Positions 1 to 38,454 of a DNA stretch of 38,454 nt are shown here, piece by piece. The translations under genes and the position numbers were made by a program. The notes beneath the pieces are model-generated. The model saw only the letters and a program-made list of their open reading frames with translations. It was not told the origin of the DNA and did no database searches. Positions within the stretch are counted from its first letter, which is position 1; each line of letters starts with the position of its first letter. Source of the stretch: a virus; IMG/VR virus record IMGVR_UViG_3300035698_005317, positions 1 to 38,454 of that record. The stretch is one strand, 5' to 3'.

Positions 1-127
1 AGAAAGTTTCGGTTTCCCGCCTATATCCCCAGACATATATGTGTAGGAAAAGGTCTCGCCTCGGGGGGCTGGCCTTACTTGTTACCACCGACCCTGTGAA
101 CAGGGTTCAGCAGCATTGGAGGAAAAA
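1..127 (+). promoter_or_regulatory. Leader region upstream of the capsid genes
   Basis: No gene is seen here. The stretch holds a -10-like hexamer TATATC at 22-27 inside CCTATATCCC, a form that recurs in other gaps of this window. It also holds a perfect 10-bp palindrome (acatatatgt, 33-42) and a 6-bp hairpin with a TGAA loop (91-106) just before the ribosome site GGAGG at 118-122. No -35 box is evident. A promoter plus 5' leader for the capsid operon is inferred, not shown. Confidence 0.35.
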
Positions 128-826
128 ATGCCGTTGGATGGACAGGCATCGGGTGGATGGACAGAGAGTTCGTCGGCACTGAGACTGCTGAATGCGGGTA
201 TCCGCAACAGCCTCGGTCTCTTGACCGCCGATTCTTTCTCCCAGGCCAACCCCGGTGGCGTGACGACCCAAGTCACGACCCGCGTGAACACGGCTCTGAC
301 CGGCGTTCTCTCGGGCTCCGTGGCGTTCGCGCGCCCCGATGAAGGAGAGAACTACGTGGGTGGCCCCGGCGCCGCAGCCGCGCAGGTTCTCATCGCAGCC
401 GACCCCTCGCTCGTCATGGGCTACAGGGTGCTCGGCGTTTTCGTCAACTCGGCCAATGGCAACTCCTACGAGAATCTTCCCGGAATCGCTTCCGGCAAGG
501 GTCCGTACATGAGCGGCCAGGGCTCCTACGGCAACGCACTGTACGAGACGCTCGTGCAGGCCAACGCAGTCGGCGGTGGCGGCCCTGTGGCCGGTGTCGC
601 GTTGGCTTACGTCAACGGTCAGGCTCTCATCTCTTCTCGCAACGGCTTCCTGATGCCGAGCGAGCAGCTCAACACGGCTGGTGCAGCCCTCGCCTCGACG
701 GATTCCATCGCGGCAGCGGCTATGAGCTTCGTCCGGAACACGGACAACAGCTCGACCCTCATCGGCGTGCTGAAGATGGCCCCTGACAGCGTGCAGACGG
801 AGCTGGTCTACGACCAGCGCATCTGA
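128..826 (+). CDS. Putative virion protein preceding the capsid gene
   Basis: I do not recognise this 232-aa protein as a named family. The ATG at 128 is chosen because GGAGG at 118-122 sits five bases before it; an in-frame TTG at 116 would overlap that site. The protein is rich in Ala, Gly, Ser and Asn with few charged residues and has no signal peptide or membrane helix, a composition typical of beta-rich virion proteins. It is followed 17 bases later by the major capsid gene, so a head decoration or other abundant head protein is a reasonable guess. That role comes only from position and composition. Confidence 0.6.
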   Translation: MPLDGQASGGWTESSSALRLLNAGIRNSLGLLTADSFSQANPGGVTTQVTTRVNTALTGVLSGSVAFARPDEGENYVGGPGAAAAQVLIAADPSLVMGYRVLGVFVNSANGNSYENLPGIASGKGPYMSGQGSYGNALYETLVQANAVGGGGPVAGVALAYVNGQALISSRNGFLMPSEQLNTAGAALASTDSIAAAAMSFVRNTDNSSTLIGVLKMAPDSVQTELVYDQRI

Positions 827-843
827 CCAAGGAGGAGGAACCC

Positions 844-1716
844 ATGAGTGTATCGAACGCGACCAAGCAGCGCGTCATCGGTGAACTCATCAAGACCCCC
901 CAAGGTCGGATGAGGCTCGCCGCGTCAATGACGCAACCACTTCGCTCTCGCCGGGACTACGCCGCCGTGGGCCGCAAGACCTTCTTGGTCGAGCAGCTTC
1001 CGGATGGTGCCTTGCCGATTTATGACAAAGACCCCGATATCACCGCCTACGTGGTCGGTGAAGAGGGCCAGAACATCATCGCCGTGACCAAGTCCCGGCG
1101 CGTGATTTTCCCGTTGTTCGAAATCGCGAGCAACCCCGAGATTCCGCTGACGCAAATCAAGGAACGGCGCTTCGACCTCATCGAGCGTGCGCAAGACCTC
1201 GGTCGTTCCACGATTCAGGCGGCAGAGGACGAGCGGGTATTCGCGGTTCTCGACAGCATCGCCACCGCAGGCTTCGACTCGCTGCCCGCACAGCTCAACC
1301 CGGACATCCCGGTCGTCGCTCCGCTCAGCGGTGCGGTACTGGCTGACGCCTTCTCGCTCATCGAGCGCCACGACCTCCGGGTCGCCCGCGTGTACATGAA
1401 TGCGAGAGACTACGCCGACCTCCGGAAGTTCGGACGCGATATCCTGGACATCGAGTCCCAGGCTATCCTGCTGAAGACCGGCCTGATGGCGACGCTCTGG
1501 GGCGCACAGATTGTGACCTCGCGCCTCGTCCCCGTCGGAACCGTCTACGTGTGCTGCGAGCCCGAGCATTTCGGGCGTATCCCGGTTCGTACCGAGCTGA
1601 CCGTGTTGTCCGCCGACGACCCCAAGAACCGTCTCATCGGCTTCAGCATCTTCGAGAACCTCGGCATCGGCGCCTTCAACCCCCGTGGCCTCACGCGCCT
1701 GACCATCACCCGATAA
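844..1716 (+). CDS. Major capsid protein, HK97 fold
   Basis: This 290-aa protein most likely builds the phage head shell. Its layout fits HK97-type capsid proteins of the short, encapsulin-like class. There is an N-terminal arm, then an extended E-loop-like stretch (about residues 45-75). A long spine helix follows with the pattern ERRFDLIERAQDLGRSTI (about 107-124) and then AAEDERVFAVLDSIATAG. The rest is a beta-rich peripheral/axial part ending in LTRLTITR. The ATG at 844 has a strong GGAGGAGG site. No protease-cleaved delta domain is obvious at the N-terminus. A perfect hairpin follows the gene, as expected for a highly expressed unit. The fold call is by pattern; a structure prediction would settle it. 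Confidence 0.8.
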   Translation: MSVSNATKQRVIGELIKTPQGRMRLAASMTQPLRSRRDYAAVGRKTFLVEQLPDGALPIYDKDPDITAYVVGEEGQNIIAVTKSRRVIFPLFEIASNPEIPLTQIKERRFDLIERAQDLGRSTIQAAEDERVFAVLDSIATAGFDSLPAQLNPDIPVVAPLSGAVLADAFSLIERHDLRVARVYMNARDYADLRKFGRDILDIESQAILLKTGLMATLWGAQIVTSRLVPVGTVYVCCEPEHFGRIPVRTELTVLSADDPKNRLIGFSIFENLGIGAFNPRGLTRLTITR

Positions 1717-1757
1717 GGTGAACCGGCGCGGCCCACAGGGCTGACATCTTGACCTTC

Positions 1758-1793
1758 GCGAAGCCCCGCTGGCCCCGACCAGCGGGGCTTCGC
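1758..1793 (+). terminator. Strong hairpin after the major capsid gene
   Basis: The arms 1758-1772 and 1779-1793 are perfect 15-bp inverted repeats around a 6-base loop (CCCCGA). The stem is very GC-rich. Only a short T run (ttt, 1798-1800) follows, so it is either an intrinsic terminator with a weak U tract or an mRNA-stabilising end. It ends the two-gene capsid unit. Confidence 0.75.
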
Positions 1794-1873
1794 TGCGTTT
1801 AAGGCCCTCCAAGTAGCCTCACTCCAGGCCAGAATCAGGTAGTACAAGAGGAAGAAGACGAACGGAGGACGGG

Positions 1874-2614
1874 ATGCCTGATAAGGAGGGGACCTTGGAC
1901 AAAGCCCGAGAAGCCGCCAAGGCAGAGCTGGCCGAAGACCTCATCGAGCCTGAGCCTACTCGAACCATCCCTGCCGGGTGGAAGAAGCTGTGGCCATTCC
2001 CCGGAATGAAAATCGCCCACGTCTATTCGGATGACCTCGTGCCCCTGGAGCTGTTCACGAAGGCGTTCCGGAGCACGAACCCGGATGTCCGCGTCATCGA
2101 CTTCACCACCGCCCTGGAGGGTGTGGTGTCTCTCGACGTGACCAAAGAGAACATCCTGGACTGCATCCAGCATTTCGAGGACACCTTTGCGGGCTCCAAA
2201 GTGTTGGACTGCTCCGGTGAGGGAGGGCTTGAAGCCGCCTTTCGGGTCATGTACATGGCAGCACAGAGGGGTCTGGATGTTCTGCTAGTGGGGCTTGAGA
2301 AGGCCAAGTCCCGAGAGGAAGGCTTCGCGGCGGAACAACGGGCATGGTGCATCTACCTCCCGCACCTCAGGGCACTGATGAGCCGGACGGGCACGGTGGT
2401 TGTCGTCACTGAGCAGCGGGACAAGGACTTGCCCTTGTCCGGGATGGCGATGAAGTACCTCTCCGACACCCGTATCCTCCTGGCTCCTGCCGAAGACCAA
2501 GGCGTGACTGTGAAGTACGAGAAGTGCCGACACCCTGCATTGTCCGTCACAGAAATCGCTATCCACCCCGAAGACCTTCTTCCCCCCAACGACTCTTCCA
2601 AGACGCCCTCCTGA
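1874..2614 (+). CDS. Unknown protein with a RecA-like C-terminal half, no P-loop
   Basis: This is a 246-aa protein with GGAGG five bases before its ATG. The N-terminal 35 residues are charged. The second half resembles a RecA/RadB-type ATPase core: a buried strand DVLLVGL (about 137), a Walker-B-like strand TGTVVVVTEQ (about 175-184), then MKYLSDTRILL and a KCRHPA element (about 196-225), like the end of RecA-family ATPase domains. The expected P-loop GxxxxGK[ST] is missing; SGEGGLEAAF lies where one might look. It may be an inactive or reshaped RecA-fold protein. The resemblance is by eye and modest. Its place after the capsid terminator suggests a new transcription unit. Confidence 0.55.
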   Translation: MPDKEGTLDKAREAAKAELAEDLIEPEPTRTIPAGWKKLWPFPGMKIAHVYSDDLVPLELFTKAFRSTNPDVRVIDFTTALEGVVSLDVTKENILDCIQHFEDTFAGSKVLDCSGEGGLEAAFRVMYMAAQRGLDVLLVGLEKAKSREEGFAAEQRAWCIYLPHLRALMSRTGTVVVVTEQRDKDLPLSGMAMKYLSDTRILLAPAEDQGVTVKYEKCRHPALSVTEIAIHPEDLLPPNDSSKTPS

Positions 2615-2635
2615 ACATTTCCTGAATCCGCTGGG

Positions 2636-2641
2636 TATGAT
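2636..2641 (+). promoter_or_regulatory. -10-like element GGG-TATGAT
   Basis: TATGAT preceded by GGG lies about 50 bases before the ATG at 2685. The same GGGTANNAT form occurs at 16529, 32648 and 37188. No -35 box is apparent, so the call rests on recurrence and position. Confidence 0.35.
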
Positions 2642-2684
2642 GTGTCAGCCGCCCCGGTCCTAGGGGTGCAGAATGGAGGTTCGC

Positions 2685-3785
2685 ATGGAATTCGAGCTTG
2701 GTGTCTTTCAGTCGTTTCGGATATCGGGTTCGGCAGGGCTTCATCTGGGGCAGTACGAGCTGACGCTCCCAGAAAACGCAGTCGTGGAGTTCGACGGCAC
2801 CGTCCTCAAGTACGCCGGGACCGATTACGCCGTCCCCGCTCTCAAAGGCGGGGTGAACGCCGGATGGCTTGTGCCTGTCGCAGACAACATCTCCAACTAC
2901 ATCCCCCGGCCCGCTGGCGTGCGCGTCAAGGCGGCTCAGTCTCACGGGACCGAGCGTGAGGATGTGGCTGTGGGCATCGCTGCCGAAGAGGCCAAGGTGG
3001 TCGGAGACGTGGAGGCTCAGAAGCAGAGGCGTCTGAGCGCCGCTGAGACCCCGATGACCTCTTCCGGGCAGATGAAGCCCGTGACGGCTCAGGCGGGCAA
3101 CACGGAGATGAAGCCGGTGACGGCGACGTTCTCCGAGGGCAGCTCCTCCATCGCAAACGTGGGGGACGGCGAAGTTGTCGCTCGCGTGGGGATGCCCAGG
3201 CCCAAGTACCCCGTCGAGCTGGAGCCCGCAGCCGGTGCCGTGGTCCGCACTGTGAAGACGGCTGCCGAAGAGCCCAAGGAGGCACCCGCGTCGGCTGTAG
3301 GGGTCCCCGTGGGCAACTACAAGTTCGGCAACCCTCAGACCTCCGTGAACATGGCGGACTCGGGGGATGTCGCCGCAGCCAAAAACAAGCTCCGGGGTGC
3401 CTCGGACCAACTGGGTCGGCCTGCTCCGGCAGAGCGCATGGCGACTGCTGCGGACATCCCCAAGACTCTCGAAGAGGGCAAGGCAACCCTCGTGACTCTG
3501 GAAGACGCCAAGCCGGTCCCGATGGGCACCGCTGGGAGCGAACTCGAAACCCTGCTGCCTGACGCGGTTTCGTCAGGCAAGCCCGAGCCGACCGCCCAGA
3601 TGGGTGTGACTGCGGACAACTTCGAGTGGGACACCAAGGTCCAGTGGCGCAGGCGCGTCTCTCAAGCCGTGGGGCACGCGGCCAACCCGGACGTGATGGC
3701 GAAAATCATGGCCTCCGAGTCCGACACGGTGAAGAAGCACATCAAGGCCGAGCTGACCAAGCGCAACCTGCCCATCCCCTCCTAG
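2685..3785 (+). CDS. Unknown virion-associated protein, 366 aa
   Basis: I do not recognise the family. The start at 2685 is preferred over the in-frame ATG at 2673 because GGAGG (2675-2679) overlaps the latter and is spaced five bases from the former. Residues 1-70 look like a compact beta domain: alternating hydrophobics with Gly turns, ending near NYIPRP. A long Ala/Pro/Lys/Glu-rich, probably disordered middle follows (about 80-320), with near-repeats such as QMKPVTA and EMKPVTA. The last 50 residues are a charged helical segment. A folded head, long linker and helical tail suggest a head accessory or scaffold-like protein, but no function can be assigned. Confidence 0.55.
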   Translation: MEFELGVFQSFRISGSAGLHLGQYELTLPENAVVEFDGTVLKYAGTDYAVPALKGGVNAGWLVPVADNISNYIPRPAGVRVKAAQSHGTEREDVAVGIAAEEAKVVGDVEAQKQRRLSAAETPMTSSGQMKPVTAQAGNTEMKPVTATFSEGSSSIANVGDGEVVARVGMPRPKYPVELEPAAGAVVRTVKTAAEEPKEAPASAVGVPVGNYKFGNPQTSVNMADSGDVAAAKNKLRGASDQLGRPAPAERMATAADIPKTLEEGKATLVTLEDAKPVPMGTAGSELETLLPDAVSSGKPEPTAQMGVTADNFEWDTKVQWRRRVSQAVGHAANPDVMAKIMASESDTVKKHIKAELTKRNLPIPS

Positions 3786-3858
3786 CATTTCTCGCTATTT
3801 CTTCAATCCGGCCCATCCTGTAGGAGCTGCTGTGTATTCAAGCGGCCCGGAGGACTGC

Positions 3859-4263
3859 ATGGACCGGAACAAGACCGCCAGTAGCCAAGCTGCCTGGGCT
3901 CTTCTCACAGAGGGTGTGACCAAAGCTCGTGTGGAAGCTCACAGGCTGAACCATCTGGTGTCTCGCGCGATGAAGCTCATCGAAGCCTCCGAGCACAAAG
4001 ACCACTTCTACGAAGAAGCAGGCGACATCATCATGGCGGTCCCGACCCGCCTTCAGAGCATTGAAACCGCCCTTGACCGGACCAGCCTCGCCCTGAGTAA
4101 GATGGGTGAGGACTTCTTGGAGTCCAGGCTTTCTCTGTCGGACAAGACGATGGTGGATGAAGCGGTATCCTCGGCTTTCGGTGGGAACGCGGTGAGGCAC
4201 TCGGAGTCTGTCCAGCGATTGGCGGCTCGGTACATGGCCAAACGGAACCAGGACGAAGAATGA
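3859..4263 (+). CDS. Small helical protein with C-terminal VQRLAARY motif
   Basis: This is a 134-aa protein of unknown family, almost entirely predicted helix. The ATG at 3859 is chosen because CGGAGG lies just upstream; an in-frame ATG-less extension to 3832 has no ribosome site. The C-terminus carries VQRLAARYMAK (residues 118-128), nearly identical to the C-terminal region of the next gene's product (VQRLAARY at 846-853). The stop overlaps the start of the next gene by four bases, so the two are translationally coupled. The shared tail suggests both are handled the same way in assembly; that is inference. Confidence 0.6.
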   Translation: MDRNKTASSQAAWALLTEGVTKARVEAHRLNHLVSRAMKLIEASEHKDHFYEEAGDIIMAVPTRLQSIETALDRTSLALSKMGEDFLESRLSLSDKTMVDEAVSSAFGGNAVRHSESVQRLAARYMAKRNQDEE

Positions 4264-6872
4264 GCCAGCGGACATCAGACCTGTCTCCTCCGCTCGGGTA
4301 TCCCGGAGGACCTTGCCATGTGGTGCAACGCATCCAGGACGAGGTAGACAGCCCCCGGTTGAGGGAGCAGCTCATCGACGAGGTTGAGAAGGGCAAGCCC
4401 CTTTCCAACCCGGAGTCCCACAAGGTCTATGACGTGGAGGCTGAGACGGGGGTCAAGAGGGGCATCCGCAAGTTCACCATCACCCCACACGCCCAGTACC
4501 GCATGGACTTGCGCGGGGTGACGGTCACAGCCGTTCGACGGTCCTTCCAGAACTTCCTCAAGCAGCTCAACGACTGGAAGGCGCAGCACGATACTCGATA
4601 CGACAGCATCCAGCGAGATGTCGCCAGTCGGAACCCCATCCGTTGGGAGGACCCTCGCCTGAAGCTCGCGCTGGTCTTCGAGATAGGGGCCAACGAGACG
4701 GCCCAGGTCATCACCACATTCTGGCAGGGCGTGCCGGATGCGCGAGCCCCTGGTCCTGGAAAGTGTGACGTTGTGGCTTATCGGCCTCCCGCAGGGGAGT
4801 TGTCGGGACAACGAACCTTCGTGAAGTTCCCCGATGGGGACCATGCCCCTGACCAAGAGAAGCAGCAAGTGCTCCCTTATCCGCAGTGGCAGCGACATGG
4901 CCCCTCGAATCCAGGAGTGTACAACGTACCTGGAGGTTCTGGGACGGGGCCGCAGGAGAAGTCCCTGAGTGAGGACCTTGTGAGGACGAAAGGCAAGCCC
5001 GGAGAGCAGAGTCCTCCCAACAACGAGCCTTCTCGCAGCACCCCCAAGCGACGCAATATCGAAGGGGCGGAGGATGTGACGGCAGCCAAGCCTGCGGGTC
5101 CGGTTCGTGTCCGCGTGAAGCAGCGCCTGAAGAATCGCCAGCACAAGCAGCGCGGCAAAGCGAAGATGAAGTCCAAGCGGTACTACATGAAAAACCGCGC
5201 CAAGGCCAAGATGCGGGCGAAGAAGAGGTACCGCAAGCTCCGCCATCAGCCTGCCTACAAGAGGCAGCGCACGATTCGTCGTAAGCACCCCGAGCGGTTC
5301 AACCGACGTCCAGGCGGAGGCAAGAGGGCTTATGTCCTGACCGCCCCAGACATCGCATTCATCATTGGCAAGGCCATGCGCTTGGGGTACGTCCACAACG
5401 TCTCTCCCATGACCAGCATGGTGACGTTCCACCTGACCGACCCAGCCGGGAACTTCACGGGGATGCGGTCCATGACGGTCCCCAACTTCTTGGCAGCCGT
5501 GAGCTTCATGTCCGAGGAGGACCTGGAGTCCATGTTCCGCCTCATCGACGCGGAGCTGGGGATGGAAGCCTACGAGGAAATCACGGAGGAGGGTCTGCGG
5601 GCCTCGATGGAGATTGAGGGCATCGACTGTGAAGATGAAGCCTTCAAGAACATCTGCGAGCAGCTCACGAGCAAGCGGGAGCTGGAAGACATGGACGGGG
5701 CGGAGATGGGCCGAGTCGAGAGCCATTTCATCGACGTGCTGGTCTACGATGACCCCCCAAACTTCCCTCACTCTGATGAGACCGTGAGCGACGCGGACGG
5801 CAAACTGATAGACCCCACGGATGACGACCACATCTACGGAGTGGTTTATCTGCCAGAGGAGTTCAGGGCAGCGCATCGGCGTCTCGCTGATTTCCTGTAC
5901 GAGAAGCGGCCTGTAGAGCACGAACCAGGGTCTTGGTATGACCGAGCCGGACCCGGACAGCTTGTGAACGAAATGTACGAAGACAGACCGAGGGCGGAGA
6001 CCGGGCCAGAAGCTCCAGTGACGCCCAATAATCCAGGTTCCGCCAAGGTCATCCCGTACAACTCCGACCTCGTGAACAACAAGGCGGCAGCCCGGCAGCT
6101 CCGTTGGGGAGAAATCCCGCCCAGCGAGCGAGTAGTCATCTATGACCTCGTGAAAGACCCCCTGTGGCGCGGGTACGTCAACGGCTACAAGAAGGACCGC
6201 GACGTGGTGAAGTGGCTGAAGGACCACGGGATGAACATTGATGAGGCCAACTGGCGGGGTCTCCTACCACAAATCCACGACATGCGGACGGCTTCGGTGC
6301 AGAAGACGGCAGTCCTCATCTCGGAGATTCGTGCGGCCTGTTCCCCCGAGCTGCTTCAGAAGGCCAAGGGCTTGCCAGTCAAGCTCAAGAGGGTGGACGC
6401 CAAGAACCAGATGTGGCTGTTCGATGTGCGTGGGTCCTCAGGCACCTATCGCGTGAAGGTGCAGGCGTCTGCCAAGGCCAACGTCGTGGACCCTGGAAAG
6501 GCCAACGTGTTCGTGAACTGTTCCTGCCCCTTCTGGCAGTGGCAGGGTCCGGAACACTGGGCTCAGGCCAAGGGCTACCTGTATGGCGCCCCACGGGGCA
6601 CAGCAAGCCGTCCAGACCAGAAAGACCCCCGTGGTAAGCACGGGGCCTGCAAGCACGTACTGGCCGTCCTGGAGCGTGTCAGCGGCTTCCAGCTCCCAGG
6701 CAAGCCCAAGAAGCGCACAGCCTCGCTTGAGGTGCTGGCCGGATACTTGAACGAGGGACGCATCAATTTCACTGCTTCTACAAGAGAAGCTGCGGTACAA
6801 CGGCTGGCTGCTCGGTATCGTGTCACGTTGGCCCTTCGAGAAAGGGTGGCACAATGTGATGCGAGGAGGTGA
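4260..6872 (+). CDS. 870-aa multidomain protein: DUF4258-like, basic region, SWIM zinc finger
   Basis: Four parts can be seen. (1) Residues about 72-100 read ITPHAQYRMDLRGVTVTAV, the HA-x-x-RM-x-x-RG pattern of DUF4258 and related RelE-like folds. (2) Residues about 283-358 are extraordinarily rich in Arg and Lys, as expected for a nucleic-acid-binding segment. (3) Residues about 365-600 form an acidic domain I do not recognise. (4) C754, C756, C797 and H799 form a CxC...CxH SWIM zinc finger, a nucleic-acid or protein binding module. The end has VQRLAARY, shared with the upstream protein. It starts by ATGA overlap with gene 3859-4263. A DNA-associated virion protein is plausible; catalytic activity is not shown. 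Confidence 0.7.
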   Translation: MSQRTSDLSPPLGYPGGPCHVVQRIQDEVDSPRLREQLIDEVEKGKPLSNPESHKVYDVEAETGVKRGIRKFTITPHAQYRMDLRGVTVTAVRRSFQNFLKQLNDWKAQHDTRYDSIQRDVASRNPIRWEDPRLKLALVFEIGANETAQVITTFWQGVPDARAPGPGKCDVVAYRPPAGELSGQRTFVKFPDGDHAPDQEKQQVLPYPQWQRHGPSNPGVYNVPGGSGTGPQEKSLSEDLVRTKGKPGEQSPPNNEPSRSTPKRRNIEGAEDVTAAKPAGPVRVRVKQRLKNRQHKQRGKAKMKSKRYYMKNRAKAKMRAKKRYRKLRHQPAYKRQRTIRRKHPERFNRRPGGGKRAYVLTAPDIAFIIGKAMRLGYVHNVSPMTSMVTFHLTDPAGNFTGMRSMTVPNFLAAVSFMSEEDLESMFRLIDAELGMEAYEEITEEGLRASMEIEGIDCEDEAFKNICEQLTSKRELEDMDGAEMGRVESHFIDVLVYDDPPNFPHSDETVSDADGKLIDPTDDDHIYGVVYLPEEFRAAHRRLADFLYEKRPVEHEPGSWYDRAGPGQLVNEMYEDRPRAETGPEAPVTPNNPGSAKVIPYNSDLVNNKAAARQLRWGEIPPSERVVIYDLVKDPLWRGYVNGYKKDRDVVKWLKDHGMNIDEANWRGLLPQIHDMRTASVQKTAVLISEIRAACSPELLQKAKGLPVKLKRVDAKNQMWLFDVRGSSGTYRVKVQASAKANVVDPGKANVFVNCSCPFWQWQGPEHWAQAKGYLYGAPRGTASRPDQKDPRGKHGACKHVLAVLERVSGFQLPGKPKKRTASLEVLAGYLNEGRINFTASTREAAVQRLAARYRVTLALRERVAQCDARR

Positions 6873-6874
6873 GC

Positions 6875-7255
6875 GTGGCCATTTACGAATATCAGTGCCC
6901 TTCTTGCGAGGAGCACTTCGAGGTGTCGAAGTCTATCGCGGACTACGCCCGTTCTGAGAAATGCCCCAAGTGTGCGACCGAGGGGGAACGTCGTGTGTCC
7001 GAGTCCAGCTTCGTCCTCAAGGGTGATGGGTGGCCGGGCAAGGCCCTGAAGGTCAAGGGGCAGATGGCGCATCGCCGCAAGAAGCTGGGCCGGAAGCAGA
7101 AAGACCATGTGGCTCCTCCCCTGAAACTCACTCCGAATGTGGGAGGCGAGGAGACGGGAACGTGGTCGGAGGCGCAGAAGCTCGCGACCAGCAAGGGCAA
7201 GGATGCGGAGTCGTTCACTCCGCTCGTGGCCCAAGAGAAGAGAGGTGAGAGATGA
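6875..7255 (+). CDS. FmdB-type zinc ribbon protein (first copy)
   Basis: This is a 126-aa protein. The GTG at 6875 is chosen because AGGAGG (6864-6869) is five bases upstream and the product then begins MAIYEYQCPSC, the classic start of FmdB-family zinc ribbons. C8/C11 and C30/C33 form the zinc site, followed by RRVSESSFVLKGDGWPGK, also typical of the family. The remaining 70 residues are basic then polar. FmdB domains are small regulatory or structural zinc ribbons of unclear biochemical role and are common in large phages. A second copy occurs at 26166-26606. The stop overlaps the next ATG (ATGA). Confidence 0.82.
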   Translation: MAIYEYQCPSCEEHFEVSKSIADYARSEKCPKCATEGERRVSESSFVLKGDGWPGKALKVKGQMAHRRKKLGRKQKDHVAPPLKLTPNVGGEETGTWSEAQKLATSKGKDAESFTPLVAQEKRGER

Positions 7256-8079
7256 GCGACCTCGGACCGTTTGCAGTCAGGGCGGGCATCCTTCAAAGGT
7301 TCCCGCACTTCATCGACCTCATGGTCAGGCAGCGGTTGGGGACCTCGGCCTACCGGCTGTGGGGAGCGCCTACCATAAACGATGCCTACGGTGACTTCGT
7401 GGGCAGCGGGGTCGGTGGCACAGGGGGCTCGATGCTCCTGACCACTCCGAAGGACCGTATCGCCCAGTCGGCACAGGCGTCTCGCGCGGGAGCTGCCCAG
7501 GCGGCGGAGAATCGGACGGGTCATGCGTGCTTCCAGCTCGACCCGGAAGACTACACTCCGTTGGTCAACGGAGATGCAGAAGTCAGCTTCTACCGGGTAC
7601 AGGAGAAGCGCGCGACGACAGGCGACTGGCTCACGGTCGTGGGCGCCATCAACAATGGGGAGCCTCTCTTGGGGCCAATCCTGCCCGTACCAGCGGGAGC
7701 GTTCTACGGGATGCAGACCGCGACGCTGGCTTTCTCCGGTATCGCCCCTTCCCTGACTGGGTGCGTGGCAGGGAAGGCTCCTGTCATCGACGAGACAGTT
7801 CAGACGCCCCTGCCCATGCACATCGCCCTTCCAAGGCCCGCTGCACGGCTTCAAATCTTCAACCACGGTGGGACTTCCGTGGGAGCCGCAGATGCGATTC
7901 TTCTCGTGTCCTTCGACCGTGGTCCGATGGTGCGGGTGTTCGCGGACGAATCTCTCGACATCGGTGGGTTCGGGCACATGGCAGGACTCGTCTCCGAAAT
8001 CTTCCTCGCGGTTGAGGATGATGCAGGCGGGCTCGAATTCTCCGTGTCTGTGGGTATCGACAGTGGTGTGGGCGGCTGA
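7252..8079 (+). CDS. Putative virion protein, 275 aa
   Basis: The family is not recognised. The ATG at 7252 overlaps the previous stop and is preceded by GAGGTGA. The protein is beta-rich with many Gly, Ala and Pro residues. It has a Gly-rich stretch at about residues 50-60 and an acidic C-terminal part ending in alternating hydrophobics (EFSVSVGIDSGVGG). No membrane helix or signal is present. The composition and its place just before three paralogous putative virion genes suggest a structural component, possibly partner to them. It shows no clear similarity to those paralogues. Confidence 0.55.
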   Translation: MSDLGPFAVRAGILQRFPHFIDLMVRQRLGTSAYRLWGAPTINDAYGDFVGSGVGGTGGSMLLTTPKDRIAQSAQASRAGAAQAAENRTGHACFQLDPEDYTPLVNGDAEVSFYRVQEKRATTGDWLTVVGAINNGEPLLGPILPVPAGAFYGMQTATLAFSGIAPSLTGCVAGKAPVIDETVQTPLPMHIALPRPAARLQIFNHGGTSVGAADAILLVSFDRGPMVRVFADESLDIGGFGHMAGLVSEIFLAVEDDAGGLEFSVSVGIDSGVGG

Positions 8080-8108
8080 TAGGCCCTCCTAACCCCCACT
8101 AGAACGGC

Positions 8109-8114
8109 TATATT
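8109..8114 (+). promoter_or_regulatory. -10-like element TATATT before the paralogue cluster
   Basis: The 102-base gap 8080-8181 holds GGCTATATTCC, matching the CTATA core seen in several other gaps, about 70 bases before the first of three paralogous genes. No matching -35 was found. Confidence 0.3.
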
Positions 8115-8181
8115 CCTGCTCTAACGAACGAAGCGGCCTGTTTGGGCCGTACCGCAACTGAAAACAGCTAGGGAGGCAGAC

Positions 8182-8985
8182 ATGCCTTACATCTGTCTTG
8201 CGCGGAACGACATCCCCAACGGCACGGTCCAAATCCTGGACCTCGTGCCCAACTCTTCTCAGAAGAGCGCGGTGTACGACCCGCCCGGCCAGACACGGTA
8301 CGTCAACCGTGTTCAGAACAACCCGGTGTACTTCACGGCGGCTGGCGCCACGACCAAGCTCGTGGAAGGGCTCTCCGCCCTTCTCGCAGACTTGGTGGAC
8401 CCCGGTGTGGGTGCGTGGACCCAAGCCAATCAGGCAACGGTCTCGGCGGCCATCATCGCCCGGCTGGATGCGGGTCTCTCGCTGGAAATCGCGGACGTGA
8501 ACACCATCATCCAGGTGTCACTGGCAGCAGCGACTCTCCCGGCAGCCAATCTCCCGGACCTGCTGGCCATCCTCGCCGGTCGCACCTATGCGATTGCGGC
8601 AGGGGCCATCAAGGGTACGGGCGGTGTTTGGAGCGCTACTCAGGCGGGCAGCTTCTTCGAGTCCTACCGGAACCCGGCAACCGAGATGGTCGCAGGGGAA
8701 ATCACCTCCGGCAGCATCGGCGGCGACCTGCGTTACCGCGAGCGTGGTGGGATTCGTCACACCTACGCGCTGGGGTCCTTCACGGCATCCATCGGGGACA
8801 GCACCCTCGTGTGCTTCACGGGAGGTTCTTCTCTGCCCGGTGGGATTGCTTCTCCGACCCTGTGGCCGGACAGCGACCGCTCGCCCCACTACCCGTGGTC
8901 GATGCAGGGTGCCTTGGCCCACGCGCAGACGCAGGTCGAGCGGGTCGTAACGGTCTACGAAGATGACGGCTCTCTCGCGAGCTGA
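8182..8985 (+). CDS. Tandem paralogue 1 of 3, putative virion protein
   Basis: This is a 267-aa protein with GGGAGG upstream of its ATG. It shares an N-terminal signature with the next two genes: RND[IL] near residue 9, then a VQ[IV]LDL-like strand, PN[ST]S near 23-26, and GQTxY near 36-40. The middle has a helical ARLDAGLSLEIADVNTII element and LLAILAGRTY. The end, RVVTVYEDDG, is again shared. Family identity beyond this is unknown. Abundant tail or head surface proteins often occur as such arrays, but no domain fixes the role. The next gene starts 14 bases downstream with its own GAGGAGG. Confidence 0.65.
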   Translation: MPYICLARNDIPNGTVQILDLVPNSSQKSAVYDPPGQTRYVNRVQNNPVYFTAAGATTKLVEGLSALLADLVDPGVGAWTQANQATVSAAIIARLDAGLSLEIADVNTIIQVSLAAATLPAANLPDLLAILAGRTYAIAAGAIKGTGGVWSATQAGSFFESYRNPATEMVAGEITSGSIGGDLRYRERGGIRHTYALGSFTASIGDSTLVCFTGGSSLPGGIASPTLWPDSDRSPHYPWSMQGALAHAQTQVERVVTVYEDDGSLAS

Positions 8986-8999
8986 GGAGGTAGCATACG

Positions 9000-9758
9000 A
9001 TGACACGCGCATACATCAGCCTGAACAGGAATGACCTGCCGGACAACCTGCTCCAGTTCGTGGACGTGACTCCGAACACTTCCCGCTTGCGTGCGGGTTC
9101 CGGCGCGGGGCAGACCGGCTATATCTCGGACACGGTCCAGAACGAACTGCCCGTTGCAGCGGGCGTCGGCCCGTTCACAGCGTCAGTGGATGTGAAGGGT
9201 CTCGCTGCGTACCTCGGGGGCAACGTCGAGGACACAGGCGGCGGAAACCTTGCTCTTCTCGCGGCAGATGCACAGACCATCGGGAACGCTATCATCGCGG
9301 CCTCGATGGCGGGCACCGCACTCGAACTGGAAGACATCAACCTCCTCATCGTCGCCACCGTGGGTGCGGGTTCCGACCTCGACGGTACGCTCGGCAACTC
9401 GACCGGTGACGTCGAAGATGTCCTCGCAATCCTCGCCGGGGCGGTCTACCGCATCGACGCGGGGACGGTCATCGCGGGTGTTGCCGGGGCCTACGCGGGC
9501 GGCAACGTTGGGGACTGGGTGAACGACGACGATGCCGACTACCGGCCCCAGCGGTACTACTTCCAGACAGGTTCCCTGAACCTGTCGGCTCTTTCCGGAC
9601 AGCTCTCGAAGCTGCAATCCGCCACCTACGAGTGGCTGAACCCGGCCATGACCTACGGGGCTGCGGGAACGGCGTTGTTCATGGACACCACCCACATCCC
9701 GGCGACCGGGATTGGCCGAGCGGTCACGGTCTACACCGCTAACGGCGAACTGCTGTAA
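9000..9758 (+). CDS. Tandem paralogue 2 of 3, putative virion protein
   Basis: This is a 252-aa protein. The same signature is present: NRNDLP near residue 10, DVTPNTS near 22-28, GQTGY, then a central ALELEDINLLI helix, VLAILAGAVYRI and a terminal RAVTVYTANGELL. It is the most acidic of the three and has Asp-rich turns (VNDDDADY). The region between the shared blocks differs from its neighbours in length and sequence, so duplication is old. The ribosome site GAGGAGG lies in the short gap after gene 1. Function is not recognised. Confidence 0.65.
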   Translation: MTRAYISLNRNDLPDNLLQFVDVTPNTSRLRAGSGAGQTGYISDTVQNELPVAAGVGPFTASVDVKGLAAYLGGNVEDTGGGNLALLAADAQTIGNAIIAASMAGTALELEDINLLIVATVGAGSDLDGTLGNSTGDVEDVLAILAGAVYRIDAGTVIAGVAGAYAGGNVGDWVNDDDADYRPQRYYFQTGSLNLSALSGQLSKLQSATYEWLNPAMTYGAAGTALFMDTTHIPATGIGRAVTVYTANGELL

Positions 9759-9770
9759 GGAGGATTTCCC

Positions 9771-10748
9771 ATGCGCGTATTCATCATGGCGATGAGGAAC
9801 GACATTCGGGATATGGGTGTTCAGGTTCTCGACCTGAGCCCCAACACGAGTCTGAAGAACAACAACCTCGACGGCGTGGGGCAGACCCAGTACGCAGGGC
9901 ATGGCTTCGATACGGCGGGGACGACGAAGTTCAACGGGGACGGCTACATCTCGGGCTCGAAGATGACGTCACCGTTGTCCGCTCTCGTGGCCGATGACAC
10001 CACGGGTGGCGGCAACGACGTACAGGCGACCCACGCAGCCGCTCTCGGCCTCATCGCGTACTTGCGTGAGCGTGTGCAGCCGGGCGGTACCGCGAACCCC
10101 AACGCAGGCCCGCTGGCCGTCGCAGATGCGGCTTCGCTCGCGATGACTCTTCTCCGTGCCCTCGGGGCCGGGGACGACCTCGAACTGGCCGACATCAACA
10201 CCATCCTGTCGGATGTCGCTGTGGGCGGAACGGTCGCGACGGACCTCGACGGGGCCGCTGCGAACTCCAAGTCCTTCGGCAGCGTGACGGACATCCTGCG
10301 GCTGATGTGTGGAGAGGTCTACCGGGTGCCCCGGTTCATCATCATCACCAACCTCGCAGGGCAGTTCCGCTCGCTGGCTGAGCGTGCCGTGCTCGTCGCG
10401 GCGCAGACTGTGGCGGCCAACGGAGGCACGACCTTCGCGGCCAACGGCGGCTTCTTGACCACCCTGGAGAGCGGCTACGTCGGTATCCCCACGACAGCGT
10501 GGACGGAAGCGTTGACGGGTTCCCTCTACGGTGGCGACCTCAGCGTGCTCCGAGGGCGCACGGCAGCGGGCGCGGTCCAGAACATGACGCTTCTCAACCC
10601 GAACTTCGCCTACACGGCGGCGGACACGACGGTCTACCGACCCCGTGCCTACTACGCGGCGGACGCTGCGGTGCCACAGGTTGTCCCCGAGACCGGCATC
10701 GCGCCCGGCATCGCGGTGTACGAAGAGAGCGGCCAGCGCATCGGCTGA
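9771..10748 (+). CDS. Tandem paralogue 3 of 3, putative virion protein
   Basis: At 325 aa this is the longest of the three paralogues. It keeps MRNDI near residue 8, VQVLDLSPNTS, GQTQY, the central DLELADINTIL helix, a DILRLMCGEVYRV block matching LAILAGxxYxI in the others, and a terminal GIAVYEESG. It carries an extra segment of about 60 residues in the second half. GGAGG lies in the 12-base gap before the start. The array ends here, followed by a 115-base gap with a -10-like element. The three could form a heteromeric ring or fibre base; that is speculation. Confidence 0.65.
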   Translation: MRVFIMAMRNDIRDMGVQVLDLSPNTSLKNNNLDGVGQTQYAGHGFDTAGTTKFNGDGYISGSKMTSPLSALVADDTTGGGNDVQATHAAALGLIAYLRERVQPGGTANPNAGPLAVADAASLAMTLLRALGAGDDLELADINTILSDVAVGGTVATDLDGAAANSKSFGSVTDILRLMCGEVYRVPRFIIITNLAGQFRSLAERAVLVAAQTVAANGGTTFAANGGFLTTLESGYVGIPTTAWTEALTGSLYGGDLSVLRGRTAAGAVQNMTLLNPNFAYTAADTTVYRPRAYYAADAAVPQVVPETGIAPGIAVYEESGQRIG

Positions 10749-10788
10749 CCTCCTGCCCCTCCTGTCCCCTTCCTTTCGATGATTCCCC

Positions 10789-10794
10789 TATAGC
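10789..10794 (+). promoter_or_regulatory. -10-like element TATAGC
   Basis: CCCTATAGCTCCC lies in the gap 10749-10863, 70 bases before the start at 10864. A second AT-rich patch, ACAATATAGC (about 10840-10849), is closer to the ribosome site AAGGAG. The same TATAGC occurs at 14312 before another gene. No -35 is clear. Confidence 0.3.
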
Positions 10795-10863
10795 TCCCGA
10801 CCTATGAGAACCCTGTCGCGCGAATGCGTAGGCGGTGGACAATATAGCTACAAGGAGAAAGCA

Positions 10864-11118
10864 ATGAACGGCGACAGCAAAGTCTACAGAACCTCGGACC
10901 TCCAATTCTCGGCCTACCTGAAGGTGGCGGGAGTGGCCCATGTGGACACGGAAAAGAAGGAAGGGCGGACGTACTTCTACTTCGAGCAGCCCGAGGGCGG
11001 CATCCGTGACCTCAAGAACCAATACTTCAACCGGCAGGCCAAGGTGGTTGCGTTGGATTTCGCAGATGCGATGCGGAGCCTCAAGACCCTGATACACATG
11101 GCGGACGACGAGGACTAG
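10864..11118 (+). CDS. DUF5659-like small protein
   Basis: This is an 84-aa protein. The ATG at 10864 is preferred because AAGGAG (about 10852-10857) precedes it; an open extension to 10804 lacks a ribosome site. The sequence follows the DUF5659 pattern: an N-terminal Y-x-TSDLxFxAYL (about 8-19), an LKVAGV turn, a DTE...RTYFYFE strand pair, and a DLKxxYFNRQAKVxALDFADAMRSLK helix block. Such proteins are common in phages and their bacterial hosts; no biochemical role is established to my knowledge. It is followed one base later by the next gene. Confidence 0.7.
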   Translation: MNGDSKVYRTSDLQFSAYLKVAGVAHVDTEKKEGRTYFYFEQPEGGIRDLKNQYFNRQAKVVALDFADAMRSLKTLIHMADDED

Positions 11119-11119
11119 C

Positions 11120-11482
11120 ATGGCGGTCGAGGCAGTCATCGGAAGTGCGTTCACGTTCCAGGCGTTCTACACGGACTCCTCGGGGGTCCCGCAGGCTGTC
11201 AACACCCCTCTCATCGACGTGTTCCGGTACAGCGAGACAGGGGTGAAGCAGCCTCTCGTCTCTGCACAAGCAATGGACCCCGTGGACCCTGTAGAAGTGG
11301 GGCGCTACACCTACGTCTACACCATCCCCTCGACGATGGACGACGGGGACGCCGTGTACGGAGAGATGTCGGGAACCGACCCTGGCTCAGGGGATACCCT
11401 CCGAGCAAATGTCACGGTGGGCGTCATCTCTCCGAATCGAGCTGAAAGAGACGTGACCGGCTTGCGAGCCAGCTTCTTCTAG
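11120..11482 (+). CDS. Small beta-sandwich (Ig-like) virion protein
   Basis: This is a 120-aa protein with alternating hydrophobic strands and no helices of note, consistent with an Ig-like beta sandwich. The strand pattern VGRYTYVYTIPSTMDDGD matches VGEYYASMMVPPSAGAGN in the N-terminal domain of the 318-aa protein at 12066-13022, so the two probably share a fold. It starts one base after the previous stop's codon. A neck or surface accessory role is inferred from location and fold only. Confidence 0.55.
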   Translation: MAVEAVIGSAFTFQAFYTDSSGVPQAVNTPLIDVFRYSETGVKQPLVSAQAMDPVDPVEVGRYTYVYTIPSTMDDGDAVYGEMSGTDPGSGDTLRANVTVGVISPNRAERDVTGLRASFF

Positions 11483-11497
11483 GTGACGGAGGGTATC

Positions 11498-11791
11498 ATG
11501 GAGATGCTGGTCTATGCCTTCGCTGCCTACGGGTTGGTCTTCGGCATCCAGCAGAAGCTCCCGTTCTTGCGCTTCTGGAAGCTGGGTGACTTGCTGGTCT
11601 GCCCCTATTGCCTGGGATTTTGGGCTGGGTGGGCGGTGTGGGGCCTCTCATGGCTCTCCGGGTCTCCGGTCTTCTGCCCCTTCACCGGGGCAGCTCTGAC
11701 TGTGGTAGCAGGAATGGTCTGGTCGCTGGCCGTAGCCGCAGCTTGCGTGGTTCTGGATGGGCTGGCCGAGCACTTCGAGGAGGAGCCGTGA
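11498..11791 (+). CDS. DUF1360-like membrane protein
   Basis: This is a 97-aa protein. The ATG at 11498 is set by GGAGG at 11488-11492; the in-frame GTG at 11483 would precede that site. It has two to three hydrophobic helices (about 4-22, 41-56, 67-86) and the motif VCPYCLGFWAGW (about 35-46), which matches the CPYCxGFW motif of DUF1360 membrane proteins. The C-terminus is acidic. The role is unknown. Finding an inner-membrane protein between putative virion genes is unusual, and lysis or superinfection functions are possible. The next gene starts by GTGA overlap. Confidence 0.65.
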   Translation: MEMLVYAFAAYGLVFGIQQKLPFLRFWKLGDLLVCPYCLGFWAGWAVWGLSWLSGSPVFCPFTGAALTVVAGMVWSLAVAAACVVLDGLAEHFEEEP

Positions 11792-12066
11792 AAGACCAGA
11801 GGGTGGAGTGCCCTGTTCGCATACCGTCGGCAAAAGAGACGGGGACCTACGTCAATGCCTTTCGGGTTCTCCATGACCACGGCTCAGAGTGGCTTCTCGA
11901 TTTCCTCCTCTACTCGGAATCGGTCAAGTCAGCAGTCGTGGTGAGCCGCCTTCGGGTTCAGGAAGAGTTCCTGGAGGCCATGAAGACACGTCTTGAGGGG
12001 ACCTTGGACGACATCTCCAAGACCGAGGGCCTCGCGTTCATCCAGCCGACAGGGAGCCTGAACTGA
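11788..12066 (+). CDS. DUF3467-like small protein
   Basis: This is a 92-aa protein. The GTG at 11788 overlaps the previous stop and follows GAGGAGGAG, so coupled translation is likely. The order is Y-V-N-A-F (about 22-26), a strand and LLDF (about 37-40), VVSRLRV, then a helix EEFLEAMKTRLEGTLDD. This resembles DUF3467, a small domain of unknown function found in bacteria and phages. The match is partial and made by eye. It ends in TGATG with the next gene. Confidence 0.5.
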   Translation: MKDQRVECPVRIPSAKETGTYVNAFRVLHDHGSEWLLDFLLYSESVKSAVVVSRLRVQEEFLEAMKTRLEGTLDDISKTEGLAFIQPTGSLN

Positions 12067-13022
12067 TGGGAGTGGTCTACACACCGGGGCAGACGATTGG
12101 CAGGGGAGACCTCGACATCTTCCTGACCAACTCACAAGGCAACCCGGCCAACGCGGCTGAAATCACCTTTGCGCTCTACTTCATCGACCCAGGGCCTCCC
12201 GAGCAGGAAGTGCGCATTGGGGCGGAGTACAGGGTTCCGGTCAATCCTTCGGTGGGGGAATACTACGCCTCCATGATGGTGCCCCCGTCGGCAGGAGCAG
12301 GGAACTACCGCATCAAGTGGACCTTCAAGGAGTACGTCACCTCCCCCTACCAGCAGGTGGCGCAGGAGTTCGCCATCGTGGCGGCGGGCAGCTCGACGGG
12401 AGCGACCACTTACAATCCCTCGCAGTTGGCGATGATTCGCTCGCTCCGCATCCTGCTCCGGGACCAGAACCCAGACAAGTTCTACCACTTCCGGCCTCCG
12501 GAGCACGAAGGGGACATTGGCCAGTACAACCGCATCTTCGGGCAAATCTGGGAGGATGAGGAGCTGTTGGAATACCTCCAGCGGTCGCTCGACTGGTTCA
12601 ATATGTTCCCGCCCAACACCTCTCACAACGTCCAGAATCTTGCCATGCTGGTGCGGTCGCGCCCGGACTGGAAGACGGCAATCCTTTGGGGAGCCATCGT
12701 CCATGCCTGCTTCGCCCTGTCGCTCAACTGGGTGGCGGACGAATTCGACTACTCTATCGGGGGCGTGAGCCTCAGCATCGAGAAGTCTTCGAAGTACGAG
12801 AGCATGAAGCAGAACGCGGAGAGCCAAACGGAGAAGGCCACCGAGGCGAAGGCCCGGACGGTCAAGTACATCCGTGGCCTCCAGCAGCCTCGCTTCGGCA
12901 TGGGCGTCCGCAGCGCCTTCGGGCCGTACACAGGTAAGGGGGTCCTCTCGCCCCGGAACTTCATCGTTTTCCCCACCCTCTTGATTATAGGGGGTTATTT
13001 GTGTAACCTCATGGGAGGTTGA
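12066..13022 (+). CDS. Putative neck/head-tail connector protein, 318 aa
   Basis: There are two parts. Residues 1-105 form an Ig-like beta domain, related in pattern to the product of 11120-11482. From about 115 on the protein is helical: SLRILLRDQNPDKFYHF, EDEELLEYLQRSLDWFNMFPP, a hydrophobic WKTAILWGAIVHACFALSL segment, then a long charged helix (SKYESMKQNAESQTEKATEA). This helical half looks like phage adaptor or connector proteins, but I cannot name a family with certainty. The last 18 residues (from about 301) are hydrophobic and unlike the rest, and the coding end overlaps hairpins, so the C-terminus may have been altered by an insertion next to it. Confidence 0.6.
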   Translation: MGVVYTPGQTIGRGDLDIFLTNSQGNPANAAEITFALYFIDPGPPEQEVRIGAEYRVPVNPSVGEYYASMMVPPSAGAGNYRIKWTFKEYVTSPYQQVAQEFAIVAAGSSTGATTYNPSQLAMIRSLRILLRDQNPDKFYHFRPPEHEGDIGQYNRIFGQIWEDEELLEYLQRSLDWFNMFPPNTSHNVQNLAMLVRSRPDWKTAILWGAIVHACFALSLNWVADEFDYSIGGVSLSIEKSSKYESMKQNAESQTEKATEAKARTVKYIRGLQQPRFGMGVRSAFGPYTGKGVLSPRNFIVFPTLLIIGGYLCNLMGG

Positions 13023-13040
13023 TTCCTTGAGGTGCTCCAA

Positions 13041-13106
13041 ATGCCCGTTACATGCCCGTATTGTGGTCGAGAATTCCCAGGCAACAAAAGGTCCAAGGCT
13101 TTCTAA
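13041..13106 (+). CDS. Possible 21-residue zinc-knuckle peptide or gene remnant
   Basis: ATG at 13041 opens a 21-codon frame whose product begins MPVTCPYCGREFPGNKRSK. CxxC followed by G-R-E-F is the start of many C2H2-like and HNH-associated zinc fingers. A weak GAGG lies at 13029-13032. No second zinc ligand pair follows, so it is more likely the stump of a truncated zinc-finger gene than a complete protein. It lies next to the minus-strand nuclease gene, as debris of a mobile insertion would. Confidence 0.3.
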   Translation: MPVTCPYCGREFPGNKRSKAF

Positions 13107-13115
13107 GTTGACAGC

Positions 13116-13132
13116 GGCTCCCGATGGGGGCC
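13116..13132. terminator. Hairpin between convergent genes
   Basis: GGCTCCC (13116-13122) pairs with GGGGGCC (13126-13132) with one G-T wobble around a 3-base loop. It sits between a + gene and a convergent - gene, so it could act in either direction. The T content after it is low on both sides. A second small inverted repeat (13005-13010 with 13015-13020) lies over the preceding gene's end. Confidence 0.3.
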
Positions 13133-13159
13133 ATTCTGTCTTCAACACACCCGCCACGC

Positions 13160-13636
13160 TTATTCCGATTCGTCGGAGGGGCGCACTTGGCGGGTTTTCT
13201 TCATCTGGTCCTCACAAACGCAGCAGAGCTGACGCACGCCGAGGAACGACCGCTCGACCCACCAGATGGGCTCGAAGTCGGGGACGATGACATCGGCGGC
13301 GGCAATCTCCACCCAGGGAATCCCGAGGCGGTTGAGCTGTTCGAGTTTCGGTGCATTGACTTTGTTCTTGCGGCGGACTTCGATAAGGAACACAGGCTTA
13401 CCGTCTTTGAGGAGCACCATGTCCGCCCGTCGGTTGATGGGGAGCAGGTACTCCAGCTCGACCTCATCGTAGTCGGGCAGAACCTCGTAGATGTCCTCTG
13501 AGTCGGGGTCCTCTGGGTACGGCATCGTCCCACACATGCTGCATCCGAGGACGAGCTGAGCAGGTTCCCGGTGCCTGAGATGCTGGGCCAGGATGATTTT
13601 CGCTTGCTGGTGAGTGTCTGATTCGGATACCCGCAT
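13160..13636 (-). CDS. CoiA-like PD-(D/E)xK nuclease
   Basis: This is a 158-aa minus-strand protein. The start is placed at 13636 because AAGGAGAT lies eight bases before that ATG; an earlier ATG at 13654 has no ribosome site. The core reads RRADMVLLKDGKPVFLIEV then RRKN: D72 after R70-A71, and E86 of IEV, with R88/K90 in the catalytic lysine region. This is the pattern of PD-(D/E)xK nucleases of the CoiA/competence type, which cut DNA. C32/C35 and C138/C139/C141 may form a zinc site. It opposes all its neighbours, which suggests a later insertion or a homing-like accessory nuclease. Activity and target are unknown. Confidence 0.7.
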   Translation of the reverse strand: MRVSESDTHQQAKIILAQHLRHREPAQLVLGCSMCGTMPYPEDPDSEDIYEVLPDYDEVELEYLLPINRRADMVLLKDGKPVFLIEVRRKNKVNAPKLEQLNRLGIPWVEIAAADVIVPDFEPIWWVERSFLGVRQLCCVCEDQMKKTRQVRPSDESE

Positions 13637-13699
13637 ACTTGAAATCTCCTTCATATCCGATTACTTTTACCCTGTGACAACTCATTAAGGACTTACCAG

Positions 13700-13933
13700 A
13701 TGCGAACATTTTACGTCCCGTTCACCATCGTCGGTACCATTGACGGTTTCCGACAGCGCCGCCGAGTCGCCACCCAGGAAGCCGACGCAGCTCTGACCGC
13801 CAAGTACGAACGGCAGGCAGAGCCCGAGCTGGCGGAGCCCGTCGTCGTGAAGTTCCGGGTGCTCAGTAGCATTCGGGAGATGTTCCCGACCCACGCCCGC
13901 GTCCAGACCATCCGGGAAGCGTTCGCGGCATGA
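13700..13933 (+). CDS. Small unknown protein, 77 aa
   Basis: The family is not recognised. The protein is a mixed alpha/beta chain: MRTFYVPFTIVGTIDGF looks like a beta strand pair, followed by an arginine-rich turn (FRQRRRVA) and a helix. The second half (VVVKFRVLSSIREMF) repeats a strand-helix pattern. The ribosome site is weak (TAAGGA at 13686-13691). The stop overlaps the next gene's ATG (ATGA), supporting that both are expressed together. It starts a new + unit after the minus-strand nuclease. Confidence 0.5.
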   Translation: MRTFYVPFTIVGTIDGFRQRRRVATQEADAALTAKYERQAEPELAEPVVVKFRVLSSIREMFPTHARVQTIREAFAA

Positions 13934-14292
13934 GCGACGAAATGCGGAAGGGGTTCGAGGGCTGGCCCGGCAAAGACCCAAACCCGACGCTCCGGGACCT
14001 CGTGGCGAACAACCCGCCTGTCGAGGCTGTTCGAACGGATGCGGAGGACAAGGTGTTCGCGGCTATGCCCGGAGACGACATCTCGGAGCACCCTCTTGGC
14101 GAAGAAAACCCGTTCTGGGGTGGTGCCTACACGGAGCTGAAGGAGAAGGTCCGCGACCCGTCGCTGTCTCGGCAAGAGCAGTTGCAGGTACAGGACGCCA
14201 TTAACGCAGCGGAGAAGCACCATCTCCACCCGCACACAGGCCGCGTCTCCCCCGGCAAGATGGACCCTCCCGTCACTGACCGCCCTCTCTAG
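13930..14292 (+). CDS. Unknown polar protein, 120 aa
   Basis: The family is not recognised. The protein is hydrophilic and rich in Pro, Asp, Glu and Lys, with few hydrophobic runs, so much of it is probably disordered. One amphipathic helix is likely around SRQEQLQVQDAINAAEKHH (about 78-96). It is coupled to gene 13700-13933 by ATGA overlap. A short gap with a -10-like TATAGC separates it from the next large gene. Confidence 0.5.
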   Translation: MSDEMRKGFEGWPGKDPNPTLRDLVANNPPVEAVRTDAEDKVFAAMPGDDISEHPLGEENPFWGGAYTELKEKVRDPSLSRQEQLQVQDAINAAEKHHLHPHTGRVSPGKMDPPVTDRPL

Positions 14293-14311
14293 GTGTTTTC
14301 GGTATCCTCTT

Positions 14312-14317
14312 TATAGC
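14312..14317 (+). promoter_or_regulatory. -10-like element TATAGC
   Basis: CTTTATAGCTTCC lies 38 bases before the ATG at 14355, with GGAGG at 14345-14349. It matches the hexamer at 10789-10794. No -35 box stands out. Confidence 0.35.
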
Positions 14318-14354
14318 TTCCATTCAATGAGCACAACGCTCCCTGGAGGTTTCG

Positions 14355-16136
14355 ATGGGATACGGGAAAACTCTCGCAGCAGGCACGAAGAAGTTGAAGT
14401 GGTCCCAAGTGACTTCGGGTCTTTCGGAGGCCACCGTTACGGTCGGCAAATTCATGGTAAACCTCACTGTGTCGAAGCAGGGGGACAAGTTTGACTGGAG
14501 GCTCACGGTCCACGGGGCTGACCGGGACAAGGGCAGCGCCAAGACCCAGAAGGCTGCCCAGACTGCCGCCGAAAAGGCGTTCAGCCAGTGGGAGAGCAAG
14601 AACAAAACAGCAGGTACGACGAAGCAGGCCGCCGTGCCCTCGACCGTGAAAGGCTTCCTGTTCGCCCTGACAGGGTGGCTGACTCAGTACGACCAGAAAC
14701 TCCAGCGCAAGCAGCCCAACATCTATCGTCTGGGGCACTTCCTGGAGGCCGTCCAGAGCGTCGAGAAGACCATGCGGCGGAACCTGAAGTCGGAGATTAC
14801 TGCTCCGGGTGTGGCTGACCGATTCATCCAGACCTTGAAGGAGGAGTTCATCTACACAGGCGCTCGCTTCGACCTCCCCCCAGTGAACAAGCTGGTGAAG
14901 GCTATCCTGAAAGGGGAAGCGCCCAACTACAAGATGGCAGGGACTACCCCGTCCCAAGAGGTCCCCATGAGCACGCTCCGAGAGGCCATCATCAGGCTGG
15001 CCAGCACCAACCCCGAGATGCGGAAGCACCTCGTTCCGCTTCTGCGGCGGACGGCTTCCCCCGCCACCGACGCCAAGAAAGAGGCTGAGGGGTGGCTGCG
15101 GAAGAACAAAATTGAGTTCAAGAAGACCAAGGCGAAGACCGTCGGGTTCTCCGACCTCGCCCGTGGGTCCAAGGTCTTTGTAGAAGTCACTCTGGTCGAG
15201 CGTCTCGGCAACGGTGTGGCCGACAAGGCTGACGCTTTCGCTAAAACCAAGGGCTTCATCTTCGACTGGACTGTCGCCAGGACTGCCGGGCGTGAGCACG
15301 GCGAAGGCGGCAAGGGCTACGGCATGAGCGGCCCGGACGTTCGCGGCCCCGGCGACAAGCCCCCTGAGGCCAAGGCCAAGTGCTTCTACGAGACCGGCGA
15401 CGAAGGCGACCGCTGCTACACCACTGAGAACGGTGGTCCGGGCGGAGCCCGTGGCGGCAAGCCTCTCCAGCGCGGTGACTGGAAGGGCTACGAGAAGAAG
15501 CGTTGGGGTGAATCCCCCGCGAAGCGGAAGAAGAGCAAGCAGATGCGCGCACGAAGCATTCAGGCGTCGGCCCGCCGAATCACCGCGAAGTGGCTCAACC
15601 GTAAGTCTGCTCTTCGGAAGCTGGCTCTCAAGCAGAACCAGTTCAAGAAGATGATGGCTACGGGAGGCACCTTCGGGGTCATCTCGGCCTACGGGCCTCT
15701 CCACAAGCACGAGAACCAGCAGCGCCACGGGCAGCTCATCGCAGACCTCCAGAAGCTCGGCTACCGAGCCAAGCCGCTCAAAGGTCAGTGGGAGGGTGTC
15801 GGTGAGAAGTCGGTCCTCGTGCGAGGCATCAACCCTGAGGTGCTGTTCAAGCTGGGGGTGAAGTACGGCCAGGACGCGACCATCTACAAGAGCAAGGATG
15901 GCGTGGTCGGGATGTACTACCCGAAGGGCGGATACGCCGAAATCGCCGTAGACCCCGACAACAACCCAGCCTTCGAGATGGCTTCCGGTGGGGAACTCTT
16001 CACGAAGGACCGCAACTGGTCCTTCGAGTTCGGTTTCCTGTGGGGCAAGCATGTCCCGTGGGACAAGAAGCACCCCATTGGGGCCAAGACCGTGAAGAAC
16101 CTCATCGACACAGGTCAGTTGTCCTTCGAGGACTGA
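14355..16136 (+). CDS. 593-aa protein with C-terminal DUF3293-like domain
   Basis: Parts in order are as follows. Residues 1-80 form a beta/helix domain with alternating strands. Residues 95-185 are helical. At about 206-226 the segment LREAIIRLASTNPEMRKHL is followed by VPLLRR. Residues 232-310 are Lys-rich. A Gly-rich segment follows (about 315-385). SIQASARRIT (401-410) matches the C-terminal motif of other proteins in this window. A final domain (about 430-593) has GVISAYGP, HGQLIADLQKLGYRAKPLKG, KSVLVRGI and VKYGQDATIYK, resembling DUF3293 proteins. A modular virion-associated protein is likely. Its 3' end overlaps a minus-strand gene by 22 bases. Confidence 0.6.
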   Translation: MGYGKTLAAGTKKLKWSQVTSGLSEATVTVGKFMVNLTVSKQGDKFDWRLTVHGADRDKGSAKTQKAAQTAAEKAFSQWESKNKTAGTTKQAAVPSTVKGFLFALTGWLTQYDQKLQRKQPNIYRLGHFLEAVQSVEKTMRRNLKSEITAPGVADRFIQTLKEEFIYTGARFDLPPVNKLVKAILKGEAPNYKMAGTTPSQEVPMSTLREAIIRLASTNPEMRKHLVPLLRRTASPATDAKKEAEGWLRKNKIEFKKTKAKTVGFSDLARGSKVFVEVTLVERLGNGVADKADAFAKTKGFIFDWTVARTAGREHGEGGKGYGMSGPDVRGPGDKPPEAKAKCFYETGDEGDRCYTTENGGPGGARGGKPLQRGDWKGYEKKRWGESPAKRKKSKQMRARSIQASARRITAKWLNRKSALRKLALKQNQFKKMMATGGTFGVISAYGPLHKHENQQRHGQLIADLQKLGYRAKPLKGQWEGVGEKSVLVRGINPEVLFKLGVKYGQDATIYKSKDGVVGMYYPKGGYAEIAVDPDNNPAFEMASGGELFTKDRNWSFEFGFLWGKHVPWDKKHPIGAKTVKNLIDTGQLSFED

Positions 16137-16453
16137 CCGTCTCTCTCTGCCAGAGCTTGAACCATTTCCGTGTGGCGCACGAGTGCCTTACCGTCCGGGT
16201 CGTCCGGATGGTCTACGGGCACCGGCAGTCCCGAGAACGTGAAGTCGAGCTTCGCCTTGTCCCCTTTGCGGGCTTTGGCGGTGAAGGACTTCCGGGTGCG
16301 TCCTTTGGCCGCTACCTGGAGTTCCTTTAGCCGCTCTTCTCGCTCGCGGGCTACAGCAGCTCGTCTCTCGTCTCTCCTCTCCTTGGTCTGCTCCCTCCGC
16401 TCTTCCCCCTTGCGGGTCAGGGCGGCTTTCCTCTTCTTGGTCTTCCCCTTCAA
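16115..16453 (-). CDS. Very charged small protein on the minus strand
   Basis: This is a 112-aa protein starting at TTG (16453-16451), chosen because GGAGG lies six bases upstream; a longer frame from GTG 16474 would contain that site. The first 60 residues are almost all Lys, Arg and Glu (for example KTKKRKAALTRKGEERREQ), predicted as one long charged helix. The second half is more ordinary (LDFTFSGLPVPVDHP). It is transcribed toward the 593-aa gene and divergently from 16554. No family is recognised; nucleic-acid or protein binding is possible. Some doubt about coding status remains because of the overlap. Confidence 0.5.
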   Translation of the reverse strand: MKGKTKKRKAALTRKGEERREQTKERRDERRAAVAREREERLKELQVAAKGRTRKSFTAKARKGDKAKLDFTFSGLPVPVDHPDDPDGKALVRHTEMVQALAERDGQSSKDN

Positions 16454-16498
16454 GACGTACCTCCACAACATCACTACTCTGCCAGCTTACACCGTAAA

Positions 16499-16532
16499 CC
16501 CCCCAGGGGGTCTTTCTCGCCCCCCAGGGGGT
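16499..16532. repeat. Two identical 13-bp repeats spaced 21 bp, operator-like
   Basis: CCCCCCAGGGGGT occurs at 16499-16511 and again, identical, at 16520-16532. Each contains a near-palindrome with arms CCCCC and GGGGG around an A. The start-to-start distance of 21 bp is two helical turns, so a bound dimer pair would lie on one face. The repeats lie between two divergent genes (16453 minus, 16554 plus), and the second one runs straight into a -10-like TAAGAT. This fits a shared operator; no regulator is known. Confidence 0.5.
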
Positions 16533-16537
16533 AAGAT
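16532..16537 (+). promoter_or_regulatory. -10-like element GGG-TAAGAT
   Basis: TAAGAT directly follows the second GC repeat and lies 17 bases before the ATG at 16554, with AGGAAGGAGG in between. It follows the GGGTANNAT form seen at 2633, 32648 and 37188. The closeness to the start implies a very short leader. Confidence 0.35.
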
Positions 16538-16553
16538 AGGAAGGAGGTAGCAC

Positions 16554-17414
16554 ATGAAGAGCTGGGCTGAAAAGACCTATTGGTTCAAACTGGAGAACGG
16601 GGGCCTGCAAGCCGCCGTAATTGATGATGACGGGATTCCCTTTGACGAATTCGGGGACAGTTTGGACTTGGGGTTCACGACGACGCCCGCCACGCAGTTC
16701 GAGCCTTGCAAAGACTGCACGTTCCTCGGGGACTGCATGAGTTCCCAGTGGAACGAGTTGACCAGGATAGGCGGCCCCGAAAACCCGCTGTGCGTGAGTG
16801 GGGTTGGAACCTGCAAGACCTGTGGGAAGCACACCTTGAGCTTCTGGGCGCGTGGTCCCTTGCGAGAGGTGCCCAAGGAGTGCCCGCGCTGGGACAAGCT
16901 CCAGGGGTCCGCCCTGGACTGTGATAGCTGCCGGGTGGAGAAGGACGACCTCCAAAGAGCGCACCCCGACTACGAGGAATACAGCAAGGCACTGGAAGCG
17001 CTCTCGGGTAAGCTGAACATGCTGGCGGGGCGAAGAGGGGGGAAGTCTCTGATGCAGGCAGGGGCGCTTTACAATGTCCTGAATCTCCACGTCAAGGAAT
17101 ATGAGCCGGAGCGTCTGGTCAAGGCTCAGGCTGTGCTGGGGGTATTGGTCCCGGACATTCGGAGGCGCTTCTCCCAAGAGATGCTCGGGCTCAATGCGGA
17201 GCTGCTGAGTATGATGGGGGCGGGATGGCTGGATGTCCTCTACGTCTCGCTGCTGCGGAACCCTGAAAACCACGAGAAGGTGGCCCATGAGTTCGTCCTC
17301 GTCTTCAACGACAAAGAACCCTTCGCGATGGCGTGGGCGAAAGAAACGGTGGCGACGCGGAAGCTCATCGAGCGCGTCTGGGGTGGCCTCATCCGCAAAG
17401 TCATCCAAGCCTGA
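16554..17414 (+). CDS. Cys-rich putative zinc protein, 286 aa
   Basis: The N-terminal half has nine cysteines in zinc-like pairs: C52/C55, C61, C80, C87/C90, C110, C123/C126. The second half (about 140-286) is helical, with LNMLAGRRGGKSL at about 154-166 and hydrophobic segments around 180-235 (VLGVLVPDIRRRF, LLSMMGAGWLDVLYVSLL). GRRGGKS resembles a loose phosphate-binding loop but does not fit GxxxxGK[ST], so I give it no weight. GGAAGGAGG precedes the ATG. The product is not recognised; Cys clusters suggest a DNA-, RNA- or protein-binding role. Its 3' end overlaps the reading frame of the GIY-YIG nuclease. Confidence 0.55.
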   Translation: MKSWAEKTYWFKLENGGLQAAVIDDDGIPFDEFGDSLDLGFTTTPATQFEPCKDCTFLGDCMSSQWNELTRIGGPENPLCVSGVGTCKTCGKHTLSFWARGPLREVPKECPRWDKLQGSALDCDSCRVEKDDLQRAHPDYEEYSKALEALSGKLNMLAGRRGGKSLMQAGALYNVLNLHVKEYEPERLVKAQAVLGVLVPDIRRRFSQEMLGLNAELLSMMGAGWLDVLYVSLLRNPENHEKVAHEFVLVFNDKEPFAMAWAKETVATRKLIERVWGGLIRKVIQA

Positions 17415-17814
17415 TGAGCGTTTCTGGTGGGTTTACGTCATTCAGTCCCTCGAAGACCGGGGCAATGGACGCCCTGGCTTCCACTACGTCGGGGCCACTA
17501 CAGACCCAGCTCGACGGATACGCCAGCACAACGGCTCCTTAGTCGGCGGGTCTCGATACACCTCCAAGCACAGACCGTGGCGAATGAGGGCGATATTCGG
17601 CCCTTACGCAAACCGTTCCGAAGCCATGAAGGCCGAGTATGCCCTCAAACATGGGAAAAGGGGACGCTCTCGGTGTTTCTGGTCTTTGGGGGATAGTGCA
17701 TGGTGCAGAGGGCTTGGGGTTGAGGACCCTCGTGTGAGTGAAATCAATGCTTCGTGTACTTCCGACCCTTCTGCCACCCTTTCGCTAAAAGACCCAGAGC
17801 TTCGGAAGGGGTGA
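17383..17814 (+). CDS. GIY-YIG nuclease, uncertain start, altered C-terminus
   Basis: The domain starts with FWWVYVIQS, then HYVGATTDPARRIRQHNG, which are the GIY and YIG strands and following Arg of the GIY-YIG nuclease fold. GGSRYTSKHRPWRM and EAMKAEYALKHGKRG continue the small, UvrC-type form. No good start fits: GTG 17383 lies inside the previous gene with only a weak site, while the ATG at 17414, which overlaps that gene's stop, is in another frame. A start-proximal frameshift is possible. After about 17733 the protein no longer matches the downstream paralogue and overlaps the end of the minus-strand homing gene, so its native end was probably replaced. Confidence 0.7.
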   Translation: MASSAKSSKPDERFWWVYVIQSLEDRGNGRPGFHYVGATTDPARRIRQHNGSLVGGSRYTSKHRPWRMRAIFGPYANRSEAMKAEYALKHGKRGRSRCFWSLGDSAWCRGLGVEDPRVSEINASCTSDPSATLSLKDPELRKG

Positions 17815-18496
17815 CGCGGCGGGCTTTCTTCGGGGAACAAATCCAGATGAGGCCCGCAACGTGTTTAGAGAGGTGGTCTTTTACTTCCTTTGAACGACGT
17901 TCTCCTTTCCTTTTCTGGTTGGCGGTTTTGATGGCTTGGCGCAGATTTTCAGGGATGGATTTCCCTCTCCGAGCACTGGACAAAGACATTTTTTGACGAG
18001 CTGTCTCCGACATCACCTTGCCCTTCTGAGCTTCAGAGTTGTTTCGACGAGCTTCCTCAGACATCCGCAAGCCAGTGCGGGATTCGGCACTTCTGCGGAT
18101 AGCTTCAGGGGTCTGCTTGCGGCCTTTGTTGGCTCTTGAAATCTTTGCTCGTGCCTCTTTGCTGATATGGGAGTTGTTGGTCGGACTACGGTTTAGGTTT
18201 AGGCACCCCTCTTTGCCAAAATGTTCGTGGAGCCACTGCCCTTCGGCGTCAATCTGTTGGTCTGGTTCCAGAATCTCTGAGAGAATTTCAGGTTCAAATC
18301 TCCCTTTCTGGTTGAACACGTTTTGCATGTAGGTGTTGGGGTGGGAGCCTTTTTCGAGCGCCGTGAGGTGTCTTCTCCACCTTGCTCGAAAATGCCGAGC
18401 ACGGCCCCCATAATAGTGAGTGTCTGAAAGGTAGAGAAGGTACAGTCCACCTTGCCGGGTTTTTTCGGTTATTGCGGGTAGCTTTATCTTGTTCAT
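17744..18496 (-). CDS. GIY-YIG homing endonuclease with NUMOD3 repeats
   Basis: This is a 250-aa homing-type endonuclease. GLYLLYL (17-23) and YYGGRARHF (28-36) are the GIY and YIG strands, followed by RARWRRH. Residues about 110-200 hold NUMOD3-like DNA-binding repeats: SKEARAKISRANKGRKQT, MSEEARRNNSEAQKGK and MSETARQKM. The end has RRVTPSEALGLLAKGWQKG, a tail common in phage homing nucleases. The gene is visibly more AT-rich than its neighbours and lies opposite to them, both signs of transfer. It is free-standing: no intron joins are evident around it. No strong ribosome site precedes the ATG. Confidence 0.85.
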   Translation of the reverse strand: MNKIKLPAITEKTRQGGLYLLYLSDTHYYGGRARHFRARWRRHLTALEKGSHPNTYMQNVFNQKGRFEPEILSEILEPDQQIDAEGQWLHEHFGKEGCLNLNRSPTNNSHISKEARAKISRANKGRKQTPEAIRRSAESRTGLRMSEEARRNNSEAQKGKVMSETARQKMSLSSARRGKSIPENLRQAIKTANQKRKGERRSKEVKDHLSKHVAGLIWICSPKKARRVTPSEALGLLAKGWQKGRKYTKH

Positions 18497-18529
18497 GCTT
18501 ATGGTGGAGATAGGCTGGTTATTGGGCCT

Positions 18530-18566
18530 TCTATGGCCCCTACCTCGCGCCCTCTACGGCCCCTAC
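18530..18566 (+). repeat. Imperfect 14-bp direct repeat at the homing-gene border
   Basis: TCTATGGCCCCTAC (18530-18543) recurs as TCTACGGCCCCTAC (18553-18566) with one mismatch, 23 bases apart and in different frames. It encodes the LYGPY part of the truncated nuclease. A short duplication here looks like a scar of double-strand-break repair at the edge of the inserted homing gene. Confidence 0.45.
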
Positions 18567-18737
18567 AAGGGCCAGTCGAACGCTCTGAAGGCCGAGTACG
18601 CCTTGAAGCACGGGAAGCGCGGCACGGGGCGTACACGGTGGTCTAGTGAGGACTCCCCTTGGTGTCGTGGAGAGGGTACGGCACATCCTTGGGTCCAAGA
18701 CCCTACCTGGAAGCCTGAGCCGGTTGTGTCCCTATAA
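18546..18737 (+). pseudogene. Decapitated GIY-YIG nuclease paralogue
   Basis: The frame encodes RALYGPYKGQSNALKAEY, then ALKHGKRGTGRTRW and DSPWCRGEG, aligning with RAIFGPYANRSEAMKAEY, ALKHGKRGRSR and DSAWCRGLG of the nuclease at 17383-17814. The GIY and YIG strands and the catalytic Arg are missing, and the upstream in-frame residues are unrelated. Synonymous sites differ widely, so this is an old paralogue, not a fresh copy of the upstream gene. The homing endonuclease lies exactly between the two. It is unlikely to encode an active nuclease; a short product from ATG 18495 or 18501 cannot be excluded. Confidence 0.7.
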
Positions 18738-18738
18738 T
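18733..18738 (+). promoter_or_regulatory. -10-like element TATAAT
   Basis: A consensus TATAAT in CCCTATAATCTCC lies 42 bases before the ATG at 18781, overlapping the stop of the pseudogene. The surrounding CCTATA matches other gaps. No TTGACA-like box lies 16-18 bases upstream. Confidence 0.45.
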
Positions 18739-18780
18739 CTCCGAGGGTAGAGCGGCAAGCTCTATGCGGAGGTTCGTGTC

Positions 18781-19071
18781 ATGGGTAAGTTCGGTGAGTG
18801 GTTTCGGTGGGCGATGGCAGTTCTTGTCATTCCCATTGTCCTTTGGGGCATCAAGCTCGAAGTGAACCGCGCTGTCATGGAAGAGCGCGTCGAGACAATG
18901 AAAATCGACCACGCGGCGGCCATCACACGTCTTACGGATGACTTGAAAGAAGCCCAGGGTATCGACAAATCTGTCCAGGCCAACAACGGACAGCTCATCA
19001 AGCTCTCGACACAGATGGACGGCATGACCGGAGCCTTGAGGGAAATCAAGGAGCTGATTCGTGCTCAGTAG
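18781..19071 (+). CDS. Membrane-anchored coiled-coil protein, putative i-spanin or holin-like
   Basis: This is a 96-aa protein with one hydrophobic helix near the N-terminus (WAMAVLVIPIVLWGI, about 10-24) followed by a charged, heptad-like region to the end. This is the topology of an inner-membrane spanin subunit. The next gene, a lipoprotein, starts inside its last codons, the arrangement seen in two-component spanins that fuse inner and outer membranes at lysis. No endolysin lies beside it in this window. A holin or tail-linked membrane protein remains possible. GGAGG precedes the ATG by eight bases. Confidence 0.5.
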   Translation: MGKFGEWFRWAMAVLVIPIVLWGIKLEVNRAVMEERVETMKIDHAAAITRLTDDLKEAQGIDKSVQANNGQLIKLSTQMDGMTGALREIKELIRAQ

Positions 19072-19639
19072 GACCACCATCTGTGCGCTAGGGCTGTTTT
19101 GGCTGGCCACTGCTTTGCTGGGTTGCGGGCGACATGAGGTTGTGGAATCTGCTGCGGAACCGGATATCCTGGAAGCATCTGAAAGGATGTCAGACGCTCA
19201 ACCTGGGAAATTGGCTAAGGGGGCTCTCCAGGAGGGGGTTCCCGGTCAACTTGTAGAGCAGGCAGAGGGTCTTGAGCATGATTTGGTGGCTCTTCGTTGG
19301 CATCTCATTCTGCAACGGCTATCCAAGCTAAACAAGGAAGCTAGGGAGGGTCATTGGGGGTACGACCCTCCTCAAAGGGGTACGCCTCAGTGGGAGCGGC
19401 ATCTGGAATGGCATTATCTCCGGGAAAATCTGAAAGTATTGCGCCAGCTTCCTCAACCAGAAGGGTGCAAAAAGGAGGTCGCTCCACAGATTCTTTGCCA
19501 GCATTCCGAGCCCAAACCCAAACCCAAACCCAAACCCAAACCCTATGTGGTGGGTTTTGAAATTCAAAGAATGTCGAAAACCACGCCTGAAAAAGAGTCA
19601 AAAGTGCCTAGAGGCTGGAAGCCGGAGTGGAAGCTATGA
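19061..19639 (+). CDS. Lipoprotein with Lys-Pro repeat, putative o-spanin
   Basis: This is a 192-aa protein starting at GTG 19061, seven bases after AAGGAG. The signal peptide ends in LLGC (C22), a lipobox, so the mature chain should be lipid-anchored in the outer membrane of a Gram-negative host. The middle is helical. At about 149-161 there is a PKPKPKPKPKP run encoded by a hexanucleotide repeat. Proline-rich lipoproteins overlapping a membrane/coiled-coil gene are typical of outer-membrane spanins, but this one is longer than most. The gene is more AT-rich than its neighbours. Another lipoprotein role, such as host-surface modification, is possible. Confidence 0.55.
   Translation: MLSRTTICALGLFWLATALLGCGRHEVVESAAEPDILEASERMSDAQPGKLAKGALQEGVPGQLVEQAEGLEHDLVALRWHLILQRLSKLNKEAREGHWGYDPPQRGTPQWERHLEWHYLRENLKVLRQLPQPEGCKKEVAPQILCQHSEPKPKPKPKPKPYVVGFEIQRMSKTTPEKESKVPRGWKPEWKL
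19511..19543 (+). repeat. In-frame hexanucleotide repeat (CCCAAA)
   Basis: Five CCCAAA units plus CCC encode alternating Pro and Lys within the lipoprotein. The unit is a multiple of three, so slippage would change linker length without breaking the frame. Confidence 0.85.
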
Positions 19640-19863
19640 AAGTTCTCAGAAGGATAGCGGCCCAACTCCGGGTCTACGAGTACGTGGATGGGGAGGGCAA
19701 CACCTTCTGGTCCATGACCAAGTTCCCCGCCACGGTATCCGCTCCCCGGCGACTCGTGATTCAGAACCGGGTAGGGGAGCACCCGCTTCATTTTGTTGGT
19801 CGTTTTCGGCAGCTTGTGCAGGCCATTCGATTCGAGGAAACGTCCGTCGAAGATGACGGGTAG
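19636..19863 (+). CDS. Small unknown protein, 75 aa
   Basis: The ATG at 19636 overlaps the lipoprotein stop (ATGA) and follows GGAG. The product begins KVLRRIAAQLRVYEY, basic and helical, then beta-like strands (TFWSMTKFPATV, RRLVIQNRV). It ends acidic (EETSVEDDG). No family is recognised. The overlap argues that it is expressed with the lipoprotein unit. Confidence 0.5.
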   Translation: MKVLRRIAAQLRVYEYVDGEGNTFWSMTKFPATVSAPRRLVIQNRVGEHPLHFVGRFRQLVQAIRFEETSVEDDG

Positions 19864-19902
19864 GGTGTGAGGTTGATATCGACCTCGCACCAGGAGAGAA
19901 CA

Positions 19903-20352
19903 ATGACCGACACGAAGGCCCCGAAGACCAAGAAGACCGCAGTCCCGAAGACCAAGAAGGCCGCAGCTCCGACCCCGCAAGTCCCGGAGCTGGCAGGCGT
20001 GGGCGGAGAAGACGAGAAGAAGCCGGAACCGGAAGCCCCGGAAGACCCCAACTGCCTCGGGCAGATGGAGCCCGGCGAGCTGGCGATGATGACGACGCTG
20101 CGCCAGCAGACGCGCAAGCTCCAGACCGACATCGGTGGTCTGGAACTCCAGAAGGCCCGGCTCATCGGTGGGGTGGGGCAGATTGAGCAGCAGCTCGAAC
20201 ACCACCTGAGCATGGTGGGTCAGCGCCTCGGCATTCCGCAGGGTCAGAAGTACCAAATCGGCCCCGACGGCAAGTGCTGGCTGGTGCCTATGCAGGGACA
20301 GATGCCACAGGGGCTCCGCAGGGTGCCCGACGAGCCTCCGAAGAAGGGGTAG
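19903..20352 (+). CDS. Unknown protein with Lys/Ala/Pro-rich N-terminus and coiled coil
   Basis: This is a 149-aa protein. The ATG at 19903 is set by CAGGAGAG; an in-frame upstream ATG at 19867 lacks a site. The first 35 residues repeat KTKK and PKTKKAA, a histone-tail-like basic disordered segment, followed by an acidic Pro-rich linker. Residues about 65-110 form a coiled coil (TLRQQTRKLQTDIGGLELQ), ending in a small GQKYQIGPDGKCWLVP segment. The form suggests a structural linker or chaperone-like protein. No family is recognised. Confidence 0.55.
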   Translation: MTDTKAPKTKKTAVPKTKKAAAPTPQVPELAGVGGEDEKKPEPEAPEDPNCLGQMEPGELAMMTTLRQQTRKLQTDIGGLELQKARLIGGVGQIEQQLEHHLSMVGQRLGIPQGQKYQIGPDGKCWLVPMQGQMPQGLRRVPDEPPKKG

Positions 20353-20360
20353 GAGGGTGA

Positions 20361-21773
20361 GTGAGTCACGGATGGGAACCCGGAGCTACGGACCAACCTC
20401 GACCGCCTCAGAACGGGGCGGTGGTGAGTTCGTTCGTTACTGGCGTTCTGGACCTTCGGTGGGATGACCCTACTCTTCTGAGAGGGAATTCCGTCTACAC
20501 CGTGGTCGGCGTGAACATTTACCGCTCTGACGCCACTGACCGTGGCCCTTACTACCGCATCAACGAGTTCCCTGTTGGGGGGACCTTCTGGCGCGACCAG
20601 ACCGACAACGTGTTCATCGACCGCGAGGTTATCGACTGGAACACGGGCTGGAAGTTCAAGGGGGACGCCCCAAACAGCCGCGAGTGGACGCTCCGTACTC
20701 AGTACCCCATCGTCAAGAAGGTGGATGCTGCTCCTTTCCAGAAGCCTACTCCCGCCAATGCCAATGTCGATGTGGTTCTCTACATCGACGGGCAAGAGGT
20801 CATTACGGACACGGTCTTCGGTCCGAGCGGGGAGGTGACGCTCATCAACACCAAAGAGGTCACGACGGATACGGAGCGGTACGACTTGCCTGCTCTCCCA
20901 ACGGCGACCTCTATCGTTGAGGTGTCCTATTACGCCAACCGGAACCATGTGCAGTCCGGGCTCGACCTCAACCTGTTCTACCGGTTGACGACCGTGGTCC
21001 TCGACGCCACAACCCCAAGCGGGTACGCAGAGACGGCTCTGGACCAGTGTGAGTGCTTCTCCACCGTGGAAGTGGAGCGCCTCGACTATATCTGGAAGGA
21101 GGCGATTCGCCGTAACCACTGGATTCTCCAGCAGGGCGGAGAGCGTGTAAAGCTGTTCATCCGGCGCACGGCGGGAGTCCCTTGCCAGTGCCAGCTTGAC
21201 CCCAGGATACGAGACGGGCTCAAGCAGCCAATGAACAACTGTCGGTCCTGTTTCGGGACAGGGTTCGTTGGGGGATACGACGGGCCTTTTGACATCATCA
21301 TTGCGCCGGATGATGCTGAACGCAGAATCTCGCAGACCCCGTGGGGACGCAAGAAGGAGCACACCTACGAGGTGTTCATGACCAACTCTCCGGTCGTGAC
21401 CCAGAGAGACTTCCTCGTCAAGCAGACGAACGAGCGCTATTCCATCGGTGCAGTGAGGCGTCCCACGAACCGGGGCAACCTACTCCAGCAGCACTTCAAC
21501 ATTGGCTACCTGGACGAGAGCTACATCCAGTACAGGGTCCCCATCGACGGGACCGCTCAACTCCCGTGGCCGCAGACTCGATACGGCTACCGCCCGGCTC
21601 CCCACGTCTCAGTGGACGGCGACAACTATCGCTCCCCCTCGACGGAGCCTACAGAGGCCCCGTATCCCGAAGGCCCCGAAGCTCGTATCCCGATGCAAAC
21701 TTCGAAGGACAACACCCCCGACGATGTCGAGCAGAGGGGACGTACCCCCGCTTGGGAGAACATCGAGTATTAG
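20361..21773 (+). CDS. Putative neck/connector virion protein with CxC...CxxC zinc site
   Basis: This is a 470-aa protein starting at GTG 20361, four bases after AGGAGG. It is mostly beta with many aromatic residues. C275/C277 and C294/C297 form a zinc knuckle, the latter in CRSCFGTGFVGGYDG, which looks like a DnaJ-type CxxCxGxG loop. The last 80 residues are Pro-rich and polar. The beta-rich fold and gene position (between accessory genes and the neck proteins) suggest a head-tail or tail-completion protein. I believe similar CxxCxGTGfxGGY proteins occur in other large myoviruses but cannot verify this here. Confidence 0.6.
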   Translation: MSHGWEPGATDQPRPPQNGAVVSSFVTGVLDLRWDDPTLLRGNSVYTVVGVNIYRSDATDRGPYYRINEFPVGGTFWRDQTDNVFIDREVIDWNTGWKFKGDAPNSREWTLRTQYPIVKKVDAAPFQKPTPANANVDVVLYIDGQEVITDTVFGPSGEVTLINTKEVTTDTERYDLPALPTATSIVEVSYYANRNHVQSGLDLNLFYRLTTVVLDATTPSGYAETALDQCECFSTVEVERLDYIWKEAIRRNHWILQQGGERVKLFIRRTAGVPCQCQLDPRIRDGLKQPMNNCRSCFGTGFVGGYDGPFDIIIAPDDAERRISQTPWGRKKEHTYEVFMTNSPVVTQRDFLVKQTNERYSIGAVRRPTNRGNLLQQHFNIGYLDESYIQYRVPIDGTAQLPWPQTRYGYRPAPHVSVDGDNYRSPSTEPTEAPYPEGPEARIPMQTSKDNTPDDVEQRGRTPAWENIEY

Positions 21774-21784
21774 CAGGGGGTTGA

Positions 21785-22435
21785 GTGGCTACAGGTGGTT
21801 TCAAGAAGGTACGAGGCACTTACGGAACACCTTGGTCCCGTCTTGCCCAGGTCCCCATCTCCAAAGAGATGCTGGATAAAATCGGGGAGTGCTGTGTTCG
21901 CGTCTTTGCAGAGGAAGCCAAGAAGGACTTTGCGAAGCGGGGCTGGTCGCCTCGTGACCCGATGGGAGGGCCGAACATTGGTGACTCCTTCAGCTTCAGC
22001 ATCTCCGGGGAACGAACAGTGGAAATCCTGTCGTCCTTCTATGGGGTGGCGGAGCTGGCTCAGGGGAGCATCCCCGAGCGAAAGATGGTGTGGCTCACAC
22101 AGGGCAGCAAAGAGCGAAGTCCCGCCCGGTACAAGATGACGGAAGCTGAGCGTCGCCAGAAGGCGGCCAGGAAGGCGGCAGCAGCTCGAAAAGCCAAGGC
22201 TGGGGTGAAGATGACTCGTAGGGAGCGCCTGCCCCTGGTGGTTCCCCTCAGGGACAAAGCGGGCCAGATAGTGTTCCGCATGGCTCCTCTCACGACCGCC
22301 AAGGCTTGGATACATCCGGGAATCGCTAAATTCACCTTCGCACAGCGGGCCATTCGAAAGGCCAAGGAGCAGTGCATTGAGGTGCTGAAAGAGGCGGCGA
22401 TGGATGCGTTCATGGATGGAGACCCCACACAATGA
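21785..22435 (+). CDS. Putative neck/tail-completion protein, 216 aa
   Basis: GTG 21785 follows a GGGGG-containing site. The protein begins with a basic, Gly-rich stretch, then has helices (EMLDKIGECCVRVFAEEAKKDF) and RGWSPRDPMGGPNIGDSFSFSI, where helices precede a P-x-x-x-G-x-x-x-x-S pattern. This recalls HK97-gp10-type tail-completion proteins, whose helices are followed by PxxTGxLxxSI. A Lys/Arg/Ala-rich insert (about 125-150) breaks the domain, and the C-terminal helix is acidic. The gp10 likeness is weak. The stop overlaps the next ATG. Confidence 0.5.
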   Translation: MATGGFKKVRGTYGTPWSRLAQVPISKEMLDKIGECCVRVFAEEAKKDFAKRGWSPRDPMGGPNIGDSFSFSISGERTVEILSSFYGVAELAQGSIPERKMVWLTQGSKERSPARYKMTEAERRQKAARKAAAARKAKAGVKMTRRERLPLVVPLRDKAGQIVFRMAPLTTAKAWIHPGIAKFTFAQRAIRKAKEQCIEVLKEAAMDAFMDGDPTQ

Positions 22436-23016
22436 AGGAAGCTCGTCTCACATGCCGGACCCAGTTCTACCGTGTGGGGGACCTGAACCTGCGAATGGTG
22501 CGGGGAGAAGAACGCTTCGTGTCCGCAGAAGAGGCTCGGGCATCTTCGGACCTGCGAGTAGCGCAGAAGGCCGGAGCCATCGAGGTCCTCTTTGTGGAGC
22601 GTAGCCGGGAAATCAGGCAACCCGTTCAATCGCAGCTCCGCGTGAACGTGCCTCCCAAGTCCAAGCACGCCATCATTGGAGCGCGTCCGGTACAGGTTCC
22701 TCAAGCAGCTCCTCCTGAGCTGACCAAGGAGCAGGTGTCGGAGCTGATACGGGCACACCTCGCAGACTTCAAGGGGGACCTCTCTGTTCTCCTGCGAGAG
22801 CTACTGGGTGGGCAGACCGTTGTTCAGGCTCCTGTAGCGGGTACAGTGACACAGGCGCGGGAGAAGGCAGAAGGCCCTGAGCTTGTCTTCGTCCCTCAGC
22901 ACATCATGCGTGACCACAAGGCGGACATCTCCGTAGAAGAAACGGAGGAGTCAGGGACCGGCGTGGACGCCGCGATAGAGGCCCTGAGGGCTGCCAGAAA
23001 GAAGGAGACTCCATGA
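22432..23016 (+). CDS. Unknown protein, 194 aa, upstream of the actin-like gene
   Basis: The ATG overlaps the previous stop. The N-terminal 65 residues form a small domain (QFYRVGDLNLRMVRGEE, then helix SAEEARASSDLRVAQKAG and strand AIEVLFV). The middle is a Pro-rich linker and the rest a helical segment with ELTKEQVSELIRAHLADF. The C-terminus is acidic then basic. No family can be named. It is translationally coupled on both sides, so it should be made together with the actin-like protein and could be its partner. That link is inferred from gene order only. Confidence 0.5.
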   Translation: MKEARLTCRTQFYRVGDLNLRMVRGEERFVSAEEARASSDLRVAQKAGAIEVLFVERSREIRQPVQSQLRVNVPPKSKHAIIGARPVQVPQAAPPELTKEQVSELIRAHLADFKGDLSVLLRELLGGQTVVQAPVAGTVTQAREKAEGPELVFVPQHIMRDHKADISVEETEESGTGVDAAIEALRAARKKETP

Positions 23017-24023
23017 GCGACGAGAAGCAAGTCCCGGCCACCCTGGGAATCGGGCTCGATATTGGAACCATGAACCTCGTTTCCGCACGCCGTGGCCCCA
23101 AAGGGGTCGTGACCAAGCGTATGCGGGACGTGTTCCTCGACCTGCCCCCGAATGCCAAGAAGATGCTCAAGCTCTCCCAGACGAGCTTCGTCGAGCGTGA
23201 GGACGATGTGGTCATCCTCGGGGACGCCGCTCTGGAGACTGCCAACGTCTTCGGCAAGGAGCCGCGCCGTCCGCTGAAAGCCGGGCTCGTGTCGCCGGAG
23301 GAGTCTGACAGCCTCGAAATCCTGGGCCTCCTCATCAAGGAGGTCCTGGGACCGCCGAAGGTCAAGAATGAGGTCTGTTACTACTCAGTGCCCGCCGCGC
23401 CCATCGACCAACCCGAGAAGGACATCATCTACCACCGGGCAGTGTTCGAGCGCATTGTGGCGGAGTGCGGGTACCGGGGCATCGCCTCGAACGAGGGCAT
23501 GGGAATCATCTATGCCGAGACGGCAGCGGACCAGTTCTCAGGCATCGCTCTGAGCTTCGGGTCCGGCATGACCAATGTGGCTCTGGCCATCAACACTATC
23601 GAGGGCCTCACTTTCTCTGTCGCCCGTGGCGGCGACTGGATGGACCAGGGAGCGGCTCAGTCTACAGGTTCGACACAGGCTCGGGTCTGCGCCATCAAGG
23701 AGCGGGGCATCGACCTCACGAATCCTCAGGGGCGTGTGCAAGAGGCTCTGGCCTTCTACTACCGGGCGCTCATCGACTACGCCATCGACCAGATTGAGGA
23801 ACGGTTCAAGTCCGTGGCAACACAGTTCGCGCTTTCGAAGCCCATCCCGATTATCGTTTCGGGTGGCACGAGCAAGGCGGGTGGCTTCATGGACCTCTTC
23901 AACGAGGTCTTCGAGGCCAAGCGCAAGCGGTTCCCAATCGAAATTTCCGAAGTACGGCACGCAGCGGAGCCGCTCAACGCGGTGGCGATGGGGATGCTGG
24001 TTCTGGCAACACAGGAGGACTGA
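23013..24023 (+). CDS. Actin-like ATPase (MreB/ParM superfamily)
   Basis: This is a 336-aa protein, the usual size for ParM or MreB. Phosphate-1 motif: LGIGLDIGTMN (11-21, with D16). Phosphate-2 region: ALSFGSGMTNVAL, where S181-F-G replaces the usual D-x-G. Adenosine motif: IIVSGGTSKAGGF (about 280-292). VCYYSVPAAPID and GYRGIASNEGMGIIYAE match the subdomain linking these motifs in archaeal and bacterial ParM/MreB-like proteins. It probably binds ATP and may polymerise; phage or plasmid relatives move DNA or particles. Finding it inside the neck cluster, coupled to both neighbours, is unusual. The loss of Asp at phosphate-2 may alter hydrolysis. Confidence 0.85.
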   Translation: MSDEKQVPATLGIGLDIGTMNLVSARRGPKGVVTKRMRDVFLDLPPNAKKMLKLSQTSFVEREDDVVILGDAALETANVFGKEPRRPLKAGLVSPEESDSLEILGLLIKEVLGPPKVKNEVCYYSVPAAPIDQPEKDIIYHRAVFERIVAECGYRGIASNEGMGIIYAETAADQFSGIALSFGSGMTNVALAINTIEGLTFSVARGGDWMDQGAAQSTGSTQARVCAIKERGIDLTNPQGRVQEALAFYYRALIDYAIDQIEERFKSVATQFALSKPIPIIVSGGTSKAGGFMDLFNEVFEAKRKRFPIEISEVRHAAEPLNAVAMGMLVLATQED

Positions 24024-24061
24024 TGAACAGAGCTGAAATTCTGCGTAGGGAGGAGGACTGA
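24023..24061 (+). CDS. 12-codon minigene MNRAEILRREED
   Basis: ATG 24023 overlaps the actin-like gene's stop and has AGGAGG at 24013-24018. Its own stop (24059-24061) overlaps the next ATG as TGATG. The codons AGG GAG GAG double as the ribosome site of the next gene. It may serve as a coupling or leader peptide rather than a functional protein. Confidence 0.4.
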   Translation: MNRAEILRREED

Positions 24062-24315
24062 TGTTTGCGTTGATTGTGACCGGCGTCTGCAATACGGACC
24101 TGAAGAAAAAGGGCTTCGACACTTTCCCCAGCAACGATGACGGGGAGAGCGCCATCTACACGGTGGGGTCCAAAGAGGGCATGGAGGAGCTGGTCTCCTC
24201 CTGGCCCGAAAAAAAGGCGGACCCGAAGCCCTACCACCCGTTCAAGTACCGCGTGACGCCTGAGGGGCTCCAGGTGACGACTCAAATCGTCCGTGTGACC
24301 GCCAAGGAGGGCTGA
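24061..24315 (+). CDS. Small unknown protein, 84 aa
   Basis: The ATG follows GGGAGGAGG and overlaps the minigene's stop. The chain looks alpha/beta: MFALIVTGVC strand, a DLKKKGFDTFPS turn, SAIYTVGSKEGMEELVSSW (strand plus helix), and a final beta hairpin (KYRVTPEGLQVTTQIVRV). No family is recognised. The position in a tight operon with the actin-like gene suggests co-regulation. Confidence 0.5.
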   Translation: MFALIVTGVCNTDLKKKGFDTFPSNDDGESAIYTVGSKEGMEELVSSWPEKKADPKPYHPFKYRVTPEGLQVTTQIVRVTAKEG

Positions 24316-24316
24316 C

Positions 24317-24634
24317 ATGGCCGACACCTATCATGGCAAGATGAGGGAGCAGCGTGGGCACATGGAGGTCCGGAGATATCGGCTCCCTGCGGCTCAGGTC
24401 TGCATGGTCATCAAGGACAAGAGGATGACCGTTGTCGGGGAGCTTCTCGTGATGGGTGAGGGCAAGCTGCCGCTTGAAGAGGACATCACCATGCTGGAGG
24501 GCCTGTGGCAGGAAGAAGCGGAAGCGGAGCGGCCCTCCAGCATGGTGCCCGACTTGGACCCGGATGTGACACCCCCTTCGAAGAGCACACGGGAACTGTT
24601 CGCCGTTCTCAAGGGAGAGCCGCAAAATGAATGA
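24317..24634 (+). CDS. Small unknown protein, 105 aa
   Basis: AAGGAGG lies upstream of the ATG at 24317, one base after the previous stop. The N-terminal half has a beta hairpin (HMEVRRYRLPAAQVCMVI, MTVVGELLV). The C-terminal half is acidic and Pro-rich (EEAEAERPSSMVPDLDPDV). The end overlaps the next gene by eight bases. No family is recognised. Confidence 0.45.
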   Translation: MADTYHGKMREQRGHMEVRRYRLPAAQVCMVIKDKRMTVVGELLVMGEGKLPLEEDITMLEGLWQEEAEAERPSSMVPDLDPDVTPPSKSTRELFAVLKGEPQNE

Positions 24635-24941
24635 GCCCGTTCGAGTACGCTTCGAGACCTGCGGCGAGATGGTCGAGTGGATTGCTCGGAAGCGCAAGCT
24701 CGACTTGCCCGTGGAGTCGAAGGACACGTCCTTCGATAGGGATGTGGGGTTCTTGTGCGAGAACTTCCATGCCGTCATTCACATCACGAAGGTGATGACC
24801 ACAGCCGGGGTTGCACGTTCTGCCATCGAGGAGTTCTTCGGGGAGATGCCTGAGGAAATCAAGGACCGTAGCGCCTTTGCCACCCCCCGTTCGCGGCACT
24901 GGCTCGCCACGGGGGAGCTTCTGCCAGAAAAGGATGGGTGA
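24627..24941 (+). CDS. Small unknown protein, 104 aa
   Basis: It starts inside the previous gene's end; GGGAGAG lies just upstream of the ATG at 24627. The chain is mostly helical (CGEMVEWIARKRKLDLP; FLCENFHAVIHITKVMTTA; RSAIEEFFGEMPEEIK). The GTGA overlap couples it to the next gene. No family is recognised. Confidence 0.45.
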   Translation: MNEPVRVRFETCGEMVEWIARKRKLDLPVESKDTSFDRDVGFLCENFHAVIHITKVMTTAGVARSAIEEFFGEMPEEIKDRSAFATPRSRHWLATGELLPEKDG

Positions 24942-26128
24942 AACCATTGTATTTTCAGCTAACTGAGGCTATGAAGCGGCGGTTCATCTATGAGCTGAGA
25001 CGGTACTGGCAGTACCATCCCCGGCACCGGGACATCGTGGACCATATCCAGGGCAAGTTCTCGTTCGAAGAGCGCCCCTCACGCGGCATCGTCGTGAAGG
25101 CTGCGGGCGGCAACCGCTTCGACCTGTCCGCCGACAACTACATGGGGGTCCAGGACAGCTACGTGTACCTGACCAAGGCGGGTCGGTATCCCGGAGTGGC
25201 TATCGAATGGGTGCGGGAGGATTCGGTAGCCATCCAGAACAATGGGGGTACTTTTCCGTCGGTAGCGGGGGTCTACTTCATCGAGCTGACGGAAGACGAG
25301 CAGTTCTACGTGGACCCCTTGTACGATGTGCGGGGAGAAGTTGTTGCGGAGATAGACTCCTCCATCTACCAGCTCCAGAATGTCCCTCTGGCGGGTTCGC
25401 TGCGTCTGTACGAGATGCCTGCCGGGTATCAGCTCTTCGAGGGGACCAACTACACCCTGGACGACACTGGGGGTATCACGCTGGCCCAGGCGCTCACGGG
25501 GGGCAGAACCCTCCGGGCAGATTACCGCTATCCAGGAGAGAGCAGAGGACCTTTCACGCTGTACCCCAACCATGCTAACAGACAAGCCATCCCCGGTGTT
25601 GTTCTGGCCTTCGGGCGCCGGAACGAGAAGGGCGACCGCATGGCCGTGGTGGTGCAGAGCTATCGGCAACCCGCAGCTCTGGAGTACGGCGGGAAGTGGC
25701 AGCTCTCGATGGAGTTCGAGGTCATGGCCGGAGACGTGTACGACCAGATGGAGATTGCGGACCAGTCCGTCATGTTCCTCTGGGGCGTCGCCCGCTCATA
25801 TCTCGTGGACGAGGGCATTAATATCACGGACCTGTCTCTCGGGGGAGAGGCCGAAGAAATCGCGGACGAAACCGGGGACGACTACTTCTATACCTCCTCC
25901 TTCTCGTTGACCGTGGAGACAGACTGGTCCATCTTCGTGCCTCTGGATGTCCGCTTGCAGCACGCAGTCCCGCTCACTCTGGAGCAGGCCAAGGTTGCTG
26001 CGGAGATGACCGATGAGGAGGTGTCTTCGATGGGGAACAACATCCGAATGCTGGAGGATTTGGGTCTGATGCGGTTGTCGGACCCCTACTTCCAGGACAA
26101 GACTCGGAATTTCGAGATTATCCGGTAA
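24938..26128 (+). CDS. Putative tail/neck structural protein, 396 aa
   Basis: GTG 24938 overlaps the previous stop. The N-terminus has FIYELRRYWQYHPRHRDIVDHIQGKFS, a helix-rich segment, followed by a long beta-rich body with Tyr- and Asp-rich strands (GVYFIELTEDEQFYVDPLYDV, YPGESRGPFTLYPNH, GKWQLSMEFEVMAGD). The last 100 residues are acidic then helical. The beta-rich body and position just before the sheath gene suggest a tail terminator or neck protein. No named family was recognised. Confidence 0.55.
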   Translation: MKPLYFQLTEAMKRRFIYELRRYWQYHPRHRDIVDHIQGKFSFEERPSRGIVVKAAGGNRFDLSADNYMGVQDSYVYLTKAGRYPGVAIEWVREDSVAIQNNGGTFPSVAGVYFIELTEDEQFYVDPLYDVRGEVVAEIDSSIYQLQNVPLAGSLRLYEMPAGYQLFEGTNYTLDDTGGITLAQALTGGRTLRADYRYPGESRGPFTLYPNHANRQAIPGVVLAFGRRNEKGDRMAVVVQSYRQPAALEYGGKWQLSMEFEVMAGDVYDQMEIADQSVMFLWGVARSYLVDEGINITDLSLGGEAEEIADETGDDYFYTSSFSLTVETDWSIFVPLDVRLQHAVPLTLEQAKVAAEMTDEEVSSMGNNIRMLEDLGLMRLSDPYFQDKTRNFEIIR

Positions 26129-26165
26129 GGGACCGCGCCTGACCGGCGTTGGATAGGAGGATGCG

Positions 26166-26606
26166 ATGCCCCTGTACGTTTTCCAGTGCGAATGCGGCGT
26201 TCGGTTCGAGCAGGAGGCTCGAATGAAGGACCACGCCAAACCCGCTACTTGCCCGGACTGCGGGGAGGAAGCTCCTCGTTGGGTGCCCGATGAGGTGAGC
26301 GGTGTCATGCACCATCCCGTCAGCGGTCCAGGACCCCAGAACACGGGGACCTCCAAGGATGTGGACTATGACCGCGTGATTGGCGAGTCCGCCGAGGTGG
26401 GGTGGAAAGAACAGACCCTTCGGGACACGGAGAAGGCTCGCGTCATCGCTTCCGAGGGTGCTGCGCGTGCCGACCTTTCTCTCCAGCCGGACGGCACCTA
26501 CAAGGTGCTCAAGCCGGAAGAGCGAGGGGTACATGACCGGGCGCTCAATATCCACAACAGAGCTATGGCCCTCCGCAAGGGCCTCGGCAAGAAATCCTCC
26601 CGATAG
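26166..26606 (+). CDS. FmdB-like zinc ribbon protein (second copy)
   Basis: This is a 146-aa protein. TAGGAGG sits five bases before the ATG at 26166. MPLYVFQCECG and TCPDCGEEAPRWV give C8/C10 and C29/C32, a zinc ribbon of the FmdB type with CxC replacing the first CxxC. The rest is polar, with His pairs (MHHP) and a basic C-terminus (RKGLGKKSSR). It shares only the ribbon with the copy at 6875-7255. It is the last gene before the sheath gene and its leader. Confidence 0.75.
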   Translation: MPLYVFQCECGVRFEQEARMKDHAKPATCPDCGEEAPRWVPDEVSGVMHHPVSGPGPQNTGTSKDVDYDRVIGESAEVGWKEQTLRDTEKARVIASEGAARADLSLQPDGTYKVLKPEERGVHDRALNIHNRAMALRKGLGKKSSR

Positions 26607-26824
26607 CCCTCTCCTTCAATAGTCTGTCGATACAACTCGTGTCATAGAGAGCGATGCGTTCCCGGACCTTCGGGTCAGGTGAAATGTGACAAGCCGAACT
26701 GACCGACACTTTCTCGTGCTGGTCTCCGCCCTTGAAGAGGGTTGGTCAGATGTAAACGGCAGGAACGCATGGACAATTCAGTTGGCCTAAACGCGCTCAG
26801 CGCGACCTGAGGAGGAAGTCGGAT
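26607..26824 (+). promoter_or_regulatory. 218-base leader of the sheath gene
   Basis: No gene is seen. The gap holds a hairpin with a UUCG tetraloop (GACC 26665-26668, TTCG, GGTC 26673-26676) and AT-rich patches, for example TTCAATAGTCTG near 26620, but no convincing -35/-10 pair. GAGGAGG precedes the ATG at 26825. A long structured leader would suit control of an abundant protein. Confidence 0.35.
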
Positions 26825-29800
26825 ATGAGTTTCCTGCAAGAAGCCTATGCACCTCCGGGCGTTTACGTCCAGACGGATTTCGAGAATCCGCTCGCGGCTG
26901 CTCTCACCTCCCTCAAGATTCCGGTCTTCATCGGAGAGGGTAGTGAACTGCTCGACCAGACGGACCTTGAACTCGTTCGCGGCAGCTCCTCTTCGGTGGA
27001 CCAGCGCCGTGTGGACGAGGACGAGACGGGTCGTGCGGTGGTCAGCATCTCCGCAACGGGTGTGGTGACACGCGGGGCCTTCGATGGCGCGTTGGACAAG
27101 TTCCAAGTCCAGCACTTCCCCATCGTGACAGGTAACGGCACGGGCAGTACCTCGAACAGCCGGACCAATGTGAGCGTCACCATCAACGGGGACCCCATCG
27201 TAGTTCGCAATGTCTTGGGCGTGAGCGGAGTCATCCAGCTTGCCCAGGCTCCCGAGCCCGGCGATGCAGTTCTCTGCACCTACTACTTCAACCGCACGGA
27301 CACCCTCGTCATGGACAACGTGAGCGAGCAGGTGGACCCGGACACGGCAGTCGTGCGTGCAGGCTCCGGCTTGCTCGACAGCGACTCCCCCGGCAGTGTG
27401 GGTGGTGCAGGTGGTGGGGCGGAGACGCTCGACATTCACGGTGACATCCTCGACGCCAATGGCACGGTCATCGTCGAGAACAACAACACCCTGAGTCTGA
27501 CTGTGGACGGCACGGACGTGGAAATCGTCCTGCCTGTGCGCAGCGACTACAAGATGTCCCAAGTGGCTTCGGCCATCACGGCGGCGAAGAAGGGCACCCT
27601 GACGGGCGGCACTTTCGTCAACCAGTACGGCCAGTCCACCCTGATGCTCGTGTCGGACCACAGCGTTGTGGTGAACGAAGGCACGGCCAACGGCATTCTC
27701 GGTCTCCTCACGGGGCAGGCGGACACCCGAACCTCGACCTTCTACACCTTCCAAGGCCCTATCGTCACGGGCGACAATGGTGGTGTGACTACGACCGACC
27801 CGAGCCACGTCACGGTGAAGGTGAACGGCGTCCAGGTCATTCCGACCAGCGTGGACGGCTCCAGCCGTGCGGTAACGTTGGCTCAGTCCCCGAAGGCGGG
27901 CGCGACGGTCTCCATCGCGTACTACTTCAACTCCTGGCAGGACACGTTCGACTACCTCCAGAACAGCAACGTCGCGAGCGTCTCGCGCTGTGGCGATGTC
28001 CCCGGAGGCTCGGGCTACACGCAGGGTTCCGACTTCATCCTCCAGGACGACAAGATTCTGTGGGGCACGGCGAGCGTGGTCGAAAGCGGCACGCATTCCA
28101 CGGGCTCGCAGTATTTCGGGGAACGTCAGGTCTCGACTTCCCTCATCGACAACCGCACCTTCCTCGACGCCTGCTCTTCGGTCACGCTCAGCTCGGGCGG
28201 CGTCTCTGTGGCGAGCAAGCGCAGCTTCACCCTGCCCCTGAGCCCCACGCTGGGAAACGGGCGCAACACCCCGCTCGGCAGCAGCCTGTACCAGACGGTG
28301 GCCAATGGACGCATCGACGTCCCGGTCAACCGCCCGGACGTGGTGTGGGCCTACTGGGGCTGGGATGAACAGGACGCTCTCGACCGAGGCAAGGTCGATG
28401 TTCTCAAAGTCGAAGGCAACATCATCACCCTGGGTGAGAGTGTGCCGGTCGGCGCGACGGTCTACGCGACCTTCTACTACAACCAAATCGAAGACGCGGA
28501 GTACACGCTGACTTGCGTGAACCCCGGCCTCTCCGGCACCGGCACCTACAGTGCCGAGGATGCCCTCGGGGATGAGGTCTTCGGGGCCTTCTACAACCCG
28601 GCAACCAAGGGTTCTGGGCTCACGGGCGTCAGCATCGAATTCCCCTCGGGCTCCGAGTTGACTCCGGACCTTCGTTTCGAGGCGGTGTCCGGCAATGACT
28701 TCGCCGGTCCGGTCGAGGAAATTGTCACGGTTCAATTCGCTACCAAGCTGGCGACTCCGGCGAAGTACAGCGTGCCCGGTTCTGGTCCGTATAGCTTCAT
28801 CCCGACCTACTCGGACCATCTCGCGGTCAAGGTCGGCGGCGTGAACATCTCCTCCACGGCTGGCCTCGACCTCCAGAATCCCTCGGGGTTCAACTCGGGC
28901 TTCCTCGCCACCATGCTGAGCGCGGAAATCGAGTACGACGGCAACGGTGTCGGCATCGTGGGCGAGTCCTACGAAGTGGATGTCTCGCAGGAGTTCGTCA
29001 TCACCGTGGACGGCACGGACGTGGAAGTGTCTACCGGCACCTCGCTGGTCCAAGCGGTGGACATCAGCTTCTTCGCGAACGCCATCAATGAGGCGGCCAA
29101 CGGACATCAGTCCACAGCGGACGGTGGCGGTGTGGCCTCCATCGAGCTGGACATCACCACGCGGCGCGACGTGCTCAACGGCTACGTCGGCTGGCGGGTC
29201 GTCATCGGTACAGGTGCGGCAGCGGCCACGGCAGGTCAGTATGCCACGGTCACGGCCTACAACCCGACCACGGGCGTCTGCACGATGGACGGCAACTGGG
29301 TTGGCGGCGCGGTCATCGCAACGGACCCCTACTACATCTACAACCCCGAAGCGCGTTCCGCGATGCCTACCGTGACCTCGTTCAACGGTCCGGTGGCTCT
29401 GGCAGCGGGAGCCTTCACTTCCCTGCGCGTCGCCTACACGGGTGACGTGGCTGGGCTCCTCACCTTCGAAGCGACCATCGGAGCAGGTCCCTTTGCTACC
29501 CCGAGCGCGATGGCGACCGAGGTACAGGCGCAGCTCGCAACGGTCATCACTGCGGGTGTGGCTCTTTCTCCGAACCATGCGGGTCTGGCCATCGAGGTCG
29601 TCGCCAATGCCAACGCTGAGTTGGAGTTCCGGCTCCAGCTCCCTGGTCTCGACAGCATGGGCTTCATCCAGTTCATCGAAGCCTCCGGTGGCCGTGTGGC
29701 CGACTTCGCCGCACTCGCGGGCCTCGACGTGGGCACCGCAGTTGGACAGGGTCAAGCGGCTCTGCTCCAGTGCCCCATCGCTCGCACCTACGAAGTGGCG

Positions 29801-32134
29801 GGGACTGGCGGCGAGAAGCCTTACGACAGGCTCATCCTCCGCAACCGCCTTCTGCCGGGACGCGGCGGCTGGCAGGCTCCGTGGAAGGTGCTGTCGAACG
29901 CAAGCCTGTACGTCAAGGTCGGCAACGACATGGCGGGCATCGAGACGGCGGACTTCGCAATGCCGGGTGTCTCGGCGGCTGTGGTCCCCGCAACCGTGGC
30001 AGGGTACATCAACCTGCTGGGCGGCATGGACACGGTCACTTCGGAGCCTCAGGTCACGTTCTACGACGGGACCGGTACGAAGCCCGCGAACAACGAGTTC
30101 AGCTTCGAGATGGACGGCAACCCCGTCACGGTGACGTTCACGGGTGACGCCAACGGCACGCCCACGGACCTCGGCCCGATGGCGGGTACGGGCAACGGCT
30201 CCATCCTCGACCAAATCATCGACGCGATGGAAGCAGTCCCCGGCGCTCCTTGGGGCACGGCACCGGAAATCTACGCCGCACGCCTCGTGTGGTCCGACGG
30301 CGCGGGTATCCGTCTCACGGGCGACAAATACGACACGACGGGTCGTATCACCATCGGCAGCGGGAGCGCGAACAGCACTCTTGGTTTCACCTCCGGCACG
30401 TCCGCGATGCGGACCACGGTGGACCCGAAGGTTCTGGCTTCGGCCCTCATGTCGAACCAGCACACCGCGTTCGCCAGTTGGATGTTCAACGTCGTCCTCT
30501 CCTCCACCAGCGTCTTCGCCAACGTCGCGCTGGCAGGGACCATCGAGGATGCCGCTGGGCAGGAGTACCTGTACCTGCAAGACGCAGCTTCGGCTGTGGG
30601 CAACCTCGGAGCCTCTTCGGTCATCGGCCTGTTCGATACCTTCCAGAGCATCGCAAACGCGCTGCGCTACGACGCTGGTCTCGAAGCAGAGAGTGGTGAC
30701 GGCGCGGTGGGAGAAGCGGCTCTCAACGGCTTCGTGGTCACGTCGAGCAACCCGAGCGGGTCCGGGTCGGTCAACGATTCGATTCTCGACGACGGCGTAG
30801 GCCAGGACGGCATGGTCGGCCAGACCTACCGTGACTCGGTAACGGGCCTGACTTTCACCCTCCTTCCGCGTGGCTGGTCCTCGAATCAGACGGGTCCGTG
30901 GATTGCGTACCCGGTCGGCGCCCTCGCGACCTTCCGTATCAACTGCTCCAAGACGTTCACGACGGACGCCAACATTCCGCACAACGCCCTTCCGGGCGTC
31001 GAGCTGAAGGTGTCGAATACGGAGACCGTTGCGGCAGGGGACACGGCCATCGTGAGCACCTATCCGCGTGGCGGGTACGAGCCGACCATCGGAGACCTCT
31101 ACTACGTCTCCTACGACTACCTGAAGCAGGGCTTCGCAACGGCCTTCTACACGAAGCTGTCCACCATCGAGGCGAACTACGGCGCGGCGACCCCGGACTA
31201 TCCGGTTAGCCTCGCTTCCAACCTCTGCGTCCTGAACGGTGCGATGCTCGTCGGCATCAAGCAGGTCCTCAAGGAGACGGGCTCCTCGCAGGCCAGCCTC
31301 ACCAGCTACGTCCAGGCTATCACCGACCTCGAAGGTGTGCTGGCCGGTCAGGTCCAGCCCGACATCATCACTCCGCTACGGGGCGATTCCATCGAGCTGT
31401 ACCAGATTCTCAAGCGCAGCAACGCCATCCAGTCGAGCATTCGCTACCGGGCGGAACGCACGAGTATCGTGGGCGTCAGCGCCGGGACTACCCCGGAGCA
31501 GGTGCAGTCGATGGCTCAGGTGCTCGGGGAAACTCGAATGCGGGTCGTCTACCCGGACATGGTCGTCATCCAGCTCCAGGACCAGTTCAACAACACGAGC
31601 GAGGCGCTCATCGACGGTACCTACGTCGCAGCGGCTATGGCGGGTTCGGTCGTGAGCCCCAATGTGGACGTAGCAACACCGTGGACGGGCCGCCGTCTGG
31701 TTGGCTTCTCCCGGCTCGGGCGCAACCTGGATGCGGTCCAGCAGAATCAGGTCGCGGTCAGGGGCGTCACGGTCCTGATTGACCAGTCTCCGTTCCTCCG
31801 GGTTCGTCATGGCCTCACGACGGACATGACCAACGTGCTGACCAAGATTCCTACGGTCATCTTGATTGCCGATGAGGTTCAGCAGCGGTCCCGCCGCACC
31901 CTGGACAACTTTGTTGGCGTCAAGTACCTGCCGGGGGTGTTGACTCAGGTCGAGGGTCGTCTGGCGATGATGCTCAAGGGCCTCGTGGCCTCGCAAATCA
32001 TCAGCGCCTACACGGGTGTATCGGCAGCGGCGGACAAGGATGACCCGACGACCGCAACGGTGGAGGCGTACTACAGCCCGGTCTTCCCGCTGCTGTACCT
32101 CATCCTGAGCTTCCACATGCGGAGCAGCCTGTAG
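26825..32134 (+). CDS. Tail sheath protein, unusually large (1769 aa)
   Basis: This protein forms the contractile outer sheath of the tail. The N-terminus has APPGVYVQTDF (8-18), the usual sheath start. The conserved C-terminal domain lies at about 1480-1769, with TTPEQVQSMAQVLGETRM, RRLVGFSRLGRNL, VTVLIDQSPFLRVRHGLTT and EGRLAMMLKGLVASQI. T4 gp18 is 659 aa, so about 1000 residues are extra. They include repeats: VxVxxNG...VxLAQxPxxGAxVxxxYYFN at about 116-161 and 329-375, a weaker copy at 525-560, and two TVDGTDVE modules (223-, 724-). These probably form surface domains. A hairpin follows the gene. Confidence 0.93.
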   Translation: MSFLQEAYAPPGVYVQTDFENPLAAALTSLKIPVFIGEGSELLDQTDLELVRGSSSSVDQRRVDEDETGRAVVSISATGVVTRGAFDGALDKFQVQHFPIVTGNGTGSTSNSRTNVSVTINGDPIVVRNVLGVSGVIQLAQAPEPGDAVLCTYYFNRTDTLVMDNVSEQVDPDTAVVRAGSGLLDSDSPGSVGGAGGGAETLDIHGDILDANGTVIVENNNTLSLTVDGTDVEIVLPVRSDYKMSQVASAITAAKKGTLTGGTFVNQYGQSTLMLVSDHSVVVNEGTANGILGLLTGQADTRTSTFYTFQGPIVTGDNGGVTTTDPSHVTVKVNGVQVIPTSVDGSSRAVTLAQSPKAGATVSIAYYFNSWQDTFDYLQNSNVASVSRCGDVPGGSGYTQGSDFILQDDKILWGTASVVESGTHSTGSQYFGERQVSTSLIDNRTFLDACSSVTLSSGGVSVASKRSFTLPLSPTLGNGRNTPLGSSLYQTVANGRIDVPVNRPDVVWAYWGWDEQDALDRGKVDVLKVEGNIITLGESVPVGATVYATFYYNQIEDAEYTLTCVNPGLSGTGTYSAEDALGDEVFGAFYNPATKGSGLTGVSIEFPSGSELTPDLRFEAVSGNDFAGPVEEIVTVQFATKLATPAKYSVPGSGPYSFIPTYSDHLAVKVGGVNISSTAGLDLQNPSGFNSGFLATMLSAEIEYDGNGVGIVGESYEVDVSQEFVITVDGTDVEVSTGTSLVQAVDISFFANAINEAANGHQSTADGGGVASIELDITTRRDVLNGYVGWRVVIGTGAAAATAGQYATVTAYNPTTGVCTMDGNWVGGAVIATDPYYIYNPEARSAMPTVTSFNGPVALAAGAFTSLRVAYTGDVAGLLTFEATIGAGPFATPSAMATEVQAQLATVITAGVALSPNHAGLAIEVVANANAELEFRLQLPGLDSMGFIQFIEASGGRVADFAALAGLDVGTAVGQGQAALLQCPIARTYEVAGTGGEKPYDRLILRNRLLPGRGGWQAPWKVLSNASLYVKVGNDMAGIETADFAMPGVSAAVVPATVAGYINLLGGMDTVTSEPQVTFYDGTGTKPANNEFSFEMDGNPVTVTFTGDANGTPTDLGPMAGTGNGSILDQIIDAMEAVPGAPWGTAPEIYAARLVWSDGAGIRLTGDKYDTTGRITIGSGSANSTLGFTSGTSAMRTTVDPKVLASALMSNQHTAFASWMFNVVLSSTSVFANVALAGTIEDAAGQEYLYLQDAASAVGNLGASSVIGLFDTFQSIANALRYDAGLEAESGDGAVGEAALNGFVVTSSNPSGSGSVNDSILDDGVGQDGMVGQTYRDSVTGLTFTLLPRGWSSNQTGPWIAYPVGALATFRINCSKTFTTDANIPHNALPGVELKVSNTETVAAGDTAIVSTYPRGGYEPTIGDLYYVSYDYLKQGFATAFYTKLSTIEANYGAATPDYPVSLASNLCVLNGAMLVGIKQVLKETGSSQASLTSYVQAITDLEGVLAGQVQPDIITPLRGDSIELYQILKRSNAIQSSIRYRAERTSIVGVSAGTTPEQVQSMAQVLGETRMRVVYPDMVVIQLQDQFNNTSEALIDGTYVAAAMAGSVVSPNVDVATPWTGRRLVGFSRLGRNLDAVQQNQVAVRGVTVLIDQSPFLRVRHGLTTDMTNVLTKIPTVILIADEVQQRSRRTLDNFVGVKYLPGVLTQVEGRLAMMLKGLVASQIISAYTGVSAAADKDDPTTATVEAYYSPVFPLLYLILSFHMRSSL

Positions 32135-32141
32135 ACTTCAG

Positions 32142-32171
32142 TGGGTGAGGGGTAGAGATGCCCCTCACCCA
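32142..32171 (+). terminator. Hairpin after the sheath gene
   Basis: TGGGTGAGGGG (32142-32152) pairs perfectly with CCCCTCACCCA (32161-32171) around an 8-base loop. The stem has 11 bp. No T run follows, so it may be a weak terminator, a Rho-assisted end or an mRNA 3' stabiliser limiting read-through from the sheath gene. Confidence 0.65.
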
Positions 32172-32189
32172 TTCGGGTAGGAGAAGACA

Positions 32190-32636
32190 ATGCTCAGAGG
32201 ACCTATCAATTGGGGCGATAAGCCTCACCGTGTCGAAGATGCGGTGGACAAGATGATGGGCAGGCTCGGGTGGTATGGAACGACGGACTACCCGACAGCG
32301 AAGCGGGGTCGCGTTTCCATCGACATGGAGATGGAGGACTGGAATCGCGATGAGCCTGGGGAATCAGGCATAGCCAGGGCTACGTTGGTTCTTTTCCCGG
32401 CGAAGGGTCAGATGGCGCTAACGGAGCGCCACTCCTCCAAGGTTATCGCGAAGGCGGATGCTCCGATGGATGCGGACGTCGCATTGCTGGGTCGTATCAT
32501 CGAGAAGTTCCTCAACAAGAAGTTCCCTCGGGTGAAGTTCTTCCACAAGGACAGCCCCTCGCTCGAAGACCCCATGCAGTTCCAGCGGTCGGCCCGCCGA
32601 ATCGCTACTCTCTATCTACGCAAGCAGAGAAGCTAA
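32190..32636 (+). CDS. Unknown protein with C-terminal QRSARRIA motif, 148 aa
   Basis: AGGAG lies just before the ATG at 32190. The chain is alpha/beta with RVSIDMEMEDW and ARATLVLFPAKGQMALTERH strands. The end reads FQRSARRIATLYLRK (131-145). A 16-base stretch in the tail (32589-32604) is identical to 15566-15581 in the 593-aa gene, where it encodes SARRI in the same frame. This supports a common C-terminal element. No family is recognised. Confidence 0.5.
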   Translation: MLRGPINWGDKPHRVEDAVDKMMGRLGWYGTTDYPTAKRGRVSIDMEMEDWNRDEPGESGIARATLVLFPAKGQMALTERHSSKVIAKADAPMDADVALLGRIIEKFLNKKFPRVKFFHKDSPSLEDPMQFQRSARRIATLYLRKQRS

Positions 32637-32650
32637 TCCACTTTTCCGGG

Positions 32651-32656
32651 TAGAAT
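32651..32656 (+). promoter_or_regulatory. -10-like element GGG-TAGAAT
   Basis: CGGGTAGAAT at 32647-32656 is identical to 37187-37196. It lies 27 bases before the ATG at 32684. No -35 box is evident, which supports a common non-canonical or extended -10 promoter form. Confidence 0.45.
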
Positions 32657-32683
32657 CAGGCATCTACTGACTGGAGAAGCATC

Positions 32684-32878
32684 ATGATTCTTTCCGGCAC
32701 CCTCGTAGAAATCAAAAGTGGTGGTCCCACCATGACGGTTGGCCGCAAGGCACCCAACGATGGTGGTACCGCTCTTCTGACCTGCCATTGGTTCGACGAC
32801 CACGGACAACTGTGCAAAGAGAACTTCATGGACGAGCAGCTCAGGGTGCTGTCTGAAGAGGAGCTTTTCAAGAGGTGA
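32684..32878 (+). CDS. DUF2158 (YodC-like) small protein
   Basis: This is a 64-aa protein. GTLVEIKSGGPTMTVGRK (5-22) and LTCHWFDDHGQLCKENF (about 32-48) match the DUF2158 pattern, an SH3-like fold of unknown function found in bacteria and phages. GGAGA precedes the ATG. It lies in the accessory block between sheath and tube. In the 108-base gap downstream, TGCCCC and GGGGCA (32942-32955) form a small GC-rich inverted repeat with the same CCCCAGGGGG core as the repeats at 16499-16532. Confidence 0.78.
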   Translation: MILSGTLVEIKSGGPTMTVGRKAPNDGGTALLTCHWFDDHGQLCKENFMDEQLRVLSEEELFKR

Positions 32879-32986
32879 AGTAGGTTCCATCCCCGACCAC
32901 GTTGCAGCGAGCTACTTCTCCTCACTACAACCCCCGACCGTTGCCCCAGGGGGCAGGCGTCGTCCCTATGCGCCGAGCCGCGTGGG

Positions 32987-33169
32987 CTAGGACTTGATTT
33001 CCGTGACCTTCTTCCGCAGGCGGTCGCAGGTCTTCTTCGTGTCCATGAGGCCCGCGCGAACGCGCGTTCCCGCCGCCTTGTTGCCGGAGTCGAGCTTCGT
33101 GGCGTCCTCTTTGAGGGCGGCGACGCTTGCTTCGAGAGCTTCGATTTCGGCCAGCATGTTCTGTTCCAT
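32987..33169 (-). CDS. Histone H1-like (Hc1-type) small protein
   Basis: This is a 60-aa protein on the minus strand. The start at 33169 is set by GGAGGATA immediately upstream. The sequence is a helix (EQNMLAEIEALEASVAAL) followed by GNKAAGTRVRAGLMDTKK and a basic end. GNKAAxxRxR with a following basic helix is the signature of bacterial Hc1-type histone H1-like proteins, which bind and compact DNA. The protein is shorter than chlamydial Hc1 and lacks its long Lys-rich tail. It diverges from the MerR gene, so the two may share a control region. A plain coiled coil is the alternative. Confidence 0.65.
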   Translation of the reverse strand: MEQNMLAEIEALEASVAALKEDATKLDSGNKAAGTRVRAGLMDTKKTCDRLRKKVTEIKS

Positions 33170-33255
33170 AAGTATCCTCCTGGATTGAGCCGCTTCATTG
33201 CGACTCCTATACCTACTCCCCTGAGCGAAAAACCAACCTACTTGCTCCTGGCACC

Positions 33256-33284
33256 TTGACAGTTCTCGACAGTGGCGGTAGGGT
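33256..33284 (+). promoter_or_regulatory. Sigma-70-like promoter of the MerR/VIT-VWA operon
   Basis: TTGACA (33256-33261) is followed after 17 bases by TAGGGT (33279-33284), so the -35 is a perfect consensus and the spacing is optimal. It lies 23 bases before the MerR gene ATG. This is the clearest promoter in the window. The 17-base spacer carries CTCGACAGTGG and is a candidate site for MerR-type autoregulation. Confidence 0.75.
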
Positions 33285-33306
33285 CTCCCTAGATTCTGGA
33301 GGACGC

Positions 33307-33717
33307 ATGGCAGACAAGACTTACACGCTGATGGAGCTGGGGGATGCCACCCATCTCTCCGCCCGCACAATTCGCTACTACATCACACAGGACTTGCTTC
33401 CTGGACCCGTGGGGCAGGGGCGAACTGCTCACTACACCGAATTCCACAAGCAAGTCCTCACCGACATTGCTCTCCTCAAAGCGGAGGGCAAGGGCCTCGA
33501 CCAGATTCGTCGGATTCACGAAGACCGCATGTCGGTCCTCTGGAAGAAGGTCCCCAAGCCCGACGGCAATTGGGACCAGTTTGTATTGGCTGGCGATGTG
33601 ACTGTTCAGTTCCGGTCGGGAATGGTGGCGCATCGCAGGCATCAAGTAATGCACGCCCTCGGAGAGTTCGAGAGGGCCGTGAAACAAGAACAGACACACG
33701 AGGAGGACTCGCCATGA
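33307..33717 (+). CDS. MerR-family transcription regulator
   Basis: This is a 136-aa protein with GGAGG four bases before the ATG at 33307. YTLMELGDATHLSARTIRYY then ITQDLLPGP (residues about 6-34) is the MerR winged helix-turn-helix, and HYTEFHKQVLTDIALLK followed by GKGLDQIRRI is its second part. The rest is short with no obvious effector or metal-binding domain, so the sensing signal is unknown. The stop overlaps the VIT-VWA gene (ATGA), so both are co-translated. It most likely controls its own operon from the promoter at 33256-33284. Confidence 0.88.
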   Translation: MADKTYTLMELGDATHLSARTIRYYITQDLLPGPVGQGRTAHYTEFHKQVLTDIALLKAEGKGLDQIRRIHEDRMSVLWKKVPKPDGNWDQFVLAGDVTVQFRSGMVAHRRHQVMHALGEFERAVKQEQTHEEDSP

Positions 33718-36281
33718 CTTTCGGAACCGCAGCCCAGATGGCCCATACGGTGTTGGACGCTCAGACGCGCCAGCCGGTGGAACTCGCCATGCAGCACCTT
33801 GACCTTACGGGCCGAGCCAATCCAGCGGGGGCGTTCCTTCGGGCAACGCATCGCTTCCAGTGCAAGGGAGACAAGCCCCTCGAAGCCTTGTACGTCTTCC
33901 AGCTCCCCAGGCAGGGCACGTTGCGGCGCTTCGTCGTCAAGGGCCAGGACTTCGAGATGGCGTCCAAGCTGAGCCCCCGCGTGAAGGCCCGCAAGGAATA
34001 CGAGGAGGGCGTCCAGGACGGGCACCTGTCTGTCCTGGCTGAGTCGTCTCTGGACGGCCTCGTGACCCTCTCTGTCGGGCAGATTCGCCCAGGGGAAGAG
34101 GTCACGGTCATCGTGGACCTCGCAGTGGGCGTCGAGCCCGAAGATGGCAAGTTCCGTTTCCGTTACCCCTTCACCCTCGCGCCCAACTACCACGCACAGG
34201 CCAAGGCGAGCGGTGGCACGTTGGAGTTGCCGGAGGACATCTTCGGGGACCTCATCCTCCCCGAGTGGAAGGACAAGGCTGACGGCCTGCATCAGATTTC
34301 GTTCCGCCTTCACGTCGAGGCTGGCGGCACGCTGGGTTCCGTGGGGTCCCCTTCCCACAAGGTCGAGATTCAGCCCAACGATGACGGCAGCGCCGACGTG
34401 TTCCTCGCGGGCAACAACACTGTCCCCAACGGCGACCTCGTCGTGGACGTGAAGGTGCGTGAGGCAGCTCCGACCCTGTTCATCGACGAGTCCTTCGATA
34501 CGAAGCTGCCCAAGAGCGCTCCCCGCTGGACGGCAAGCATCCCGTCCAGCATCATCCCGAAAGCCTCGGCGGCTCCTCGGCGTGTGTGCTTCCTGCTGGA
34601 CCGCTCCGGTTCCATGAGCGGCTCCCGCATCGAGCGGGCAGTCGCGGCCCTCGACGCCATGCTCGCCGGGCTCGCCCCCGAAGACGAATTCGGTCTCGTG
34701 GCCTTCGGCTCGACCACCGTGGCCTTCGACGAAAAGATGGGCAACGCGACTGACGTGAACCGGGACCGTGCCCGCAAGTGGCTCGCAGAAGGCAGGTGCC
34801 TCGGCGGGACCAACATGGTCTCTGCGCTGCGGAAAGCCGTGGACGTGCTGGGCGGACCCGGCGCAGACATCATGCTTCTGACCGATGGCGAGGTTTGGAA
34901 TACCGGCCCCCTCGTCGAGCAGGCAGCGGCTTCGGGCTCGCGTATCCACGTCCTCGGTATTGGTGAGGCGGCGCAGGACCGTTTCCTCGAAAGCCTCTCT
35001 CGTCGGACGCAGGGTGTCTCGAAGATGGTCAGCGTCAACGAGGACGTGGCGAGTGCGTCTCTCCAGCTCTTCTCTGCCGTGCGCCACCCTGTCCAGATGG
35101 ACGTAGAAGCCATCGTTACGACGGGCAAGAAGATGCAGACGAGCCTCGTCAAGACCGTGTGGGACGGCAGGCCGGTACTCCTCACCGACACCGGCAAGAC
35201 GGGCAAGTCCCGTCCGACCAGCGTGAAGTTCAAGTGGGCGGGCGGAGAGAAGACCGTCAAGCTCGACATGGTGTTCCAGACACCCAACGGCTTGTCCGCC
35301 ATCATGTGGGCGGCACGGCAGCTCTCCGACCTCGACAGCGCCATCGACATGATGGGGGGAACTGAACAACTGGGGAGCCAGCCCCTCATGAAGGAGATGG
35401 AAGACCTCTCCACAGCCTACGGGATGGCGAGCCGGGCCATGAGCCTGTGTGCTGTCGTGGAACGTCTCGGGGACCAAGTCGGTGAGCAGCCTGTCCAGCA
35501 GGTCGTCCCGGTGATGATGCCTTCGGACATGACGGGTGAGAAGAACACCGTGGCAGCTCTGTGCCTTAGCCTGAGTTCGCGTGTGGGCGGTGCTTCGGGG
35601 CAGAGTCTTCGAGGGGACGTCTACTACAGCATGGACTTCGCGCCCAAGAACTTCGCGCCTACTCGTGGTGTTCGTTCTCGCTGCGTCGGCTTCCAGGCCG
35701 ATGCCCTCATCGGTTGCAGCGTGGACAACACGGGCCTCCCGAACCTCGGCACCACCCAGGACTGCGCCAGAGGTGTCGATAACGACACCTACAAGAGCGT
35801 GACGATTGGCGAGATGAGCGAGAGGGGGCTGGGTGAGAGGATGGATGGGAGCCTCGTCGCTACTGTCGGCCACCTGATGGCTGATGGCGGGATGCCGGGG
35901 ACCACGAAGGAGCTGCGCTACGCCAAGACCGTGGTGCTCGCTCTCGCCCTGCTCAAGCTCGACGTGGCGGCGTTCGCGCCGCTGTACTCGACCCACCGCA
36001 ACCGCATCGCGGACTTCATCGAGGCCAATCGGGATAAGACTGAGGCCGACCCCTGGATGGACACTTTCCTGCTGATGCTGCGGGCGGGGAATGCCTCGGT
36101 CCCCAACGGAGACTGGGATGGCCGCTATCTCGCTCTCGTGAGGTCCTCCGACACCTCGGAGATGACCGAAGCCTTCGAGGCTCTGGTCAAGGAAGCTCGG
36201 TTCTGCGTTCTCCCCACCCCTGACCGCTCGAATCCCTCAATAGTCCTCCAATCCGTTCCTCTTCATAGGACACTCGACTGA
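33714..36281 (+). CDS. VIT-VWA domain protein, 855 aa
   Basis: The ATG at 33714 is preceded by AGGAGG at seven bases. Residues about 10-140 form a VIT domain (ALYVFQLPRQGTLRRFVVKG, then ARKEYEEGVQ and VTLSVGQIRPGEEVTVIVDL). Residues about 290-460 form a VWA domain with a complete MIDAS: D296-x-S298-x-S300, T366 and D391. Such metal-dependent sites bind protein partners. A C-terminal part of about 250 residues is not recognised. No signal peptide is seen, so it acts in the cytoplasm or on the particle. VIT-VWA proteins are bacterial and eukaryotic; finding one between phage sheath and tube genes is unexpected. Confidence 0.92.
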   Translation: MTFGTAAQMAHTVLDAQTRQPVELAMQHLDLTGRANPAGAFLRATHRFQCKGDKPLEALYVFQLPRQGTLRRFVVKGQDFEMASKLSPRVKARKEYEEGVQDGHLSVLAESSLDGLVTLSVGQIRPGEEVTVIVDLAVGVEPEDGKFRFRYPFTLAPNYHAQAKASGGTLELPEDIFGDLILPEWKDKADGLHQISFRLHVEAGGTLGSVGSPSHKVEIQPNDDGSADVFLAGNNTVPNGDLVVDVKVREAAPTLFIDESFDTKLPKSAPRWTASIPSSIIPKASAAPRRVCFLLDRSGSMSGSRIERAVAALDAMLAGLAPEDEFGLVAFGSTTVAFDEKMGNATDVNRDRARKWLAEGRCLGGTNMVSALRKAVDVLGGPGADIMLLTDGEVWNTGPLVEQAAASGSRIHVLGIGEAAQDRFLESLSRRTQGVSKMVSVNEDVASASLQLFSAVRHPVQMDVEAIVTTGKKMQTSLVKTVWDGRPVLLTDTGKTGKSRPTSVKFKWAGGEKTVKLDMVFQTPNGLSAIMWAARQLSDLDSAIDMMGGTEQLGSQPLMKEMEDLSTAYGMASRAMSLCAVVERLGDQVGEQPVQQVVPVMMPSDMTGEKNTVAALCLSLSSRVGGASGQSLRGDVYYSMDFAPKNFAPTRGVRSRCVGFQADALIGCSVDNTGLPNLGTTQDCARGVDNDTYKSVTIGEMSERGLGERMDGSLVATVGHLMADGGMPGTTKELRYAKTVVLALALLKLDVAAFAPLYSTHRNRIADFIEANRDKTEADPWMDTFLLMLRAGNASVPNGDWDGRYLALVRSSDTSEMTEAFEALVKEARFCVLPTPDRSNPSIVLQSVPLHRTLD

Positions 36282-36302
36282 CGGGAAACACCCCGTTAGT
36301 CG
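36275..36302 (+). terminator. Hairpin at the end of the VIT-VWA gene
   Basis: CGACTGACGGG (36275-36285) pairs with CCCGTTAGTCG (36292-36302) with one G-T wobble around a 6-base loop. The stem begins in the last codons of the VIT-VWA gene. No T run follows. It would separate the inserted operon from the tube gene. Confidence 0.55.
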
Positions 36303-36305
36303 GCC

Positions 36306-36311
36306 TATACA
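36306..36311 (+). promoter_or_regulatory. -10-like element TATACA before the tube gene
   Basis: GCCTATACATT lies just after the hairpin and 54 bases before the tube gene's ATG. It shares the CCTATA form with gaps at 22, 10789 and 18733. No -35 is clear. Confidence 0.35.
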
Positions 36312-36365
36312 TTCTGTAGAGTGAGCGTGTTCGTGTACGAATCGTCCCAGAGACGGAGGACTTAG

Positions 36366-37175
36366 ATGGCTGGCAACAAGGACTTGAACCCACAATCGGG
36401 TGTCGGCGGTGACTCTTACCTGTACGACATGGGGACGTCGCCCAATACTCGCACGGCGGTTTCTCAGAAGGTTCGCATCCTGACGCCTCACTTTGGTGAC
36501 GCGACGGCGATGCACCAGATGGGGGTGCTCTCGACATTCAGCCCCACGGAGTCGCGGGCCATCGAGCCAGTGCGTGGCATCGGCTTCGGGGACCAAGTAG
36601 CGGAGCAGGTGCCGGGCGTTACGGAGCCTGTGACGGCTTCGTTCGAAAGGGCTCTCCTCTACTTGTGCAACTTGTGGCAGGCCACAGGCTATGCCGCAGG
36701 CGTGTCCGGTCCTGTCCGGTCGCTCAAGCACCACAAGTGGCCCTTCGACATCGAGCAGCAGCTCGTGTTCTCGACGCAGGCCGATATAGACCTCGGTGCC
36801 GAGAACGAGGGCAAGTCCGGTGCAGGGATGCAGGCGGGGATGAAGGCCATCAAGTTCCCGAAAGTCGTCGGCAGCTCGGGAGGCGAAGGGCACACCGCAC
36901 TCATCACCGTGTACGAGGCGTGCTGGTTCACGTCGTGGTCGGCATCCTTCGCGAAGGACGCTGGGGTCATCATGGAGTCGGGCGACGTGAGCGTCTCCGA
37001 TGTCCACGACTTCAACTCGGTCTACGGCGAATTCCTCCAGTCGGGCAATGACCCGACCCTCGGGCAGCTCGGCTCCATCCGCTACTCGGAGAATCCCGGC
37101 AAGTACGGCAAGTTCGTGACCAGCGTAGGTAGCGGTGTCCCTGCCCAGAGCGACGTGCAATTCACCACACCGTAG
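36366..37175 (+). CDS. Tail tube protein
   Basis: This is a 269-aa protein that forms the inner tail tube. GGAGG lies six bases before the ATG. The conserved tract ESRAIEPVRGIGFGDQVAEQVPG, then TEPVTASFERALLYLCNLWQATGY and RSLKHHKWPFDIEQQLVFS, is one I associate with contractile-phage tube proteins of the gp19-like class. In contractile phages sheath and tube genes are usually adjacent; here about 4.2 kb of accessory genes lie between them. Confidence 0.85.
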   Translation: MAGNKDLNPQSGVGGDSYLYDMGTSPNTRTAVSQKVRILTPHFGDATAMHQMGVLSTFSPTESRAIEPVRGIGFGDQVAEQVPGVTEPVTASFERALLYLCNLWQATGYAAGVSGPVRSLKHHKWPFDIEQQLVFSTQADIDLGAENEGKSGAGMQAGMKAIKFPKVVGSSGGEGHTALITVYEACWFTSWSASFAKDAGVIMESGDVSVSDVHDFNSVYGEFLQSGNDPTLGQLGSIRYSENPGKYGKFVTSVGSGVPAQSDVQFTTP

Positions 37176-37190
37176 GTCAGAGCCTACGGG

Positions 37191-37218
37191 TAGAATAGAA
37201 CCTCTCCCAAATGGGAGA
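37191..37218 (+). promoter_or_regulatory. -10-like TAGAAT followed by an inverted repeat
   Basis: CGGGTAGAAT (37187-37196) is identical to the element at 32647-32656. Six bases after it begins a perfect 7-bp inverted repeat (TCTCCCA 37203-37209, TGGGAGA 37212-37218), which would fall near the transcription start and could be an operator. The rest of the 231-base gap (37176-37406) has no convincing gene; a 27-codon frame from GTG 37227 to 37310 is possible but weak. Confidence 0.45.
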
Positions 37219-37406
37219 TGGACAATGTGAACTGGGAACAGCCCGGTGGTCCAACAGACCGACGGACGGATGTAAACAAGAACTTTGAGCTGGCACTTCC
37301 CCTCCCATGAGGAGGCGGTGATACAGACCAACGAGGACTGACGATTCCGCCCGCTTGAGCTGCAAGGCCACTTGCGCTGCGTCCCCGCCACCAGGAGTGA
37401 GGGAGC

Positions 37407-38454
37407 ATGACGCAGATTACGATTGAAGCCTTGGAGCTGGCTTTCGCCCCCATTGAAGAACTCAGCAAGGGCGAAGAAACCTTCGACGTGAACGGCACCC
37501 CTGTGACTCTTCGCATTCTTCTCCCCGAGGAGGAGATGGAAGTGCAGAGGTTCGCTACTGCCAATCTGACCACCGCAGAAAAGGATGGAGAAGAGGAAGC
37601 GGGCTCCGTCAAAGCCCTGATGTTCCTCGAACGGTTCAAGCAGGCTATCCTGTCCTACTCCATCGTGGCGGTAGGCGACAATGACCTCCGCGACGTGAAG
37701 TACGTTGAGACCGGCGAGGTGCTGGAAAACGACCAGAAGGTCAGGATTCCGAAGCACGAGGCCATCCGGAAGCTCATCCTGCGTTGGGGCGGGACCGTGC
37801 GTCTCGGGCTGTACCGCAAGTACACCGAACTGCTCATCACCTTGGAGGAGAGGGCAGAGAAGGCCATCGAATTCAAGCCTTCTGACCTGAATGCCGAAAT
37901 TGAGCGTGTCGAAAAGCTCCTCAAGCAGCTCAAGGCTGCCAAGGAGCAGGACGCGACCAATCTCCAGACCCAGTTCTCGGAGCTGGTCAAGGAATCGGCC
38001 AATGAGGAAGTGGAGCAAGCGGACACCGCCAAGGTCGCTCGGGATGTCGTTCGAGCGAAAGAAGCTGGAGCCACGTTCCCTGAGGAGCCCCCGGAAGTCG
38101 CCCCGGAAGTCTCCCCGGAAGTCTCGGGCCACACGACCGTGATTACGCCCGAGCAAGTCACTGGGCGGAAGTCTATCATCCCTCGGACGGTCCCTCCGCC
38201 CTCCCCTGAGGCTTCGGCAGCTCCGGCCCCTGCCACGCCCCCTCCCACAGCTCAGGGGGCCTCTAAGGTGCCTCCTGGGGCCGCACAGCCGAAGCCTGCC
38301 CCCGAGGTGGACCCGTCGTCCTTTGATGCCATACAGGACTCTTTCCTGGGAGGGGATGACCCGGAAGCCCAGGTGGCTGCGGCGAATCAGGCTCTTCTGA
38401 GGCAGCATATGGGAGGGCAGCAAGCCCCCGTTCCTCAGGATGCCCCTGCGTCGC
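37407..38454 (+). CDS. Putative tail assembly chaperone-like protein, partial
   Basis: The frame is open from the ATG at 37407 to the window end (at least 349 residues). Residues 1-140 look like a compact alpha/beta domain (ETFDVNGTPVTLRILLPEEE, IRKLILRWGGTVRLGLYRKY). A charged coiled coil follows (about 150-200). Then comes a long Pro/Ala/Glu-rich linker with PEVAPEVSPEVS micro-repeats, and an acidic DPSSFDAIQDSFLGGDDP segment. In contractile phages the gene after the tube often encodes a tail-assembly chaperone, before the tape measure. That role is inferred from gene order only. AGGAG and GGGAG lie upstream of the ATG. Confidence 0.55.
   Translation, partial: MTQITIEALELAFAPIEELSKGEETFDVNGTPVTLRILLPEEEMEVQRFATANLTTAEKDGEEEAGSVKALMFLERFKQAILSYSIVAVGDNDLRDVKYVETGEVLENDQKVRIPKHEAIRKLILRWGGTVRLGLYRKYTELLITLEERAEKAIEFKPSDLNAEIERVEKLLKQLKAAKEQDATNLQTQFSELVKESANEEVEQADTAKVARDVVRAKEAGATFPEEPPEVAPEVSPEVSGHTTVITPEQVTGRKSIIPRTVPPPSPEASAAPAPATPPPTAQGASKVPPGAAQPKPAPEVDPSSFDAIQDSFLGGDDPEAQVAAANQALLRQHMGGQQAPVPQDAPAS

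Follow-up and report, generated by a model that had tools for sequence, protein, structure and literature searches.

The window analyzed in this study, a 38,454-base virus record that is probably a fragment, carries an intact open reading frame (ORF) for a 336-amino-acid (aa) protein at positions 23013 to 24023 of the plus strand, on which all of the neighboring module genes also lie. A profile match, a structure model, and a set of invariant residues point to an actin-superfamily ATPase of Pfam family PF25216, referred to here as phage volactin. The start of its ORF overlaps the stop of a 194-aa ORF at 22432 to 23016 (ATGA), and its stop overlaps a 12-codon ORF at 24023 to 24061 (TGATG), for which there is no evidence of function and which overlaps, in turn, the start of an 84-aa ORF at 24061 to 24315 (again TGATG). 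The overlaps with the 194-aa ORF and the minigene had been described in the initial annotation of this DNA and are confirmed here, as are the phosphate-1 motif GLDIGTMN, which contains D16, and the adenosine motif VSGGTS, which spans residues 282 to 287. Homologues with 65 to 76% identity are found on many viral contigs, and dN/dS values for close phage pairs range from 0.04 to 0.27; sequence comparison thus indicates strong purifying selection, and the Pfam score, the homologues, and the dN/dS values together place the ORF far beyond chance.

Upstream of the volactin gene lie genes for a 470-aa conserved module protein (20361 to 21773) and a 216-aa conserved virion-module protein (21785 to 22435), followed by the 194-aa gene. 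Downstream of the minigene, three small ORFs of 84, 105, and 104 aa (24061 to 24941) form a variable stretch; then come genes for a 396-aa conserved module protein (24938 to 26128), a 146-aa zinc-ribbon protein (Pfam Zn_ribbon_8; 26166 to 26606), a 1769-aa tail sheath protein (26825 to 32134), and a 269-aa conserved protein with no family match (36366 to 37175). When the window proteins were compared with all loci, this order, with its variable small genes, was constant. Profile searches found the 216-aa gene, the most constant upstream neighbor, in all 44 loci for which 9 kb or more of upstream sequence was available and the 470-aa gene in 38 of them; downstream, the 396-aa gene, which borders the slot, was present in 50/62 loci, the sheath gene in 45/62, and the 269-aa gene in 21/62. 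None of these neighbors was found by the same profiles at any of the cellular volactin loci. Within the main phage clade, the volactin gene occupies a single fixed slot, with conserved virion-module genes before it and the tail sheath gene after it.

The sheath assignment is based on a PHROG tail sheath match (3.1e-22) to the C-terminal part of the protein, which 16 of 16 homologues share. The other module proteins are named from their positions, and on that basis the 269-aa product is probably the tail tube. The initial annotation had placed the gene in a phage neck cluster: the sheath bears out its location among virion genes, but a neck specifically is not proven, since the fold search with the 216-aa neighbor used a model with a pLDDT of 74 and gave no PDB match with an E value under 1.

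Several other features of this region were recorded. At many loci, the sheath ORF gives a weak match (1e-5 to 1e-10) to the 470-aa protein profile, and the two products may share a domain. The virion cluster encodes two FmdB-like zinc-ribbon proteins (6869 to 7255 and 26166 to 26606) that match each other's homologues, and the second gene lies just before the sheath gene in most relatives. Between the sheath gene and the presumed tube gene, positions 33726 to 36281 encode an 851-aa protein that combines VIT and VWA domains, as inter-alpha-trypsin inhibitor heavy chains do. Elsewhere in the window are two adjoining ORFs of the GIY-YIG-like, homing-endonuclease type on opposite strands (17233 to 18496), beside an ORF with a repeated ALKHGKRG fragment (18489 to 18737), and three consecutive paralogous genes with similar N termini, RNDI/RNDL...VLDL.PN (8182 to 10748). 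One of the small ORFs after the volactin gene, that of 105 aa, contains a perfect 17-nucleotide inverted repeat with a 27-nucleotide loop (24487 to 24547). In a related 297-kb phage record, a second, diverged copy of the block of 470-aa, 216-aa, and volactin genes lies near the contig end (L320, the record of locus L080; minus strand, 5976 to 7016 and neighboring genes); either the module is duplicated or the contig is chimeric.

The sole meaningful Pfam match of the 336-aa protein was Volactin (PF25216; E = 2e-79; 267.8 bits against a cutoff of 35), covering positions 3 to 321 of the 321-position profile; the same family search exceeded the cutoff in the Haloferax volcanii control genome. An AlphaFold model built from 53 aligned relatives (pLDDT, 93.9; pTM, 0.90) has an actin fold over its full length, and its closest solved structures by VIA-align were the MamK filament (Z score, 28.9; 294 of 336 residues aligned at 3.0 Å), the BeeR filament (27.4), MreB (about 26), and actins and crenactin (about 25), a ranking with which Foldseek agreed. 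The profile of the 53 relatives reached MamK (1e-9), FtsA, BeeR, and MreB in the PDB, where the single sequence found no match. PHROGs contained no family for the protein, and its immediate neighbors had none or weak ones. The best matches among viral structure models, namely, Hsp70s, Bacillus phage G gp506, and Hsp70- or actin-related proteins of eukaryotic viruses, were only 11 to 16% identical; that library therefore contains no close viral relative.

Sequence and model together thus assign the protein to the volactin family of the actin superfamily, and the earlier claim of an actin-fold ATPase among virion genes is borne out by its family, fold, and surroundings. The assignment also withstood the refutation named in the initial annotation, that sugar kinases or Hsp70 might match better, since the top solved structures are MamK, BeeR, MreB, and actins; membership in the superfamily of ParM, MreB, and AlpC holds, but the nearest family is volactin rather than ParM or AlpC. 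Hsp70 (PF00012) gave no match, MreB_Mbl was not among the matches at E values up to 10, and the protein ends after the ATPase fold, without a C-terminal substrate domain. With no such profile matches and no parC-like array, assignments to Hsp70, MreB, or ParM were rejected or lacked support.

The residues of the nucleotide site are strongly conserved. The landmarks are D16-x-G18-T19 (phosphate-1), N160-E161 (connect-1), S181-x-G-x-G-x-x-N188 (phosphate-2), the GGDW motif at 206 to 209, K229-E230, and GGT at 284 to 286 (adenosine). D16, G18, T19, E161, K229, G284, and G285 are invariant across 53 to 54 homologues, so that the phosphate-1, connect-1, and adenosine motifs of the actin superfamily are all present, and E230 is kept in every row tallied from phages, haloarchaea, and bacteria. 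The phage protein has the complete volactin motif set (DxGT, S-x-G-x-G-x-x-N, GGDW, KE, and GGT), a set derived from the relatives in this analysis, with no published definition behind it.

At phosphate-2 (SFGSG, residues 181 to 185), the Asp of the actin superfamily consensus DxG is missing, and Ser181 stands there in the whole volactin family. None of the 54 aligned relatives, from phages, bacteria, and archaea, departs from the pattern S-x-G-x-G-x-x-N; S181, G183, G185, and N188 never vary among 92 phage rows, 17 haloarchaeal rows, and 60 further rows, most of the last from Planctomycetota and Omnitrophota, a set recruited in part by a pattern over this same motif. E161 in the catalytic region, the K229-E230 pair, and D16-G18-T19 likewise show little or no variation. 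The intervening residues differ: phages have S-F/Y-G-S/A-G, haloarchaea S-F-G-A-G, and planctomycetes mostly S-C-G-G-G, which mismatches the recruiting pattern, so those rows must have entered through a second one. Because the Ser is invariant across all of these groups, the missing Asp is read from the alignments as a mark of the volactin family, and phage-specific decay of the motif was rejected; the SFG reading in the initial annotation stands, but not as the oddity of one phage. As a family trait, the substitution does not exclude membership in the actin superfamily by fold and homology.

In Haloferax volcanii, the filaments that volactin forms in vivo are dynamic and unstable, and the protein affects cell shape (PMC10869688). 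Since that protein polymerizes, the phosphate-2 substitution alone is no argument against filaments, the haloarchaeal motif being known from 17 relatives. The MamK- and MreB-like fold, the nucleotide-site residues, and this polymerizing homologue make ATP-driven filament formation the probable activity of phage volactin, and we hold this part of our interpretation with some confidence. In the absence of the Asp that most actins use at phosphate-2, hydrolysis rate and filament dynamics could differ, and the loop equivalent to the position of a polymerization-blocking mutation in MamK has a phage-specific sequence.

The protein is also well conserved relative to its neighbors. Mean identity over phage pairs was 0.63 for volactin, compared with 0.55 for the sheath, 0.53 for the 396-aa protein, 0.53 for the 470-aa protein, and 0.36 for the 216-aa protein; only the presumed tube protein (0.64) equaled it. 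Pair by pair, volactin was the more conserved protein in 90% of comparisons with the sheath and in 95% of those with the 396-aa neighbor. In one IMG/VR record (L319, the record of locus L296; minus strand, 400 to 2523), an intein interrupts the volactin gene in frame, precisely at the GGDW motif; it starts C-LAGD and ends VHN, is followed by CGDWID, and includes a LAGLIDADG-like stretch, LFGMFLGDG. Inteins favor functionally critical sites. Neither tubulin nor an MreB match over the cutoff was found in 15 large records, 14 of which are IMG/VR virus contigs; where present, therefore, volactin is the only recognizable member of these families.

On balance, and with modest confidence, we favor the view that phage volactin forms a dynamic filament by which capsids, tails, or DNA are positioned or moved within infected cells. 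The other readings are less probable. One is that the protein is a nonfilament or virion-associated ATPase that helps to assemble the very long tail, as a chaperone or in length control, a role comparable with that of the closterovirus Hsp70 homologue discussed below. The fixed position between conserved module genes and the sheath gene and the overlap with the preceding gene are in keeping with such a role; however, modules with the same sheath and neighbors can lack the gene. In reciprocal scans, volactin was present in 36 and missing in 5 of 41 loci anchored on the 396-aa gene and present in 27 and missing in 12 of 39 anchored on the sheath, counts that incomplete records may affect and for which part of the sample had been recruited through volactin itself. 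A search for PF25216 anywhere in volactin-less records found no match on contigs of 536, 257, 206, and 169 kb, so tails of this kind can form without volactin. Since the fold is also nearest to filament formers, with no Hsp70 substrate domain in the 336 aa, we regard an assembly ATPase as unlikely.

In several of the volactin-less records, the 216-aa gene is followed, directly or after one or a few small genes, by the 396-aa gene. The six volactin-less representatives are scattered over the sheath tree and need six changes, at least four of them required by well-supported branches; ancestral presence with repeated loss is the simplest reading. A slot that empties while the virion gene order stays argues against an obligatory role in building the virion, which weakens the candidate of an obligatory tail component; judging from these sequences, volactin is not essential for the virion. 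Strong conservation when present, a place among virion genes, and repeated loss point to a helper that improves assembly rather than a part of the virion.

A second alternative is that the protein is directed at the host, copolymerizing with, capping, or replacing the host cytoskeleton and so enlarging or reshaping the cell. The effect of volactin on H. volcanii cell shape (PMC10869688) fits this idea, as does its frequency in possible host groups: PF25216 exceeded the cutoff in 46 of 78 sampled genomes of Halobacteria and in 49 of 119 of Planctomycetota, and scattered absence could follow host changes. The phylogeny, however, shows no recent host copy. Forty-six phage proteins form one clade (support, 100/99) on a stem of 0.83 changes per site; this old branch, together with the even GC content along the window, led us to reject a recently stolen host gene. 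Placement among virion genes is also a poor fit for early remodeling, and we consider this alternative improbable. At least 467 IMG/VR stretches encode relatives, the best 80 of them on contigs of up to 618 kb, and 2 of 50,697 annotated phage records matched, both uncultured huge phages (485 and 595 kb). Two divergent phage volactins fall outside the main clade in other gene contexts, one beside an AAA clamp-loader-like gene (L011, 3667 to 4755) and one beside a glycosyltransferase-like gene (L014, 15022 to 16041), which suggests separate acquisitions by phages.

Very improbable, finally, is a ParM-type filament for DNA segregation, by which the phage genome would be centered or maintained as a low-copy element: known phage and prophage actins (AlpC and ParM-like proteins) serve replication or segregation (PMC4446434), and the L011 gene lies beside a clamp-loader-like gene, but positions 22000 to 25200 hold only chance-like repeat pairs rather than a parC-like tandem array, no constant adaptor gene accompanies volactin, and the gene keeps its place among tail genes throughout the main clade. 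The 194-aa upstream protein was considered as a ParR-like partner, a candidacy weakened by its homologue in a volactin-less locus (L252), which indicates that it is no obligate partner; an adaptor may be encoded elsewhere.

In the favored reading, that of a cargo-positioning filament, phage volactin, an ATP-binding protein by family and fold, would polymerize into dynamic filaments in the infected cell. Since the gene is embedded with overlapping frames in the virion operon, the protein would be made when heads and tails are made, that is, late, and its filaments would most likely serve to place or transport capsids, tails, or packaged DNA within a large host cell, the job done by PhuZ tubulin in nucleus-forming phages. 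Neither a dedicated adaptor nor a membrane anchor could be identified, and none of the virion genes of the operon points directly to intracellular transport.

H. volcanii volactin (HVO_2015, VolA) belongs to the same family by the curated profile (PF25216) and is similar in length; haloarchaeal volactins are about 40% identical to the phage protein and share S-F-G-A/S-G-M at phosphate-2 and GGDW. Unlike the cell-shape gene of H. volcanii, however, the phage gene belongs to a tail operon of huge phages and to a separate old clade, and its filaments are predicted. The volactins of Planctomycetota and Omnitrophota are 40 to 44% identical and have the invariant Ser but differ in their cellular context and mostly S-C-G-G-G motif. 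MamK, MreB, and BeeR filaments share the fold over the full length (Z scores of 26 to 29) at about 20% identity, whereas phage volactin matches neither MreB nor any other actin Pfam family and does not have the consensus Asp at phosphate-2. AlpC (prophage CGP3) and phage ParM-like proteins are also phage-borne members of the superfamily but come from different actin families in segregation or replication contexts. Closteroviruses offer an analogy, an actin/Hsp70-superfamily ATPase in a viral assembly setting, where an Hsp70 homologue (HSP70h) is built into the virions; that protein, however, is an Hsp70 proper of a eukaryotic RNA virus. PhuZ of nucleus-forming jumbo phages is likewise a cytoskeletal superfamily protein that very large phages make for themselves, but the likeness is one of analogy only, as PhuZ is an unrelated tubulin. 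Our literature search found no report connecting volactin with phages, and the huge-phage paper names tubulin, not actin; volactin and phage actins of other families were already known, and the huge-phage volactin clade fixed in the tail operon appears to be new.

We propose, tentatively and as a possibility somewhat short of even, that huge phages without PhuZ tubulin independently evolved a volactin-family actin cytoskeleton dedicated to, and expressed with, virion assembly; phages would then employ each of the two eukaryotic-type cytoskeletal superfamilies for one and the same task. If true, this would give the PhuZ spindle an actin counterpart in phages, along with a purifiable protein with which the organization of assembly could be tested in huge phages that have no recognizable tubulin. 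The invariant, nonstandard phosphate-2 site of volactin departs from the textbook actin motif. The family itself, of which a haloarchaeal member has so far been the sole subject of study, extends across haloarchaea, Planctomycetota, Omnitrophota, and several hundred contigs from viruses.

What the first reader, a model, noticed from the sequence alone, without database searches (positions are those of the whole stretch)
33256..36281. MerR regulator overlapping a VIT-VWA protein, inserted between sheath and tube genes
A consensus -35 with 17-bp spacing drives a MerR gene overlapping by ATGA a cytoplasmic VIT-VWA protein with an intact MIDAS (D296, S298, S300, T366, D391). The pair sits between sheath and tube, which are normally adjacent in contractile phages. 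It has its own promoter, a terminating hairpin and a divergent histone-like gene, so it looks like a self-contained module. VIT-VWA proteins bind other proteins through metal; a phage one could act in host take-over, defence against other phages, or as a particle component. I know of no described phage system of this make-up.
Basis: partly seen in the sequence, partly recalled or inferred. Interest (0 to 1): 0.85.

Follow-up and report, generated by a model that had tools for sequence, protein, structure and literature searches.

The report
Self-regulated MerR–VIT-VWA operon in huge phages
Some very large bacterial viruses carry, between two tail genes, a removable two-gene cassette (a switch protein plus a metal-binding scaffold protein related to a human intracellular protein family) that also occurs in bacterial genomes and plasmids with similar control sites; what it does to the cell is unknown.

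Summary
The pair is real. MerR (33307-33717) overlaps by ATGA a VIT-VWA protein (33714-36281) with an intact MIDAS, between sheath (26825-32134) and tube (36366-37175). It is no assembly error: all 18 viral loci found with the VIT-VWA protein have MerR directly upstream, and 16 of 18 have the tube gene downstream (two contigs end inside the gene). Near relatives lack exactly this segment (3.6 kb in L008; the pair alone in L009), so it looks like a dispensable cassette, not a virion gene. The same pair sits in Myxococcota-type chromosomes (14 of 30 loci inspected) and on two betaproteobacterial plasmids, with no widely shared third gene in 15 bacterial loci compared. GACA(C/G)T half-sites near the MerR −35 element occur in 10 of 12 phage and 13 of 15 bacterial upstream regions (background 3-4%); attempts to sharpen or extend this motif gave mixed or negative results. 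The predicted protein has the layout described for intracellular VWA5A/Vwa1 proteins. Best reading: an old, probably autoregulated accessory module making a cytosolic metal-dependent protein binder whose target is unknown. I found no description of it in the paper searches made.

The parts
33230..33306 (+). promoter-like region and predicted operator: TTGACAGT (33256) and CGACAGT (33267) half-sites, -35 TTGACA, RBS GGAGG
   Evidence: read directly; half-sites in 10 of 12 phage MerR upstream regions; the only GACAGT pair within 30 bases in the window
33307..33717 (+). MerR-family regulator, 136 aa, short C-terminal region
   Evidence: PF13411 E 8e-10; directly upstream of VIT-VWA in 18 of 18 viral loci
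33714..36281 (+). VIT-VWA protein, 855 aa: VIT, VWA about 290-457 with MIDAS, further sheet and helices, disordered linker about 595-713, helical C-terminal region 711-827
   Evidence: Pfam, alignment of 14, AlphaFold2 model mean pLDDT 66.7, Foldseek best match ITIH1 6fpy E 3.6e-31
36276..36303 (+). hairpin after VIT-VWA, no T run (possible terminator)
   Evidence: fold z -3.69 for 36270-36330; not listed by the terminator scan
26825..32134 (+). tail sheath, 1769 aa (left border of the variable interval)
   Evidence: C-terminal 311 aa match annotated tail sheaths
36366..37175 (+). tail tube (right border)
   Evidence: homologue of phage G gp179; tube fold Z 10.2 on a low-confidence model
32987..33169 (-). 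Hc1-like gene, resident of the same interval but not part of the module
   Evidence: PF07432 E 1.6e-15; present in relatives without the pair

Best explanation
An autoregulated two-gene accessory cassette. Shown by comparison: MerR and VIT-VWA are neighbours in one direction with stop/start overlaps or gaps of at most 26 nt in 17 loci examined; the pair is present or absent as a unit between sheath and tube in close relatives; the region upstream of MerR carries GACA(C/G)T half-sites, often over the -35, in phage and bacterial copies alike. Inferred: the two genes are co-transcribed and translationally coupled; the MerR protein binds these sites and controls its own promoter, more likely as a repressor, because the -35/-10 spacing is 16-18 rather than the 19-20 bp of classical MerR-activated promoters (recalled) and a half-site covers the -35. 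Inferred: VIT-VWA is an intracellular, metal (MIDAS)-dependent protein-binding scaffold of the VWA5A/Vwa1 layout, perhaps gated by its C-terminal region. Inferred and least certain: it acts in the infected cell (host manipulation, stress response or competition with other mobile elements), not in the particle.
For: MerR directly upstream in 18 of 18 viral loci and in the bacterial locus L162; tube downstream in 16 of 18, the other two contigs ending in the gene. Overlaps or short gaps. L175 (pair) against L008 (no pair): the segments next to the gap are 84% and 87% identical and the sheath DNA 93%, and 3.6 kb holding promoter, MerR, VIT-VWA and a PLD-like gene is missing; L009 lacks the pair but keeps the PLD-like gene. 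Half-sites in 10 of 12 phage and 13 of 15 bacterial upstream regions against 3.9% and 3.3% of random windows of the same loci; TTGACA is followed by (G/C)T in only 17 of 179 cases in 29 phage loci without the pair in view. Exact tandem half-sites: the only hit in a 435-kb phage record, a 75.8-kb phage record and a 4.1-Mb genome is this promoter; in the window too. No widely shared third neighbour in 15 bacterial loci. VIT tree: the 13 phage copies plus L162 form one 100/100 clade. GC3 of VIT-VWA 0.811 against tube 0.815 and MCP 0.811 (MerR is lower, 0.701): long resident. MIDAS invariant in 14. The model's order of parts matches the Vwa1/VWA5A description, including disordered linker and helical C-terminal region.
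Against: No binding or expression data; the operator is inferred from sequence. Two of 12 phage and 2 of 15 bacterial upstream regions lack a half-site. Exact tandem repeats are absent from 5 of 7 phage records that carry the pair. The tool's reversed control pattern hit all 8 records (9 hits); 3 of these hits are the same promoters, since the reversed word is part of the motif, the rest lie elsewhere, so the repeat's rarity proves little and only its location counts. The palindrome form fits 11 of 15 bacterial but only 3 of 12 phage sites and neither plasmid copy. A forward test failed: 3 of 3 exact 13-mer core sites in 59 related genomes are not upstream of a pair. TTGACA is also the generic -35 box. 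The constant place beside the tube gene could hint at a tail-related role. No target of VIT-VWA is known.
Confidence: 0.58

Rival explanations
1. VIT-VWA is a tail-assembly factor or cochaperone, by analogy with the MoxR-vWA pairs of jumbo phages and ATV, hence its place next to the tube gene.
For: Position about 72-195 bp before the tube in 11 of 13 phages measured (987 and 1319 bp in the other two). MoxR-vWA chaperones for virion assembly are proposed in group 2.2 jumbo phages (PMC7824862, passages).
Against: A close relative with near-identical tube and 93% identical sheath DNA lacks the pair; a broken copy persists in L010/L011; own promoter-like site; no MoxR (PF07726) in 7 of 7 phage records, though six are only 74-142 kb long and all may be fragments.
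Confidence: 0.12
2. Regulatory cross-talk: the phage MerR binds the host's homologous operator and the phage VIT-VWA replaces or blocks the host protein, so the cassette reprograms a host MerR-VIT-VWA operon.
For: Phage and bacterial upstream regions share GACA(C/G)T half-sites; a bacterial MAG carries a copy nested inside the phage clade, so phage and bacterium seem to have exchanged it.
Against: Hosts of these phages are unknown; the left operator arm is degenerate in phages (3 of 12 score at least 12/16 against 11 of 15 bacterial); not tested.
Confidence: 0.2
3. A recently captured host housekeeping gene pair carried passively.
For: Bacterial homologues exist.
Against: The branch between the phage clade and the other bacterial copies is about 3 changes per site (1.98 and 0.99 on the two sides of the drawing root); VIT-VWA composition matches the phage; MIDAS kept; patchy in bacteria (60 of 282 genomes have a match at E<=1e-40).
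Confidence: 0.06
4. Assembly or binning artefact joining bacterial DNA to a phage contig.
For: None found.
Against: The same arrangement in 16 viral records, about 13 of them distinct.
Confidence: 0.01

Closest known systems
Intracellular VIT-VWA proteins of the VWA5A/BCSC-1 and Dictyostelium Vwa1 clade
   Same: Order VIT, VWA flanked by further sheets, helices, disordered linker, helical C-terminal region; MIDAS (description from passages of PMC10539598)
   Different: Encoded by tailed phages and coupled to a MerR regulator; no direct sequence comparison with VWA5A was run; partner unknown
ITIH heavy chain (PDB 6fpy)
   Same: Best solved-structure match, E 3.6e-31 over 622 columns, 14% identity
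   Different: ITIH is extracellular and, per PMC10539598 passages, lacks the C-terminal domain
Inter-alpha-trypsin family proteins of giant amoeba viruses (Fadolivirus, Terrestrivirus, Tupanvirus)
   Same: Near full-length fold matches, E 3.7e-43 to 7.9e-37
   Different: Eukaryotic viruses; 16-18% identity; whether they sit beside a MerR gene was not examined
MerR + 'VIT and VWA domain-containing protein' pairs on Massilia and Aquabacterium plasmids and in Myxococcota-type chromosomes
   Same: Same two genes and order; genes overlap on both plasmids; half-sites upstream in 13 of 15 chromosomal copies examined (this includes L162)
   Different: Chromosomal copies other than L162 form a separate clade; plasmid copies were not put in the tree; annotated only by domain, no function given
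MoxR-vWA chaperone pairs and TerF vWA of jumbo phages
   Same: VWA proteins in large phages
   Different: The term 'VIT domain' does not occur in the review PMC7824862 (term search); no MoxR found here

Membership tests
VIT-VWA superfamily | VIT domain followed by VWA domain | tested here: met
   Pfam over the curated cut-offs
VIT-VWA superfamily | MIDAS metal site DxSxS...T...D | tested here: met
   invariant in 14 aligned proteins
VWA5A/Vwa1 intracellular subgroup | disordered linker and helical C-terminal domain after the VIT-VWA core | tested here: inconclusive
   model shows this layout (595-713 under pLDDT 50, helices 711-827 at about 53-79); homology of the C-terminal region itself was not tested
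MerR regulators | MerR-type winged HTH at the N terminus | tested here: met
   PF13411 39.1 bits against cut-off 21.6
MerR regulators, classical activators | target promoter spacer of 19-20 bp (recalled) | tested here: not met
   17 bp in the window (18 by the scan's choice); 16-17 bp read by eye off aligned relatives; promoters are not mapped
NCBIfam TIGR03788 marine sortase target | score over the family cut-off (551.65 bits) | tested here: not met
   199.9 bits
MoxR-vWA chaperone system | MoxR AAA+ partner | tested here: inconclusive
   PF07726 absent from 7 of 7 phage records with the pair, but the records may be fragments
Known anti-phage defence systems (PADLOC) | match of both proteins to one system | tested here: not met
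   VIT-VWA none; MerR only a weak match to mad1, E 1.7e-05

The most novel reading that the evidence does not exclude
A new two-gene sensor or conflict system shared by bacterial chromosomes, plasmids and huge phages: the VIT-VWA protein senses an intruder or host component through its MIDAS, the coupled MerR sets its level from a dedicated operator, and phages carry it to exclude rivals or to override the host copy.
Probability: 0.3. Interest if true: 0.82.

Novelty: new variant of a known kind. Interest (0 to 1): 0.58.

Why it matters
It adds an apparently undescribed, conserved two-gene unit found in phages, plasmids and chromosomes, built around a protein layout known from a human tumour-suppressor protein and an amoebal development protein whose biochemical role is unclear. 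With a predicted operator, a natural empty site in close relatives and a plasmid-borne bacterial copy (Massilia) as a tractable model, its regulation and binding partner become directly testable. Giant amoeba viruses and huge phages both carry proteins of this fold.

Tried and rejected
Plain-sequence scans of viral contigs and genome contigs with the window VIT-VWA confirmed nothing; the reach came from the tube query and then the alignment query. No homologue in the INPHARED phage collection for the window protein or for the Massilia protein. A forward test of the operator core failed, 3 of 3. The tandem-repeat search matched 2 of 7 phage records and the one bacterial genome, while its reversed control matched 8 of 8; one search shows that 3 of those control hits are the promoters themselves. 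The tube profile found no meaningful solved structure by sequence. The listings of paper searches showed no paper on a MerR-VIT-VWA pair or a phage VIT protein; most listed papers were not opened (for instance the two bacterial hits, PMC6168606 and PMC6199725); one search was swamped by unrelated words and says nothing. PMC10539598 and PMC7824862 were read as passages only; in PMC7159879 a whole-word term search found no MerR and no VIT. That G178 is Sandaracinus is recalled from genome size; (listing and start of abstract) gives 10.33 Mb for it, no more.

Rows dropped: in the VIT tree L171, L173, L174, L176, L177, L179 and L212 as duplicates, truncated or frame-broken. In one search the three T5orf172-fused phage MerRs (L167, L169, L178) were listed apart from the 12; 2 of those 3 have an exact half-site. 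L059 was left out of the tube alignment because its translation had stops. The 14 bacterial loci taken further are those with a MerR. The figure 14 of 30 is for L184-L213: the best matches for which loci were returned and six more, with flanks of at most 1.5 kb (some cut by the contig end, such as L197) and a MerR profile built from phage copies, so it may miss some.
Full report
WHAT IS THERE. The window is a 38,454-base virus record. Its sheath gene (26825-32134) and tube gene (36366-37175) enclose a 148-aa gene, a DUF2158 gene, an Hc1-like gene on the other strand, and the MerR/VIT-VWA pair. The sheath C-terminus matches annotated tail sheaths of Tunturiibacter phage Tunturi_5 and Bacillus phage G; the tube gene matches phage G gp179, directly after sheath gp178, and its low-confidence model aligns best to tail tubes. 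The major capsid protein is 83% identical to that of an uncultured 485-kb phage, 49% to Tunturi_5 and 39% to phage G.

THE PAIR IS CONSERVED. A profile of six phage VIT-VWA proteins (A1) recovered 18 viral loci. All 18 carry MerR directly upstream; 16 carry the tube gene downstream and the other two contigs end inside the gene. Some of the 18 are near-duplicate records (L169/L174/L173, L170/L171, L176/L179). Stop and start codons overlap or lie within 26 nt in 17 loci examined. In some phages MerR is fused to an N-terminal T5orf172/MUG113 domain (L002 and L014 by Pfam; L016 by its alignment).

THE PAIR IS A REMOVABLE CASSETTE. Among 33 tube relatives with at least 59% identity (L002-L034), 8 records carry the pair, some of them duplicates of one another; several of the 33 do not show the whole interval. 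Where it is in view, the sheath-tube interval ranges from 137 bp to more than 8 kb. On a tube tree of 35 rows (14 with the pair) the label needs 5 changes; bootstrap had not fully settled. L175 and L008 align up to L175:9502 / L008:9457 and again from L175:13109 / L008:9463; the missing 3.6 kb holds promoter, MerR, VIT-VWA and a PLD-like gene. L009 lacks the pair but keeps the PLD-like gene. In L010/L011 the VIT-VWA gene is broken by an internal deletion, identical in two records. Together these argue against an essential virion role.

BACTERIAL COPIES. A search of 282 genomes of the phylum of the bacterial record L162 gave matches at E<=1e-40 in 60. Of 30 bacterial loci inspected, 14 have MerR directly upstream on the same strand. 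Over 15 bacterial neighbourhoods (those 14 plus L162), only MerR and VIT-VWA are shared widely; apart from one ABC-type gene of L162 shared with two loci, the repeats listed lie inside the pair or overlap it in other frames (the list showed at most 14 entries a locus, each shared by two or more others). Annotated plasmids of Massilia and Aquabacterium carry the pair with overlapping genes; a third plasmid hit opened, in Rhizobium, has a sortase partner and no MerR. In the VIT tree the 13 phage copies form one 100/100 clade together with the bacterial L162 copy, which is nested inside at 99/91, so that bacterium probably received it from a phage; the 14 other MerR-linked bacterial copies fall, with one copy whose upstream side is cut by the contig end (L197), in one 99/96 clade.

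REGULATION. GACA(C/G)T half-sites lie in 10 of 12 phage and 13 of 15 bacterial upstream regions (random windows 3.9% and 3.3%), and two or more within 24 bases in 6 of 12 and 9 of 15 (0.25% and 0.6%). The loci are related, so the binomial values printed there overstate the evidence. Because TTGACA is also a -35 box, I compared what follows it: (G/C)T follows in 17 of 179 TTGACA sites of 29 phage loci without the pair. In bacteria the sites fit a palindrome centred just upstream of the -35 (11 of 15 at 12 or more of 16 positions, background 1.0%); phages mostly keep the right arm and only 3 of 12 reach 12; the two plasmid copies score 10 and 9, although the Massilia promoter shows the words TTGACAGT and ACTGTCA by eye. 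The exact tandem pattern matched in 3 of 8 records, once each and at this promoter: 2 of 7 phage records (435 and 75.8 kb) and the 4.1-Mb bacterium. The reversed control matched in 8 of 8 records, 9 hits; 3 of these are the same promoters, the others lie outside the fetched loci. So rarity is not the argument; location is. An attempt to predict new pairs from an exact core failed in 3 of 3. The 16-18 bp spacing and the overlap with the -35 suggest repression by MerR; this is inference.

THE VIT-VWA PROTEIN. AlphaFold2 (14 sequences, mean pLDDT 66.7, pTM 0.62) gives sheets around a VWA domain, a helical stretch and strand, a disordered linker (595-713) and a helical C-terminal region. Foldseek's best solved match is ITIH1; the best viral matches are near full-length proteins of giant amoeba viruses. 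PMC10539598 (passages) describes the same order for intracellular Vwa1/VWA5A, with the C-terminal domain on a long disordered loop and proposed to autoinhibit. So the phage protein may work like an intracellular protein-binding scaffold; membership in the VWA5A subgroup is plausible but untested at the C-terminal region.

VERDICT. Its regulation is supported by sequence only, with some results against; its cellular target is open. I file it as a new variant built from known parts: the listings of the paper searches made showed no prior description of the pair.

Noticed in passing
window 23013-24023: A volactin-family (archaeal actin-like, as I recall) protein, PF25216 E 2e-79, conserved at 62-70% identity upstream of the sheath in relatives L024-L031, L164 and L172 (32% in L067). 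The one paper listed for volactin plus phage is on Haloferax motility (listing).
   Followed up: partly
L010/L011 (same as L176/L179) about 7111-9017: VIT-VWA gene broken by the same internal deletion in two records: part of the VWA domain is lost and the frame changes.
   Followed up: partly
L002:6495-7220, L014:6669-7355: MerR fused to an N-terminal T5orf172/MUG113 domain upstream of VIT-VWA.
   Followed up: no
L002:3957-5948, L008:2028-3407, L013:4166-5914, L020:3535-4914: Large proteins with a ROS/MucR-like zinc finger directly after the sheath gene; L032 has one below the cut-off. They may be homing nucleases that make this interval a cargo site (guess).
   Followed up: no
L162:9443-12346: A bacterial MAG contig carries a phage-type MerR-VIT-VWA pair nested inside the phage clade.
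   Followed up: partly
window 26825-32134: Very large tail sheath (1769 aa), far longer than usual (recalled); only its C-terminal part was matched to known sheaths.
   Followed up: no
window 14355-16136 and 4260-6872: A 593-aa protein with a DUF3293 domain and an 870-aa protein with a SWIM zinc finger, neither with a PHROG match.
   Followed up: no
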